Shown in pieces: positions 1-35,341 of a DNA stretch of 35,341 nt. Position 1 is the stretch's first letter. Every line of letters starts with the position of its first letter. Where the stretch lies: positions 1 through 35,341 of the IMG/VR virus record IMGVR_UViG_3300025870_000037; one strand, given 5' to 3'. Position numbers and translations under genes: made by a program. Origin of the DNA: a virus. The notes beneath the pieces were generated by a model. That model did not search any database, had not been told where the DNA came from, and saw nothing but the letters and a program-made list of their open reading frames with translations.

Positions 1-44
1 AAGCACTTAGCATCTTTTTAGTCTACGACTAATCAACCCCTCCT

Positions 45-129
45 GAGACTTTTAAAGTCTCCTAAGATTCTATCGCCTACAGGAAATTCCCGATAGGGAA
101 TGCCGCACGGTAAAGACTTTTAAAGTCTT
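45..129. repeat. Two copies of a 15-base dyad, AGACTTTTAAAGTCT
   Basis: The same palindrome lies at 46-60 and 114-128, 68 bp apart. Each copy extends one matching base pair further on each side, and the extension differs: G/C in the first (45-61) and A/T in the second (113-129). A third small inverted repeat, ATTCCC-gata-GGGAAT, sits between them at 86-101. The spacing and symmetry suit a pair of dimer-binding operator sites ahead of the early genes, but no promoter core could be recognised between them. A role as weak hairpins in RNA is also possible. Confidence 0.5.
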
Positions 130-140
130 AAAGGTCAACT

Positions 141-179
141 TAGTATCTCTATAACCTATAAAAGGTTATAGAGATACTA
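141..179 (+). other. Long perfect hairpin in the early leader
   Basis: The left arm at 141-157 and the right arm at 163-179 are exact reverse complements: 17 bp with a 5-base loop (ATAAA) at 158-162. No T-run follows, so it does not look like a simple intrinsic terminator. It stands directly in front of a second, longer hairpin and the first gene. It may be an RNA-processing or stability element in the untranslated leader. Confidence 0.6.
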
Positions 180-182
180 AAA

Positions 183-252
183 AGTATTCCTTATTTATTA
201 AGTTAAAAAGAAGTTCAGAATGAACTTTTTAACTTAATAAATAAGGAATACT
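183..252 (+). other. 28-bp hairpin covering the ribosome site of the first gene
   Basis: Bases 183-210 pair perfectly with 225-252. The top of the structure has a 3-base one-sided bulge (211-213), then a 4-bp helix closed over a GAA loop (218-220). The AAGGA ribosome site of the gene starting at 256 (243-247) lies inside the right arm, so it would be hidden when the RNA folds. A long stem with an asymmetric bulge near the apex resembles RNase III sites in T7 early mRNA. That function is inferred. Confidence 0.65.
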
Positions 253-255
253 ATA

Positions 256-672
256 ATGGCCAAATCAAACTTCAACTCAATCGATGCCAACCAAATTGCT
301 ACAGCTCGACAAGTTTTTGCAGTGGCAAGCCACTTTGCCAGTATCCAAGCCAAGTCTCCTTCGGAGAGATATGGATTGACCAAGGTTTTCAATGCAGTGA
401 TTAACAAGCACTACAAAGACTCCGATAGCTTTATGACCCATTCTGATGTCTCAGAATGGTTTGAATGGGATTGTGTTCCAGAGCAGTTCCTCCACATGAT
501 TTCTACCAAGAAATCTAAGGCTAAGGCGAAGCCAAAGGCTTCCAGAAAAGCTAAAGCTTCAGTGGAGCCAAATGCTTCCAAGGCTCCCAAGAAGTCTTCG
601 ACTTTGACTCAGCGAGTTGATTCGCTAGAAGCGAAGATGGATAAAATCCTTGAGATTCTGTCTGCCAAGTAA
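256..672 (+). CDS. Hypothetical early protein with basic linker and C-terminal coiled coil
   Basis: This is a 138-residue protein of unknown family. About the first 85 residues look globular. Residues ~86-115 form a Lys/Ala/Ser/Pro-rich stretch like a histone H1 tail. The last ~22 residues (TQRVDSLEAKMDKILEIL) have heptad spacing expected of a short coiled coil. A nucleic-acid-binding oligomer is plausible but not shown. The start is supported by AAGGA about 9 bases upstream, inside the arm of a long hairpin, which suggests translation is controlled by RNA folding or cleavage. It is the first gene of the rightward early cluster. Confidence 0.8.
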   Translation: MAKSNFNSIDANQIATARQVFAVASHFASIQAKSPSERYGLTKVFNAVINKHYKDSDSFMTHSDVSEWFEWDCVPEQFLHMISTKKSKAKAKPKASRKAKASVEPNASKAPKKSSTLTQRVDSLEAKMDKILEILSAK

Positions 673-727
673 TTCTATCGGCCACGGACGGCCAGTTAAA
701 TTCTATTAATTTTCGAGGTATAGATTT

Positions 728-907
728 ATGCAAGACTTTGATAATAGTTATATATGGGCAAGAATGTTTCCTGATGTTTCATTTCGTGATAAAGTTTGTA
801 TAGAATGGGATGACGGTACAATAGTTGTGCATAAACATCTATACTATTGCGAAGAAGTTTTACATAGTATAGACTGGTCTACTGTCGCTAAATGCTACGA
901 AGTTTAG
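728..907 (+). CDS. Hypothetical small early protein (59 aa)
   Basis: The open frame starts MQDFDNSYIWARMF and ends ...AKCYEV. A GAGGT ribosome site at 715-719 lies 8 bases before the ATG. The protein is acidic and rich in aromatic residues (several Trp and Tyr), with no membrane segment or recognised motif. The next hairpin begins inside its stop codon, at 906. It belongs to the run of tiny early genes, a class that in other phages often encodes host-takeover proteins; no function can be assigned. Confidence 0.65.
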   Translation: MQDFDNSYIWARMFPDVSFRDKVCIEWDDGTIVVHKHLYYCEEVLHSIDWSTVAKCYEV

Positions 908-955
908 TTAATTTATATAGCCTATTACGAAGTAGTAGGCTCTATTAAATTAACT
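906..955 (+). other. Imperfect hairpin between early genes
   Basis: Bases 906-915 pair with 946-955 (10 bp). After a small internal loop (around 916-918 / 942-945), 919-928 pairs with 932-941 (10 bp with one G-T) over a GAA loop. The architecture is like the 183-252 hairpin: two AT-rich helices separated by an asymmetric irregularity and a tiny loop. No T-run follows. It is a candidate RNA-processing site. Confidence 0.55.
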
Positions 956-972
956 CCAAAACAAAAGGCTCA

Positions 973-1137
973 ATGCTTATGTATAAAGTTATATTCGACG
1001 GTAATGTAATGGTCTGCCAAGACTTAGAAGATGCTACTGAAACTGCTATGCATTTAAGAAATGCAGAATATAGTTTAGTAGAAGTTGTTCCGGCAGAGCC
1101 GACTGACTTAGATTCTTTCATTGAAGTGGAGGTATAG
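973..1137 (+). CDS. Hypothetical small early protein (54 aa)
   Basis: The reading frame begins MLMYKVIFDGN and ends FIEVEV. AAGG at 965-968 is 4 bases from the ATG at 973 and 10 from the ATG at 979, so the start may be either (54 or 52 residues). The protein has an acidic C-terminal half and no recognised domain. The small beta-alpha-beta look (KVIFDG..., then a helix of LEDATETAMHLRNA) recurs in other small phage proteins. Its end overlaps the ribosome site of the next gene. Confidence 0.6.
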   Translation: MLMYKVIFDGNVMVCQDLEDATETAMHLRNAEYSLVEVVPAEPTDLDSFIEVEV

Positions 1138-1141
1138 AGAT

Positions 1142-1438
1142 ATGAAGATAGTTATTTGTACTCAGCACGTTGAAAACTATGGAGCACATGATTGGAATGG
1201 CGAGGGAAAATGTCCTAAGTACTGGAAGTACAAAGGCGGCAGTACTTATGTTGTATCTGATGTAGATATATCAGACGCTACAGATAAAAGCTATTGGTCT
1301 GAAATAACTGATGCTGTTGTTTCCAGCGACGATTACTGGCAAGAATATATTCTTATGATGGAGGTAGTAGATGATACAGATTTTGATATATCTAAATACT
1401 GTGAACATTGGGAAAAGCCTATAGAATTGGAGCTGTAA
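1142..1438 (+). CDS. Conserved-looking small phage protein (98 aa), function unknown
   Basis: The start MKIVICTQHVENYGAH is chosen over an upstream in-frame ATG at 1121. GGAGG at 1128-1132 stands 9 bases before 1142, and the upstream extension would lie inside the preceding gene. The N-terminal pattern (TQxxENYGAHDWNGEG...PKYWKYKGG) is of a type I recall from other marine phage genomes, without known function. The C-terminal half is acidic and aromatic. The stop codon is followed after one base by the next ATG. Confidence 0.75.
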   Translation: MKIVICTQHVENYGAHDWNGEGKCPKYWKYKGGSTYVVSDVDISDATDKSYWSEITDAVVSSDDYWQEYILMMEVVDDTDFDISKYCEHWEKPIELEL

Positions 1439-1439
1439 G

Positions 1440-1526
1440 ATGATTATAATTGACGTAGCGTTTATAATAGTGTTATCATTGTCTGGCTTTATAATCTATA
1501 TAGTTGGAAAGGAGTTAGACTTATGA
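1440..1526 (+). CDS. Single-pass membrane micro-protein (28 aa)
   Basis: ATG at 1440 opens a 28-residue frame, MIIIDVAFIIVLSLSGFIIY, followed by IVGKELDL. Nearly all of it is one hydrophobic helix with a short charged C-terminus. It is packed between its neighbours, starting 2 bases after the upstream stop and overlapping the next ATG as ATGA. This tight coupling is the main evidence that it is translated. No clear ribosome site of its own is seen, so reinitiation is likely. The function is unknown; an inner-membrane effector is a guess. Confidence 0.45.
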   Translation: MIIIDVAFIIVLSLSGFIIYIVGKELDL

Positions 1527-1654
1527 ATAAATATACAGTTTGGGTTGGTGGTGTTGAGGCAAATCAATACTATCTCACCAAAGGTGAAGCAGAAAAGTTA
1601 GCAGCTATTTACAGAGCTGAAGGTTATCACGATGTTTACATTGAAAAGGTATAG
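1523..1654 (+). CDS. Hypothetical small early protein (43 aa)
   Basis: The frame starts MNKYTVWVGGVEANQYYLT and ends VYIEKV. AAAGGAG (1508-1514) lies 8 bases upstream. The predicted layout is beta strand, helix (KGEAEKLAAIYRAEG), beta strand, a compact fold common among small phage proteins. No named family could be assigned. It overlaps the preceding membrane micro-gene by 4 bases. Confidence 0.65.
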   Translation: MNKYTVWVGGVEANQYYLTKGEAEKLAAIYRAEGYHDVYIEKV

Positions 1655-1658
1655 AACT

Positions 1659-1820
1659 ATGAATAAAGTTGATTTGTTTTACACTCCGACTAGCATGAAA
1701 GACTTAGAAGATAGACTCGAAAGTTTCTCAGGCAGTGAAAAATCTATAGCTTGGCTGGCCGCAATGATGGCTTGGAACCTAGCTTGCGATATATCTAACA
1801 ATGAACAAGAGGATAAGTGA
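1659..1820 (+). CDS. Hypothetical small early protein (53 aa)
   Basis: The start MNKVDLFYTP at 1659 follows AAAGG (1645-1649) by 9 bases. A longer in-frame reading from 1632 would overlap the previous gene and has no ribosome site. The protein is mostly helical (MKDLEDRLESF..., then IAWLAAMMAWNLACDI, an amphipathic to hydrophobic helix) with an acidic end. No recognised family. Confidence 0.6.
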   Translation: MNKVDLFYTPTSMKDLEDRLESFSGSEKSIAWLAAMMAWNLACDISNNEQEDK

Positions 1821-1821
1821 T

Positions 1822-2082
1822 ATGTTAGAACTACAAAAGACTTTACAGTCACGTTTAGATGCCGAACTTGTCAGCACTTGTGGTATACTAGGAATCTGTA
1901 TTAGCTATAAGAGCAAACATATAGATGCCTTTAAACCTGATGCTGAATATATGTTCCATAGTTGGGGCAACACTGAAGAAGGGGTAGATATATTTTGGGG
2001 TCACTATGACCTCACACTATCAGAAGCTTTAGACATCTGGAAAGATAAAATTAATCAGAACCCAAGGGGTAAGAGGTGGTAA
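1822..2082 (+). CDS. Hypothetical early protein (86 aa)
   Basis: AGAGGA (1808-1813) supports the ATG at 1822 (MLELQKTLQ) rather than the in-frame ATG at 1801, which lies inside the preceding gene. The protein has an N-terminal helix, a hydrophobic strand region (CGILGICIS) and an aspartate- and aromatic-rich middle. The end is basic (NPRGKRW). No family recognised. It runs into the next gene with a gap of one base after its stop. Confidence 0.65.
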   Translation: MLELQKTLQSRLDAELVSTCGILGICISYKSKHIDAFKPDAEYMFHSWGNTEEGVDIFWGHYDLTLSEALDIWKDKINQNPRGKRW

Positions 2083-2083
2083 A

Positions 2084-2215
2084 ATGGTAGAACTAAGTAA
2101 TGAATTTGTGCATTATCTAGTCGAAAGACTATTAGATGGCGGTTATGTAACTAGCGGTGAAGTCTTTAACGCCATCGAAGACTGGAATGAACGATATATA
2201 ACTCAAGAAGATTAA
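2084..2215 (+). CDS. Hypothetical small early protein (43 aa)
   Basis: The ATG at 2084 follows AAGAGGTGG (2071-2079). The sequence MVELSNEFVHYLVERLLDGG...VFNAIEDWNERY is predicted to be two or three short helices. The compact helical form recalls small DNA- or protein-binding phage products, but no motif is decisive. A long hairpin follows directly at 2223. Confidence 0.6.
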   Translation: MVELSNEFVHYLVERLLDGGYVTSGEVFNAIEDWNERYITQED

Positions 2216-2222
2216 TATTAAA

Positions 2223-2268
2223 TGTACTTATTAGTTAGTAAGTTCTTACGAACTAACTAATAAGTACA
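2223..2268 (+). other. Long hairpin with shared apex (first copy)
   Basis: Bases 2223-2236 pair with 2255-2268 (14 bp). A 4-base one-sided bulge, AGTA (2237-2240), separates this stem from a 5-bp helix, AGTTC/GAACT (2241-2245 / 2250-2254), over a TTAC loop. A 26-base core (2233-2258) is identical to the hairpin at 3652-3717. An alternative pairing, GTAAG with CTTAC (2238-2242 / 2245-2249), is possible only with a 2-base loop. It sits between a stop codon and the ribosome site of the next gene, which stays outside the stem. Confidence 0.65.
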
Positions 2269-2283
2269 CAATTGGAGATGCCG

Positions 2284-2901
2284 ATGTTCAACACTCACTG
2301 CAAAGCGGTTCAAGAATACTCACAGCGTAGTGCTACTAATATGTCAGATACAATTCTAATGGTAGTGCTAAGCATCCAACAAAACTGGCTCGGTGTTGGC
2401 GACCAGCTAACTGATGTAAGGCTAAATAAATCTGAGTCCCGATTCTTGTGGGGCAACAAAGGAAAAACATATAGCTATCTTAAATCTAATCAGCACAAAG
2501 TATATGCTCAAGTGATGGCTGTTATCAACAGCAAACAGACAGACTTTATGAAATCTATATCGCTGATGAATATATTCTTGAGGGTTGATGGATTGGGCTT
2601 AGCTAAAGCTGGCTTCTGCTGCCAGTTGATTGCTGGATTGGTTGGCTGTATGGATACTCATAACATTAGAATGTATGGGCTGGACACCAAAGACTTAGCA
2701 CTAGCTAAGAATCCAAAGACCCAGAAGGGCATTGATGCTAACAACGCTAAGATAGATAAGTACATAGAGTTGTGTGCTGACTATGGCTGTGAGAATCTTT
2801 GGAATGCTTGGTGCGACTTTGTAGCTACCAAATCTAAGCGCTGGCAAGACGGCAACCATGTGTCTGAAGTACATTATACTTACCTGACCGGAGGTCACTG
2901 A
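2284..2901 (+). CDS. Helix-hairpin-helix protein resembling HhH-GPD DNA glycosylases
   Basis: This is a 205-residue protein. Residues ~100-111 (RVDGLGLAKAGF) form a helix-hairpin-helix motif, and ~122-131 read CMDTHNIRMY. That pair of motifs matches the GxGxKTA ... VDTHxxR layout of endonuclease III / MutY-type glycosylases. D124 would be the conserved catalytic Asp. The Lys used by bifunctional enzymes is Ala here, with a Lys one place on. There is no iron-sulfur Cys cluster at the C-terminus. The start at 2284 is set by GGAG (2274-2277); the in-frame TTG at 2272 and ATG at 2278 are too close. A base-excision or modified-base-binding role is inferred; whether it cuts is unknown. Confidence 0.6.
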   Translation: MFNTHCKAVQEYSQRSATNMSDTILMVVLSIQQNWLGVGDQLTDVRLNKSESRFLWGNKGKTYSYLKSNQHKVYAQVMAVINSKQTDFMKSISLMNIFLRVDGLGLAKAGFCCQLIAGLVGCMDTHNIRMYGLDTKDLALAKNPKTQKGIDANNAKIDKYIELCADYGCENLWNAWCDFVATKSKRWQDGNHVSEVHYTYLTGGH

Positions 2902-3128
2902 TGAATTTACCCACAGAAGAAGAGTTTATTGCGACCTGTCAGTCACATATGTTTAGCTTTATGCTTGAGCCAGACCTCAATAAAGCTATGGAAGGTCTTC
3001 AAACCTACCACTATATGCAAGATGTTATCAAAAAAGGAGGCTCGAAGTACAAGAAGATACACCGCAAAGCCTTTGAAGATTACATAGATAAAGTTAAACA
3101 GGAGGCTAGAAATGGTACCAGCAACTGA
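2901..3128 (+). CDS. Hypothetical protein (75 aa)
   Basis: The ATG overlaps the upstream stop (TGATG), and GGAGG lies 7-8 bases before it, so the two are translationally coupled. The protein is largely helical, with an acidic start and a Lys-rich C-terminal half (KKGGSKYKKIHRKAFEDY). No recognised family. It ends inside the next gene. Confidence 0.65.
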   Translation: MNLPTEEEFIATCQSHMFSFMLEPDLNKAMEGLQTYHYMQDVIKKGGSKYKKIHRKAFEDYIDKVKQEARNGTSN

Positions 3129-3300
3129 AGAATTAGAAAAAACTCAAGAGCTTTTATCGGATGTCATGCATCAAATCTATCGAGATGTAAGAGACGGTGA
3201 GGGCCAAGCAATATACGAAATGATTGAAAGACTTCCTAACTATATACTTGAAGGTTATTTAAACGAGGCAGAGCACCATGAAAAACTCAGATGGAATTAA
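3112..3300 (+). CDS. Hypothetical small helical protein (62 aa)
   Basis: AGGAGG just upstream supports the ATG at 3112, which overlaps the previous gene by 17 bases. The sequence is acidic and strongly helical (TEELEKTQELLSDVMHQIY...). No motif or family is recognised. Its end overlaps the next gene by 23 bases, typical of this tightly packed cluster. Confidence 0.6.
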   Translation: MVPATEELEKTQELLSDVMHQIYRDVRDGEGQAIYEMIERLPNYILEGYLNEAEHHEKLRWN

Positions 3301-3472
3301 AGAAGGCAATGTTCTATGGCGTATAGATTTTACAGATGAGTTTGATTCGCCTATGTATTGTTTTAGTTTAGAAGATGCACATAAAATAGCTAGAACGAGA
3401 GGCAATAAACCATACATAATTACCATGTTAAATGGTGATAGACTTCAAAGCGAACTTACAGGTAAAAGATAA
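3278..3472 (+). CDS. Hypothetical small protein (64 aa)
   Basis: The start MKNSDGIKEGNVLWRIDF follows GAGG-like bases about 8 upstream, inside the previous gene. The predicted strand-helix-strand pattern (VLWRIDF, SLEDAHKIARTRG, YIITMLNGD) resembles compact single-domain phage effectors. No family assigned. Its stop overlaps the next ATG (TAATG). Confidence 0.6.
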   Translation: MKNSDGIKEGNVLWRIDFTDEFDSPMYCFSLEDAHKIARTRGNKPYIITMLNGDRLQSELTGKR

Positions 3473-3645
3473 TGGCTTACAAACTAACACAAAACAAACT
3501 AGATTTTTTTAACATTCTAAAAGACTTAACAATAACTACAGAGCAGTTGAAATATGACACAGATTTTGAGCCGACAGAAGAAGAGCTTGAGATGTTGGAT
3601 GACCTAGCTACTAGAGTATTTAATATATGCATCAATGATAATTAA
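3472..3645 (+). CDS. Hypothetical small acidic protein (57 aa)
   Basis: The ATG shares a base with the preceding stop, so it is probably translated by reinitiation; no strong ribosome site is seen. The protein begins MAYKLTQNKLDFF and is acidic in the second half (FEPTEEELEMLDDL). No recognised family. It is the last gene before the 3652-3717 hairpin, which closes this cluster. Confidence 0.55.
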   Translation: MAYKLTQNKLDFFNILKDLTITTEQLKYDTDFEPTEEELEMLDDLATRVFNICINDN

Positions 3646-3651
3646 TATACT

Positions 3652-3717
3652 CAATTACTTAATGACTTATAAGTTAGTAAGTTCTTACGAACTAACTTAT
3701 AAGACATTAAGTTATTG
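3652..3717 (+). other. Long hairpin with shared apex (second copy)
   Basis: The outer stem runs from 3652 to 3675 paired with 3694 to 3717, with two isolated mismatches (3656/3713 and 3665/3704). A 4-base bulge, AGTA (3676-3679), follows, then AGTTC/GAACT over TTAC, exactly as in the hairpin at 2223-2268. The 26-base core at 3672-3697 is identical in both, while the outer stem sequences differ but remain paired. Here it lies at the end of the early cluster, just upstream of a promoter. It could be a terminator-like or RNA-processing element; no T-run follows. Confidence 0.65.
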
Positions 3718-3754
3718 TACCACACTTCGGTGGCGGTGTCAAGTAAAAAACCGC

Positions 3755-3783
3755 TTTACTTTTAAATAAATATATGTTATAAT
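3755..3783 (+). promoter_or_regulatory. Sigma70-type promoter
   Basis: The -35 TTTACT (3755-3760) and the -10 TATAAT (3778-3783) are separated by 17 bases that are almost all A and T. This is a near-consensus host-type promoter. It fires toward the gene at 3821 with an expected untranslated leader of about 30 bases. Upstream, at about 3720-3740, a GGTGG/CCAC-rich patch with small inverted repeats could be an operator, but this is weak. Confidence 0.75.
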
Positions 3784-3820
3784 ATACACTCAAATATACA
3801 TTCAAATAGGCATTAAAATT

Positions 3821-4078
3821 ATGGAAACTTTATTCAACTTAATCGCAAAATCTACACACTCTTTGGCATTTAGCGGCAAGAAAAACGGTACTGTCTTCGG
3901 TAAGTCTTTTATTGTACGACAGCGGAGCATCAAGAATCGTTTCGAGCTTAGCAAAGGAGAGTGTTTTCATATCTTCCACTGTTATAAGTGGGCTTTCTAT
4001 GTACAGCACAAACAGTCTCGAAGCATTAGCTTCAAGAACATCAAAGATATTAACGGCATCGAAGGAGTACAAGCATAA
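3821..4078 (+). CDS. Hypothetical protein (85 aa)
   Basis: This is the first gene behind the 3755-3783 promoter. The protein is basic (many Lys and Arg) and rich in Phe and His, with strand-like segments (GTVFGKSFIVRQRS, WAFYVQHKQSRSISF). No recognised family. The ribosome site is poor. Its stop codon shares a base with the start of the DUF932 gene, so the two are likely co-translated. Confidence 0.7.
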   Translation: METLFNLIAKSTHSLAFSGKKNGTVFGKSFIVRQRSIKNRFELSKGECFHIFHCYKWAFYVQHKQSRSISFKNIKDINGIEGVQA

Positions 4079-4998
4079 TGACTATCATGCAAATGTTTCC
4101 AAACAACTCAGCACTTCAAGCCATCCGAGAGGGTGGCTACGGCTCAGCAGATTTTGATATAGCTACAGCACCTTTAATTTATTTAGATGCTTATGAAAGC
4201 TCCAAGTCTGTTATCTATCGCACCGATACTGGTGAAGAGTTAGGTATTCATGGTCATGGTTACAAACCTGTAGCACCCAAGCACATGATAGATGTTACTA
4301 GGAATATCATTGAGCGTTCTGACCTGTCCATCAATGGGATGGAGGAGACTATTAGAACCTCACACAATGGTGCTAGAACCTTTGTACAATATAAGCTACC
4401 TGCTCATACTTATAATACTCCAGACGGTGACACTGCATCTCTTGGGCTGCTTGCAGTGTCAAGCTTCGACGGGACTTGGCCCTTCATGATTAGTGCGGCA
4501 GCTATTCAACAAGCTTGTACAAATCTACAAGTCTTTGTTGGCGGTGAGGTTGCAGTGTTCAGAGCTAAGCATACCCGAAACCTAGACATTGAAGTAGGCT
4601 CAAGAGTTATCACCAAGGCTCTAGATGTTTTCGAGAACCAACGTGAACTCTGGTCAGAGTGGAGCGCTCAACCCATGTCAGACAGCATGGCATTCCAAGA
4701 GATTGTAGAAGCTTTGAAGATTGCTTCAGCTCAAAAGATTATAAACTCTAGACCACCATCTTCCCCTGAGGCTATCATGGGTGAGATGCCTAGAACTAAT
4801 CCAGCACTTGAATACATCTATGCTGCTTGGCATAAATACAAGAGACGTTTAGGTGCTAATCGCTGGGCATTTTATAATGCTATGACCGACTGGTCTACTC
4901 ATGCAACAGCACAACGTCGAGATGCTATATTTAATATAGCTGCAACACAGAACACTCGACAGGCTGTTGTCCAACATCACTTCTCAAAGGTGGCGTAA
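4078..4998 (+). CDS. DUF932 family phage/plasmid protein
   Basis: This 306-residue protein matches the DUF932 pattern (TIGR03299-like phage/plasmid proteins). Characteristic stretches are YKPVAPKHMIDVTRNI near residue 65, SSFDGTWPFMISAAAIQQACTN near 130-150, FRAKHTRN near 165, and a late WSTH. DUF932 proteins occur widely in phages and plasmids, often near recombination or replication genes. The biochemical role is not established. Overlapping stop and start codons tie it to both neighbours, placing it in the operon driven from 3755-3783. Confidence 0.85.
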   Translation: MTIMQMFPNNSALQAIREGGYGSADFDIATAPLIYLDAYESSKSVIYRTDTGEELGIHGHGYKPVAPKHMIDVTRNIIERSDLSINGMEETIRTSHNGARTFVQYKLPAHTYNTPDGDTASLGLLAVSSFDGTWPFMISAAAIQQACTNLQVFVGGEVAVFRAKHTRNLDIEVGSRVITKALDVFENQRELWSEWSAQPMSDSMAFQEIVEALKIASAQKIINSRPPSSPEAIMGEMPRTNPALEYIYAAWHKYKRRLGANRWAFYNAMTDWSTHATAQRRDAIFNIAATQNTRQAVVQHHFSKVA

Positions 4999-5261
4999 TG
5001 TTAAACAACGAACTAACCCCGCAAGAACAAGAGCTTCTTGTTATAACTATGGAGGAGTGCTGCGAACTAGCGATGGTTTGCAGCAAGCTTCTGAGGTTTG
5101 GCAAAGAACAAAAACATTTAGATAACTTACTACAGGAGTCAGCCGATGTTACTGTGATGATTAACCTGCTCTCAGATTATAAACTGGTGAGCCAAATAGA
5201 AAAGCTAGGACAGATGTTTAAGAAACAAGACAAGCTTAAAGAATGGAGCAGTCTGTATTGA
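4998..5261 (+). CDS. MazG-like nucleotide pyrophosphohydrolase, first of two
   Basis: This is an 87-residue all-helical protein with the two metal-binding signatures of the all-alpha NTP pyrophosphatase superfamily. These are EECCEL (residues ~16-21, an EExxE-like motif) and ESADV (~45-49, an ExxD-like motif). Such enzymes hydrolyse nucleoside triphosphates, or in some phages (p)ppGpp-like nucleotides, to monophosphate and pyrophosphate. The protein is shorter than typical MazG and may work as a dimer or tetramer. AAAGGTGG precedes the start. It is followed within about 130 bases by a second gene of the same superfamily. Confidence 0.65.
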   Translation: MLNNELTPQEQELLVITMEECCELAMVCSKLLRFGKEQKHLDNLLQESADVTVMINLLSDYKLVSQIEKLGQMFKKQDKLKEWSSLY

Positions 5262-5428
5262 ATCAGAACTTAAAGAATGCTATGGAAGACTTAATGCAGG
5301 GACGCTTAACACTGTTACAAGCCATCAGTAAATGGGACGTAACATCTAAAGAACTGCTTAATTATATACAAGAGGAAGCCGAAAAGAATGAAGACACTGG
5401 AAGACAAGATAGTACAATGGCACCATGA
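5243..5428 (+). CDS. Hypothetical small protein (61 aa)
   Basis: The gene lies between the two MazG-like genes and overlaps both, by 19 and 41 bases. The protein is helical and Gln-, Leu- and Glu-rich (LKNAMEDLMQGRLTLLQAI, SKELLNYIQEEAEK). No motif is recognised and the ribosome site is weak. The last ~14 residues are encoded in the overlap with the next gene. It could be a partner of the adjacent enzymes, but only position suggests that. Confidence 0.5.
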   Translation: MEQSVLNQNLKNAMEDLMQGRLTLLQAISKWDVTSKELLNYIQEEAEKNEDTGRQDSTMAP

Positions 5429-5699
5429 CCGCAATTTGTTTGATGGCTCAACAGACCATCAACAATTTGAAAAACTTCTCGAAGAGGTTGAAGAGCTGCG
5501 GGTTAACATTCAGAATGACCAGTTAGTTATTGATGACATCGGAGATATTATTGTAGTGTTAATTAACATTGCCCACCGAAGCAAACTAACACTAGAGCAG
5601 TGCATGGAACACGCTTACAATGATATTAAAGATAGGAAAGGTAAGATGGTTGACGGCCTGTTTGTTAAAGAGCCTGTTGACGAGAGGGCAGGACAATGA
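5388..5699 (+). CDS. MazG-like nucleotide pyrophosphohydrolase, second of two
   Basis: This 103-residue protein is a clearer MazG-like member than its neighbour. FEKLLEEVEEL (residues ~28-38) supplies the EExxE metal site and DDIGDIIVVLINIA (~49-62) the ExxD-like second site. The C-terminal YNDIKDRKGKMVDGLFVKE is the usual phage MazG-like ending. The predicted role is hydrolysis of NTPs or dNTPs to nucleoside monophosphates, for house-cleaning or to adjust host nucleotide signals during infection. Its stop overlaps the next small gene (ATGA). Confidence 0.8.
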   Translation: MKTLEDKIVQWHHDRNLFDGSTDHQQFEKLLEEVEELRVNIQNDQLVIDDIGDIIVVLINIAHRSKLTLEQCMEHAYNDIKDRKGKMVDGLFVKEPVDERAGQ

Positions 5700-5809
5700 C
5701 TACAGCGGCAGTTGTCTTAGGACTTGCACTGGTTGGCGCTCCGATATGGTTGATTGGCGCTGCCTCTGTTGTGTGCTTCTTTGCGGAAATGTTTCATCCA
5801 TATAAATAA
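5696..5809 (+). CDS. Small hydrophobic membrane protein (37 aa)
   Basis: The frame MTTAAVVLGLALVGAPIWLI, then GAASVVCFFAEMFHPYK, begins in an ATGA overlap with the MazG-like gene. GAGGG lies about 10 bases upstream. Residues 4-31 are hydrophobic with a small break (GAP), enough for one long or two short membrane helices. No family is recognised. It ends the operon before the second promoter. Confidence 0.5.
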   Translation: MTTAAVVLGLALVGAPIWLIGAASVVCFFAEMFHPYK

Positions 5810-5822
5810 ATTGAAATAAAAC

Positions 5823-5851
5823 TTTACAAACGTAGTAACTTGTGGTACAAT
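5823..5851 (+). promoter_or_regulatory. Sigma70-type promoter for the replication module
   Basis: The -35 TTTACA (5823-5828) and -10 TACAAT (5846-5851) are 17 bases apart, one mismatch each from consensus. Transcription would start near 5858, about 33 bases before the ssDNA-binding protein gene. It resembles the promoter at 3755-3783 in spacing and in having a TTTAC-type -35, so both fit the host primary sigma factor. Confidence 0.75.
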
Positions 5852-5890
5852 GCCACTTCATTTTTAACACCAACGATAGGAAATATAAAC

Positions 5891-6316
5891 ATGGCTATAT
5901 TATCAGGAACAGCATACTGGGCAAGCGTAACTACCCCGAATACTACTTACGAACCAGTATACACAGTAAACTTAGTAGTAGATGAAGACACTGCACAAAG
6001 CTTTCGGTCTAAAGGTTTTGCAGTCAAGGACATGGACGAAGGCCCAGCGTTAGTAATCAAGCGCAAAGTTAATGGCCCCAACGGAATGGTACGCCAAGCA
6101 CCTAAGCTTGTTGATGCCAGCAAGAACCCCATTGATGAGCGTGTAGGTAACGGCTCTACAGTTAAGGTTCAGTACAAAGAGTGGGAATCTGTTTGGAAAG
6201 GTAAGACCTTCAAGGGCTTAGACTTCCAAGCTATGCAGGTTCTAGATTTGGTATCTGTCGGTACATCAGACGGCGGAGAGTTTGAAGTAGAAGATGAAAT
6301 GGAGGAAGCAATTTAA
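5891..6316 (+). CDS. Single-stranded DNA-binding protein, T7 gp2.5-like
   Basis: This is a 141-residue protein starting MAILSGTAYWASV. The start is set by TAGGA at 5877-5881 and by the promoter, which an extension to 5840 would overlap. It has the make-up of a phage OB-fold ssDNA-binding protein: N-terminal strands (AYWASVTTP, YTVNLVVDE), a basic aromatic middle (VKVQYKEWESVWKGKTFKG) and an acidic tail (EFEVEDEMEEAI) like the one that docks polymerase and helicase in T7. It is the first gene after the 5823 promoter and sits just before primase-helicase and polymerase, as expected. The family call rests on layout and context. Confidence 0.75.
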   Translation: MAILSGTAYWASVTTPNTTYEPVYTVNLVVDEDTAQSFRSKGFAVKDMDEGPALVIKRKVNGPNGMVRQAPKLVDASKNPIDERVGNGSTVKVQYKEWESVWKGKTFKGLDFQAMQVLDLVSVGTSDGGEFEVEDEMEEAI

Positions 6317-6549
6317 TGGGTACATATAAAGTAGGCGACACAGTATATGACGTATCTTTGCTAGACCAAGAAGCCCAAGGATTGTTTGGGCTTTTGAAGG
6401 ACGCAATGGTTAAGGTACAAATATCCAACAACGATGTACAGTTATATCAAGCAGCAGCTCAGCAGATTAAAGCTTTGTTTGAAGATAGGCTCACGGATGA
6501 AGCCATCACCGAAGATGCAGAGGAAGCTGAAATTGTAGTTGAAGACTAA
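6316..6549 (+). CDS. Small acidic protein between SSB and primase-helicase (77 aa)
   Basis: The sequence opens MGTYKVGDTVYDVSLLDQEAQGLF and ends in a Glu/Asp-rich tail (EDAEEAEIVVED). The YKVGDxxYDVSLLxxEAxxLF opening resembles a family of small phage and bacterial proteins (possibly DUF6447) of unknown function; the label is tentative. A helix of about 35 residues follows. The ATG shares a base with the SSB stop, so the two are translationally coupled. Confidence 0.65.
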   Translation: MGTYKVGDTVYDVSLLDQEAQGLFGLLKDAMVKVQISNNDVQLYQAAAQQIKALFEDRLTDEAITEDAEEAEIVVED

Positions 6550-6564
6550 CCTAAAGGTGACAAC

Positions 6565-8226
6565 ATGCCGTTTGTTAAATTCCATCTGCCGTGCCATGAC
6601 TGTGGCGGCAGTGACCCAGTAAGTCAGAACGATGACGGGTCAGCGTATTGCTTCAGTTGCAATACTTATTTTAAAAACTACGGCACATCGGAAGTGCAAC
6701 CACAAGATACTGTAACGGACTTTACAAAGTATCAAGCCAACGGAACCGGCAGTGGTTCCAGCTACAACTCCTTGACCGACAGGGGTATTAGTATTGAGAC
6801 AGCCAAAAAGTATGGCGTTAAATCTACTACCCTTAACGGCAAGGTTACTAGCCACCACTACCCTTACTTCCACAAGGGCGAAGAGGTAGCTACAAAAATT
6901 AGAAAGCTCAACAAGCAGTTTGCTTGGACGGGTAACTCTAAAGAAACAGGGCTGTTCGGAGAGCAGTTGTTTAAAGCAGGCGGTAAGTTTATTACAGTGG
7001 TAGAAGGAGAGTGTGATGCGATGGCAGCATACGAACTACTTGGAAGTAAGTGGCCTGTAGTATCTATAAAATCAGGAGCACAAGGAGGTGCTCGTGACGT
7101 TAAGAATAGTCTAGAGTTTTTAGAATCTTTTGATACAGTAGTGTTATGTTTCGATAGCGACACGGTGGGCAAGGACGGAGCCAAGGCAATTGCCAAGCTT
7201 CTCACCCCCAACAAGGCTAAGTTAATGACACTGCCCGAAGGGTTCAAAGACCCTAACGATATGCTCAAGGAACACAAGCATTCTATGTTTGTTAATTGTT
7301 TCTGGGATGCAAAAGTCTACACCCCTTCAGGGATTATGAACCTGTCCAGCCAGCTAGACGAGTACAAGCGTTTACGTACAGAAAAGCTTCCGTCAATCCC
7401 ATATCCTTGGGGTGGCTTAAACAAGAAGCTAGAAGGCATGAGAGCAGGTGAGCTAGTAACTCTTACTGGCGGCACTGGTCTTGGTAAGTCTTCTGTTACC
7501 AGAGAGCTAGAGCACTGGCTTATCAACCACACCAAAGATAACGTAGGCATTGTAGCTCTTGAAGAGAACTGGAGCCGCACTGCTGAGGGTATCATGGCTG
7601 TTGAAGCTAACGCCAAGCTACACCTAGACAGCGTTAAGAATAAGATGGGTGACGACAAGCTTGAACAATACTACCGCAAAGTATTTATGGGAGAGAACGA
7701 GGGGCGTGTTTGGATTCATGCCCACCTCGGTGTAAACAATCTAGAAGATATATTCAGCAAGCTACGCTACCTGATTGTTGGATTAGATTGTAAGTGGGTT
7801 GTAGTTGACCACCTTCATATGCTGGTGCTTCAAGCCTTGGAGGGCGATGAGCGCAAAGCTATTGACGGTATCATGCACCGACTACGTTCCCTTGTAGAAG
7901 AGACAGGTGCTGGTATGATACTAGTGTCCCACCTTCGTAGAGTTGAAGGCAACCGTGGACATGAGAACGGTATCGAGACAGGGCTGTCACACCTTCGAGG
8001 CTCTCAGAGTATCGCTCAGTTATCAGACTGTGTTATATCTCTAGAGCGAAATCAGCAATCAGAGGATGAGATTGAGGCATCAACCACTAAGGTGCGAGTG
8101 CTTAAATCTAGATACACTGGAGATGTTGGTGTGGCTTGCAGTCTTCTATACGATGCCGACACCGGTAGGCTACGAGAGATTGATGACGGTAATAACTATG
8201 ATGCCTTTGACGGAGACGAGCTATGA
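6565..8226 (+). CDS. Bifunctional DNA primase-helicase, T7 gp4-like
   Basis: This 553-residue replicative protein is close in length to T7 gp4 (566). The zinc-binding primase module has C10, C13, C29 and C32. A TOPRIM-type catalytic core carries VVEGECDA (E147) and CFDSD (D197, D199). The RecA-type helicase has Walker A GGTGLGKS (302-309) and Walker B WVVVDHLHML (D415). It unwinds the fork as a ring and lays down RNA primers for the polymerase encoded next. AAAGGTGA precedes the ATG. The stop overlaps the polymerase start by 4 bases. Confidence 0.95.
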   Translation: MPFVKFHLPCHDCGGSDPVSQNDDGSAYCFSCNTYFKNYGTSEVQPQDTVTDFTKYQANGTGSGSSYNSLTDRGISIETAKKYGVKSTTLNGKVTSHHYPYFHKGEEVATKIRKLNKQFAWTGNSKETGLFGEQLFKAGGKFITVVEGECDAMAAYELLGSKWPVVSIKSGAQGGARDVKNSLEFLESFDTVVLCFDSDTVGKDGAKAIAKLLTPNKAKLMTLPEGFKDPNDMLKEHKHSMFVNCFWDAKVYTPSGIMNLSSQLDEYKRLRTEKLPSIPYPWGGLNKKLEGMRAGELVTLTGGTGLGKSSVTRELEHWLINHTKDNVGIVALEENWSRTAEGIMAVEANAKLHLDSVKNKMGDDKLEQYYRKVFMGENEGRVWIHAHLGVNNLEDIFSKLRYLIVGLDCKWVVVDHLHMLVLQALEGDERKAIDGIMHRLRSLVEETGAGMILVSHLRRVEGNRGHENGIETGLSHLRGSQSIAQLSDCVISLERNQQSEDEIEASTTKVRVLKSRYTGDVGVACSLLYDADTGRLREIDDGNNYDAFDGDEL

Positions 8227-9980
8227 GTAACTTAGTGTTTGACATTGAGGCAGACGGACTTGACCCTACTAAAATCTTCTGTATTGTTGCTCAAGACGTA
8301 GACACAATGGATGTGTTTACATTTGACAACACCCAACTCGAAGAGGGCTACGGTCTACTTCGGGCCGCAGACAAACTAATTGGGCATAACATTATTGGCT
8401 ATGACCTTCCGGCAATTAAAAGTATTACCGGACTTGACCTAAGCAACAAGAAGATTGTAGATACACTTGTACTTTCTAGATTATTTAAACCAACCCGTGA
8501 GGGTGGTCATGGTCTAGAGTCTTGGGGTTATCGTCTCAAGTTTAGCAAGGGTGACTACGGTGACAACCAAGATGCTTGGGATGCTTACTGCCCTGAGATG
8601 TTAGAGTATTGTAAGCGTGATGTAGAACTGAACACTAAAGTATATCAGCAGTTGCGTGTCGAGAGCCGAGGCTTCACACCTACCGCAGTAAAGCTTGAGC
8701 ATTCAGTTGCTAAGATTATAGATGAGCAACGCCGCAATGGTTTTGAGTTGGATATGCGTAAAGCTATGCTGCTTGTTGCAATGTTCCAAGAGAAGCTTGA
8801 TGCTACAGAATCTGAAGTGCATGAGACATTCAGGCCCAAGATTATCGTAGATATTCTCAAGCCTAAGTATACTAAAAGCGGTAAGCTTGCTAAGGTTTCT
8901 GAAGGCCCTGAGGGTAAGGGTGTTAGGCTTACTGATGACGAGTATGATATCATGCTTCAAACCAACAAGCCTCTAAAGCGTGAGACACATATAGACTTTA
9001 ATCTAGGTTCCCGTAAGCAGATAGGTGAGTATCTTATTGATGCTGGTTGGACACCTAAGAACTTTACACCTACCGGACAGCCCATTGTTGATGAGGGCAC
9101 ACTGTCTAAGGTTAAAGATATACCCGAAGCTGCTTTGATTGCTAAGTATCTAATGCTTCAGAAGCGCTTGGCTCAGGTAAATAGCTGGATAAAAGCGGTT
9201 GAGCCTGACAACAGGGTGCGTGGTTATGTTAATCCTAACGGTGCGGTGACAGGCCGCATGACACACAGTCATCCCAACATGGCTCAAATCCCCAGCAGCA
9301 ACTCACCCTACGGTAAAGAGTGTAGGTCTTGTTGGACTGTAAAGTCTGGTAACAAGCTGGTAGGTATTGATGCTTCAGGCTTAGAACTTAGAATGCTTGC
9401 ACACTATATGAACGATAAGGAGTATACAAATGAAATCCTCAACGGTGATATTCACAGCGCTAACCAACGACTTGCAGGACTTGAATCAAGAAATCAGGCG
9501 AAGACTTTCATCTATGCCTTCCTCTACGGAGCAGGAAATGCAAAGCTTGGGTCAGTGGCTAAAGCAGGTCAAGCAAGAGGTAAACAACTGCGAGAACAGT
9601 TTCTTAATAGTGTCCCATCACTTAAATCTCTTGTCCAACGAGTACAACGAGACAGTAAAAAAGGATTCCTCAAGGGGCTAGATGGACGTAAGCTTTCTAT
9701 ACGCTCTGAACATGCAGCACTCAACACGCTGTTACAATCAGCAGGTGCTATAGTTATGAAGGAAGCACTGGTTGTACTAGAAAAAAAGATACGGCACTTA
9801 GATGCTAAGTTTGTAGCCAACGTCCATGACGAGTGGCAGATTGAATGCAGTGAACAAGATGCAGAAGCCGTAGGTCAAGCAGGTATTGATGCTATTGTCG
9901 AAGCAGGTAAGAACTTAAACTTAAACTGTCCCTTAGATGGGGACTTCAACATCGGAGATGGATGGCATGAAACCCACTAA
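8223..9980 (+). CDS. Family A DNA polymerase with 3'-5' exonuclease, T7 gp5-like
   Basis: This is a 585-residue replicative polymerase. Exonuclease motifs are FDIEADGLD (D7, E9), HNIIGYD (to D61) and YCKRDV (D133). Polymerase motif A is GIDASGLELR (D383), motif B is RNQAKTFIYAFLYG (K427, Y431, Y435), and motif C is VHDEW (D536, E537). The O-helix residue equivalent to E. coli Phe762 is Tyr431, as in T7. The protein is about 120 residues shorter than T7 gp5. Much of the loss falls before motif A, where T7 has its thioredoxin-binding loop, so thioredoxin dependence is uncertain. It overlaps its neighbours on both sides. Confidence 0.95.
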   Translation: MSNLVFDIEADGLDPTKIFCIVAQDVDTMDVFTFDNTQLEEGYGLLRAADKLIGHNIIGYDLPAIKSITGLDLSNKKIVDTLVLSRLFKPTREGGHGLESWGYRLKFSKGDYGDNQDAWDAYCPEMLEYCKRDVELNTKVYQQLRVESRGFTPTAVKLEHSVAKIIDEQRRNGFELDMRKAMLLVAMFQEKLDATESEVHETFRPKIIVDILKPKYTKSGKLAKVSEGPEGKGVRLTDDEYDIMLQTNKPLKRETHIDFNLGSRKQIGEYLIDAGWTPKNFTPTGQPIVDEGTLSKVKDIPEAALIAKYLMLQKRLAQVNSWIKAVEPDNRVRGYVNPNGAVTGRMTHSHPNMAQIPSSNSPYGKECRSCWTVKSGNKLVGIDASGLELRMLAHYMNDKEYTNEILNGDIHSANQRLAGLESRNQAKTFIYAFLYGAGNAKLGSVAKAGQARGKQLREQFLNSVPSLKSLVQRVQRDSKKGFLKGLDGRKLSIRSEHAALNTLLQSAGAIVMKEALVVLEKKIRHLDAKFVANVHDEWQIECSEQDAEAVGQAGIDAIVEAGKNLNLNCPLDGDFNIGDGWHETH

Positions 9981-10392
9981 AGCAGACAGAAAGAAGTTCG
10001 ACCTTGACCTAGCATACGGAGAGGTGCGAGAAGATAAAATTGCAGCGATGCTTACAGGAAAGAAGATAGAAGTTAAATCAGAGCGTGACCTGTGGCAGAA
10101 GACAGGCAACATATGTATTGAGTATAAGTCATACGGTAAGCCGTCAGGTATTGACGCAACTGAATCTGACTACTGGTTCCATAACTTATGTATCGGTGAT
10201 GATGAATACTGTACACTTGTGTTTAACACTGCTACACTCAAGAAGATTGTCAAGCGCCTAGATAGTTTTAAAACTGTGTCGGGTGGTGACAACAGGGCAA
10301 GCCAGATGTACCTGTTAAACCTTCAGAAGCTATTCTCTTCTGACGTAATCAAAGCATTCAAGGAGTTAGAAGATGAACCAGAAGCCGCTTAA
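9967..10392 (+). CDS. Putative PD-(D/E)XK-fold protein beside DNA polymerase (141 aa)
   Basis: The start MKPTKADRKK at 9967 lies 9 bases after GGAG (9954-9957); ATG 9958 is too close and 9937 lies deep in the polymerase gene. The N-terminal third (FDLDLAYGEVREDKIAAML, then KKIEVKSERD) has the acidic residues followed by ExK expected of restriction-endonuclease-like folds. GNICIEYKSYGKPSGI follows. Proteins of this look are frequent in phage replication modules, and a nuclease or structure-specific DNA-binding role is inferred. It overlaps both the polymerase (14 bases) and the exonuclease gene (20 bases). Confidence 0.6.
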   Translation: MKPTKADRKKFDLDLAYGEVREDKIAAMLTGKKIEVKSERDLWQKTGNICIEYKSYGKPSGIDATESDYWFHNLCIGDDEYCTLVFNTATLKKIVKRLDSFKTVSGGDNRASQMYLLNLQKLFSSDVIKAFKELEDEPEAA

Positions 10393-11236
10393 TACTATAG
10401 TCCCTGACATCTATGGGCTGCTTGAAAACCTTTCAAACGGAGAGCCTCTTCCAATAACGGAGGAGGCGCTTGATGAAACGATGGCATCTATGAAAGAAGC
10501 TATCCTTCATTGGGCAACACCAAGACCCAGAGACACTGACTTCACTGTCCGAATGTCTAACGTAGGTAAGCCATCTCGCCAGATGTGGTTTGAAAAGCGT
10601 GACCCCAATGGCCGTGGAAGTGTTGATGGCGCAACGCAGATTAAGTTTCTATACGGTCATGTGCTTGAAGAGATTGTACTTATGCTTGTACGAATGGCAC
10701 AGCACAACGTCACCGACGAGCAGAAAGAAGTTACAGTCAACGGTATTGTAGGACACATGGACTGTAAGATTAACGGTCAGGTAGTAGACGTTAAGTCTGC
10801 ATCCAAGTTTGCTTTCAATAAGTTTGTCAAAGGAACGCTGGCTGACGATGACCCCTTCGGTTACTTAGGACAGCTTGCCGGTTACGAGAAAGCAGAGGGC
10901 ACAGACAAGGGTGGGTTTCTTGTTATCAACAAAGAGAGTGGTGAGCTTTGTATGTATGTGCCGGATGATTTAGATAAGCCGAACATAGATACTAAAATAA
11001 ATACGCTGCTAGACGAATTAAAACTTGACACGCCACCAGAACTATGCTATACTCCCACACCTGATGGCAAGAAAGGAAACATGCAATTGCCTAAAGGTTG
11101 TACGTGGTGTAAGTATAAGTATGAATGCCACAAGGATGCCAACGATGGAGCTGGCCTCAGAACTTTCAAATACTCTACAGGATATAAATATCTAACTCAC
11201 GTAGAGGCAGAACCAAAGGTGGATGAGATACTATGA
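10373..11236 (+). CDS. PD-(D/E)XK exonuclease, RecB/Cas4-like
   Basis: This is a 287-residue nuclease. The core reads YGHVLEEIV (H96, E99), VGHMDCKI (D130), VVDVKSAS (D139, K141) and the QLAGY motif (Q167, Y171), the ordered signature of RecB-like exonucleases. A Cys patch near the C-terminus (LCYT..., KGCTWCKYKYEC) could hold a metal or Fe-S cluster, although Cas4 proteins place one ligand near the N-terminus. It probably degrades DNA ends for recombination or recycles host DNA into nucleotides, the job done by gp6 in T7. AAGGAG stands 8 bases upstream. Confidence 0.85.
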   Translation: MNQKPLNTIVPDIYGLLENLSNGEPLPITEEALDETMASMKEAILHWATPRPRDTDFTVRMSNVGKPSRQMWFEKRDPNGRGSVDGATQIKFLYGHVLEEIVLMLVRMAQHNVTDEQKEVTVNGIVGHMDCKINGQVVDVKSASKFAFNKFVKGTLADDDPFGYLGQLAGYEKAEGTDKGGFLVINKESGELCMYVPDDLDKPNIDTKINTLLDELKLDTPPELCYTPTPDGKKGNMQLPKGCTWCKYKYECHKDANDGAGLRTFKYSTGYKYLTHVEAEPKVDEIL

Positions 11237-11520
11237 ATCGCAAGAAGTCTAAGCGTATAAGGAAACATGCAGAAACTTTGCAGATTGCATGGCTTAAAAG
11301 TCTCCTCAATGACGAGGAGGCTTCTAAGATTACTAAAGATAACTTCAAAGACATGCTGCCTAAACAAACACACTTGTGGGCGCAAGGCACAATACACACT
11401 AGCTTTTACACACTGAAGTGGCTAAGCAATAAAATAAAACAATTAATAAAAATCTTTCCCGACAAGGATGTTGAGGACGTAACTCCTCAAGACATTGCAT
11501 GGAAGATGGAGCAGCGATGA
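11233..11520 (+). CDS. Hypothetical basic protein (95 aa)
   Basis: The gene lies between exonuclease and endonuclease I and overlaps each by 4 bases (ATGA). The N-terminus is very basic (MNRKKSKRIRKHAETLQ), followed by helices and a short acidic segment near the end (DKDVEDVTPQD). No recognised family. Position and charge suggest a DNA-associated accessory protein; this is inference only. Confidence 0.65.
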   Translation: MNRKKSKRIRKHAETLQIAWLKSLLNDEEASKITKDNFKDMLPKQTHLWAQGTIHTSFYTLKWLSNKIKQLIKIFPDKDVEDVTPQDIAWKMEQR

Positions 11521-11993
11521 AAAAAATACGAAAGGGATATAGGAAACCGAGGGTGAAGCGCCCAGTTGAAAAGGACTTAGTTAAAGGCTATGACTCGAAC
11601 TGGGAATATGAGCTGCACTCTGGCATCCTAGATTCTTGGGAGTTTCATGCCGACAAAGTTGAGTACACTGTTACACACAAGTATGAGCCAGACTTTGTTA
11701 AAGAAATAGACGGCAAGAAAATACTGCTTGAAGCGAAGGGTCGGTTTTGGGACAGCGCAGAATACTCTAAGTATATCTGGATAGCAAAAGTTTTACCGAC
11801 TGACGTTGAGCTGGTGTTTTTGTTTGCTAATCCCAATGCCCCAATGCCTGCTTCCAAGGTACGTAAAGATGGAACAAGACGGTCACACGGTGAGTGGGCC
11901 TCTGCAAATAACTTTAAATGGTTTAGTGAAGATAGTATACCTGATGACTGGATTAACACAAAAAAGAAAGAGGATTTTAAAGATGAGCATTAA
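11517..11993 (+). CDS. Endonuclease I (Holliday junction resolvase), T7 gp3-like
   Basis: This 158-residue protein aligns with T7 endonuclease I over its core. It has a catalytic Glu in NWEYEL (E30), Asp in KYEPDF (D59), and the LLEAKG pair (E72, K74). The C-terminal RRSHGEWASANNFKWFSEDSIP corresponds to T7's SYGEF...IPAEW region. It cuts branched DNA, resolves recombination junctions and helps degrade host DNA. The start at 11517 is set by GGAG (11508-11511). A Lys/Arg-rich first 20 residues may add DNA affinity. Confidence 0.9.
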   Translation: MKKIRKGYRKPRVKRPVEKDLVKGYDSNWEYELHSGILDSWEFHADKVEYTVTHKYEPDFVKEIDGKKILLEAKGRFWDSAEYSKYIWIAKVLPTDVELVFLFANPNAPMPASKVRKDGTRRSHGEWASANNFKWFSEDSIPDDWINTKKKEDFKDEH

Positions 11994-12576
11994 TGACGCA
12001 ACACCACAAGACTGGGACAGGGTTAGAGAAACAGGAGAGCCTACGTTTGAAAGCTACATGGAGCGTTTAGAATCTAAATATGTTTATGATAGCACAGAAG
12101 ATTACGGCAAAGAAGTTACGAGCGATGCTGGAGACTTTGCAGATTGTTGGGCTGAGCCTAAAAAAGGAAGAGGCATAGATGCGTGGATGAAGGCAGCTCA
12201 CAAAGAATCGGACATTGAACCGGACACGGTGAGAATCCCTGCACACTACGACATGACTACAGAAGAGGGCAGACAGGAAGTGTGGGAGATGTTTGCTAAC
12301 GTAAATCAGGACGATGACGATGAAGACGATGATGATGATTACGAAGACGAGTATGATGCAGTCATCCGCCCTGAGCACTACAACTCAGGGAATATAGAGT
12401 GTATTGAAGCTATAGAAGAGTCTATGTCCAGTGTTGCATTCAAGGGCTACCTCAAGGGTAACTGCATTAAGTACCTGTGGCGCTACGACTACAAAGGCAA
12501 GCAGGTAGAAGACCTACAGAAAGCGGGTTGGTACTTGAACAAGCTAACAAAAATGGTTGCCGAGGAGAATAGCTGA
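11983..12576 (+). CDS. DUF3310 protein, T7 gp1.7 (nucleotide kinase)-like
   Basis: This is a 197-residue protein with GAGG about 9 bases before the start. Residues ~127-190 are the DUF3310 domain: RPEHYNSGNIECIEAI, then FKGYLKGNCIKYLWRY and the closing DLQKAGWYLNKL. In T7 this family is represented by gp1.7, shown to be a nucleotide kinase. Residues 1-105 have no recognised fold. The two parts are joined by an extremely acidic linker (~109-125, nearly all Asp/Glu). The likely role is nucleotide metabolism, in keeping with the neighbouring RNR and MazG genes. Confidence 0.8.
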   Translation: MSINDATPQDWDRVRETGEPTFESYMERLESKYVYDSTEDYGKEVTSDAGDFADCWAEPKKGRGIDAWMKAAHKESDIEPDTVRIPAHYDMTTEEGRQEVWEMFANVNQDDDDEDDDDDYEDEYDAVIRPEHYNSGNIECIEAIEESMSSVAFKGYLKGNCIKYLWRYDYKGKQVEDLQKAGWYLNKLTKMVAEENS

Positions 12577-12764
12577 TGGACAGACAACCAGTGTTTGAGT
12601 TTATACACTATCCAGAGTTCGGAGAAGCAGAGAGAGTATGTCCAGCAGTCAAGATAGTCTATACGATATATAGTGACGGGCAAACAGTACATGACATGAG
12701 AGAGCAGTTCAATTACTTTTTAAAAGCCTGCTCCTACCACATACCACTAGATGAGGAAGAATAA
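12576..12764 (+). CDS. Hypothetical small protein (62 aa)
   Basis: The ATG overlaps the stop of the DUF3310 gene (TGATG), and GAGGAG lies 8-9 bases upstream. The sequence starts MDRQPVFEFIHYPEFGE, contains a strand-like VKIVYTIYSDGQT and ends in LDEEE. No recognised family. It overlaps the next gene by 14 bases. Confidence 0.6.
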   Translation: MDRQPVFEFIHYPEFGEAERVCPAVKIVYTIYSDGQTVHDMREQFNYFLKACSYHIPLDEEE

Positions 12765-12924
12765 AAGAATACCACTGAAGGGTGGCGCAGAGTGGGATGC
12801 TCTTACTAACGCTAAAAAACTTTATTGCTATTTAAAAAAGTCTGGAGTTGCTAAGAGCATTAAACGAGGTTACAACAAACGATTTAGGCGAGAGGGTAAG
12901 CGTGAAACAAAAGACATTAGCTAA
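12751..12924 (+). CDS. Small, very basic protein (57 aa)
   Basis: ATG at 12751 opens a frame starting MRKNKRIPLKGGAEWDAL and running to KRETKDIS. About a third of the residues are Lys or Arg. It has a helical middle (LTNAKKLYCYLKKSG) and a basic C-terminal half. Nucleic-acid binding is likely on charge alone. No family recognised. The gene overlaps both neighbours. Confidence 0.55.
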   Translation: MRKNKRIPLKGGAEWDALTNAKKLYCYLKKSGVAKSIKRGYNKRFRREGKRETKDIS

Positions 12925-13084
12925 GTGGTGGCGGATATGGGCCAAAAGTTTAGGTGAAAAGGTGGGCGAGACAGATAAGCAAGCTAATACTGTTGCTGGT
13001 ATTAGGACGGTTTGGTGGCTTACCCACATGATTACATGCATCTTTATTATTGCAGGCAACGTAAAGTCACTGGGTCTTTTATAA
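12902..13084 (+). CDS. Predicted single-pass membrane protein (60 aa), GTG start
   Basis: GTG at 12902, preceded by GAGAGGG, is preferred over the ATG at 12848, which lies deep in the previous gene and has no ribosome site. The protein has a basic amphipathic N-terminal half (MKQKTLAKWWRIWAKSL) and one membrane helix near residues ~37-53 (TVWWLTHMITCIFIIAG). It could be a small inner-membrane effector or holin-like product. The start choice is moderately certain. Confidence 0.5.
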   Translation: MKQKTLAKWWRIWAKSLGEKVGETDKQANTVAGIRTVWWLTHMITCIFIIAGNVKSLGLL

Positions 13085-13233
13085 TGGATAGAAAAGAAGA
13101 AAGGCGGGATAGGTTTGACCGCAAAAAGAAATTTAAAAAATTAACGAGGTCTTCTAAAGCTAAGACCGAACGCAAAAAAAATAAAAGGAAAGGCGATGAC
13201 AGTACAATTTATGGACATGCTGTGGAGCATTAA
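13084..13233 (+). CDS. Small, extremely basic protein (49 aa)
   Basis: The start MDRKEERRDRFDRKKK at 13084 shares a base with the previous stop. More than 40% of the residues are Lys or Arg, with no hydrophobic core, so it is probably disordered until it binds nucleic acid. The ORF can be read further upstream to 13012, but that would duplicate the coding space of the membrane gene. No family recognised. Confidence 0.5.
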   Translation: MDRKEERRDRFDRKKKFKKLTRSSKAKTERKKNKRKGDDSTIYGHAVEH

Positions 13234-13399
13234 CATGAGGTTAGGTGTGGGTCTTGACGTTGAGTCGTGTAGCAGTAGACCTGTTTGGGTTACTAGCATG
13301 GACGAAAAGATTGAAGCAGGAGAGTTTGATGGATTAGTTTTTTCTATACCTTTTTTTGTTATAACTATTGGCAACGTGTGGAAGATGGAAAATGATTGA
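13196..13399 (+). CDS. Hypothetical protein with C-terminal hydrophobic segment (67 aa)
   Basis: AGGAAAGG just upstream supports the ATG at 13196. The C-terminal third carries a hydrophobic run, GLVFSIPFFVITIGNVW, consistent with one membrane segment. The N-terminal part is unremarkable. No family recognised. The next small gene overlaps its end by 8 bases. Confidence 0.55.
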   Translation: MTVQFMDMLWSINMRLGVGLDVESCSSRPVWVTSMDEKIEAGEFDGLVFSIPFFVITIGNVWKMEND

Positions 13400-13496
13400 T
13401 ATTATTACAGGGATACTTTATTTTATATTAATAGTGCTCAGTAGCGTAGTTATTTTTGCAGCCATACACAACATTTACACAGGGGATAAAGATTAA
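13392..13496 (+). CDS. Single-pass membrane micro-protein (34 aa)
   Basis: ATG at 13392 opens MIDIITGILYFILIVLSSVV, then IFAAIHNIYTGDKD. This is a single membrane helix of about 22 residues with a short polar C-terminus. Its stop shares a base with the ribonucleotide reductase start (TAATG), and GGGGAT in its last codons may serve as that gene's ribosome site. Gene packing supports translation. Function unknown. Confidence 0.5.
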   Translation: MIDIITGILYFILIVLSSVVIFAAIHNIYTGDKD

Positions 13497-15379
13497 TGGA
13501 CAAGTACCAGCAGTTTATACACAAAAGCAGATACGCACGATGGTTGAGCACTGAAGGCCGTAGAGAAACGTGGGAAGAAACAGTGCAGCGTTACGTAGAT
13601 TTCTGGGTCAACCGTAAACAGATAGATAAGAAAACGGCAGACCGCCTGTACGATGGCATTGTAACACAGCAAGTTATGCCGTCTATGCGTTGTATGATGA
13701 CAGCGGGTGAAGCTTTAGATAAAGATAATGTGGCTGGATTTAATTGTAGTTACTTGGCTATTGATTCACCACGAAGCTTTGATGAATTGATGTATGTTTT
13801 GATGTGTGGTACTGGTGTAGGCTTTAGTGTTGAACGAGCTTTCATTAACAAGCTTCCAATAATTGCTGAAACATTTCACCCAACTGACACAACGATTGTT
13901 GTTGCCGACAGTAAGATAGGGTGGGCTTCTGCGTTTCGTGAGTTGATTGCAATGCTATATGCCGGTAAGATTCCTAAGTGGGACATGAGCAAAGTACGTC
14001 CCGCTGGTGCTAGACTTAAAACCTTTGGTGGCCGTGCTTCAGGCTCAGCGCCTCTTGAAGATTTGTTTCGCTTCTGTGTTGAAGTTTTTCAAAAAGCAGG
14101 TGGCCGCAAATTAACCTCTATTGAGTGTCACGATGTAGTGTGTAAGGTAGCTGACATTGTAGTTGTAGGTGGTGTACGCCGTTCAGCACTTATCAGCCTG
14201 TCAAATCTTTCTGACAATCGCATGGCTAAAGCTAAGACTGGCGCATGGTGGGAAGTAGACGGACATCGTAGACTGGCTAACAACAGCGTAGCATACACTG
14301 AGAAGCCAGACTTTGAGGCATTCATCAATGAGATGAAGACACTCTACGAAAGCAGGGCAGGTGAGCGAGGATTGTTTAGCCGTGTAGCTGCACAAAATAT
14401 TGCAGCTCGTAATGGACGTAGAGATTCTGAGCAAGACTTTGGCACTAACCCGTGCTCTGAGATTATCCTACGCTCTAACCAGTTCTGTAATCTATCTGAG
14501 GTTGTTGTGCGTGAAGACGACACAGCAGAAACACTTAAAGAAAAAGTAGAACTAGCTGCTATCATTGGCACACTACAGGCAACGCTTACAGACTTCCGAT
14601 ACCTGAGAAACATTTGGCAGAAGAACACAGCAGAAGAAGCGCTGCTTGGTTTAAGCATGACAGGAATTATGGACAATGAGTTACTATCGGGTAAGGGAAG
14701 TGCAGAAGAGCTTGCATCAACACTGGAAGGTCTTCGTGACCACGCTATTAAGGTCAACGAGAAATGGGCTAAGAAGCTTGGTATTGAACAGTCTGCGGCT
14801 ATTACGTGCGTTAAGCCTAGCGGCACTGTATCTCAGCTTGTTGATAGTGCTAGTGGCATCCATCCTCGCTTCTCTAAGCATTACATTCGCAGAGTACGTA
14901 GCGACAAGAAAGACCCGCTTGCAATCTTTATGGAAGCAGCAGGATTCCCAGTAGAACAAGACGTTATGTCAGAGTCTTCAGTGGTCTACAGCTTTCCAGT
15001 TAAGGCTCCCGAAGCTAGTGTGGTTGTAAAGGAAGTAGGGGCTATGCAGCAGTTAGCTCTTTGGAAGGCTTATCAAAATTACTGGTGCGAACATAAGCCA
15101 AGTATCACTGTGTACTACACTGATGACGAGTACCTTCAGGTAGCTCAGTGGATATGGGAAAACTTTGATATATGTTCGGGTATTAGTCTGTTGCCAGTTA
15201 GTGACCATGTATATCAGCAAGCTCCGTATGAGGATATTAGTGCAGAGAAGTATGAAGAGTTAGTAGCTTCTATGCCTAAAGATGTTAATTGGAATGACTT
15301 AATTTACTTTGAACAGGAAGACAACACCACAGGCTCACAAGAATTAGCGTGTGTTGGTGGAGCTTGTGAGATAGTATAG
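13496..15379 (+). CDS. nrdJ: Adenosylcobalamin-dependent (class II) ribonucleotide reductase, monomeric type
   Basis: This 627-residue enzyme reduces ribonucleotides to deoxyribonucleotides for phage DNA synthesis, using vitamin B12. GTNPCSEI holds the thiyl-radical Cys (C320) and general-base Glu (E322). C84 (FNCSYLAIDS) and C331 (QFCNL) form the active-site redox pair. The C-terminal shuttle pair is C619 and C624 in ACVGGACEIV, spaced as in the Lactobacillus RTPR enzyme. It is about 110 residues shorter than that enzyme (739). No small subunit, activase or thioredoxin gene is nearby, as expected for class II. It implies a host that makes or imports B12. Confidence 0.92.
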   Translation: MDKYQQFIHKSRYARWLSTEGRRETWEETVQRYVDFWVNRKQIDKKTADRLYDGIVTQQVMPSMRCMMTAGEALDKDNVAGFNCSYLAIDSPRSFDELMYVLMCGTGVGFSVERAFINKLPIIAETFHPTDTTIVVADSKIGWASAFRELIAMLYAGKIPKWDMSKVRPAGARLKTFGGRASGSAPLEDLFRFCVEVFQKAGGRKLTSIECHDVVCKVADIVVVGGVRRSALISLSNLSDNRMAKAKTGAWWEVDGHRRLANNSVAYTEKPDFEAFINEMKTLYESRAGERGLFSRVAAQNIAARNGRRDSEQDFGTNPCSEIILRSNQFCNLSEVVVREDDTAETLKEKVELAAIIGTLQATLTDFRYLRNIWQKNTAEEALLGLSMTGIMDNELLSGKGSAEELASTLEGLRDHAIKVNEKWAKKLGIEQSAAITCVKPSGTVSQLVDSASGIHPRFSKHYIRRVRSDKKDPLAIFMEAAGFPVEQDVMSESSVVYSFPVKAPEASVVVKEVGAMQQLALWKAYQNYWCEHKPSITVYYTDDEYLQVAQWIWENFDICSGISLLPVSDHVYQQAPYEDISAEKYEELVASMPKDVNWNDLIYFEQEDNTTGSQELACVGGACEIV

Positions 15380-15388
15380 GAGATATAC

Positions 15389-15610
15389 ATGAAAGCAAAG
15401 GAAGCTAATATACTATCATTTAAAATTATTGTCAATCATTCGGGGGCCATCCTAACTGAGATGGGTGGTATCCCCGAAGACCGACTACATGAAGTGTTTA
15501 AGGGTGATGAGCTGATGCTCGTGCGTAAGATTATCCGTGACGCTAAACCCAAACTAGAGAAGATGCATGACTATCTTGAGCGTGAGCTAACAGCCTTCTC
15601 TACCACTTAG
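15389..15610 (+). CDS. Hypothetical protein (73 aa), last rightward gene
   Basis: AGGAG lies about 8 bases before the ATG. The sequence starts MKAKEANILSFKIIVNHSGA and the C-terminal half is helical (VRKIIRDAKPKLEKMHDYLERELTAF). No recognised family. Its last 11 bases overlap the end of the leftward gene at 15600. It is probably co-transcribed with the RNR, 9 bases upstream. Confidence 0.7.
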   Translation: MKAKEANILSFKIIVNHSGAILTEMGGIPEDRLHEVFKGDELMLVRKIIRDAKPKLEKMHDYLERELTAFSTT

Positions 15611-15893
15611 ATTTATTAGCCCAATATGCCGCAGACATTTTGCCCTTGGCAATGTTCTTAGCGTGTCGGGCTTTAAAACTTGCACGTTTCTTCTTCATCT
15701 TTTCTGACTCTCCGGCCTTGGGCTTACCTGCTGTACTGGCTCCCTGCTCTCCGTATCGGATTGTCTTGATTTTATCGCCTTCTTTTGCCACAACAATATG
15801 GCTTTTCTTCGGGTGATTCGGTGTACGCTTTGGTTTATTATATCCGCTTACTCCTGCTCTGGCTAAACGTGGGTCTTTCTTTTTAGCACCCAT
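15600..15893 (-). CDS. Small basic protein typical of marine phages (97 aa)
   Basis: The protein opens MGAKKKDPRLARAGVSGYNKPKR (the first ~23 residues) and ends SAAYWANKSKW. Lys, Arg and Ala dominate. From memory, proteins with this opening and the GEQGASTAGKPKAGESEKMK middle recur in many marine phage genomes near structural or lysis genes. No function is established. A DNA-packing or virion-associated role is inferred from charge. AAGG about 10 bases upstream supports the start. Its stop lies inside the opposing gene. Confidence 0.75.
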   Translation of the reverse strand: MGAKKKDPRLARAGVSGYNKPKRTPNHPKKSHIVVAKEGDKIKTIRYGEQGASTAGKPKAGESEKMKKKRASFKARHAKNIAKGKMSAAYWANKSKW

Positions 15894-16216
15894 TACTTAT
15901 ACACCTTCCCGCCTTGGCTAAACTTTTTATCTAAAGCAAAAATGCTTTTAAATTTTTCTGCGCTTTTTATTCCAGCAGTTTTAGCAGTTTGAGCTGCTTG
16001 CTTAGCAGCATGAGCAGCAGTATTTCTTTTTGGAACAGGCTTAACTTTTTCACCTATAGTGGGGGCTGAAATATTAAGCTTAGATGGTTTGCTCTTAGCC
16101 ATTCCAGCAGGCTCACCTGTAATTATAGTTTTAGAATTTTTATAAGAATCAGGCTTTCCATAAGGAACAGTTGTTCTAACTCTATCTGTATTTTTAAAAA
16201 TTGTTTTATTTGGCAT
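15893..16216 (-). CDS. Small basic Ala/Lys-rich protein (107 aa)
   Basis: The start MPNKTIFKNTDRVR at 16216 is supported by AGGA 9 bases before it; the longer open frame to 16324 would overlap the upstream gene. The middle is Lys/Ser/Thr-rich and the segment AAHAAKQAAQTAKTAGIK is a likely alanine-rich helix, like histone H1-type tails. No family recognised. It overlaps its downstream neighbour by one base. Confidence 0.65.
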   Translation of the reverse strand: MPNKTIFKNTDRVRTTVPYGKPDSYKNSKTIITGEPAGMAKSKPSKLNISAPTIGEKVKPVPKRNTAAHAAKQAAQTAKTAGIKSAEKFKSIFALDKKFSQGGKVYK

Positions 16217-16220
16217 TGTT

Positions 16221-16475
16221 TTATTTCCTATAGGTTTTAGTTTTCTTTGCAATCTTTTTGGGCTGAGCGCTATGCTGCTTACCTTTCTTAGTGTCGGCTC
16301 TCTTCTTCTTTGTAGTTGCCGCATATTCCTTAGAGCTTAAAGCCTGCCTAGCTTTCTTAGGCAGATAGCGCTCCCCAGTTGCTTTCTTTCCTTGGGTACT
16401 AGGCTTACCTGACTTAGTACCCCACTCTTCTTTAGTCCATTTCTTTAAAGACTTTTGTGATTTTTTAAGTGCCAT
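16221..16475 (-). CDS. Small basic protein, DUF5872-like (84 aa)
   Basis: The sequence MALKKSQKSLKKWTKEEWGT, then the GERYLPKKARQALSSKEYAATT segment, matches the pattern I associate with DUF5872, a family of short basic proteins found in large viruses, phages and some bacteria. The label is from memory. It is rich in Lys, with a Lys/Thr tail (KKIAKKTKTYRK). Function unknown; DNA association is likely from charge. Confidence 0.65.
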   Translation of the reverse strand: MALKKSQKSLKKWTKEEWGTKSGKPSTQGKKATGERYLPKKARQALSSKEYAATTKKKRADTKKGKQHSAQPKKIAKKTKTYRK

Positions 16476-16618
16476 TACTTATGTACCTTCTGCACGGGAA
16501 AGTTAGCTTCCAGACTTGCTCCTTTATGCTTAACAAACTTTCCGGTATGCTTCATTAGCTTAAACGTACCGTTCTTTTGTTTCATCCAATGATGTCCTGC
16601 TGGTGCTTTTACTTTCAT
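16475..16618 (-). CDS. Small basic protein (47 aa)
   Basis: This frame starts MKVKAPAGHHWMKQKNGTFK and ends FPVQKVHK. GGGGGAGG lies 6 bases before the ATG, the best ribosome site in this cluster. It is rich in Lys and His, with no recognised motif beyond the short W-basic pattern. It overlaps the upstream gene by 4 bases and abuts the downstream one. Confidence 0.65.
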   Translation of the reverse strand: MKVKAPAGHHWMKQKNGTFKLMKHTGKFVKHKGASLEANFPVQKVHK

Positions 16619-16800
16619 TTGTAACCTCCCCCTTTAGCTTTGTATTCCTTCGCAAGCATCTGAGCCTTACGTGCTGACCACTGACCTGCCTTACCACCCT
16701 TAGTGCCTGCTTTAATTCTGTTAAACAGATTCTTTCGCATAGTAGGCTTGGTATAGTTACCTGCTTTGTTTACTGTTGATTTTTTTTTAGATGCTGGCAT
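16615..16800 (-). CDS. Small basic protein widely seen in marine phages (61 aa)
   Basis: The sequence MPASKKKSTVNKAGNYTKPT leads into QWSARKAQMLAKEYKAKGGGY. I recall near-identical small proteins in many marine phages, with no function assigned. It is strongly positively charged, with Gly-rich hinges. Position among other basic proteins and next to lysis genes suggests a virion or DNA-compaction role. AAGG-like bases precede the start. Confidence 0.7.
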   Translation of the reverse strand: MPASKKKSTVNKAGNYTKPTMRKNLFNRIKAGTKGGKAGQWSARKAQMLAKEYKAKGGGYK

Positions 16801-16805
16801 AAGAT

Positions 16806-17144
16806 TTACCTTTTAAAGTAGTTCTTGCTATCCATGTCTTGTATATTTTTGTATGAAACAAGACCCCCTTTAGATTTTCGGCCTCTTAAAATATTCTTTT
16901 GTTCGGCATCTCTATGTATTGAACCTTTTATAGTTGAGTCTCCCTTTTTATTTGGGCCTACTTTATTTGAAGTTCCCTCTGCTGGGCCTTTAATAGAGCT
17001 TTTAAAGTGTTGGGGTATTGATTTACCTGTGATAACCTTTGAAGCTAGGTTCGCAATTCCAACCGGAGTTGGTTTTAAAGCTGTAGTTATTGCCCCAACT
17101 ACAGGACTATTTGCAAGCTGTGAAATATTTTTAAATTTAGACAT
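16806..17144 (-). CDS. Hypothetical basic protein (112 aa)
   Basis: The N-terminal 45 residues (MSKFKNISQLANSPVVGAIT...) look like an amphipathic to mildly hydrophobic helix. The remainder is Lys/Gly/Ser-rich and probably flexible. No recognised family. It lies one base downstream of the holin gene's end, so it belongs to the same leftward transcript. Confidence 0.65.
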   Translation of the reverse strand: MSKFKNISQLANSPVVGAITTALKPTPVGIANLASKVITGKSIPQHFKSSIKGPAEGTSNKVGPNKKGDSTIKGSIHRDAEQKNILRGRKSKGGLVSYKNIQDMDSKNYFKR

Positions 17145-17145
17145 T

Positions 17146-17550
17146 TTATTTTTCCCTCGAAACTTTTTGAATTTTTTCTACAGAACGCATAGCCCCTAGA
17201 CCTAGCATGCCCATCAACACAGGCATCATTTCACCAGTCGGTATTAGAGGGACGACAACTTCTGATTCCAGAAGCTCTAAAATCATGTTAGTAATTGGAA
17301 TAGTAATAAAATTCCCGGCCATTCCAAATACGCAAACCCACCCGACTGCTGGCCGCCAACCAGCAACAAACAAACTTTTGTGCGCTGCTTCAGCTTGGTT
17401 TACTTCAATCTGGCCCTTAGCAAGTTCTTGTGCGTGTTTTTCTGCCATAGTGCTAAGCTCAAACGCAATAGCATTCTTCTTATCTTTATCTTCTATGAAC
17501 TTATCTAACAGTCCAGTAACCGGCCCAATCAATGAAGTTAATATAGTCAT
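17146..17550 (-). CDS. Holin, 3-TM (GTA-holin) type
   Basis: This 134-residue protein has a hydrophobic start, then a charged helix (DKDKKNAIAFELSTMAEKHAQELAKGQ). Next come SLFVAGWRPAVGWVCVFGMA, a second hydrophobic stretch (GNFITIPITNMI) and a third (MPVLMGMLGLGAMRSVEK). The AGWRPAVGWVC signature and the closing GLGAMRSVEKIQ are typical of the holin family first described in gene transfer agents. It would open the inner membrane for lysis. The M15 peptidase gene lies 9 bases upstream, making a lysis pair. Confidence 0.8.
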   Translation of the reverse strand: MTILTSLIGPVTGLLDKFIEDKDKKNAIAFELSTMAEKHAQELAKGQIEVNQAEAAHKSLFVAGWRPAVGWVCVFGMAGNFITIPITNMILELLESEVVVPLIPTGEMMPVLMGMLGLGAMRSVEKIQKVSREK

Positions 17551-17559
17551 CTCAGTTCC

Positions 17560-17925
17560 TCAGTAACACCACATCACAGGAGCTTTGTCAGCTCCACAAA
17601 TCCTGCTATCCACATGGATGAAAGTACGAGCGACTCCAATACCATTAAATCCCATCTTAATAGCTTCTTCCACAATCTTGTATCTCTGATAACCATTTGC
17701 CGCTTTAATGTCGGCTGCAATACCTTGGGCATGTTTTCCTGCTTTCTCCTTACGTTTTTCAATGGAGTGGCTGGGACTTCTGTAACCACTTGTTATAATA
17801 AACGGGAAGCCACACGCCTCCCGCAGTTCGTCAAGACGGTGTATAAAGTCCCTTGACATTTCGTTTTCGCCAGTTTCTTGGCAATTAAAGTCTTCTAGTT
17901 TAAAGTATTTAAATTCTGCGCTCAT
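17560..17925 (-). CDS. M15 family peptidase, probable endolysin
   Basis: This 121-residue zinc peptidase resembles the M15A (D-Ala-D-Ala carboxypeptidase / VanY-like) domain. SGYRSPSHS is followed by KHAQGIAADI (H65, D72) and FIHVD (H104, D106), giving the metal-binding His-Asp-His set. It probably cleaves peptide cross-links in peptidoglycan at lysis. There is no signal peptide, so it would need the holin next door to reach the wall. The start overlaps the end of the giant virion gene by 4 bases (ATGA). Confidence 0.85.
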   Translation of the reverse strand: MSAEFKYFKLEDFNCQETGENEMSRDFIHRLDELREACGFPFIITSGYRSPSHSIEKRKEKAGKHAQGIAADIKAANGYQRYKIVEEAIKMGFNGIGVARTFIHVDSRICGADKAPVMWCY

Positions 17926-20900
17926 AATTCTGCCACCAAGTTATCCATATCTTTTGAATTTAAAACTCCTAGATTAATTAACACATGACTACCTTCACCT
18001 TCAGGGCTGCCAAACTCTTTTCCTATGTTTCTAGCTTGGCCGTAAAAGCTCAACCCTGCGTTTTTAGCTCCACTCAAAAATCTTAAAAGTTTAAATGTTC
18101 CGTCTGAGTTATTAAAGTTATAGCGGTCTGAAACTATGGTTTCGCCCTTATCGTTTTTAAACAGCTTCGCTTGACCTAAAGTAGTCTTCATAGAATATGC
18201 AGGACTGTTTAACTTTTTAAAGAAGTCTACCACTCCACCACCTCCTCCTACATCAGCGTATTGTGACTGACCGGCTGACTGTGTTTTGTAATCTTTGTAC
18301 TCTATCTGAGAACTTCCACGCTCTTCTTTTTCTAAAGCTATTTTAATTAAAGCCTGTAACTCTGAATCCATCAAATCATTTTCAGTTAGTGTTTCTTCGC
18401 CACCAGAAATATCATAGATTAACTGTCGTATCATAGTAGGAACAATCCTAGAGGGCTTACGCTTTTTACTCACTTCTGACAAGTCAGGAGCATCGGTTGT
18501 GTTAGCATCGCGTAATTGCTCAGCAGTCATGTCACCCATGATAGATGTAGGCTCTGGTGTTCCTGTAGTTCCCTCAGTATTTTCTGCTGTACGCCCTTTA
18601 GAATTAAATTCTACGTCACTTAGCTTTGAGAAAAACTCTTTAGTTCCTTCAAGGTCTGGAGAACTGTTAGTCCCCATAGTGTTTTCTGCTGTGCGCCCCT
18701 TAGAACTAAAGTCAACATCCGGTAGTTCAGTGTTCGACAGGTCAGGTTCATCAGGTGTATTAGCTTCGCGTACCTGCTCCATAGTCATGTCACCCATAAT
18801 GGATGTAGGCTTAGGCGCTGCTGTAGTTCCTGTTGTGTTTTCTGCTGTACGACCTCTAGAACTAAAGTCGGAACTTACTAGTTTTTTAAGGGCTGAAAGT
18901 GTCCGGCCTGTAGCACTGCTAACAGTTTCTTTAACGTCATCAAATGTTTCTGATACTGTACTTTGTACATCTTTAGAAACATCTGACAGTGTATCTAGAG
19001 TAGATTCCCCAGCTTCTGACATGACACGAGCTTTCTCTACTACAACGTCTTTTATGTTAGTAGCTTTTTCAGGTAACCCTGCAAGAATACTTTCTTTAGC
19101 TTCTTCAATTTCTTGAATAGGTTCTACTTCTTTAACTTCTGCTGCTTGAGCTGTAAACATATCAGGAGCTTTGTCGCTAAGCTTTAACTCTTGACCCTCA
19201 AAAATAACGTCAATATTTTCAATTTCATTTAATCTAGCTATTTCTTCTAGTGCAACTCCTTGGTCAATAGCAATTTGACTCAGTGTATCTCCACCCTTAA
19301 CAATGTAGCCGCCCTTAGCAGCGCCGTGTCTAGAGTCTTTAGGGTCAAATGCACGAGCAGTAACAGACTTAAACTGTTCTGGTTTAAAAAGAATATACGA
19401 ATAAGGGCTTTCGCCTACAAAACCTTGTTCTACTTCGTTGTTGTACTTAATAGAATCAAATCCTAAGTCTTCAAGAAGATTTCTAAACTCCGTATTTATT
19501 TGATTTCTTTTTAATTCTTGACGATAAAAACCAACAATATCTGTGGCCTCTCCTACTGGAGGGTCTAAGAATAAACCTTCAAATTCTTCAGAGCGTTGTG
19601 TCAATTCAGCAAGTTTAGACTGTTGTTTCTTGTTTAGCTTTAAACCTCTACGTGTAATCTCAGGCTCAAAGTATTCATCCCAACCACCGCCGGGAGTAAG
19701 GATTCTTTCAGCTTCCCAACCCGGAAGGTCTGTTTCAATAAGCAAAGGATTCCTGACATCAATGTAACCTGCGTTCATTGTAATGGGTTTTATTTTAAGA
19801 AGCTCTTCTCGCTCTACCGCTTCACCACCAAAGTATCCATACTCGTCAAGAGGCATGTCGTCTTCAATGCGAGTAGTGCTGCTTAATACTGCTTCTTCTT
19901 CTTTTAGTAAGTCTGGGTTACCAAACATTTCACCAGAGCGTTCACGAGTCAAGGATTTTGCATCTGATTCTAACTTAAACTCTTGCTTAGCTTTAGTGTT
20001 AGGAAGTCCACGTATAGCAATAGTTGTTGCTGCACCTTCAGTACCTACATGAACACCTACTTCTCTAGCAAAAGAAAATGCAAGAAAAGACTGAGCTTCT
20101 TGAAAGCTTGTTTCTGTACGAAAAAGTATAGACTGTTCTGTCGATTTTTCACGATATTTTTTACTGGCCGCTAGTCTTTCGTTTGCACTTAAAAGTTCAG
20201 GGTACTTATCATCAACAGTATTTTTTATTTTAGGAGCTTTAAAAACAGTAAAATCAATATCGCCTTCTGCTGATAATTTAATAAGTACATTTTCTGCTAT
20301 TTTATCTCCGCCCATTTCTGATAAAGTGTCCATTCTCATTCTAGCTGAACCCGAAATAAAATCGTGTAGGTTATCAAATGAAGGGTCATCAAACTTTTGT
20401 TTTTGTGCGGAAGCTACTTCTTCAGGGGTAACATTAATTTTAACTTCATCGTAAGCCTGCTTTAAAGAACGCACCATATCAGGAACCATGTATTCAATAG
20501 TTCCTTCAGGGTCTACTTCATTTTTGCTTTGCTGAATAATTCTTAAAGCTTTACGATGCTCTTCGTTATATCCCATAGCTTTTTGAGCATTAGCCCAGTT
20601 AGTAATTGCTTCATCTTCGCTTGTACTTTCAATAGCTTTCTTCCATTCAGGAAGCTTTTCAAGCTCTTCAATGCTTTTAATATCTTTTTTAATTTCACTA
20701 TGAATCATAGCATCTACAAACTCAATATGACTCAAGTCATAAAAATCTAAGGCACCTTCCATTTCTAATTCTTCTAAGCCTTCTGATATTCTTGCAGAAG
20801 TTAAACTCAAAGTATCTTCATTAAAATAGTTATCCGTGGCTTTAGATAAATTTTCAGCCACTTCGTCATCAAACTCAGCAGGTTTTTTAGAAGCTATCTT

Positions 20901-23900
20901 AGGCCCTAGAGTTCCAAGCTTATTGCCCATAAGGTCAGAAGCTGTAGTTGTAACTGCTTTAGCTCCAATTTTAACAAGCCCGCCCACCACGAAACCGGGG
21001 GCAGGTACTTCTTTCTCAAACTCTGGGATTAAACCACCAAAAATATCTTCTTGTGCTTTACGTAAGCTTCTACGATAATGAGTAACGTCTTTGTCGCCGA
21101 TTAGTGTTTTGCCCATATAAGTTCCAGACAAAACAGGAACTTTACCACCCAACGTAGGAATAATTCCTTGCTGGATTAAGTTTAAAGCATCTGAACTTGC
21201 TGGGCCAAAAGGCAAAGTAGCGTAGGACAAGGCGCTGCCAGAATACTTAGCAGAAGTCTTAGCACGATTAAAGCTATCAAGCAGCAAACCATTGCCGCCC
21301 CAACGAGCTACAGAGTTATAAAGAACTTCATCTAAGTCTTTTCCTCTCTCGCTTTCTCCGTTAGTTCGTAGATAGTTAGTCCATCGAGACATGCCTGTCA
21401 TAATTAAAGCAGCGGGGACAAGCTTAGCACTATTACGTACAGGGGCTTTAGCTAAAGACTTAGCAGCTCCTTTAAGTACAGTATTTGTAAACGCTGCCGG
21501 ATAGCTAAGCAGTTGAAACAATACAGCAGTTTTAGGATTAGAGTAAAGCAGCGGCTTTAGTCCTGACATAGCAGTAGGTTGCAAAACTACAGAGTTTGTA
21601 TAACGTGCAACGCCGCCTAAGACATCTGTTTTATAGAAATCACTATCAGTTCTAGCGCCTGCCTTATGCCAGTCAACTGCTTTTTTATAATCAATGCCTA
21701 GCTCAGCCAACTCACCAGCTCTGACCTGCATGCTCTTATCTAGCTTGCGGTTTCCATGTCCTGCAAGTTTAGCAATGTTATCTGCAATCATATGCTTTCC
21801 GCTAGAAAAAGACGTAGCCTGTACAAACTTAGTCCACTGGTCTAGCATGTTTAAACGAAAGAATTTGTTACTAGCATTTTGCAATCTTTCATTTACTAAA
21901 GCATCTCCAGATAATCTATCACCTACTTGAGCCATTGCTTGGTCAACATGAATGCTAAACTGTCGCATTTCAGACATAGCTTCTTTTACAGTTAAGCCAT
22001 GATTAGTAACTAATTTAGTTTCTAGGTCTTTTGTAACTCCTTTAAACGAAAACTCAATAGCTTCGCTTAACCCCTTAGCTGAGTTACGCACACCCGCTTT
22101 ACCAAGGTTAAGAAATACTTCTGTCAAACTTGAAACAGTTGCTAAGCCAAGCATAGATACTCTGTTTACAAAACTATAAGTATCTACAACATCTTGAGCA
22201 GTCTTTCCATATCTGTCTAAGCCTTCGCCTGTAGCAGTACGATAAAGCATTTCAAGTTGTTTTTCTTGTTTTAAGGTAAAGTCTTCGCCTTTTTCTTCTA
22301 CTTCTTTGCGAATGCGATTTATGTAAAAACCTTTAAACTGGTCAAAGTTGTTTACTCCCAGTACACGGTGCTTAGCAATAGACTTACCAGCCTGAAAAGT
22401 ATATGCGTGTAAAGAACCTAGAATATCATCGTTTAAAAACTCTTGAAAATCTGCATCATCTCCAAGGTCGTTTAGCTTTCGTTTAGCTGAGAAAAAATAA
22501 CCACCGCTTCCACCAGTGTCTACTTGATTCTGAACATCCAACATAGAATCTACAGTTCGGCGGGCATCACCTTTTGACATGTTGCCCTTAGACTGAAACA
22601 AATCCATCAAGCCTTTTTTGTTTTTTTCAATTGCAGAACGGCTCCACATACGTGGGATGTAGTTATCAACCAACTCATCAATAACTCCAATCTTTTGCAG
22701 TTGTACACCCATGTCAGCATACAAAGACTTAACGCCTGCGGCTGCTGAGTTAATAGCTTTGTTTGTAGTAGCGTCAAAGTTTTTATGCTTTAAAGGTTTA
22801 GAGCTACGCACAGACAACATGAGGGCTGCGTTCATTTCTTCAGCTAAAGTACCCTTAGCGGAGTTTATAGAAATATCTTCAACAATGGCTCGGAAGCGGT
22901 CATTGAACTTTCCTGTTACTTCTCGCTGTACTTCAGACAAGTCTTTTTCTACAACTTTATCTTGAACTTTAAATTTAATTCCAAACTCATAGCTTAATTT
23001 CTTTTGCAGTTGCGCTGCTGTACCAGAAAGATTAGTAATAGGCGATAATACACCTGCGGCTTTTCCAAAGAAGTTTCCGCTTAAATCAGATGCAATAGTA
23101 TGCAAGCCCTGCTTAACTCTATTAGTTACACCTTCTGTTGTTTCTTCGGCATCCGCAGCAGCACGAATAATGCGGAGTATTTCTTCGCGTGTTTTTTCAC
23201 CGCCACCCAAATCATCTGCAAACTTTTTAGCCGCAGCATTTAAAGAATCACTACCTTCTACAACTTTAGCTGTTGCACCTTCAGGCCCTGAAAGTCTTAA
23301 AGCTTCGTCTATAAGCGAACCTCCAGAAGAAGGTATAAACTCTCCGTCTAAAGCTTCATCATACAGAGAAGCCCCTACTTCAACAGAAGGTTCTTTGCGA
23401 GGTTCTGTAGCTTCTCTAAAATATTTGTTACCTATTTTAGAACCTACAGAATATAAACCCATGCCCGCTAAAGCGCCTACAGTTGCTCCTGCGGCGGTTT
23501 CTGTAACACTGTACTCATCCCTCTGACCAACGGCTAAGTCAAGCTCTTGAGCTACGTGTACGCCTGCACCGCCATAGATAGAGCCAATGCCTGCGGCAGC
23601 TTTATAAGGGTTAGAAGTATTAGCAGCCTTAGTAGCTTTGATGGCATTAGCCAAGACACTTCGTGCGCCCTGCTGTGCTACTTTACGCGCACCTACACCT
23701 GCAACGGCAGAGGCTCCGCCGGTTGCGGGAGCAGCAAAAAGACTTCCAAGAACTCCAATAGTTTCAGGATTAAACAACACATCTGCACCATAGTCGCCTA
23801 CAGCAGAAGCCCATTCACCAGCACCAGAAAGTTCAGCAGCATTAAACCTGTCCTGCATGAGTCTGTAGGCTGCTTTAACATCTTCTGGAGCATCTTTGAG

Positions 23901-24200
23901 TATAGTGGCTTTGCTTAGTGGAGAACCAATACGAGCTACGTCATCCCGCATAAACTCAGGAATATCTGTTTGTTTTCCTATTGTTGCTTGGTCAATTAAA
24001 GCTGAACCCAAACCACGATGCTCTGACAAATAGTCTGTAACTTTGTCAAAAGCTACTTGAACTGAAGCATCTTTTTCAAAATCAGTAACTGAATAATTTT
24101 CAGGTACAAAAGATTTATCTGAATTTAATTTTTCAGCTTCTGTTAAATACGCAGATGGGGCATTAATTTCATCAAGGTAAGCACTAAAAAGTTTTGACAT
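17922..24200 (-). CDS. Giant virion (ejection-type) protein with ART-like and LysM domains
   Basis: This 2092-residue protein is probably carried in the virion and injected with the DNA. Residues ~125-270 hold Gly/Ala-rich membrane-active helices, and the central half is mainly helical. Residues ~1358-1613 run from ILFRTET (R1361) through HVGTEGAATT to FDSIKYNNEVEQ and SYILFKPEQFKSV, the layout of the ADP-ribosyltransferase-like (ART-PolyVal) domains of polyvalent phage proteins. A LysM peptidoglycan-binding domain follows (1632-1674). Residues 1778-1908 carry GRTAENT repeats, before a Gly-rich C-terminal part. The ART call is by pattern only and activity is unproven. Confidence 0.75.
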   Translation of the reverse strand: MSKLFSAYLDEINAPSAYLTEAEKLNSDKSFVPENYSVTDFEKDASVQVAFDKVTDYLSEHRGLGSALIDQATIGKQTDIPEFMRDDVARIGSPLSKATILKDAPEDVKAAYRLMQDRFNAAELSGAGEWASAVGDYGADVLFNPETIGVLGSLFAAPATGGASAVAGVGARKVAQQGARSVLANAIKATKAANTSNPYKAAAGIGSIYGGAGVHVAQELDLAVGQRDEYSVTETAAGATVGALAGMGLYSVGSKIGNKYFREATEPRKEPSVEVGASLYDEALDGEFIPSSGGSLIDEALRLSGPEGATAKVVEGSDSLNAAAKKFADDLGGGEKTREEILRIIRAAADAEETTEGVTNRVKQGLHTIASDLSGNFFGKAAGVLSPITNLSGTAAQLQKKLSYEFGIKFKVQDKVVEKDLSEVQREVTGKFNDRFRAIVEDISINSAKGTLAEEMNAALMLSVRSSKPLKHKNFDATTNKAINSAAAGVKSLYADMGVQLQKIGVIDELVDNYIPRMWSRSAIEKNKKGLMDLFQSKGNMSKGDARRTVDSMLDVQNQVDTGGSGGYFFSAKRKLNDLGDDADFQEFLNDDILGSLHAYTFQAGKSIAKHRVLGVNNFDQFKGFYINRIRKEVEEKGEDFTLKQEKQLEMLYRTATGEGLDRYGKTAQDVVDTYSFVNRVSMLGLATVSSLTEVFLNLGKAGVRNSAKGLSEAIEFSFKGVTKDLETKLVTNHGLTVKEAMSEMRQFSIHVDQAMAQVGDRLSGDALVNERLQNASNKFFRLNMLDQWTKFVQATSFSSGKHMIADNIAKLAGHGNRKLDKSMQVRAGELAELGIDYKKAVDWHKAGARTDSDFYKTDVLGGVARYTNSVVLQPTAMSGLKPLLYSNPKTAVLFQLLSYPAAFTNTVLKGAAKSLAKAPVRNSAKLVPAALIMTGMSRWTNYLRTNGESERGKDLDEVLYNSVARWGGNGLLLDSFNRAKTSAKYSGSALSYATLPFGPASSDALNLIQQGIIPTLGGKVPVLSGTYMGKTLIGDKDVTHYRRSLRKAQEDIFGGLIPEFEKEVPAPGFVVGGLVKIGAKAVTTTASDLMGNKLGTLGPKIASKKPAEFDDEVAENLSKATDNYFNEDTLSLTSARISEGLEELEMEGALDFYDLSHIEFVDAMIHSEIKKDIKSIEELEKLPEWKKAIESTSEDEAITNWANAQKAMGYNEEHRKALRIIQQSKNEVDPEGTIEYMVPDMVRSLKQAYDEVKINVTPEEVASAQKQKFDDPSFDNLHDFISGSARMRMDTLSEMGGDKIAENVLIKLSAEGDIDFTVFKAPKIKNTVDDKYPELLSANERLAASKKYREKSTEQSILFRTETSFQEAQSFLAFSFAREVGVHVGTEGAATTIAIRGLPNTKAKQEFKLESDAKSLTRERSGEMFGNPDLLKEEEAVLSSTTRIEDDMPLDEYGYFGGEAVEREELLKIKPITMNAGYIDVRNPLLIETDLPGWEAERILTPGGGWDEYFEPEITRRGLKLNKKQQSKLAELTQRSEEFEGLFLDPPVGEATDIVGFYRQELKRNQINTEFRNLLEDLGFDSIKYNNEVEQGFVGESPYSYILFKPEQFKSVTARAFDPKDSRHGAAKGGYIVKGGDTLSQIAIDQGVALEEIARLNEIENIDVIFEGQELKLSDKAPDMFTAQAAEVKEVEPIQEIEEAKESILAGLPEKATNIKDVVVEKARVMSEAGESTLDTLSDVSKDVQSTVSETFDDVKETVSSATGRTLSALKKLVSSDFSSRGRTAENTTGTTAAPKPTSIMGDMTMEQVREANTPDEPDLSNTELPDVDFSSKGRTAENTMGTNSSPDLEGTKEFFSKLSDVEFNSKGRTAENTEGTTGTPEPTSIMGDMTAEQLRDANTTDAPDLSEVSKKRKPSRIVPTMIRQLIYDISGGEETLTENDLMDSELQALIKIALEKEERGSSQIEYKDYKTQSAGQSQYADVGGGGGVVDFFKKLNSPAYSMKTTLGQAKLFKNDKGETIVSDRYNFNNSDGTFKLLRFLSGAKNAGLSFYGQARNIGKEFGSPEGEGSHVLINLGVLNSKDMDNLVAEL
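18477..18869 (-). repeat. GRTAENT repeat region in the giant virion protein
   Basis: The motif F(S/N)S(K/R)GRTAENT occurs three times, with its Gly at residues 1783, 1835 and 1869. The first and third copies are followed by the same ~25-residue block, PTSIMGDMTxEQxRxANT...PDLS; the middle copy lacks it. This points to internal duplication of a linker that holds a short conserved peptide. Confidence 0.85.
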
Positions 24201-24218
24201 TAAATATTATCCTTTAAA

Positions 24219-26099
24219 TTATTCTTCAGTAGAGCCGTATTTATTCATATAGTTAGCATATAGATTATTAAAACGGTTTTGTTCTTTTTCAAGTGCTTTA
24301 GATATGTTAACTATTGCTCCTTTGTTATATGTATCTTCTTCAGAAAAATAAGATATTTTTTCATTGCGAACTTTAATTTTTTTATCTAGCTCCATTAATT
24401 TTTTATATGCTCTCATTTGCCTACGGGTGTCTGCCGTTATAATACCACGCTCATCAGCAGGTGCTGGAACAGGAAGTGATGCCATGTCAATAACTTCAGG
24501 CTCTTGTTCAACTTCAACAGTAGTGCTTATTGTGTTTGGTTTTCTATTAAAAAGATTATCATATTCACGAATTAAATTTTCTTCAGTCCCTTCAATTCCT
24601 TTATTTATAACAGACTTAATAGTTTTATGTACGTTTCCAAACAACGGGCCTGTTTTACCCTCAAAATAGTTGTTAGCTTCTAACTTAGCGTCTAGAACTG
24701 AACGACCTTCAGCCGTTTCAGTACGATAAGCTTGGTAAAGATTCATTAAATTTTCACTGCCGCCTAGCTGACCTATGCCGTCACTATTGTTTATTTTTTT
24801 ATTGTTAATTGCACTTTCAATAGCAAACATAGTATGATAAGGATTTCCAAGTCCTGCATCAAATAAAACTCGATGATGGTTTCCCTCAATATACGCGTCA
24901 GCTACCATCTCTCCAGCAATTATAGAGGCTTCTGAGCTTGTTGCCCAGCCTTCATTTTTTGCACGATAAATAATTGCACCGGCTTTTGAACTAACCGTTT
25001 CATTTAGAGACATCATCATTTCTTGGCCTGTTTTAGATGTGTCCCGTTTCCTTGCTTCTCGAACAATTTCTTCAAAAGCTTCAGTAAGCTCTCCACTTTT
25101 GTCGCCTTCAATTCCCATTAAAGCTTTTTTACCTGCATCTAAATATGTTTTATTTGTAGCTGTAGCAATTTGAGAAGATAGAAGACTAAACCCCTTTCTT
25201 TGTGTCGATGCTTCTGAAGTATCAAAATTAAATTTGCCGCTTGCATCAGTTGTAACCATTGTAAGACTTTCTACTCTTCCCATTTCATCATATGTAGTCA
25301 TCGGTATTACAGCAACTTCTCCACCAAAATCAGTTTTTTGCATTGTTGGAGTTCCGAATGTGGGGCCTTTCCTTCCTAAATCTACGCCTTTCAATAAATC
25401 TTGCTCAGCAATAAATGCAGAAAGCGCTGAGTCACCTGTGCCTTCGTAAGCCGATTTGTATTGAGTTAGTTTATCTGAAGTTTCTAAAAGTTTTGAGGTA
25501 GAGTTATGTACGTCTGCTTTAAGAACTCCCGTACCTTTACCGACCCAATTAGCTATGCCGCCAACAATACCAGTACCTCTACTTCTTTTAATAGAATTAA
25601 CATAAGCATCTTCTTCACCACCTCCGGCAGATAAAAAGTCTTGAGTTAATTTTAAACCTTCTTGATGCTCTTTATATAGCTGTTGACTCCATTTTTTAGA
25701 TAGTTGATTTTTAAATAAATCATATTCATTTTGATTATACGTTCCATCAGCATAAGTAGCTTTTAAATAACTATCAACCTGTGGAGCTGCTTGAGTTTCC
25801 CAGTAAGCAGTTTCACCACCAAGAAAAGCCTTAGCAGTTTTATCAGCAGTGGTATACCTAGTGCTTTCATCAAGAGCACTTGTAGTTCTTAATTTGTTAG
25901 CTAAGTTTTCTTCGTTATTTAAAAAATTATTTTGACGCTGAGTAAAAATATCTGAAACAACCTCTGTACCTATTTTTACAGCCGCTGCTTTCCAAAGATT
26001 TCTTTTCTGTTCTTTTTTTGCTTGGCTTCTAAGCTTATCGTTTCTTTGACGAATATCCGCTAAAAGACTTTCACCGTATGCAATTGAATCTTGTGCCAT
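24219..26099 (-). CDS. Putative internal virion protein (626 aa)
   Basis: This long, mostly helical protein starts MAQDSIAYGESLLADIRQRN, with a Lys/Arg/Gln-rich N-terminal coiled-coil-like segment and a short Gly-rich stretch (GTGIVGGIANWVGKGTGV) near residue 180. No family could be named. Placement immediately upstream of the giant ejection-type protein, in the same tight transcript, suggests a second internal or ejection protein, as in the gp14-gp15-gp16 set of T7. AAGGA precedes the ATG. Confidence 0.65.
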   Translation of the reverse strand: MAQDSIAYGESLLADIRQRNDKLRSQAKKEQKRNLWKAAAVKIGTEVVSDIFTQRQNNFLNNEENLANKLRTTSALDESTRYTTADKTAKAFLGGETAYWETQAAPQVDSYLKATYADGTYNQNEYDLFKNQLSKKWSQQLYKEHQEGLKLTQDFLSAGGGEEDAYVNSIKRSRGTGIVGGIANWVGKGTGVLKADVHNSTSKLLETSDKLTQYKSAYEGTGDSALSAFIAEQDLLKGVDLGRKGPTFGTPTMQKTDFGGEVAVIPMTTYDEMGRVESLTMVTTDASGKFNFDTSEASTQRKGFSLLSSQIATATNKTYLDAGKKALMGIEGDKSGELTEAFEEIVREARKRDTSKTGQEMMMSLNETVSSKAGAIIYRAKNEGWATSSEASIIAGEMVADAYIEGNHHRVLFDAGLGNPYHTMFAIESAINNKKINNSDGIGQLGGSENLMNLYQAYRTETAEGRSVLDAKLEANNYFEGKTGPLFGNVHKTIKSVINKGIEGTEENLIREYDNLFNRKPNTISTTVEVEQEPEVIDMASLPVPAPADERGIITADTRRQMRAYKKLMELDKKIKVRNEKISYFSEEDTYNKGAIVNISKALEKEQNRFNNLYANYMNKYGSTEE

Positions 26100-26101
26100 G
26101 T

Positions 26102-26680
26102 TTACTGTCCTTCAGGTTGTGCCATTAGGCTAGGTTGTTCTGGAACTTCGCTTACTTCTTCTGTTACTTCTTCTTTAACTGTAGGCTCAAGAAGACTAGG
26201 AAGATTTTTCATTTCTGTAGCCATGTCTTCAGTAATAAAACCTTGTGGAATCATGGAGTTTCTAAGTTCTTCTAATTTGCCTTTTTCCATTTCAACGCCG
26301 AAGATGTCGCCTTCTTCTTCATCGTTGTCAATCTTAATGTCTAAGTCTAAACGCTCAGCAAGTGCAATAAGCATATAAGCTAAAGGCTCAGCAAGCATCA
26401 TCATTAGGTCAGGATTAAACTTGCCTTGTTGAAACTGGTCAAATAATAAAACTTGTACAATGCTCATTATTGGAACACCTTTAGATATTCCAGTCATTAA
26501 AGCTACATAAGTTTCATCTTCAGTTACAAAGTCCCACATATACATACTAGCTTCGTGTACGTTAGTAAACTCTGGAGGTCTTTCATACGGAGCAGGATTT
26601 TCCGGGTCTGTAGTAAGAGACTGGCCCGGAATAGGTCTGTTCATTTTAGACACTTCTTGCATATATACTTCTTCTTCCAT
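26102..26680 (-). CDS. Putative virion-associated protein (192 aa)
   Basis: GGAGG 9 bases upstream supports the ATG at 26680. Internal Met codons lead to MNRPIPGQSLTTDPENPAPY, the sequence at which related marine phage proteins (from memory) usually begin. The core (VALMTGISKGVPIMSIVQVLL...FQQGKFNPDLMMMLAEPLAYMLI) is helical and partly hydrophobic. The C-terminus is acidic and Pro/Glu-rich. It lies between two structural genes; function unknown. Its start overlaps the stop of the 407-aa gene. Confidence 0.7.
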   Translation of the reverse strand: MEEEVYMQEVSKMNRPIPGQSLTTDPENPAPYERPPEFTNVHEASMYMWDFVTEDETYVALMTGISKGVPIMSIVQVLLFDQFQQGKFNPDLMMMLAEPLAYMLIALAERLDLDIKIDNDEEEGDIFGVEMEKGKLEELRNSMIPQGFITEDMATEMKNLPSLLEPTVKEEVTEEVSEVPEQPSLMAQPEGQ

Positions 26681-27903
26681 TATGCTGAACCTCCAATTCC
26701 TCTAGCCATCGTTTGTGTATAGAAATTAGCGCCAGCTCCAAAGGGTGCCAAGTTATAAAAATCAGTACCCGCAAGCTGAACTTGCATGGCTCTGTCGTTA
26801 ATTTCTGGAGAGCCATAAGTTCCTGCTGGGGCTGTATCAAACTGAGCAACAGCGCCGTAGTACGCTTTAGCACCTTCAGGCTTAGCTTCTAAACCTATGT
26901 TTTGAAATAGTCGCTGTTTGCCTAGCGCTACCATGTCGTCTGGCATGCCAGCTACTTGTTCGCTAAGGTAGTCTCTACCTTCTTCAAATACGGCTTCACC
27001 TAAAGGTCTGTCGTCAAGAAACTCTTTATATTTTGTTGAAGTATAGTCTGTAGCTTTCTCTAACAGACTTTGTTGTTTTTCAAATGTAGGCTTATCAATT
27101 TGTATGCCACCTGACTCAGCAACCATTTGCTTTCCTGTTCCGCTTACATCAAAAGCGCTTGAATCAGGAAACTTAGACGCTTGTTCTTGCATTGCATTAG
27201 TCTTGCTCTCAACATAATCGGATTTAGTTATTTCAGATGTTGTTGAGCTAGAGACATCTGAAGATTTAAAGCGCTCATCTATTGAATCAGGAAACTTAGA
27301 CGCTTGTTCCTGCATTGCTTTAGTTTTACTCTCAACATAATCGGATTTAGTTATTTTAGCCTGAGCTTTTTTAGCATCTAAAGCAGCCTGTTGAGACGCA
27401 GTAGGCATTCTGCCGTTAATAGCGTTTTCAAAATTAGTCATAATATTTTTAGAGTTTTCTAATACAGAATCTTGAGTAGCGTTCCAAGCAGACTCAAAGC
27501 TTTTACTAGTAATATCAGTGCTTATCCCCATTTGATTTAATGCAGCCCCACTAAACTCTCTTATAAAAGTAGTGACACCGTCAGTCACAGTCTTGAACGC
27601 AGAGTGTCCTGCTTTTGCAAAGCTTCCGCCTGCCTCAAGAACTTTACCTGCGGCTTGAGCAATCCTTCCGCCTTGAGCTAAAGCGCCTGTAACACCTCTA
27701 AATGTTTGTCCAACTACGTTACCTATTCCCGAAAACAAGTTACCCATCATGGCACCTACAGGAGTAAACATAAGAGCCAACTGGCCTACAATGCCTATCT
27801 TGCCCATAAACTTGCCAATCTTTTTAAAGGCAGACTTAATGCCCTTGCCAATGCTTTTAAAACCTTTCTTAACTTTTTTAAATACTTTTTTAAAAAATCC
27901 CAT
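26680..27903 (-). CDS. Membrane-active virion protein with internal duplication (407 aa)
   Basis: The N-terminus is an amphipathic Lys/Phe-rich helix (MGFFKKVFKKVKKGFKSIGK). A hydrophobic Gly-rich stretch (IVGQLALMFTPVGAMMGNLF, then GIGNVVGQTF) follows. This pattern suits a protein that inserts into or disrupts membranes during DNA ejection. Residues ~183-207 and ~224-248 are near-identical copies of ITKSDYVESKT(K/N)AMQEQASKF. The rest is unremarkable. No named family. It is flanked by other large virion-type genes in the same direction. Confidence 0.65.
   Translation of the reverse strand: MGFFKKVFKKVKKGFKSIGKGIKSAFKKIGKFMGKIGIVGQLALMFTPVGAMMGNLFSGIGNVVGQTFRGVTGALAQGGRIAQAAGKVLEAGGSFAKAGHSAFKTVTDGVTTFIREFSGAALNQMGISTDITSKSFESAWNATQDSVLENSKNIMTNFENAINGRMPTASQQAALDAKKAQAKITKSDYVESKTKAMQEQASKFPDSIDERFKSSDVSSSTTSEITKSDYVESKTNAMQEQASKFPDSSAFDVSGTGKQMVAESGGIQIDKPTFEKQQSLLEKATDYTSTKYKEFLDDRPLGEAVFEEGRDYLSEQVAGMPDDMVALGKQRLFQNIGLEAKPEGAKAYYGAVAQFDTAPAGTYGSPEINDRAMQVQLAGTDFYNLAPFGAGANFYTQTMARGIGGSA
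27161..27357 (-). repeat. In-frame 74-bp direct duplication, two copies
   Basis: Bases 27161-27234 and 27284-27357 are nearly identical, differing at a handful of positions, and are offset by 123 bp (41 codons). The duplicated block encodes about 24 residues of the 407-aa virion protein. The high DNA identity suggests a recent event or ongoing copy exchange. Confidence 0.85.
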
Positions 27904-27917
27904 GCTTTTGTACCCTC

Positions 27918-30900
27918 TTAGCCTGTTCCGCTTATTGAATTAATTATTGTAGAGATAAACTTACTTGCATCATCTTTATTTTTAAATACTGATTCATTAC
28001 CAATAGCAGTTGCAATCATCTGAGCTTTACGCTGTTGTTCGTTTTCATAGTTTTGACGAACGTAAGCTGCCTCGTCTCGTAGCTGCTGCCACAGTTGCGT
28101 CTGCTCCTGAGATGTCATGTTGTATGCAATCTGCACGTTCTGCTGGTTAGCTGCATTCTGCGCTGCTGTATTAGCTAAGTTAGCTTGCCTGCGCCACTGA
28201 ATGTTTGACTGCTCAACAGCCTGTGCATTTGCTGCATTCCACTGGTCACGCTGAAAGTCTGACTGCTCGTTAAACTTTTGTACATCTACAGATAATTGAT
28301 TATTGAACTGTTGTGCTTGTAGTTCGTTTCCTGCATCTATAGCGGCCATTCTGTTCTTTTCAGTAGCATTAAACTGGTCACGGGCCGCAGCAGCAGAAGA
28401 GTTATATTGCTGTACTTGTACACCCAGACTGGACATAAACTGGTCTGCTTGTTGCTGACTAGTTGCTGCAAACTGTCTAGATGCGTTAGTAGCTGCTTGG
28501 TCACTTAGCATGGCTTGCTGCTGGTTCTGTGACCTGATTACATTTGCTTGCTGCTCATTATTTAAATTAGACATATCCATCTGTAAAAACGACTGAGCAT
28601 TTTGTGCTGCAAGCCTAGTATTCTTATCGAGATTAGCCATATCTAAAGAAGCCAAAGCAGTTGCATTTTGTATTGCCGTCTGTTGCTCAGCACTAAACTC
28701 TGCCGCAACCATTGTTTGCATAAACTTACTGTTAGTTAATTCTACTTGTTGCGCTGCATTAAACTTGGTTAAATCTATATTAGCTACCGTTGAAGCATTT
28801 TGAACTGCTCTTTGTTGGTCAACAGTTAACTGTGCTTGATTCATCTCTGCTGCAATTTTGCCCTGAAGCATATTGGTTTGCATACGATTGTTTAAGTTTG
28901 CAAGCTCTGTTTGCTGTGCAGCACTAAGGTTTTCAGATTCAGATTGATTTAAAGCTGTTAAGTTAGCAAGCCTCATCTGCTGGTCATTAGACAGATTAGC
29001 CAGTTCCATTTGCTGTTTAAACCCAGCATTCTTAGACAAGAAATCTGCGGCTGTTTGCATTTCAACTAAACGCTCTTGTTGAACTGCCGACATGTTTTCA
29101 GACTCAGTAGCATTCATGTACTGCATTTCAGCCAGTTCAATCTGCTGTTCATTGCCCAAGTTTTGCGCTCTCATGGCCTGCTCATTCATAGCAGTAACTT
29201 TAGCAGCTTCTTGAAGATTAGAAAGATTTTGAGTTCGAGTTTGCTGCTGCATCTGTGCAGTGGTCATTACGGCATCTTGTCTAAACTGGCTCTGCATTGT
29301 TGACATTTGTTGAGCCATCTGAGCTGTCTGAGAGTTGGCTGTTTGTTGATTAGAAAGATTAGACATCCTTCGCTGCATGTCTAGTGTTGCTGTAGACATG
29401 TTAGCTTGTTGTTCATTGCTCAGATTTTGAGATGCTCGCTGCTGCAAAGCTTGAGCATTGCTTTGAGCCATTGGCATTGCGCTTTGTATAATAGCATTAA
29501 ACATTGCATCACGGCCAACACTAGAAGCGCTCATGCCTCGTCTAGCTAAGTTAGCTTCAACAGCCGCAAGTGCTGGCTTAGCCCATGCAGGAGTTTTACC
29601 GTCTTCAAGTCCACCCAACAAACTTTCCATTTGTGAAGAAACTAAAGCTTCTGTAGGCAGTGCTGCAACGGCAGCTCTTACTTCTACAGGTTGTTCGTCT
29701 ATAGCAGCTTCAACGGTTGCAGGGTCTTCTACAATTGCTGCTGTAATCTCTGGCGGAAGCTCACCAACTTCTGCAAGCATTCCAGCCGCTGCGCCCTTAG
29801 CAGCTTCGCCTTGAACTGTTCTGCGCTGTGCAGCTTCAAAGCCTACTGTATCTATAATTTTAGCAGCTTCGCCTTCAGAAAGAGTGTCGTCTGTAATAGC
29901 TTTACGTGTTTGAGCTTCAGCAGCTTTAGCTTCTTCAACAGAAGCAGTCTTACCGCTTACTTTGTTTACGTAGGCTCCTGAGTCAACATCAAAAACTACA
30001 TTGCCTGCCTGAGCTTCTCTTTCAGCTTGAGTGTCCCTTTGTGCTGCAACGGCTCTTTCACTAAGCTTTGCATCTTCTGCTCTAGCTATAGCTTCTGGAG
30101 AAAGCTGTCCTTGAGCTGCTGTAACATCAGCGCCCGTGCCCATTAAAGAAGCGTCAAACTTAGCACCTTCAACTTTTGCTGCGGGGCCTATTTTATCTGG
30201 AGCTGCTTGTTCCGCAGTTTCGCCCATGTCGGGAGCAGTAACATCTTCGCCTACAGTTACAGCGGTTGCTTCACCTACAGATTGAACATCTTTTTTATCT
30301 GTAGTCATTCCGTATCCAGTAGCTTTTACAGCTTTCATTTCTGGAATAGTATACTCAGGAGTTGTTTGTTCAATTTTAATCGGAGCACCAGTACCTACCG
30401 GGGTTGAGCCTCCTCCGATTGGATTTCCACCACCATTGGCCGGGTTACTACCGTAACCATTTCCGTTTGGAAGTTCTTTGCCTTCTTCGTTTGCCATACT
30501 GCTATCTCCGTCGTCTTCTTCAGTATCTTCTGAGTTTTCTTCTTCTTTGTCTTCAGTTTCTGTATTACCTGTATTAGAGTTACCTTCAGGCATAGTAGGT
30601 TGAGACTCATATACATTCACACCCGTTTCTTCATTTTCAAAAACAAGAACAGGGTCAGCTTCTACTATTACTTCGTTTACTTCTTTTTCAGATTCATCGT
30701 CATTTGTACTAGAAGTGTTTCCGCCTGTTGGAGGTGGAGGACTATAGTCGTCTACACCTGTTACTTCATCGTTATAATCAATAACAGGTTCTGGGTCATC
30801 TTTTGGTGGTAAAGGTTCAGCTTCTGTTATTATTTCGTTTACTTCTTCTTCTTCCTCTTCCTCTTCTACTCTTACTTCGTCTAGTTCTTCTTCTTCACTA

Positions 30901-31184
30901 CTAGGAGTTTTTGCATATCCGCTAGAGCTTCCGCCGCCGCCGCCATAAGTAACCGGCTGACTTGATGGCCTATAGCCCATATTATTTGCGTTAGAATATT
31001 GGCTATAATCAGTTGAGCTTCCACTATTTCCACTATATCCGTAAACAATAGAGCCTTCCATGCTTCCGCCACCGCCACCACCGCCTCCTGTATTTCCGTA
31101 ATTATACTGCAAACCTCCGCCATAAGCTTGTGCTCGTATGCGACTAGCTTGCAGATTTTTTAAAGTTTGTCGAGCTTTAATCAT
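27918..31184 (-). CDS. Large Gln/Asn-rich repetitive virion protein (1088 aa)
   Basis: Domains in order: a short basic start (MIKARQTLKNLQASRIRAQA); a Gly/Ser/Tyr-rich segment with an eight-Gly run (~20-90); an extremely acidic Glu/Asp region with Pro spacers (~95-235); an Ala/Glu-rich helical region (~300-560). From ~580 to ~1030 there are many degenerate copies of an NLSNEQQ-type motif, giving a long Gln/Asn/Ala-rich coiled-coil-like array. The end is a compact helix. Repeats of this type occur in structural proteins of other marine phages. A long fibrous or internal-core role is likely. No catalytic domain seen. Confidence 0.75.
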   Translation of the reverse strand: MIKARQTLKNLQASRIRAQAYGGGLQYNYGNTGGGGGGGGSMEGSIVYGYSGNSGSSTDYSQYSNANNMGYRPSSQPVTYGGGGGSSSGYAKTPSSEEEELDEVRVEEEEEEEEVNEIITEAEPLPPKDDPEPVIDYNDEVTGVDDYSPPPPTGGNTSSTNDDESEKEVNEVIVEADPVLVFENEETGVNVYESQPTMPEGNSNTGNTETEDKEEENSEDTEEDDGDSSMANEEGKELPNGNGYGSNPANGGGNPIGGGSTPVGTGAPIKIEQTTPEYTIPEMKAVKATGYGMTTDKKDVQSVGEATAVTVGEDVTAPDMGETAEQAAPDKIGPAAKVEGAKFDASLMGTGADVTAAQGQLSPEAIARAEDAKLSERAVAAQRDTQAEREAQAGNVVFDVDSGAYVNKVSGKTASVEEAKAAEAQTRKAITDDTLSEGEAAKIIDTVGFEAAQRRTVQGEAAKGAAAGMLAEVGELPPEITAAIVEDPATVEAAIDEQPVEVRAAVAALPTEALVSSQMESLLGGLEDGKTPAWAKPALAAVEANLARRGMSASSVGRDAMFNAIIQSAMPMAQSNAQALQQRASQNLSNEQQANMSTATLDMQRRMSNLSNQQTANSQTAQMAQQMSTMQSQFRQDAVMTTAQMQQQTRTQNLSNLQEAAKVTAMNEQAMRAQNLGNEQQIELAEMQYMNATESENMSAVQQERLVEMQTAADFLSKNAGFKQQMELANLSNDQQMRLANLTALNQSESENLSAAQQTELANLNNRMQTNMLQGKIAAEMNQAQLTVDQQRAVQNASTVANIDLTKFNAAQQVELTNSKFMQTMVAAEFSAEQQTAIQNATALASLDMANLDKNTRLAAQNAQSFLQMDMSNLNNEQQANVIRSQNQQQAMLSDQAATNASRQFAATSQQQADQFMSSLGVQVQQYNSSAAAARDQFNATEKNRMAAIDAGNELQAQQFNNQLSVDVQKFNEQSDFQRDQWNAANAQAVEQSNIQWRRQANLANTAAQNAANQQNVQIAYNMTSQEQTQLWQQLRDEAAYVRQNYENEQQRKAQMIATAIGNESVFKNKDDASKFISTIINSISGTG

Positions 31185-31199
31185 TAAAATGTCCTTGTG

Positions 31200-32213
31200 C
31201 TATGCAGCATATTTTTTTAAATATACATAGCTTTTATGTATTGACTTTTCTGTAGCGTTTTTTGGAAGCTCTACATCTATATCATTATACTTGTGAATAT
31301 GTTTATCTGTAAGTTTATAATCACTTTTATTATATACTACAGGATACTCTACTTTTAATTCAGGAAGCTTTATATTTTCATGTAGTTTGTTTTCGTCTTC
31401 CATTTTTCTAAGCTCGTTTAAGTATACATCCATCCACTCATAATCAGAACCAAAACTAGATACTGCCATTACTGTGCCTGCATTTCTTTCGTCATATACA
31501 TAGGTTGCAGGCGTTTCATCTGTAGTATAAAAATCTAAGTTCCCTAACACCGCTTGGTTTTTTAACTCAAACATTTGAAGAGTATCTTCACCTACAACTA
31601 TATCTTCATTAAATCTAAACTGTGCTGCTTTTTTGCTGAGCCATGTAACACGACAATGTACTTCATTATCTTGTGAATACTTTTTGTGTTGTGCATAAAA
31701 CTTGTAATGCAAGCTTTCAAAGTATTTTGATTTTTCTTCGCTCAGTCCATATTCATCTTTAAACATTGTATAATAATCAGAGCTTAACAAATCACTATAG
31801 TCTACTGTAAAGGGCTGCAAAGAATATAAAGTATTTTTTACATACCGATAAGACTTCTGATTTATTAAACATACTGCATCAGGAGGATTATCTAGTGTTT
31901 CTAAATTCTTGTACATCCAAACTCCATGCGGAGTTAAGAAATCATCTCCATCTATCATAACACAATAATCATTATTAGATTCTAAAAAAATATCTAATAC
32001 AGAGTTTTTGCCTTTTGCAGGAGTCCCATTGCTTTCTGTAATGTAATACTCAATGTCGTTTTCTTTGCAAAAGTCTTCGGCCTGAACACTATACTTCTCA
32101 TTTAATGTGTTTATAACTACTACAGCATCTTTTATTTCTATGTTACTATATCTAGAATCAAAGTGTCTAACAAGAGCATCATAGTTAGTAGACGTTAAAA
32201 TATAGAACTGCAT
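31200..32213 (-). CDS. GT-A fold (family 2-like) glycosyltransferase
   Basis: This 337-residue protein opens MQFYILTSTNYDALVRHFDS. SNGTPAKGKNSVLDIF leads to a nucleotide-sugar and metal-binding DxD-type motif, YCVMIDGDDFLTP (DGDD at 88-91). An ED motif (VVGEDTLQMFEL, near 205-217) is a candidate catalytic-base region. There is no membrane anchor, so it would act in the cytoplasm. Sitting among virion genes, it may glycosylate a phage structural protein, but modifying a host surface glycan or another substrate is equally open. Confidence 0.7.
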   Translation of the reverse strand: MQFYILTSTNYDALVRHFDSRYSNIEIKDAVVVINTLNEKYSVQAEDFCKENDIEYYITESNGTPAKGKNSVLDIFLESNNDYCVMIDGDDFLTPHGVWMYKNLETLDNPPDAVCLINQKSYRYVKNTLYSLQPFTVDYSDLLSSDYYTMFKDEYGLSEEKSKYFESLHYKFYAQHKKYSQDNEVHCRVTWLSKKAAQFRFNEDIVVGEDTLQMFELKNQAVLGNLDFYTTDETPATYVYDERNAGTVMAVSSFGSDYEWMDVYLNELRKMEDENKLHENIKLPELKVEYPVVYNKSDYKLTDKHIHKYNDIDVELPKNATEKSIHKSYVYLKKYAA

Positions 32214-32387
32214 TCAATCTTCCTTGTTTAAAAGTCCTTTTACGGTATCTGATTCGTATATCCTTATACCTAACCATATAATAGTGAATAACGAGGCTGT
32301 AGGAGGAAGCCAAGCAACTAAAGAAAGTATGCCGGTTGAGGCGGCTACTACATCTACTGTTTCTTTTACTGATTCTGCTACAGCCAT
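32214..32387 (-). CDS. Small membrane protein, holin-like (57 aa)
   Basis: The frame MAVAESVKETVDVVAASTGI runs on to LSLVAWLPPTASLFTIIWLG and IRIYESDTVKG. It has two hydrophobic segments (~13-27 and ~30-43) joined by a PP turn, and charged ends. Small proteins with this layout beside tail genes resemble class II holins such as T7 gp17.5. The window therefore may carry two holin-type genes; which acts in lysis timing is not known. The stop abuts the glycosyltransferase start exactly. Confidence 0.6.
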   Translation of the reverse strand: MAVAESVKETVDVVAASTGILSLVAWLPPTASLFTIIWLGIRIYESDTVKGLLNKED

Positions 32388-32397
32388 TAGATTGCCC

Positions 32398-32559
32398 CTA
32401 TTGCTTAGCTTTATTATTTAGAAATGCAAATTGCTCTAAGACTTTATAAGCCTTAGCAACAAACTCATCATCTTTCGGAGTTTCAGTGTAGTTGCATACA
32501 ATACTAGCAATAGTAACTATTGAAGTAGCCAGTACATAAATATCAATTAAGTATTCCAT
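32398..32559 (-). CDS. Small membrane-anchored protein (53 aa)
   Basis: The sequence MEYLIDIYVLATSIVTIASI, then VCNYTETPKDDEFVAKAYKV, shows one N-terminal membrane helix followed by a soluble amphipathic helix. A short N-terminal anchor with a helical tail is compatible with a lysis accessory protein. No motif proves this. Its start shares a base with the stop of the 152-aa gene. Confidence 0.6.
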   Translation of the reverse strand: MEYLIDIYVLATSIVTIASIVCNYTETPKDDEFVAKAYKVLEQFAFLNNKAKQ

Positions 32560-33017
32560 TAAAGTATTCCTGTGTTAAATAACCAGTATGCGCCAGCAAA
32601 AGAAGCAAGAACTGCTATAGTAGCTAGTATGTTCTTAACTGCGTCACCTAACTCACGCTGTTTTTTTAGTTTAGCAAGTCTAGCTTTTTCTAACTTATGC
32701 TTATGGTCTAAAATAGATTTATTTTGAATCATCAGCATATCACGCCAGACCTGCTTAGGCGTTATTTTCTTTAACTCTTTTTCTTGTTCTCGTATGGCGT
32801 TTTTAGCCCATGCAAGTTCTAGAGCCTCTTCTTGTGTCAGTACATGGTCGCCTGCTTTCGTGGCTTCTTCAATACTTTCGACAGCTACCTTGCTATCAGT
32901 GAGGCTGGTAAATAATCCTGTCAATCCCGACAAGTGGTCGCCAGACTCTTTGACGGTTTTTATGCCGTCATTAAGAGCCTTTAGGATACCTACAACTGCT
33001 GAGATTTCTGCAATCAT
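32559..33017 (-). CDS. Coiled-coil protein with C-terminal membrane helix (152 aa)
   Basis: The N-terminal half contains helices (MIAEISAVVGILKALNDGI...). Residues ~80-125 are a highly charged Lys/Glu coiled coil. The last ~23 residues (ILATIAVLASFAGAYWLFNTG) form one membrane helix. Tail-anchored topology next to two small membrane proteins suggests a lysis or envelope function. No named family. The gene shares a base with both neighbours. Confidence 0.65.
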   Translation of the reverse strand: MIAEISAVVGILKALNDGIKTVKESGDHLSGLTGLFTSLTDSKVAVESIEEATKAGDHVLTQEEALELAWAKNAIREQEKELKKITPKQVWRDMLMIQNKSILDHKHKLEKARLAKLKKQRELGDAVKNILATIAVLASFAGAYWLFNTGIL

Positions 33018-33259
33018 TACGCGCTGTACCCGTTACCTGCGCTGATAGCTGCATTGGCTGCGGTCATGTCTTCGCTGCCCCAGTCCTCTTTAGCTACCAT
33101 AAGCTCTAGGTGCTGAGTGTTGCGGTCTACGCAGCCTTGACGGTCTTCGGCATCATCTTCTGCCATAGAGTCACCTGCGATAACTGCTGTGATTAAAGCT
33201 ACGCTGTCACCCATTGCTGAGTAGTCTTGTGCTAGTTGTTCTTCGGTACGTGGTTCCAT
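33017..33259 (-). CDS. Small acidic protein beside the tail fibre (80 aa)
   Basis: The sequence begins MEPRTEEQLAQDYSAMGDSV and is acidic, with an Ala/Gly-rich end. No recognised family. It starts 4 bases after the tail fibre stop codon. Genes in this position often encode fibre-assembly or attachment accessory proteins, but there is no motif to support that here. Confidence 0.6.
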   Translation of the reverse strand: MEPRTEEQLAQDYSAMGDSVALITAVIAGDSMAEDDAEDRQGCVDRNTQHLELMVAKEDWGSEDMTAANAAISAGNGYSA

Positions 33260-33263
33260 TGTA

Positions 33264-35341
33264 TTATCCTTCTAAGGTTTCAATGCGAGCTAATGCTGCG
33301 TCTAGTTGAGTTGAGAGTTCTTGAATTGCTTTTACAAGTACAGGGATTAGTGCTGCTTCTGCAACTTCCTGAGAGCCATCTTCTCTATCGTCCCAAAGTT
33401 TAAAGCCGTCTTTAATGCTGTCATCTGCATCAATAGCTGCTTTGATTTCTTGGGCTATAAAGCCGTGCTGAGTTTGCGAGCTTTTGAAGACTTCTGTTGA
33501 GCCTTCTTCATAGGCGTTAAAGGTTTCTGGCAGTTCGCCAAGTGTTCTGTAGTTGAATGTACGAGGCTGTAGAGCGTTGATGAAACTAAGACCTGCTGTA
33601 GAGTCTACAATGTCTTTCTTGTAGCGTTCGTCAGATACTGTTGACCAAGTAGTGCTACCGTGTGCAGCTCTGATGTCACTAGTTTGTTGACCTAGAGTTG
33701 TGTATCCACCTGCACCAGATACATCATATCCAATAGATATCGCAAACTGAGAACTAGCGGATGTTGTATCCGCGTATGCACCTATAACAATATTATAATT
33801 ACCTGTAGTAATAGCTGGGCTATTGCTTCCTGCTGATTCACCAATACAAACATTACGAATACCTGATGTAATTGCCCCTCCTGAAGAGCTACCAATTGCA
33901 ACATTGCTTTCACCTGTAGAATTAGTAAGAGAAGCATAACCTACGCCTACGTTGCCAGTTCCTCCTGTGTTGGCATCTCCACACAAAGCACCTATCCACG
34001 TATTACGAGAGCCTGTTGTAAGAAGACCTGCATTATACCCAAGCGCAGTGCTGTGATTGCCTACGGTGGTTGCGCCTAAAGCAGCGTAACCCACTGCTGT
34101 ATTGTTAGATGCTGTAGTGTTAGCGTCTAGTGCAAACGTACCGACGGCTGTGTTGTTAGTGCCAGTCGTATTAACTCCTAAAGCATCATATCCAACACCA
34201 ATATTCCAATCGCCAGTCGTGTTGGCGTCTAATGACCTAAACCCTAATGCTGTACAACCAGCGGCTGTCGTACTAGAGGTTAAAGCTGACATACCCACGG
34301 CTGTCATTTGTGCGCCTGTGGTGTTTGCTTGTAAAGCCCTAAAACCCACAGATGTATTGTTAGATGCTGTCGTATTTGCACCTAAAGAGTTGTAGCCCAT
34401 TGCTACGTTATCAGCGCCCGTGGTGTTTGAGGCTAAAGCATACGTTCCTGATGCTGTATTTTGAGCGCCTGTGGTGTTTAACTTTAAAGCATCATAACCA
34501 ACTGCTGTGTTGTTAGAGGCTGTAGTGTTGTATCCAAGAGCAGAAACACCTAATGCAACATTAGAAGCACCAGTTGTGTTTTGTGAAAAAGAATACGCAC
34601 CAACGACTGTGTTGTCAGATGCTGTAGTGTTTGCATCTCCTGCTCCAAATCCTAATGCGGTGTTATTAGCGCCTGTGGTGTTTACTAATAAAGCACTTTG
34701 ACCAACAGCCGTGTTGTTTGAAGCAGTAGTATTTGCTTTTAAAGCACTATCTCCTAAAGCTGTGTTAGAAGCACCGGTTGTAGTAGCACTTAAAGAATCA
34801 AAACCAATAGAAGTATTATTAGTTCCTGTCGTAATCGAATCACTTGATAAAGCACCAACTGCGGTATTTTCAGAACCTGTGGTGTTTGCGACTAAAGCAT
34901 CTTTACCAACTGCTGTATTATTTGCTGCTGTATTGAGGTTTAAAGCACCTGCACCTAATGCAGTATTGTTATCTCCACAGTTTGCAGATAGTGCAGACTT
35001 ACCTACTGCAACATTGTTAGCACCATCATCAGTAGCATCACCTGCAAGACCACCAACGAATGTGTTGTTTGTGCCTGTGGTTACATTGGCTCCTGCGGCA
35101 CTGCCCACTGCTGTATTGTACGAATCGGTCGCAGAGCCGTAGTTTTGAGCGCCTAGCGTGTTATAACCCAGAGCTACGTTATGGTTACCGTTGGTATTGG
35201 CATCTAAAGAGTTATAACCTACCGCAACATTTAAAGTCCCTGTAATGTTTGCGTTCATCGCGGCATAACCGATAGCTACATTGTTTGAAGCCGTGGTATT
35301 CAACTGCATAGTAGCAAAGCCCATTGCTACGTTACTACCGC
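33264..35341 (-). CDS. Tail fibre with 17-residue repeats and S74-type chaperone domain (partial)
   Basis: At least 691 residues are coded in the window and the frame stays open to the edge. The ATG at 35324 lies inside a repeat (GSNVAMGFA...), so the real start is beyond the window. Most of the protein is a run of 17-residue repeats of the form NTTGxxNxAxGxxALxx, expected to build a trimeric beta structure. The C-terminal ~120 residues match the S74 intramolecular chaperone: SDERYKKDI near its start, HGFIAQEIK mid-domain, and a closing coiled coil (VKAIQELSTQLDAALARIETLEG). In this family the end cleaves itself off after helping the fibre trimerise. It should be the receptor-binding fibre. 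Confidence 0.88.
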   Translation of the reverse strand, partial: GSNVAMGFATMQLNTTASNNVAIGYAAMNANITGTLNVAVGYNSLDANTNGNHNVALGYNTLGAQNYGSATDSYNTAVGSAAGANVTTGTNNTFVGGLAGDATDDGANNVAVGKSALSANCGDNNTALGAGALNLNTAANNTAVGKDALVANTTGSENTAVGALSSDSITTGTNNTSIGFDSLSATTTGASNTALGDSALKANTTASNNTAVGQSALLVNTTGANNTALGFGAGDANTTASDNTVVGAYSFSQNTTGASNVALGVSALGYNTTASNNTAVGYDALKLNTTGAQNTASGTYALASNTTGADNVAMGYNSLGANTTASNNTSVGFRALQANTTGAQMTAVGMSALTSSTTAAGCTALGFRSLDANTTGDWNIGVGYDALGVNTTGTNNTAVGTFALDANTTASNNTAVGYAALGATTVGNHSTALGYNAGLLTTGSRNTWIGALCGDANTGGTGNVGVGYASLTNSTGESNVAIGSSSGGAITSGIRNVCIGESAGSNSPAITTGNYNIVIGAYADTTSASSQFAISIGYDVSGAGGYTTLGQQTSDIRAAHGSTTWSTVSDERYKKDIVDSTAGLSFINALQPRTFNYRTLGELPETFNAYEEGSTEVFKSSQTQHGFIAQEIKAAIDADDSIKDGFKLWDDREDGSQEVAEAALIPVLVKAIQELSTQLDAALARIETLEG

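Follow-up and report, generated by a model that had tools for sequence, protein, structure and literature searches.

A core trio among six small basic proteins that close a phage late operon, and its candidate place inside the phage head

What is the function of six consecutive small, strongly basic proteins encoded last in a phage late operon, and do they belong together? The question arose from a sequence-only reading of a single virus record (35,341 bases, a podovirus-like fragment; "the window" below is this whole stretch of DNA), which proposed that the six could condense DNA in the capsid or act on host chromatin after ejection, as one histone-like set.

Layout, coding status and charge of the six genes

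Replication genes (primase-helicase, DNA polymerase and class II ribonucleotide reductase) occupy the plus strand up to 15610, and the late genes fill the minus strand between 35324 and 15600, closing in the order endolysin, holin, P6, P5, P4, P3, P2, P1. The M15 peptidase endolysin (17560-17925) and the holin (GTA_holin_3TM; 17146-17550) are followed by P6 (16806-17144, 112 aa), P5 (16615-16800, 61 aa), P4 (16475-16618, 47 aa), P3 (16221-16475, 84 aa), P2 (15893-16216, 107 aa) and P1 (15600-15893, 97 aa), all on the minus strand; the six frames are thus consecutive in 15600-17144, exactly as first read. P1 is the last gene of the late arm and ends 11 bases within a convergent early-arm gene on the plus strand (15389-15610, 73 aa, phrog_27180), which bears out the placement of the six at the end of the late operon. 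P5 and P4 overlap by 4 bases, P4 and P3 by 1 base, and P2 and P1 by 1 base, and these overlapping or near-touching starts and stops resemble those of a coupled operon. Scans for terminators and promoters gave chance-level counts (6 found versus 6.0 and 4 versus 3.6, respectively).

The start of the 107-aa P2 frame is an internal ATG (position 16216), and the alignments of two relatives begin at the same methionine; the longest frame at this site, of 143 aa, would run into P3. Measured against relatives, dN/dS was 0.04-0.06 for P1, 0.04-0.08 for P3, 0-0.08 for P4, 0.01-0.06 for P5, 0.16-0.19 for P6 and about 0.5 for P2 (no ratio is given for one P1 pair, in which dS was saturated). These values ruled out artefactual or non-coding ORFs for the six.

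All six proteins are very basic, as had been noted (pI 10.4-10.8, net charge +9 to +23), and lack cysteine. A pI of at least 10 was found in just 2 of the 44 other tabulated window proteins, and when the labels of these 50 proteins were shuffled 200,000 times, a run of at least six basic ones came up 13 times. The description of nearly all of them as rich in Lys, Arg and Ala was loose for P2 and P6, in which Lys plus Arg make up 21% and 19%, respectively, and Ala 6% in P6. Two further small, very basic ORFs lie in the early arm (window 12751-12924, pI 10.6; window 13012-13233, pI 10.2), and window 26680-27903 encodes a late protein of 407 aa with a Lys/Phe/Gly-rich, amphipathic-looking N terminus and no confident family.

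A core trio and its optional inserts

At least three of the six had been taken for recurrent marine phage proteins, and P1, P3 and P5 proved to be such. Full-length PHROG matches were obtained for P1 (phrog_7595, E 1.6e-42), P3 (phrog_14910, E 1.2e-36) and P5 (phrog_17747, E 2.3e-37); all three families are annotated as function unknown and are not linked to one another in PHROGs. P2, P4 and P6 had zero matches in the PHROGs profile search, and none of the six ORFs matched any Pfam family at E ≤ 1. Confirmed relatives in IMG/VR number at least 599 for P1, at least 570 for P3 and at least 598 for P5, with 2 for P2 and 3 for P6. Close relatives of the window retain the order P5-P3-P1, with P4, P2 and P6 variably present. 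Because distribution, retained order and dN/dS split the six ORFs into two classes, the locus is, by sequence comparison, a core trio of P5, P3 and P1 with optional inserts. P2 is a narrow, weakly constrained variable insert, P6 is narrow, and P4 is optional and strongly conserved wherever it is found; all three would be passengers of the trio locus. A single set of six was ruled out, P2 and P6 being narrow and close relatives lacking P2, P4 or P6.

Co-occurrence was counted within 3 kb, with repeats removed, at loci flanked by no less than 2 kb of sequence on either side; 36, 36, 32 and 19 loci fell short of this and were dropped. The IMG/VR loci were the best 80 matches per scan, and the counts speak for near relatives rather than for every carrier; repeats were removed in this count alone, and other locus counts may include contigs from several scans. 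P3 was present at 43 of 44 P5-scan loci and P5 at 43 of 43 P3-scan loci, with P1 at 25 and 31 of these, respectively, on the same strand throughout. P1-scan loci carried P3 in 19/43 and P5 in 19/43, with the pair absent from 24/43, and at the P1 loci of MAGs each was present in 5/36. In co-occurrence, a check proposed at the outset, P5 and P3 are nearly always together and P1 is attached more loosely; the rest are optional or narrow.

P5 and P3 form a single ORF at 23 loci (197 P5 ORFs extracted, repeats included) and, with the P3 part judged by eye, apparently in S-EIV1 as well. P3 and P1 share an ORF at locus L143, and at L476 a 241-aa ORF comprises phrog_7595 (residues 3-87), phrog_17747 (120-164) and phrog_14910 (167-240), that is, P1-P5-P3. 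Since P1, P5 and P3 are fused in relatives, the usual fusion argument suggests that they act together, and the idea of a unit holds for these three and fails for P2, P4 and P6. Cross-hits among the Lys-rich queries were ruled out, as overlaps between the best P1, P3 and P5 matches across all loci numbered just 4 pairs.

Several neighbors and variants of the trio were recorded. In HMO-2011 (L087:6258-8619), the P5-like gene and the P3 gene are separated by a gene for a methanesulfonate monooxygenase alpha subunit. Two larger proteins, of 454 aa (L152:5761-7125) and 415 aa (L136:6410-7657), begin with P3, and the former has weak tape-measure matches. DUF6321 (PF19846) proteins are basic, adjoin P5/P3 in HTVC033P and MEP401 and contain an R-x-SF-x-AR stretch as in P1; at L260:5092-5343 and L259:4696-5001 such proteins adjoin P5/P3 in phages where P1 was not detected, and HMO-2011 gp69 gave a sub-threshold match of 15.8 bits to the family. 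Judged by eye, DUF6321 resembled a P1 homologue, but profile comparison did not support this (hhalign probability 2% over 16 columns, and no profile match for the window P1). DUF5872 was rejected as the Pfam family of P3 (no match in a Pfam search).

Across 76 P1 sequences, residues N19, V34, G48, W91 and W97 are invariant. Bacterial P1 matches (58 loci, every record titled MAG or bin) are consistent with stray phage contigs. Siovirus phages match P1 and have no match to P3 or P5; in Roseobacter phage SIO1 the P1 gene, at L250:3962-4216, is unannotated.

Folds, fusions and leaders of P1

The P1 model, built with 76 sequences (pLDDT 86, pTM 0.75), has a helix at 8-13, a beta hairpin at 30-49 and helices at 64-82 and 88-95. 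It matched nothing in the PDB (best E 1.6; 0/171 chains at Z ≥ 2) and gave ten matches in BFVD at E ≤ 1e-3; just past this threshold were an XkdF-named protein, a ChaB-named protein and ICP1 ORF125. A giant-virus protein in BFVD, Tunisvirus V9SE36, also matched the fold (24% identity over 88 columns, E 5.9e-3). The P5-P3 model, built with 18 sequences (pLDDT 73, pTM 0.40), has both P5 helices well predicted and a link region below 50, and gave no PDB match at E ≤ 0.001. HU, H-NS and histones were matched by none of the six ORFs in Pfam (E ≤ 1) and by neither the P1 nor the P5-P3 model among PDB folds, and the histone-like label is not upheld in the sense of family. Literature searches found no paper naming DUF6321, phrog_7595, 14910 or 17747, or "ChaB" together with "XkdF"; papers using other wording could escape them.

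In relatives, the P1 module is joined to head proteins. CL131 ORF012 contains a portal domain (60-419), a P1-like stretch (about 530-610), InPase (631-752) and MuF (991-1103), and LC-MS/MS of purified CL131 particles is reported to have identified 23 structural proteins, including this portal protein (PMC6293099). At L493, a portal domain (25-383) is followed by P1 at the C terminus (586-665). In CRP-6 gp55, P1 (20-93) precedes an XkdF protease domain (108-228); among the best 80 matches to gp55, P1 and protease lie in one open segment in 79 and a homologue of the CRP-6 capsid protein lies downstream in 63. ICP1 gp125 has the protease first (36-160) and P1 second (184-261), and two reports refer to it as a predicted maturation protease (PMC9040626, PMC7567579); the annotation of this gene (ORF125, L380:5709-6545) does not mention the C-terminal P1 module. 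P1-like stretches occur in portal-MuF proteins such as CL131 ORF012 and in phrog_220 ("minor head protein and DNA pilot"), which are large multidomain head proteins, whereas the window P1 is free-standing. The XkdF/Peptidase_S78_2 proteases (CRP-6 gp55, ICP1 gp125) carry the module at the N or C terminus and have only this accessory module in common with the window P1, which has no protease domain. P1 is also found beside head genes: in the siphocyanophage KBS-S-2A it is flanked by genes for a MuF protein and scaffold, with a similar order in MED4-184, and in CRP-603, CRP-345 and MEP401 the trio genes lie closely upstream of terminase genes.

A leader of the T4 type was surveyed at 310 P1 loci with a readable core (repeats included), of which eight were flagged by the leader rule. 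Six carry an MKTFKQLKEE-type leader immediately before P1, with F4, L/F/Y7 and E10 in 6/6; at L322 the leader lies 120 residues upstream of P1 in the same ORF, and the leader at L323 was rejected because it does not fit on inspection. For T4, residues 4 and 7 of the leader are described as serving targeting and residues 8 and 10 processing (PMC9026906), and the N terminus of ipII and ipIII is MKTYQEFIAE. Leader-type starts were found in 31/132 genes of the eight flagged loci (P1 included) versus 20/5138 in the others. The prohead protease PF03420 was present on 2 of the 5 virus records with a flagged P1 that were searched (G006 and G007 of G003-G007). At L325 and L343, PF03420 and Gp23 share the record with the leader-bearing P1; neither is on the records of L322 and L324 or in the MAG of L273, and for L267 and L272 both are present at the level of the whole MAG.

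Genes near the leader-bearing P1 at L272:2939-6651 and L267:4110-7463 start with a like leader, and two of the L272 neighbors have matches, one to an HD phosphohydrolase family and one, a weak match, to an ADP-ribosyltransferase domain. To judge from their N termini, these genes likely encode a battery of head-internal, ejected proteins of marine T4-like phages.

The closest parallel is with T4 IPI, IPII and IPIII, proteins of the head core that are ejected and, like P1, small and Lys-rich. Their leader of about ten residues is described as giving entry to the prohead core and being removed later (PMC7697877), and the leader of P1 relatives fits the T4 capsid-targeting rule. The window P1, however, has no leader and is much more basic, the likeness being one of leader and composition, and, unlike the T4 proteins, the P1 module is also found fused to portal and protease.

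Role of the trio

The reading that we favor, with moderate confidence, places P5, P3 and P1 inside the head, in analogy to the T4 internal proteins. The three would be made late, enclosed in the procapsid at assembly, and stay with the packaged DNA, possibly being ejected alongside it. P1 would be a small, folded module with a helix at the N terminus, a beta hairpin and two helices at the C terminus, which may enter the procapsid within the portal protein, within the head-maturation protease or behind a T4-type leader, and in the window phage as a free, very basic protein. P5 and P3 would be basic helical modules, tightly linked as a pair, and partners of P1. By analogy with T4 the trio probably contacts DNA, and the high charge of the free forms would most likely let it sit on the packaged genome.

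The capsid-interior location suggested earlier gains support for P1 from independent head-linked contexts elsewhere and for P5 and P3 by association. For the window phage this location is extrapolated, because its P1 has neither a T4-type N-terminal capsid-targeting leader (about 10 residues) nor a fusion to another domain (no Peptidase_S78_2 in Pfam), and no head genes were recognized on the 35,341-base window. From the genes, their conservation and linkage, and the fusions and leaders of relatives, we infer presence in the virion, DNA contact and ejection for this phage; the literature searched contained neither a report of free P1, P3 or P5 in a virion nor DNA-binding results for the free proteins. 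Counted against the head-internal reading are the P1 loci without the pair (24/43 in the P1 scan, and Siovirus phages), the S-EIV1 P5-P3 ORF, which lies close to a primase gene and far from P1, the copies that adjoin lysis genes, the leader at L343, which P1 alone bears, and the weak basicity of fused P1 modules.

This last point bears on what the charge is for. The conserved residues are retained in the P1 modules that are fused to head proteins, but most of the charge is gone, the net charge being +1 in ICP1, +5 in CL131 and +12 in CRP-6. Because these modules are far less basic, charge is not common to the P1 fold, and neither high charge nor DNA contact is inherent in it. A purely electrostatic "histone" is thereby weakened as a mechanism, which gives some room to a protein-binding role in the procapsid. 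Such a role, the main alternative in our view though a rather unlikely one, would make P1 a procapsid assembly module that binds portal, scaffold or coat, assisted by P5-P3, with virion retention or DNA contact unneeded and the basicity of free forms aiding solubility or scaffold contact. The portal and protease fusions, the near-neutral ICP1 module and the adjacency of P1 to MuF and scaffold genes would suit it, but the separate targeting leader on P1 in T4-like contigs is cargo-like, and every free form is strongly basic (net charge of at least +11 per 100 aa in all 199 P1, 185 P3 and 197 P5 ORFs).

A charge-driven, histone- or protamine-like effect of all six proteins together, whether they condense the DNA in the capsid or act on host chromatin, appears improbable. 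Extreme basicity and late position speak for it, as does the report that lysines of T4 head internal proteins touch DNA phosphates (PMC3012670), but constraint on P1 residues goes far beyond charge, the less basic fused modules retain the fold, P2 and P6 are narrow and less constrained, and HU, H-NS and histone families gave no match. Late non-virion proteins that work in the cell, for example in lysis timing or on ribosomes or RNA, are likewise improbable; the holin and endolysin neighbors in the window, the lysozyme genes adjoining copies in S-EIV1, CRP-810 and S-CRES1 and the capacity of basic proteins to bind RNA are set against the head-linked fusions and leaders of relatives and the genes closely upstream of terminase in MEP401, CRP-603 and CRP-345.

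The favored head-internal reading can be extended, speculatively and with little confidence, to P1 as a portable capsid-interior module of podo-, sipho- and myovirus-like phages, perhaps also of giant viruses, that uses any available route, with P1-P5-P3 as an ejected minimal capsid chromatin acting on a conserved host target. P1, P3 and P5 are unannotated proteins that recur in marine phages, with at least 570 to at least 599 confirmed IMG/VR relatives each. A link to the head interior would give the phrog_7595, 14910 and 17747 families their first testable role and would indicate which small basic ORFs virion proteomics should seek, and P1 would be a case of one module entering the procapsid by several routes in unrelated phages.

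What the first reader, a model, noticed from the sequence alone, without database searches (positions are those of the whole stretch)
17922..24200. Giant 2092-aa protein joins membrane-active, ART-like and LysM parts
An ejection-type protein carrying an ADP-ribosyltransferase-like region (~1358-1613) and a peptidoglycan-binding LysM (1632-1674) suggests a single injected protein that could cross the wall and modify a host target at once. A LysM beside an ART-like fold in a podovirus internal protein is unusual to my knowledge.
Basis: partly seen in the sequence, partly recalled or inferred. Interest (0 to 1): 0.62.

Follow-up and report, generated by a model that had tools for sequence, protein, structure and literature searches.

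The report
Giant modular phage DNA-ejection protein
A marine phage gene encodes a 2,092-residue protein, probably injected with the phage DNA, that carries an enzyme-like domain of the ADP-ribose-transferring kind, a cell-wall-binding domain and a swappable tail module shaped like the bacterial toxin colicin M, so it may act on the host's interior and envelope in one delivery.

Summary
The ORF is real: 2,092 aa, on the MINUS strand at 24200-17922. LysM 1632-1674 is certain (Pfam 3.2e-10). An ART-superfamily domain at ~1335-1622 is well supported. It is modelled at pLDDT ~95, its structural matches are MbcT, NatT, AcrIF11, PARPs and the cyanophage A4 pre-ejectosome, and 23 of 37 relatives hit Pfam ART-PolyVal, all below cut-off. 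In 41 diverse relatives R1361, E1380, N1588 and E1591 are invariant and H1384 is kept in 40. This R/H/E set is not the H-Y-D set of classical ART-PolyVal. The ~650-aa core is related to a phage KPP25 'virion structural protein' and lies where the large internal (ejection) protein sits in related phages. 'ART beside LysM' recurs in >30 ORFs, often with another domain between them. Catalysis there is doubtful, because the window copy lacks three of five colicin M residues. Verdict: a new variant of polyvalent ejection protein. Function is inferred, not shown.

The parts
17922..24200 (-). Giant ORF, 2,092 aa (P0001)
   Evidence: relatives
23421..23813 (-). Residues 130-260: Gly/Ala-rich, hydrophobic, possibly membrane-active N-terminal segment
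   Evidence: hydropathy; also present in several relatives; inference only
20961..22943 (-). Residues 420-1080: most conserved core, related to the KPP25 'virion structural protein' ORF088
   Evidence: E 6e-14 to KPP25, 1.6e-26 to Slicky01, 1.8e-18 to Phriendly
19335..20198 (-). Residues 1335-1622: ART-superfamily-like domain
20118..20120 (-). R1361, strand 1, invariant 41/41
20049..20051 (-). H1384, strand 2, 40/41
19428..19430 (-). E1591, just after strand 5 (motif GFDSxxYxNxxE), 41/41
19179..19307 (-). Residues 1632-1674: LysM domain
   Evidence: Pfam 3.2e-10; VIA Z~5, rmsd 2.2-2.5 A, 43-45% identity to T. thermophilus NlpC/P60 LysM
18861..19115 (-). Residues 1696-1780: predicted long helices / coil
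18456..18890 (-). Residues ~1771-1915: low-confidence (probably disordered) linker with DFSSKGRTAENT-type repeats; the module swap between phages begins here
17925..18452 (-). Residues 1917-2092: C-terminal domain, colicin-M-like fold, swapped between close relatives
18114..18128 (-). D2025-R-Y-N-F2029, counterpart of the colicin M DxYDF signature
   Evidence: colicin M motif from PMC8469651
24219..26099 (-). 626-aa ORF upstream; position of the second internal protein (no profile match)
26680..27903 (-). 407-aa ORF with strongly amphipathic Lys/Gly/Phe N-terminus; candidate small ejection protein
   Evidence: sequence; inference
17560..17925 (-). M15 peptidase (separate endolysin), overlaps the giant ORF's stop codon
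17146..17550 (-). GTA-type 3-TM holin

Best explanation
This is the large internal (ejection) protein of a marine short-tailed phage of the T7/cobavirus/HTVC103P-like sort. It is packaged in the head and pushed into the host with the DNA. The N-terminal part and conserved core (1-1080) would form or line the trans-envelope conduit. Attached to it is cargo: an ART-superfamily domain (1335-1622) that uses NAD+, most likely to ADP-ribosylate a host protein once inside, followed by an envelope-facing cassette. That cassette is a LysM that holds peptidoglycan and, on a flexible repeat linker, a colicin-M-like domain that meets the outer face of the inner membrane (lipid II or an entry factor) and is exchanged between phages. 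Shown here: the domains, their conservation, their separability (core and ART are separate neighbouring ORFs in some relatives) and the module swapping. Inferred: packaging, ejection, NAD+ chemistry, and the roles of LysM and the C-terminal domain.
For: Core related to the KPP25 'virion structural protein' and to large proteins of Slicky01 and Phriendly. Gene order tail spike / 1088 aa / 407 / 192 / 626 / 2092 / M15 / holin is kept in the closest relatives and degrades with distance; HTVC103P, HTVC115P and CRP-403 have the same large-protein slot, called internal virion protein D in CRP-403. ART: AF2 pLDDT ~95. ART-PolyVal rings in 23/37 relatives. R1361, E1380, N1588, E1591 are 41/41. Core and ART are adjacent ORFs in L066, L070-L072, L075-L077, L079, L080, L083, L099, L100. 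LysM. C-terminal domain: seven colicin-M-family entries in VIA, DxYDF motif, LysM and this domain co-occur in 30 of 32 LysM-bearing ORFs, abrupt swap after ~1800-1870 between 98%-identical proteins.
Against: No virion proteomics for this phage or for any relative with the ART. Foldseek itself gave no ART hit below E 0.1; the support rests on VIA Z of 4-7.6 and sub-threshold Pfam scores. Profile-profile comparison with single ART-PolyVal sequences (RPP1, A-4L) found nothing. The active-site residues differ from the H-Y-D set. Colicin M resemblance is Z <= 4, with no sequence-level match to Pfam Colicin_M or PDB chains.
Confidence: 0.6

Rival explanations
1. Purely structural ejectosome protein: the ART-like and colicin-M-like folds are scaffold domains reused for assembly or DNA threading, without enzyme activity.
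For: The A4 pre-ejectosome contains an ART-like region as part of a particle structure. The window's C-terminal module lacks three of the five catalytic colicin M residues.
Against: Conservation of polar residues R1361, H1384, E1591, N1588 across ~30%-identical sequences is typical of an active site. ART can be encoded as a separate ORF, so it is not needed in cis for the conduit.
Confidence: 0.25
2. Lysis protein: the PHROG label 'endolysin' is right and the LysM targets a late wall-degrading activity.
For: phrog_7348 is labelled endolysin; LysM is present; the holin and M15 genes are adjacent.
Against: No peptidoglycan hydrolase domain was found; a separate M15 endolysin and holin exist; the core is related to a virion protein; the PHROG label plausibly comes from LysM alone.
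Confidence: 0.07
3. Injected NAD+-dependent anti-defence factor rather than a host-takeover enzyme: the ART domain acts on immune complexes or on NAD+ itself.
For: Structural matches include 6kyf, an anti-CRISPR (AcrIF11, an ART by my own knowledge), and the NAD+-degrading toxins MbcT and NatT. PMC9503650 argues that packaged ARTs counter NAD+-derived restriction.
Against: No target is known; fold similarity does not fix the substrate.
Confidence: 0.25
4. The swapped C-terminal module is an inner-membrane entry or superinfection-exclusion specificity element rather than a lipid II enzyme.
For: Near-identical phages differ there and in little else of the gene (P vs L003, L006 vs L017). Incomplete colicin M motif. 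No dedicated immunity gene sits next to it (the M15 gene follows).
Against: All variants keep D2025, Y/F2027 and F2029 or nearly so, and LysM co-occurrence points to the wall.
Confidence: 0.4

Closest known systems
Polyvalent proteins of phages (Iyer et al. 2017, PMC5512222), prototype RPP1 vRNAP with ART-PolyVal
   Same: Very large multidomain protein among late virion genes; ART is the commonest modifying domain; wall-active domains are also found in the class.
   Different: Core is not an N4 vRNAP (no match); R/H/E instead of H-Y-D; no metallopeptidase domain found; a LysM plus colicin-M-like cassette is not described in the passages read (the word LysM does not occur in that paper).
Cyanophage A4 pre-ejectosome protein (PDB 9k3a; Anabaena phage A-4L ORF27L)
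   Same: ART-like fold near the C-terminus of a large internal protein (VIA Z 6.0 and 7.6; weak ART-PolyVal E 0.0035 in ORF27L).
   Different: No detectable sequence similarity. ORF27L has LYHGT...GTYFS (H/Y type) and lacks a Pfam LysM. That 9k3a chain B is ORF27L is inferred from length and position.
T7 gp16 / internal virion protein D of T7-like phages
   Same: Largest internal protein, last of the 407/192/626/2092-aa set; presumed conduit component.
   Different: No transglycosylase domain and no sequence match to solved T7 proteins.
Phage T4 Alt
   Same: Head-packaged, co-injected ART is the functional model.
   Different: Different ART family; standalone enzyme.
Colicin M family (colicin M, pectocin M2, syringacin M, PaeM)
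   Same: Fold of the C-terminal domain (seven entries, Z 2.7-4.0, 105-131 residues aligned) and DxYDF motif; relative L089 reads DKYDFNASKNR against DKYDFNASTHR of colicin M.
   Different: No sequence-profile match; window copy DRYNFNNSDGT lacks the D229, H235 and R236 equivalents; attached to a phage protein, no receptor domain or immunity gene seen.
phrog_7348
   Same: Covers core, ART and C-terminal domain of these proteins (2,564 columns).
   Different: Its label 'endolysin' is probably misleading.

Membership tests
ART superfamily | ART fold | tested here: met
   AF2 pLDDT ~95; VIA with MbcT Z 6.1/124 aligned, NatT 5.5/143, 6kyf 5.3/126, tankyrase 5.1, PARPs ~4. Moderate Z; Foldseek alone not significant.
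ART superfamily | Conserved polar residues on strands 1 and 2 and at strand 5 | tested here: met
   R1361 (strand 1), H1384 (strand 2), E1591 (after strand 5), 40-41 of 41.
ART superfamily | NAD+-dependent transferase activity | not testable with these tools
   Needs biochemistry.
ART-PolyVal (PF18760, Tox-ART-HYD2 clade) | Score over the curated cut-off of 31.2 bits | tested here: not met
   Window copy 13.3 bits; best relative seen in detail 22.5 bits; 23/37 relatives ring, none over cut-off in 24 records.
ART-PolyVal (PF18760, Tox-ART-HYD2 clade) | H-Y-D active-site configuration (PMC5512222) | tested here: not met
   R-H-E in all 41 aligned relatives bar one H-to-N. Filed as related, not as a member.
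LysM (PF01476) | Score over cut-off and LysM fold | tested here: met
   40.2 bits against 20.9; VIA Z~5, rmsd 2.2-2.5 A.
Phage polyvalent proteins | Several unrelated domains in one protein among virion genes | tested here: met
Podovirus ejection protein | Late gene position next to internal proteins, homology to a virion protein | tested here: met
   the KPP25 virion status is an annotation, not checked in a paper.
Podovirus ejection protein | Present in virion and ejected | not testable with these tools
   Needs proteomics or cryo-EM.
Colicin M family | Colicin M catalytic fold | tested here: inconclusive
   Seven family entries among the 172 chains aligned, but Z 2.7-4.0.
Colicin M family | DxYDx5HR motif (PMC5821083, PMC8469651) | tested here: not met
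   Window D-R-Y-N-F-N-N-S-D-G-T; modules B and C have DxYDF without HR; L089 has DKYDFNASKNR.
Colicin M family | Pfam PF14859 match | tested here: inconclusive
   No match in 25 records, but the control genomes did not ring either.

The most novel reading that the evidence does not exclude
Marine podoviruses inject, in one polypeptide, an ART-type enzyme for the cytoplasm and a peptidoglycan-anchored, lipid-II-directed colicin-M-type domain for the periplasm. The latter diversifies by cassette exchange in the manner of polymorphic toxins, which would make it a phage-borne branch of the colicin M fold used at entry rather than for killing competitors.
Probability: 0.3. Interest if true: 0.82.

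Novelty: new variant of a known kind. Interest (0 to 1): 0.58.

Why it matters
Podovirus ejection proteins are usually treated as a passive conduit. Here the conduit protein carries two further domain types that can be separated, lost, re-ordered or swapped, which gives defined constructs to test whether ejection proteins also deliver enzymes. A colicin-M-like domain in a phage entry protein would link bacteriocin and phage routes across the envelope. The exchange of that module between otherwise near-identical phages makes a concrete question testable: is entry at the inner membrane, or superinfection exclusion, what drives ejection-protein diversity in abundant marine phages?

Tried and rejected
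Megablast of the window against phages: nothing. First AF2 run with 19 sequences gave mean pLDDT 59 and a weak Foldseek list; redone with 75 sequences. PDB sequence and profile searches with the whole protein, the ART and the C-terminal domain gave no ART or colicin M hit. hhalign of the ART profile against single RPP1 and A-4L ART sequences: nothing, an uninformative test with single-sequence targets. Relatives of the ART in cellular genomes: none confirmed; the C-terminal alignment was too diverse to scan with. Attempt to gather colicin M sequences by the DKYDFNxxxHR pattern for a profile comparison: 0 hits. tblastn of L089's domain against plasmids and phages: no colicin M. Endolysin reading (PHROG label) rejected: no hydrolase domain and a separate M15/holin pair. 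Affiliation: DNA polymerase is nearest HTVC115P (50%) and HTVC103P (48%), and the class II RNR suggests a cobavirus-like gene set; no formal placement was made.

Full report
WHAT IS THERE. The open frame is confirmed at 17922-24200, on the minus strand. The window is a whole IMG/VR record of 35,341 bases. One half carries DnaB-type primase/helicase, family A DNA polymerase, endonuclease I and a B12-type ribonucleotide reductase on the plus strand. The other half carries late genes on the minus strand: S74-chaperone tail spike, a glycosyltransferase-like protein, 1088-, 407-, 192-, 626- and 2092-aa proteins, M15 peptidase and a GTA-type holin. The DNA polymerase is closest to pelagiphages HTVC115P (50%) and HTVC103P (48%). 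The giant protein belongs to phrog_7348 (2,685 bits). No phage of the INPHARED set holds a full-length relative, but 28 viral loci encode relatives, many of them full-length.

DOMAINS. (i) Residues ~130-260 are Gly/Ala-rich with two hydrophobic stretches. (ii) Residues 420-1080 are the most conserved part. A profile of them finds the KPP25 ORF088 'virion structural protein' (E 6e-14), a Slicky01 protein (1.6e-26) and a Phriendly protein (1.8e-18). (iii) 1335-1622 is the ART-like domain. (iv) 1632-1674 is LysM. (v) 1696-1780 is predicted helical, and ~1771-1915 is a low-confidence linker with DFSSKGRTAENT repeats. (vi) 1917-2092 is a confident C-terminal domain (pLDDT mostly 76-96).

THE ART-LIKE DOMAIN. 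Sequence: 23 of 37 diverse members hit Pfam ART-PolyVal (best 1.1e-4), and those seen in detail are below the 31.2-bit cut-off. In single-genome searches the window reaches E 0.0032 at the expected place, and relatives reach 4e-6. Structure: a first model with 19 sequences was mediocre. Its VIA list nevertheless contained the cyanophage A4 pre-ejectosome (Z 6.0), several tankyrases (about 5) and other PARPs (about 4). A second model from 75 sequences gave pLDDT about 95 for the core of the domain, and VIA matched MbcT (Z 6.1, 124 aligned), NatT (5.5, 143 aligned), the 6kyf anti-CRISPR (5.3) and A4 again (7.6, over a range that extends past the ART part). Z values below 8 can be fortuitous. But that the matches are repeatedly proteins of the ART fold, found with two models and agreeing with an independent Pfam profile, makes chance unlikely. 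Conservation: across 41 sequences, most 27-50% identical to the window's, R1361, E1380, G1386, G1478, D1582, Y1586, N1588, E1591, S1601, Y1602, F1605, P1607 and Q1609 are invariant, and H1384 is kept in 40. R1361 is on strand 1, H1384 on strand 2, E1591 just after strand 5. Classical ART-PolyVal uses H-Y-D (PMC5512222), so this is a related but distinct type. That it is an active transferase is inference.

PRECEDENT. Polyvalent phage proteins with ARTs, and with wall-active domains, are described (PMC5512222). Head-packaged ARTs are proposed as a wide strategy, though only ~3% of siphoviruses and podoviruses encode any ART (PMC9503650). Anabaena phage A-4L ORF27L, probably the chain in 9k3a, has a weak ART-PolyVal match at its C-terminal side. 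So an ART in a podovirus ejection protein is not new.

LysM BESIDE ART. In relatives such as L006, L015 and L017 a further ~350-aa domain (motifs DEIQSD and AAEEGYDQVALTTGR) lies between ART and LysM. In the window's clade (with L002-L005) it is absent, so LysM follows ART directly, at the junction GAAKGG|YIVKGGDTLSQ against AEGG|YVIQKGDTLSQ. The direction of change (loss or gain) was not tested. L012-L014 have that domain but no LysM. Over all non-redundant ORFs, 32 carry LysM and 30 of these also carry the C-terminal domain. In L062 a LysM lies after it. So LysM travels with the C-terminal domain rather than with ART. In at least a dozen relatives the core and the ART part are two neighbouring, slightly overlapping ORFs, which argues that conduit and cargo are separable functions.

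THE C-TERMINAL DOMAIN. Scans found 45 loci. Iterated profiles unite three outwardly different modules, A (window, L006, L015, L010), B (L002, L003, L005, L016, L017) and C (L004, L018), into one family that also occurs in HTVC115P gp40 and, alone, in Roseobacter phage CRP-4 gp36. Foldseek against predicted viral structures gave ICBM3 and SIO1 Gp23. In VIA, seven entries of the colicin M family (pectocin M2, syringacin M, colicin M, PaeM) align to it with Z 2.7-4.0 over 105-131 residues. Its conserved DxYDF(N) motif resembles colicin M D226-K-Y-D-F-N-A-S-T-H-R236, whose D226, Y228, D229, H235 and R236 are needed for lipid II hydrolysis (PMC8469651). Relative L089 reads DKYDFNASKNR; the window reads DRYNFNNSDGT. 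Residue-level superposition of the two motifs could not be checked, because the model coordinates are not exposed. Sequence methods see no colicin M. I therefore call the domain colicin-M-like, not a colicin M family member, and consider catalysis by the window's copy doubtful.

MODULE SWAPPING. P0001 and L003 are 94-100% identical in every 100-residue block up to residue 1800, then fall to 48%, 26% and 11%, while the M15 and holin genes downstream are again 97-99%. L006 and L017 behave likewise, with a second variable region between ART and LysM. L010, whose ART is only 49% identical, carries the same module type as the window. No gene sits between the module and the M15 gene, so there is no sign of a paired immunity gene.

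MECHANISM. Most likely (0.6): an injected ejection protein with a conduit core, an ART-type enzyme delivered inside, and a LysM plus colicin-M-like cassette that engages wall and inner membrane. Packaging, ejection, enzyme activity and targets are inferred. The main alternatives are an inert scaffold, an anti-defence role for the ART, and an entry-specificity or exclusion role for the swapped module.

CAVEATS. Everything is computational. The VIA Z values are moderate. Some relatives are the same virus sampled twice; the architecture tally removed only identical or contained ORFs. KPP25's 'virion structural protein' is an annotation whose proteomic basis I did not verify.

Noticed in passing
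15600-17144 (-): Five small, very basic ORFs in a row (97, 143, 84, 61, 112 aa), several conserved in HTVC103P, HTVC115P and CRP-4. The 97-aa one is fused in-frame to the C-terminus of the ART/colicin-M-like ORF in L067, L077, L083, L085 and L099, suggesting it is virion-associated.
   Followed up: partly
26680-27903 (-): 407-aa protein starting MGFFKKVFKKVKKGFKSIGKGIKSAFKKIGKFMGK, strongly amphipathic and basic; 67% identical to the L003 copy although most neighbours are 90-99%.
   Followed up: no
27918-31184 (-): 1088-aa low-complexity protein (Gly/acidic N-terminal part, long Gln/Asn/Met-rich helical part) with no family match.
   Followed up: no
L006: residues ~1790-2105 of ORF 7866-15575: Domain with motifs DEIQSD and AAEEGYDQVALTTGR between ART and LysM in many relatives; no Pfam match; variable between L006 and L017, whose cores are 98% identical.
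   Followed up: partly
31200-32213 (-): A glycosyltransferase-2-like gene (E 0.0021, below cut-off) sits among the late structural genes and is conserved in the near relatives.
   Followed up: no
33264-35324 (-): Tail spike made of degenerate 'NNTAVGxxAL' repeats with a C-terminal S74 chaperone domain; the frame runs off the window end.
   Followed up: no
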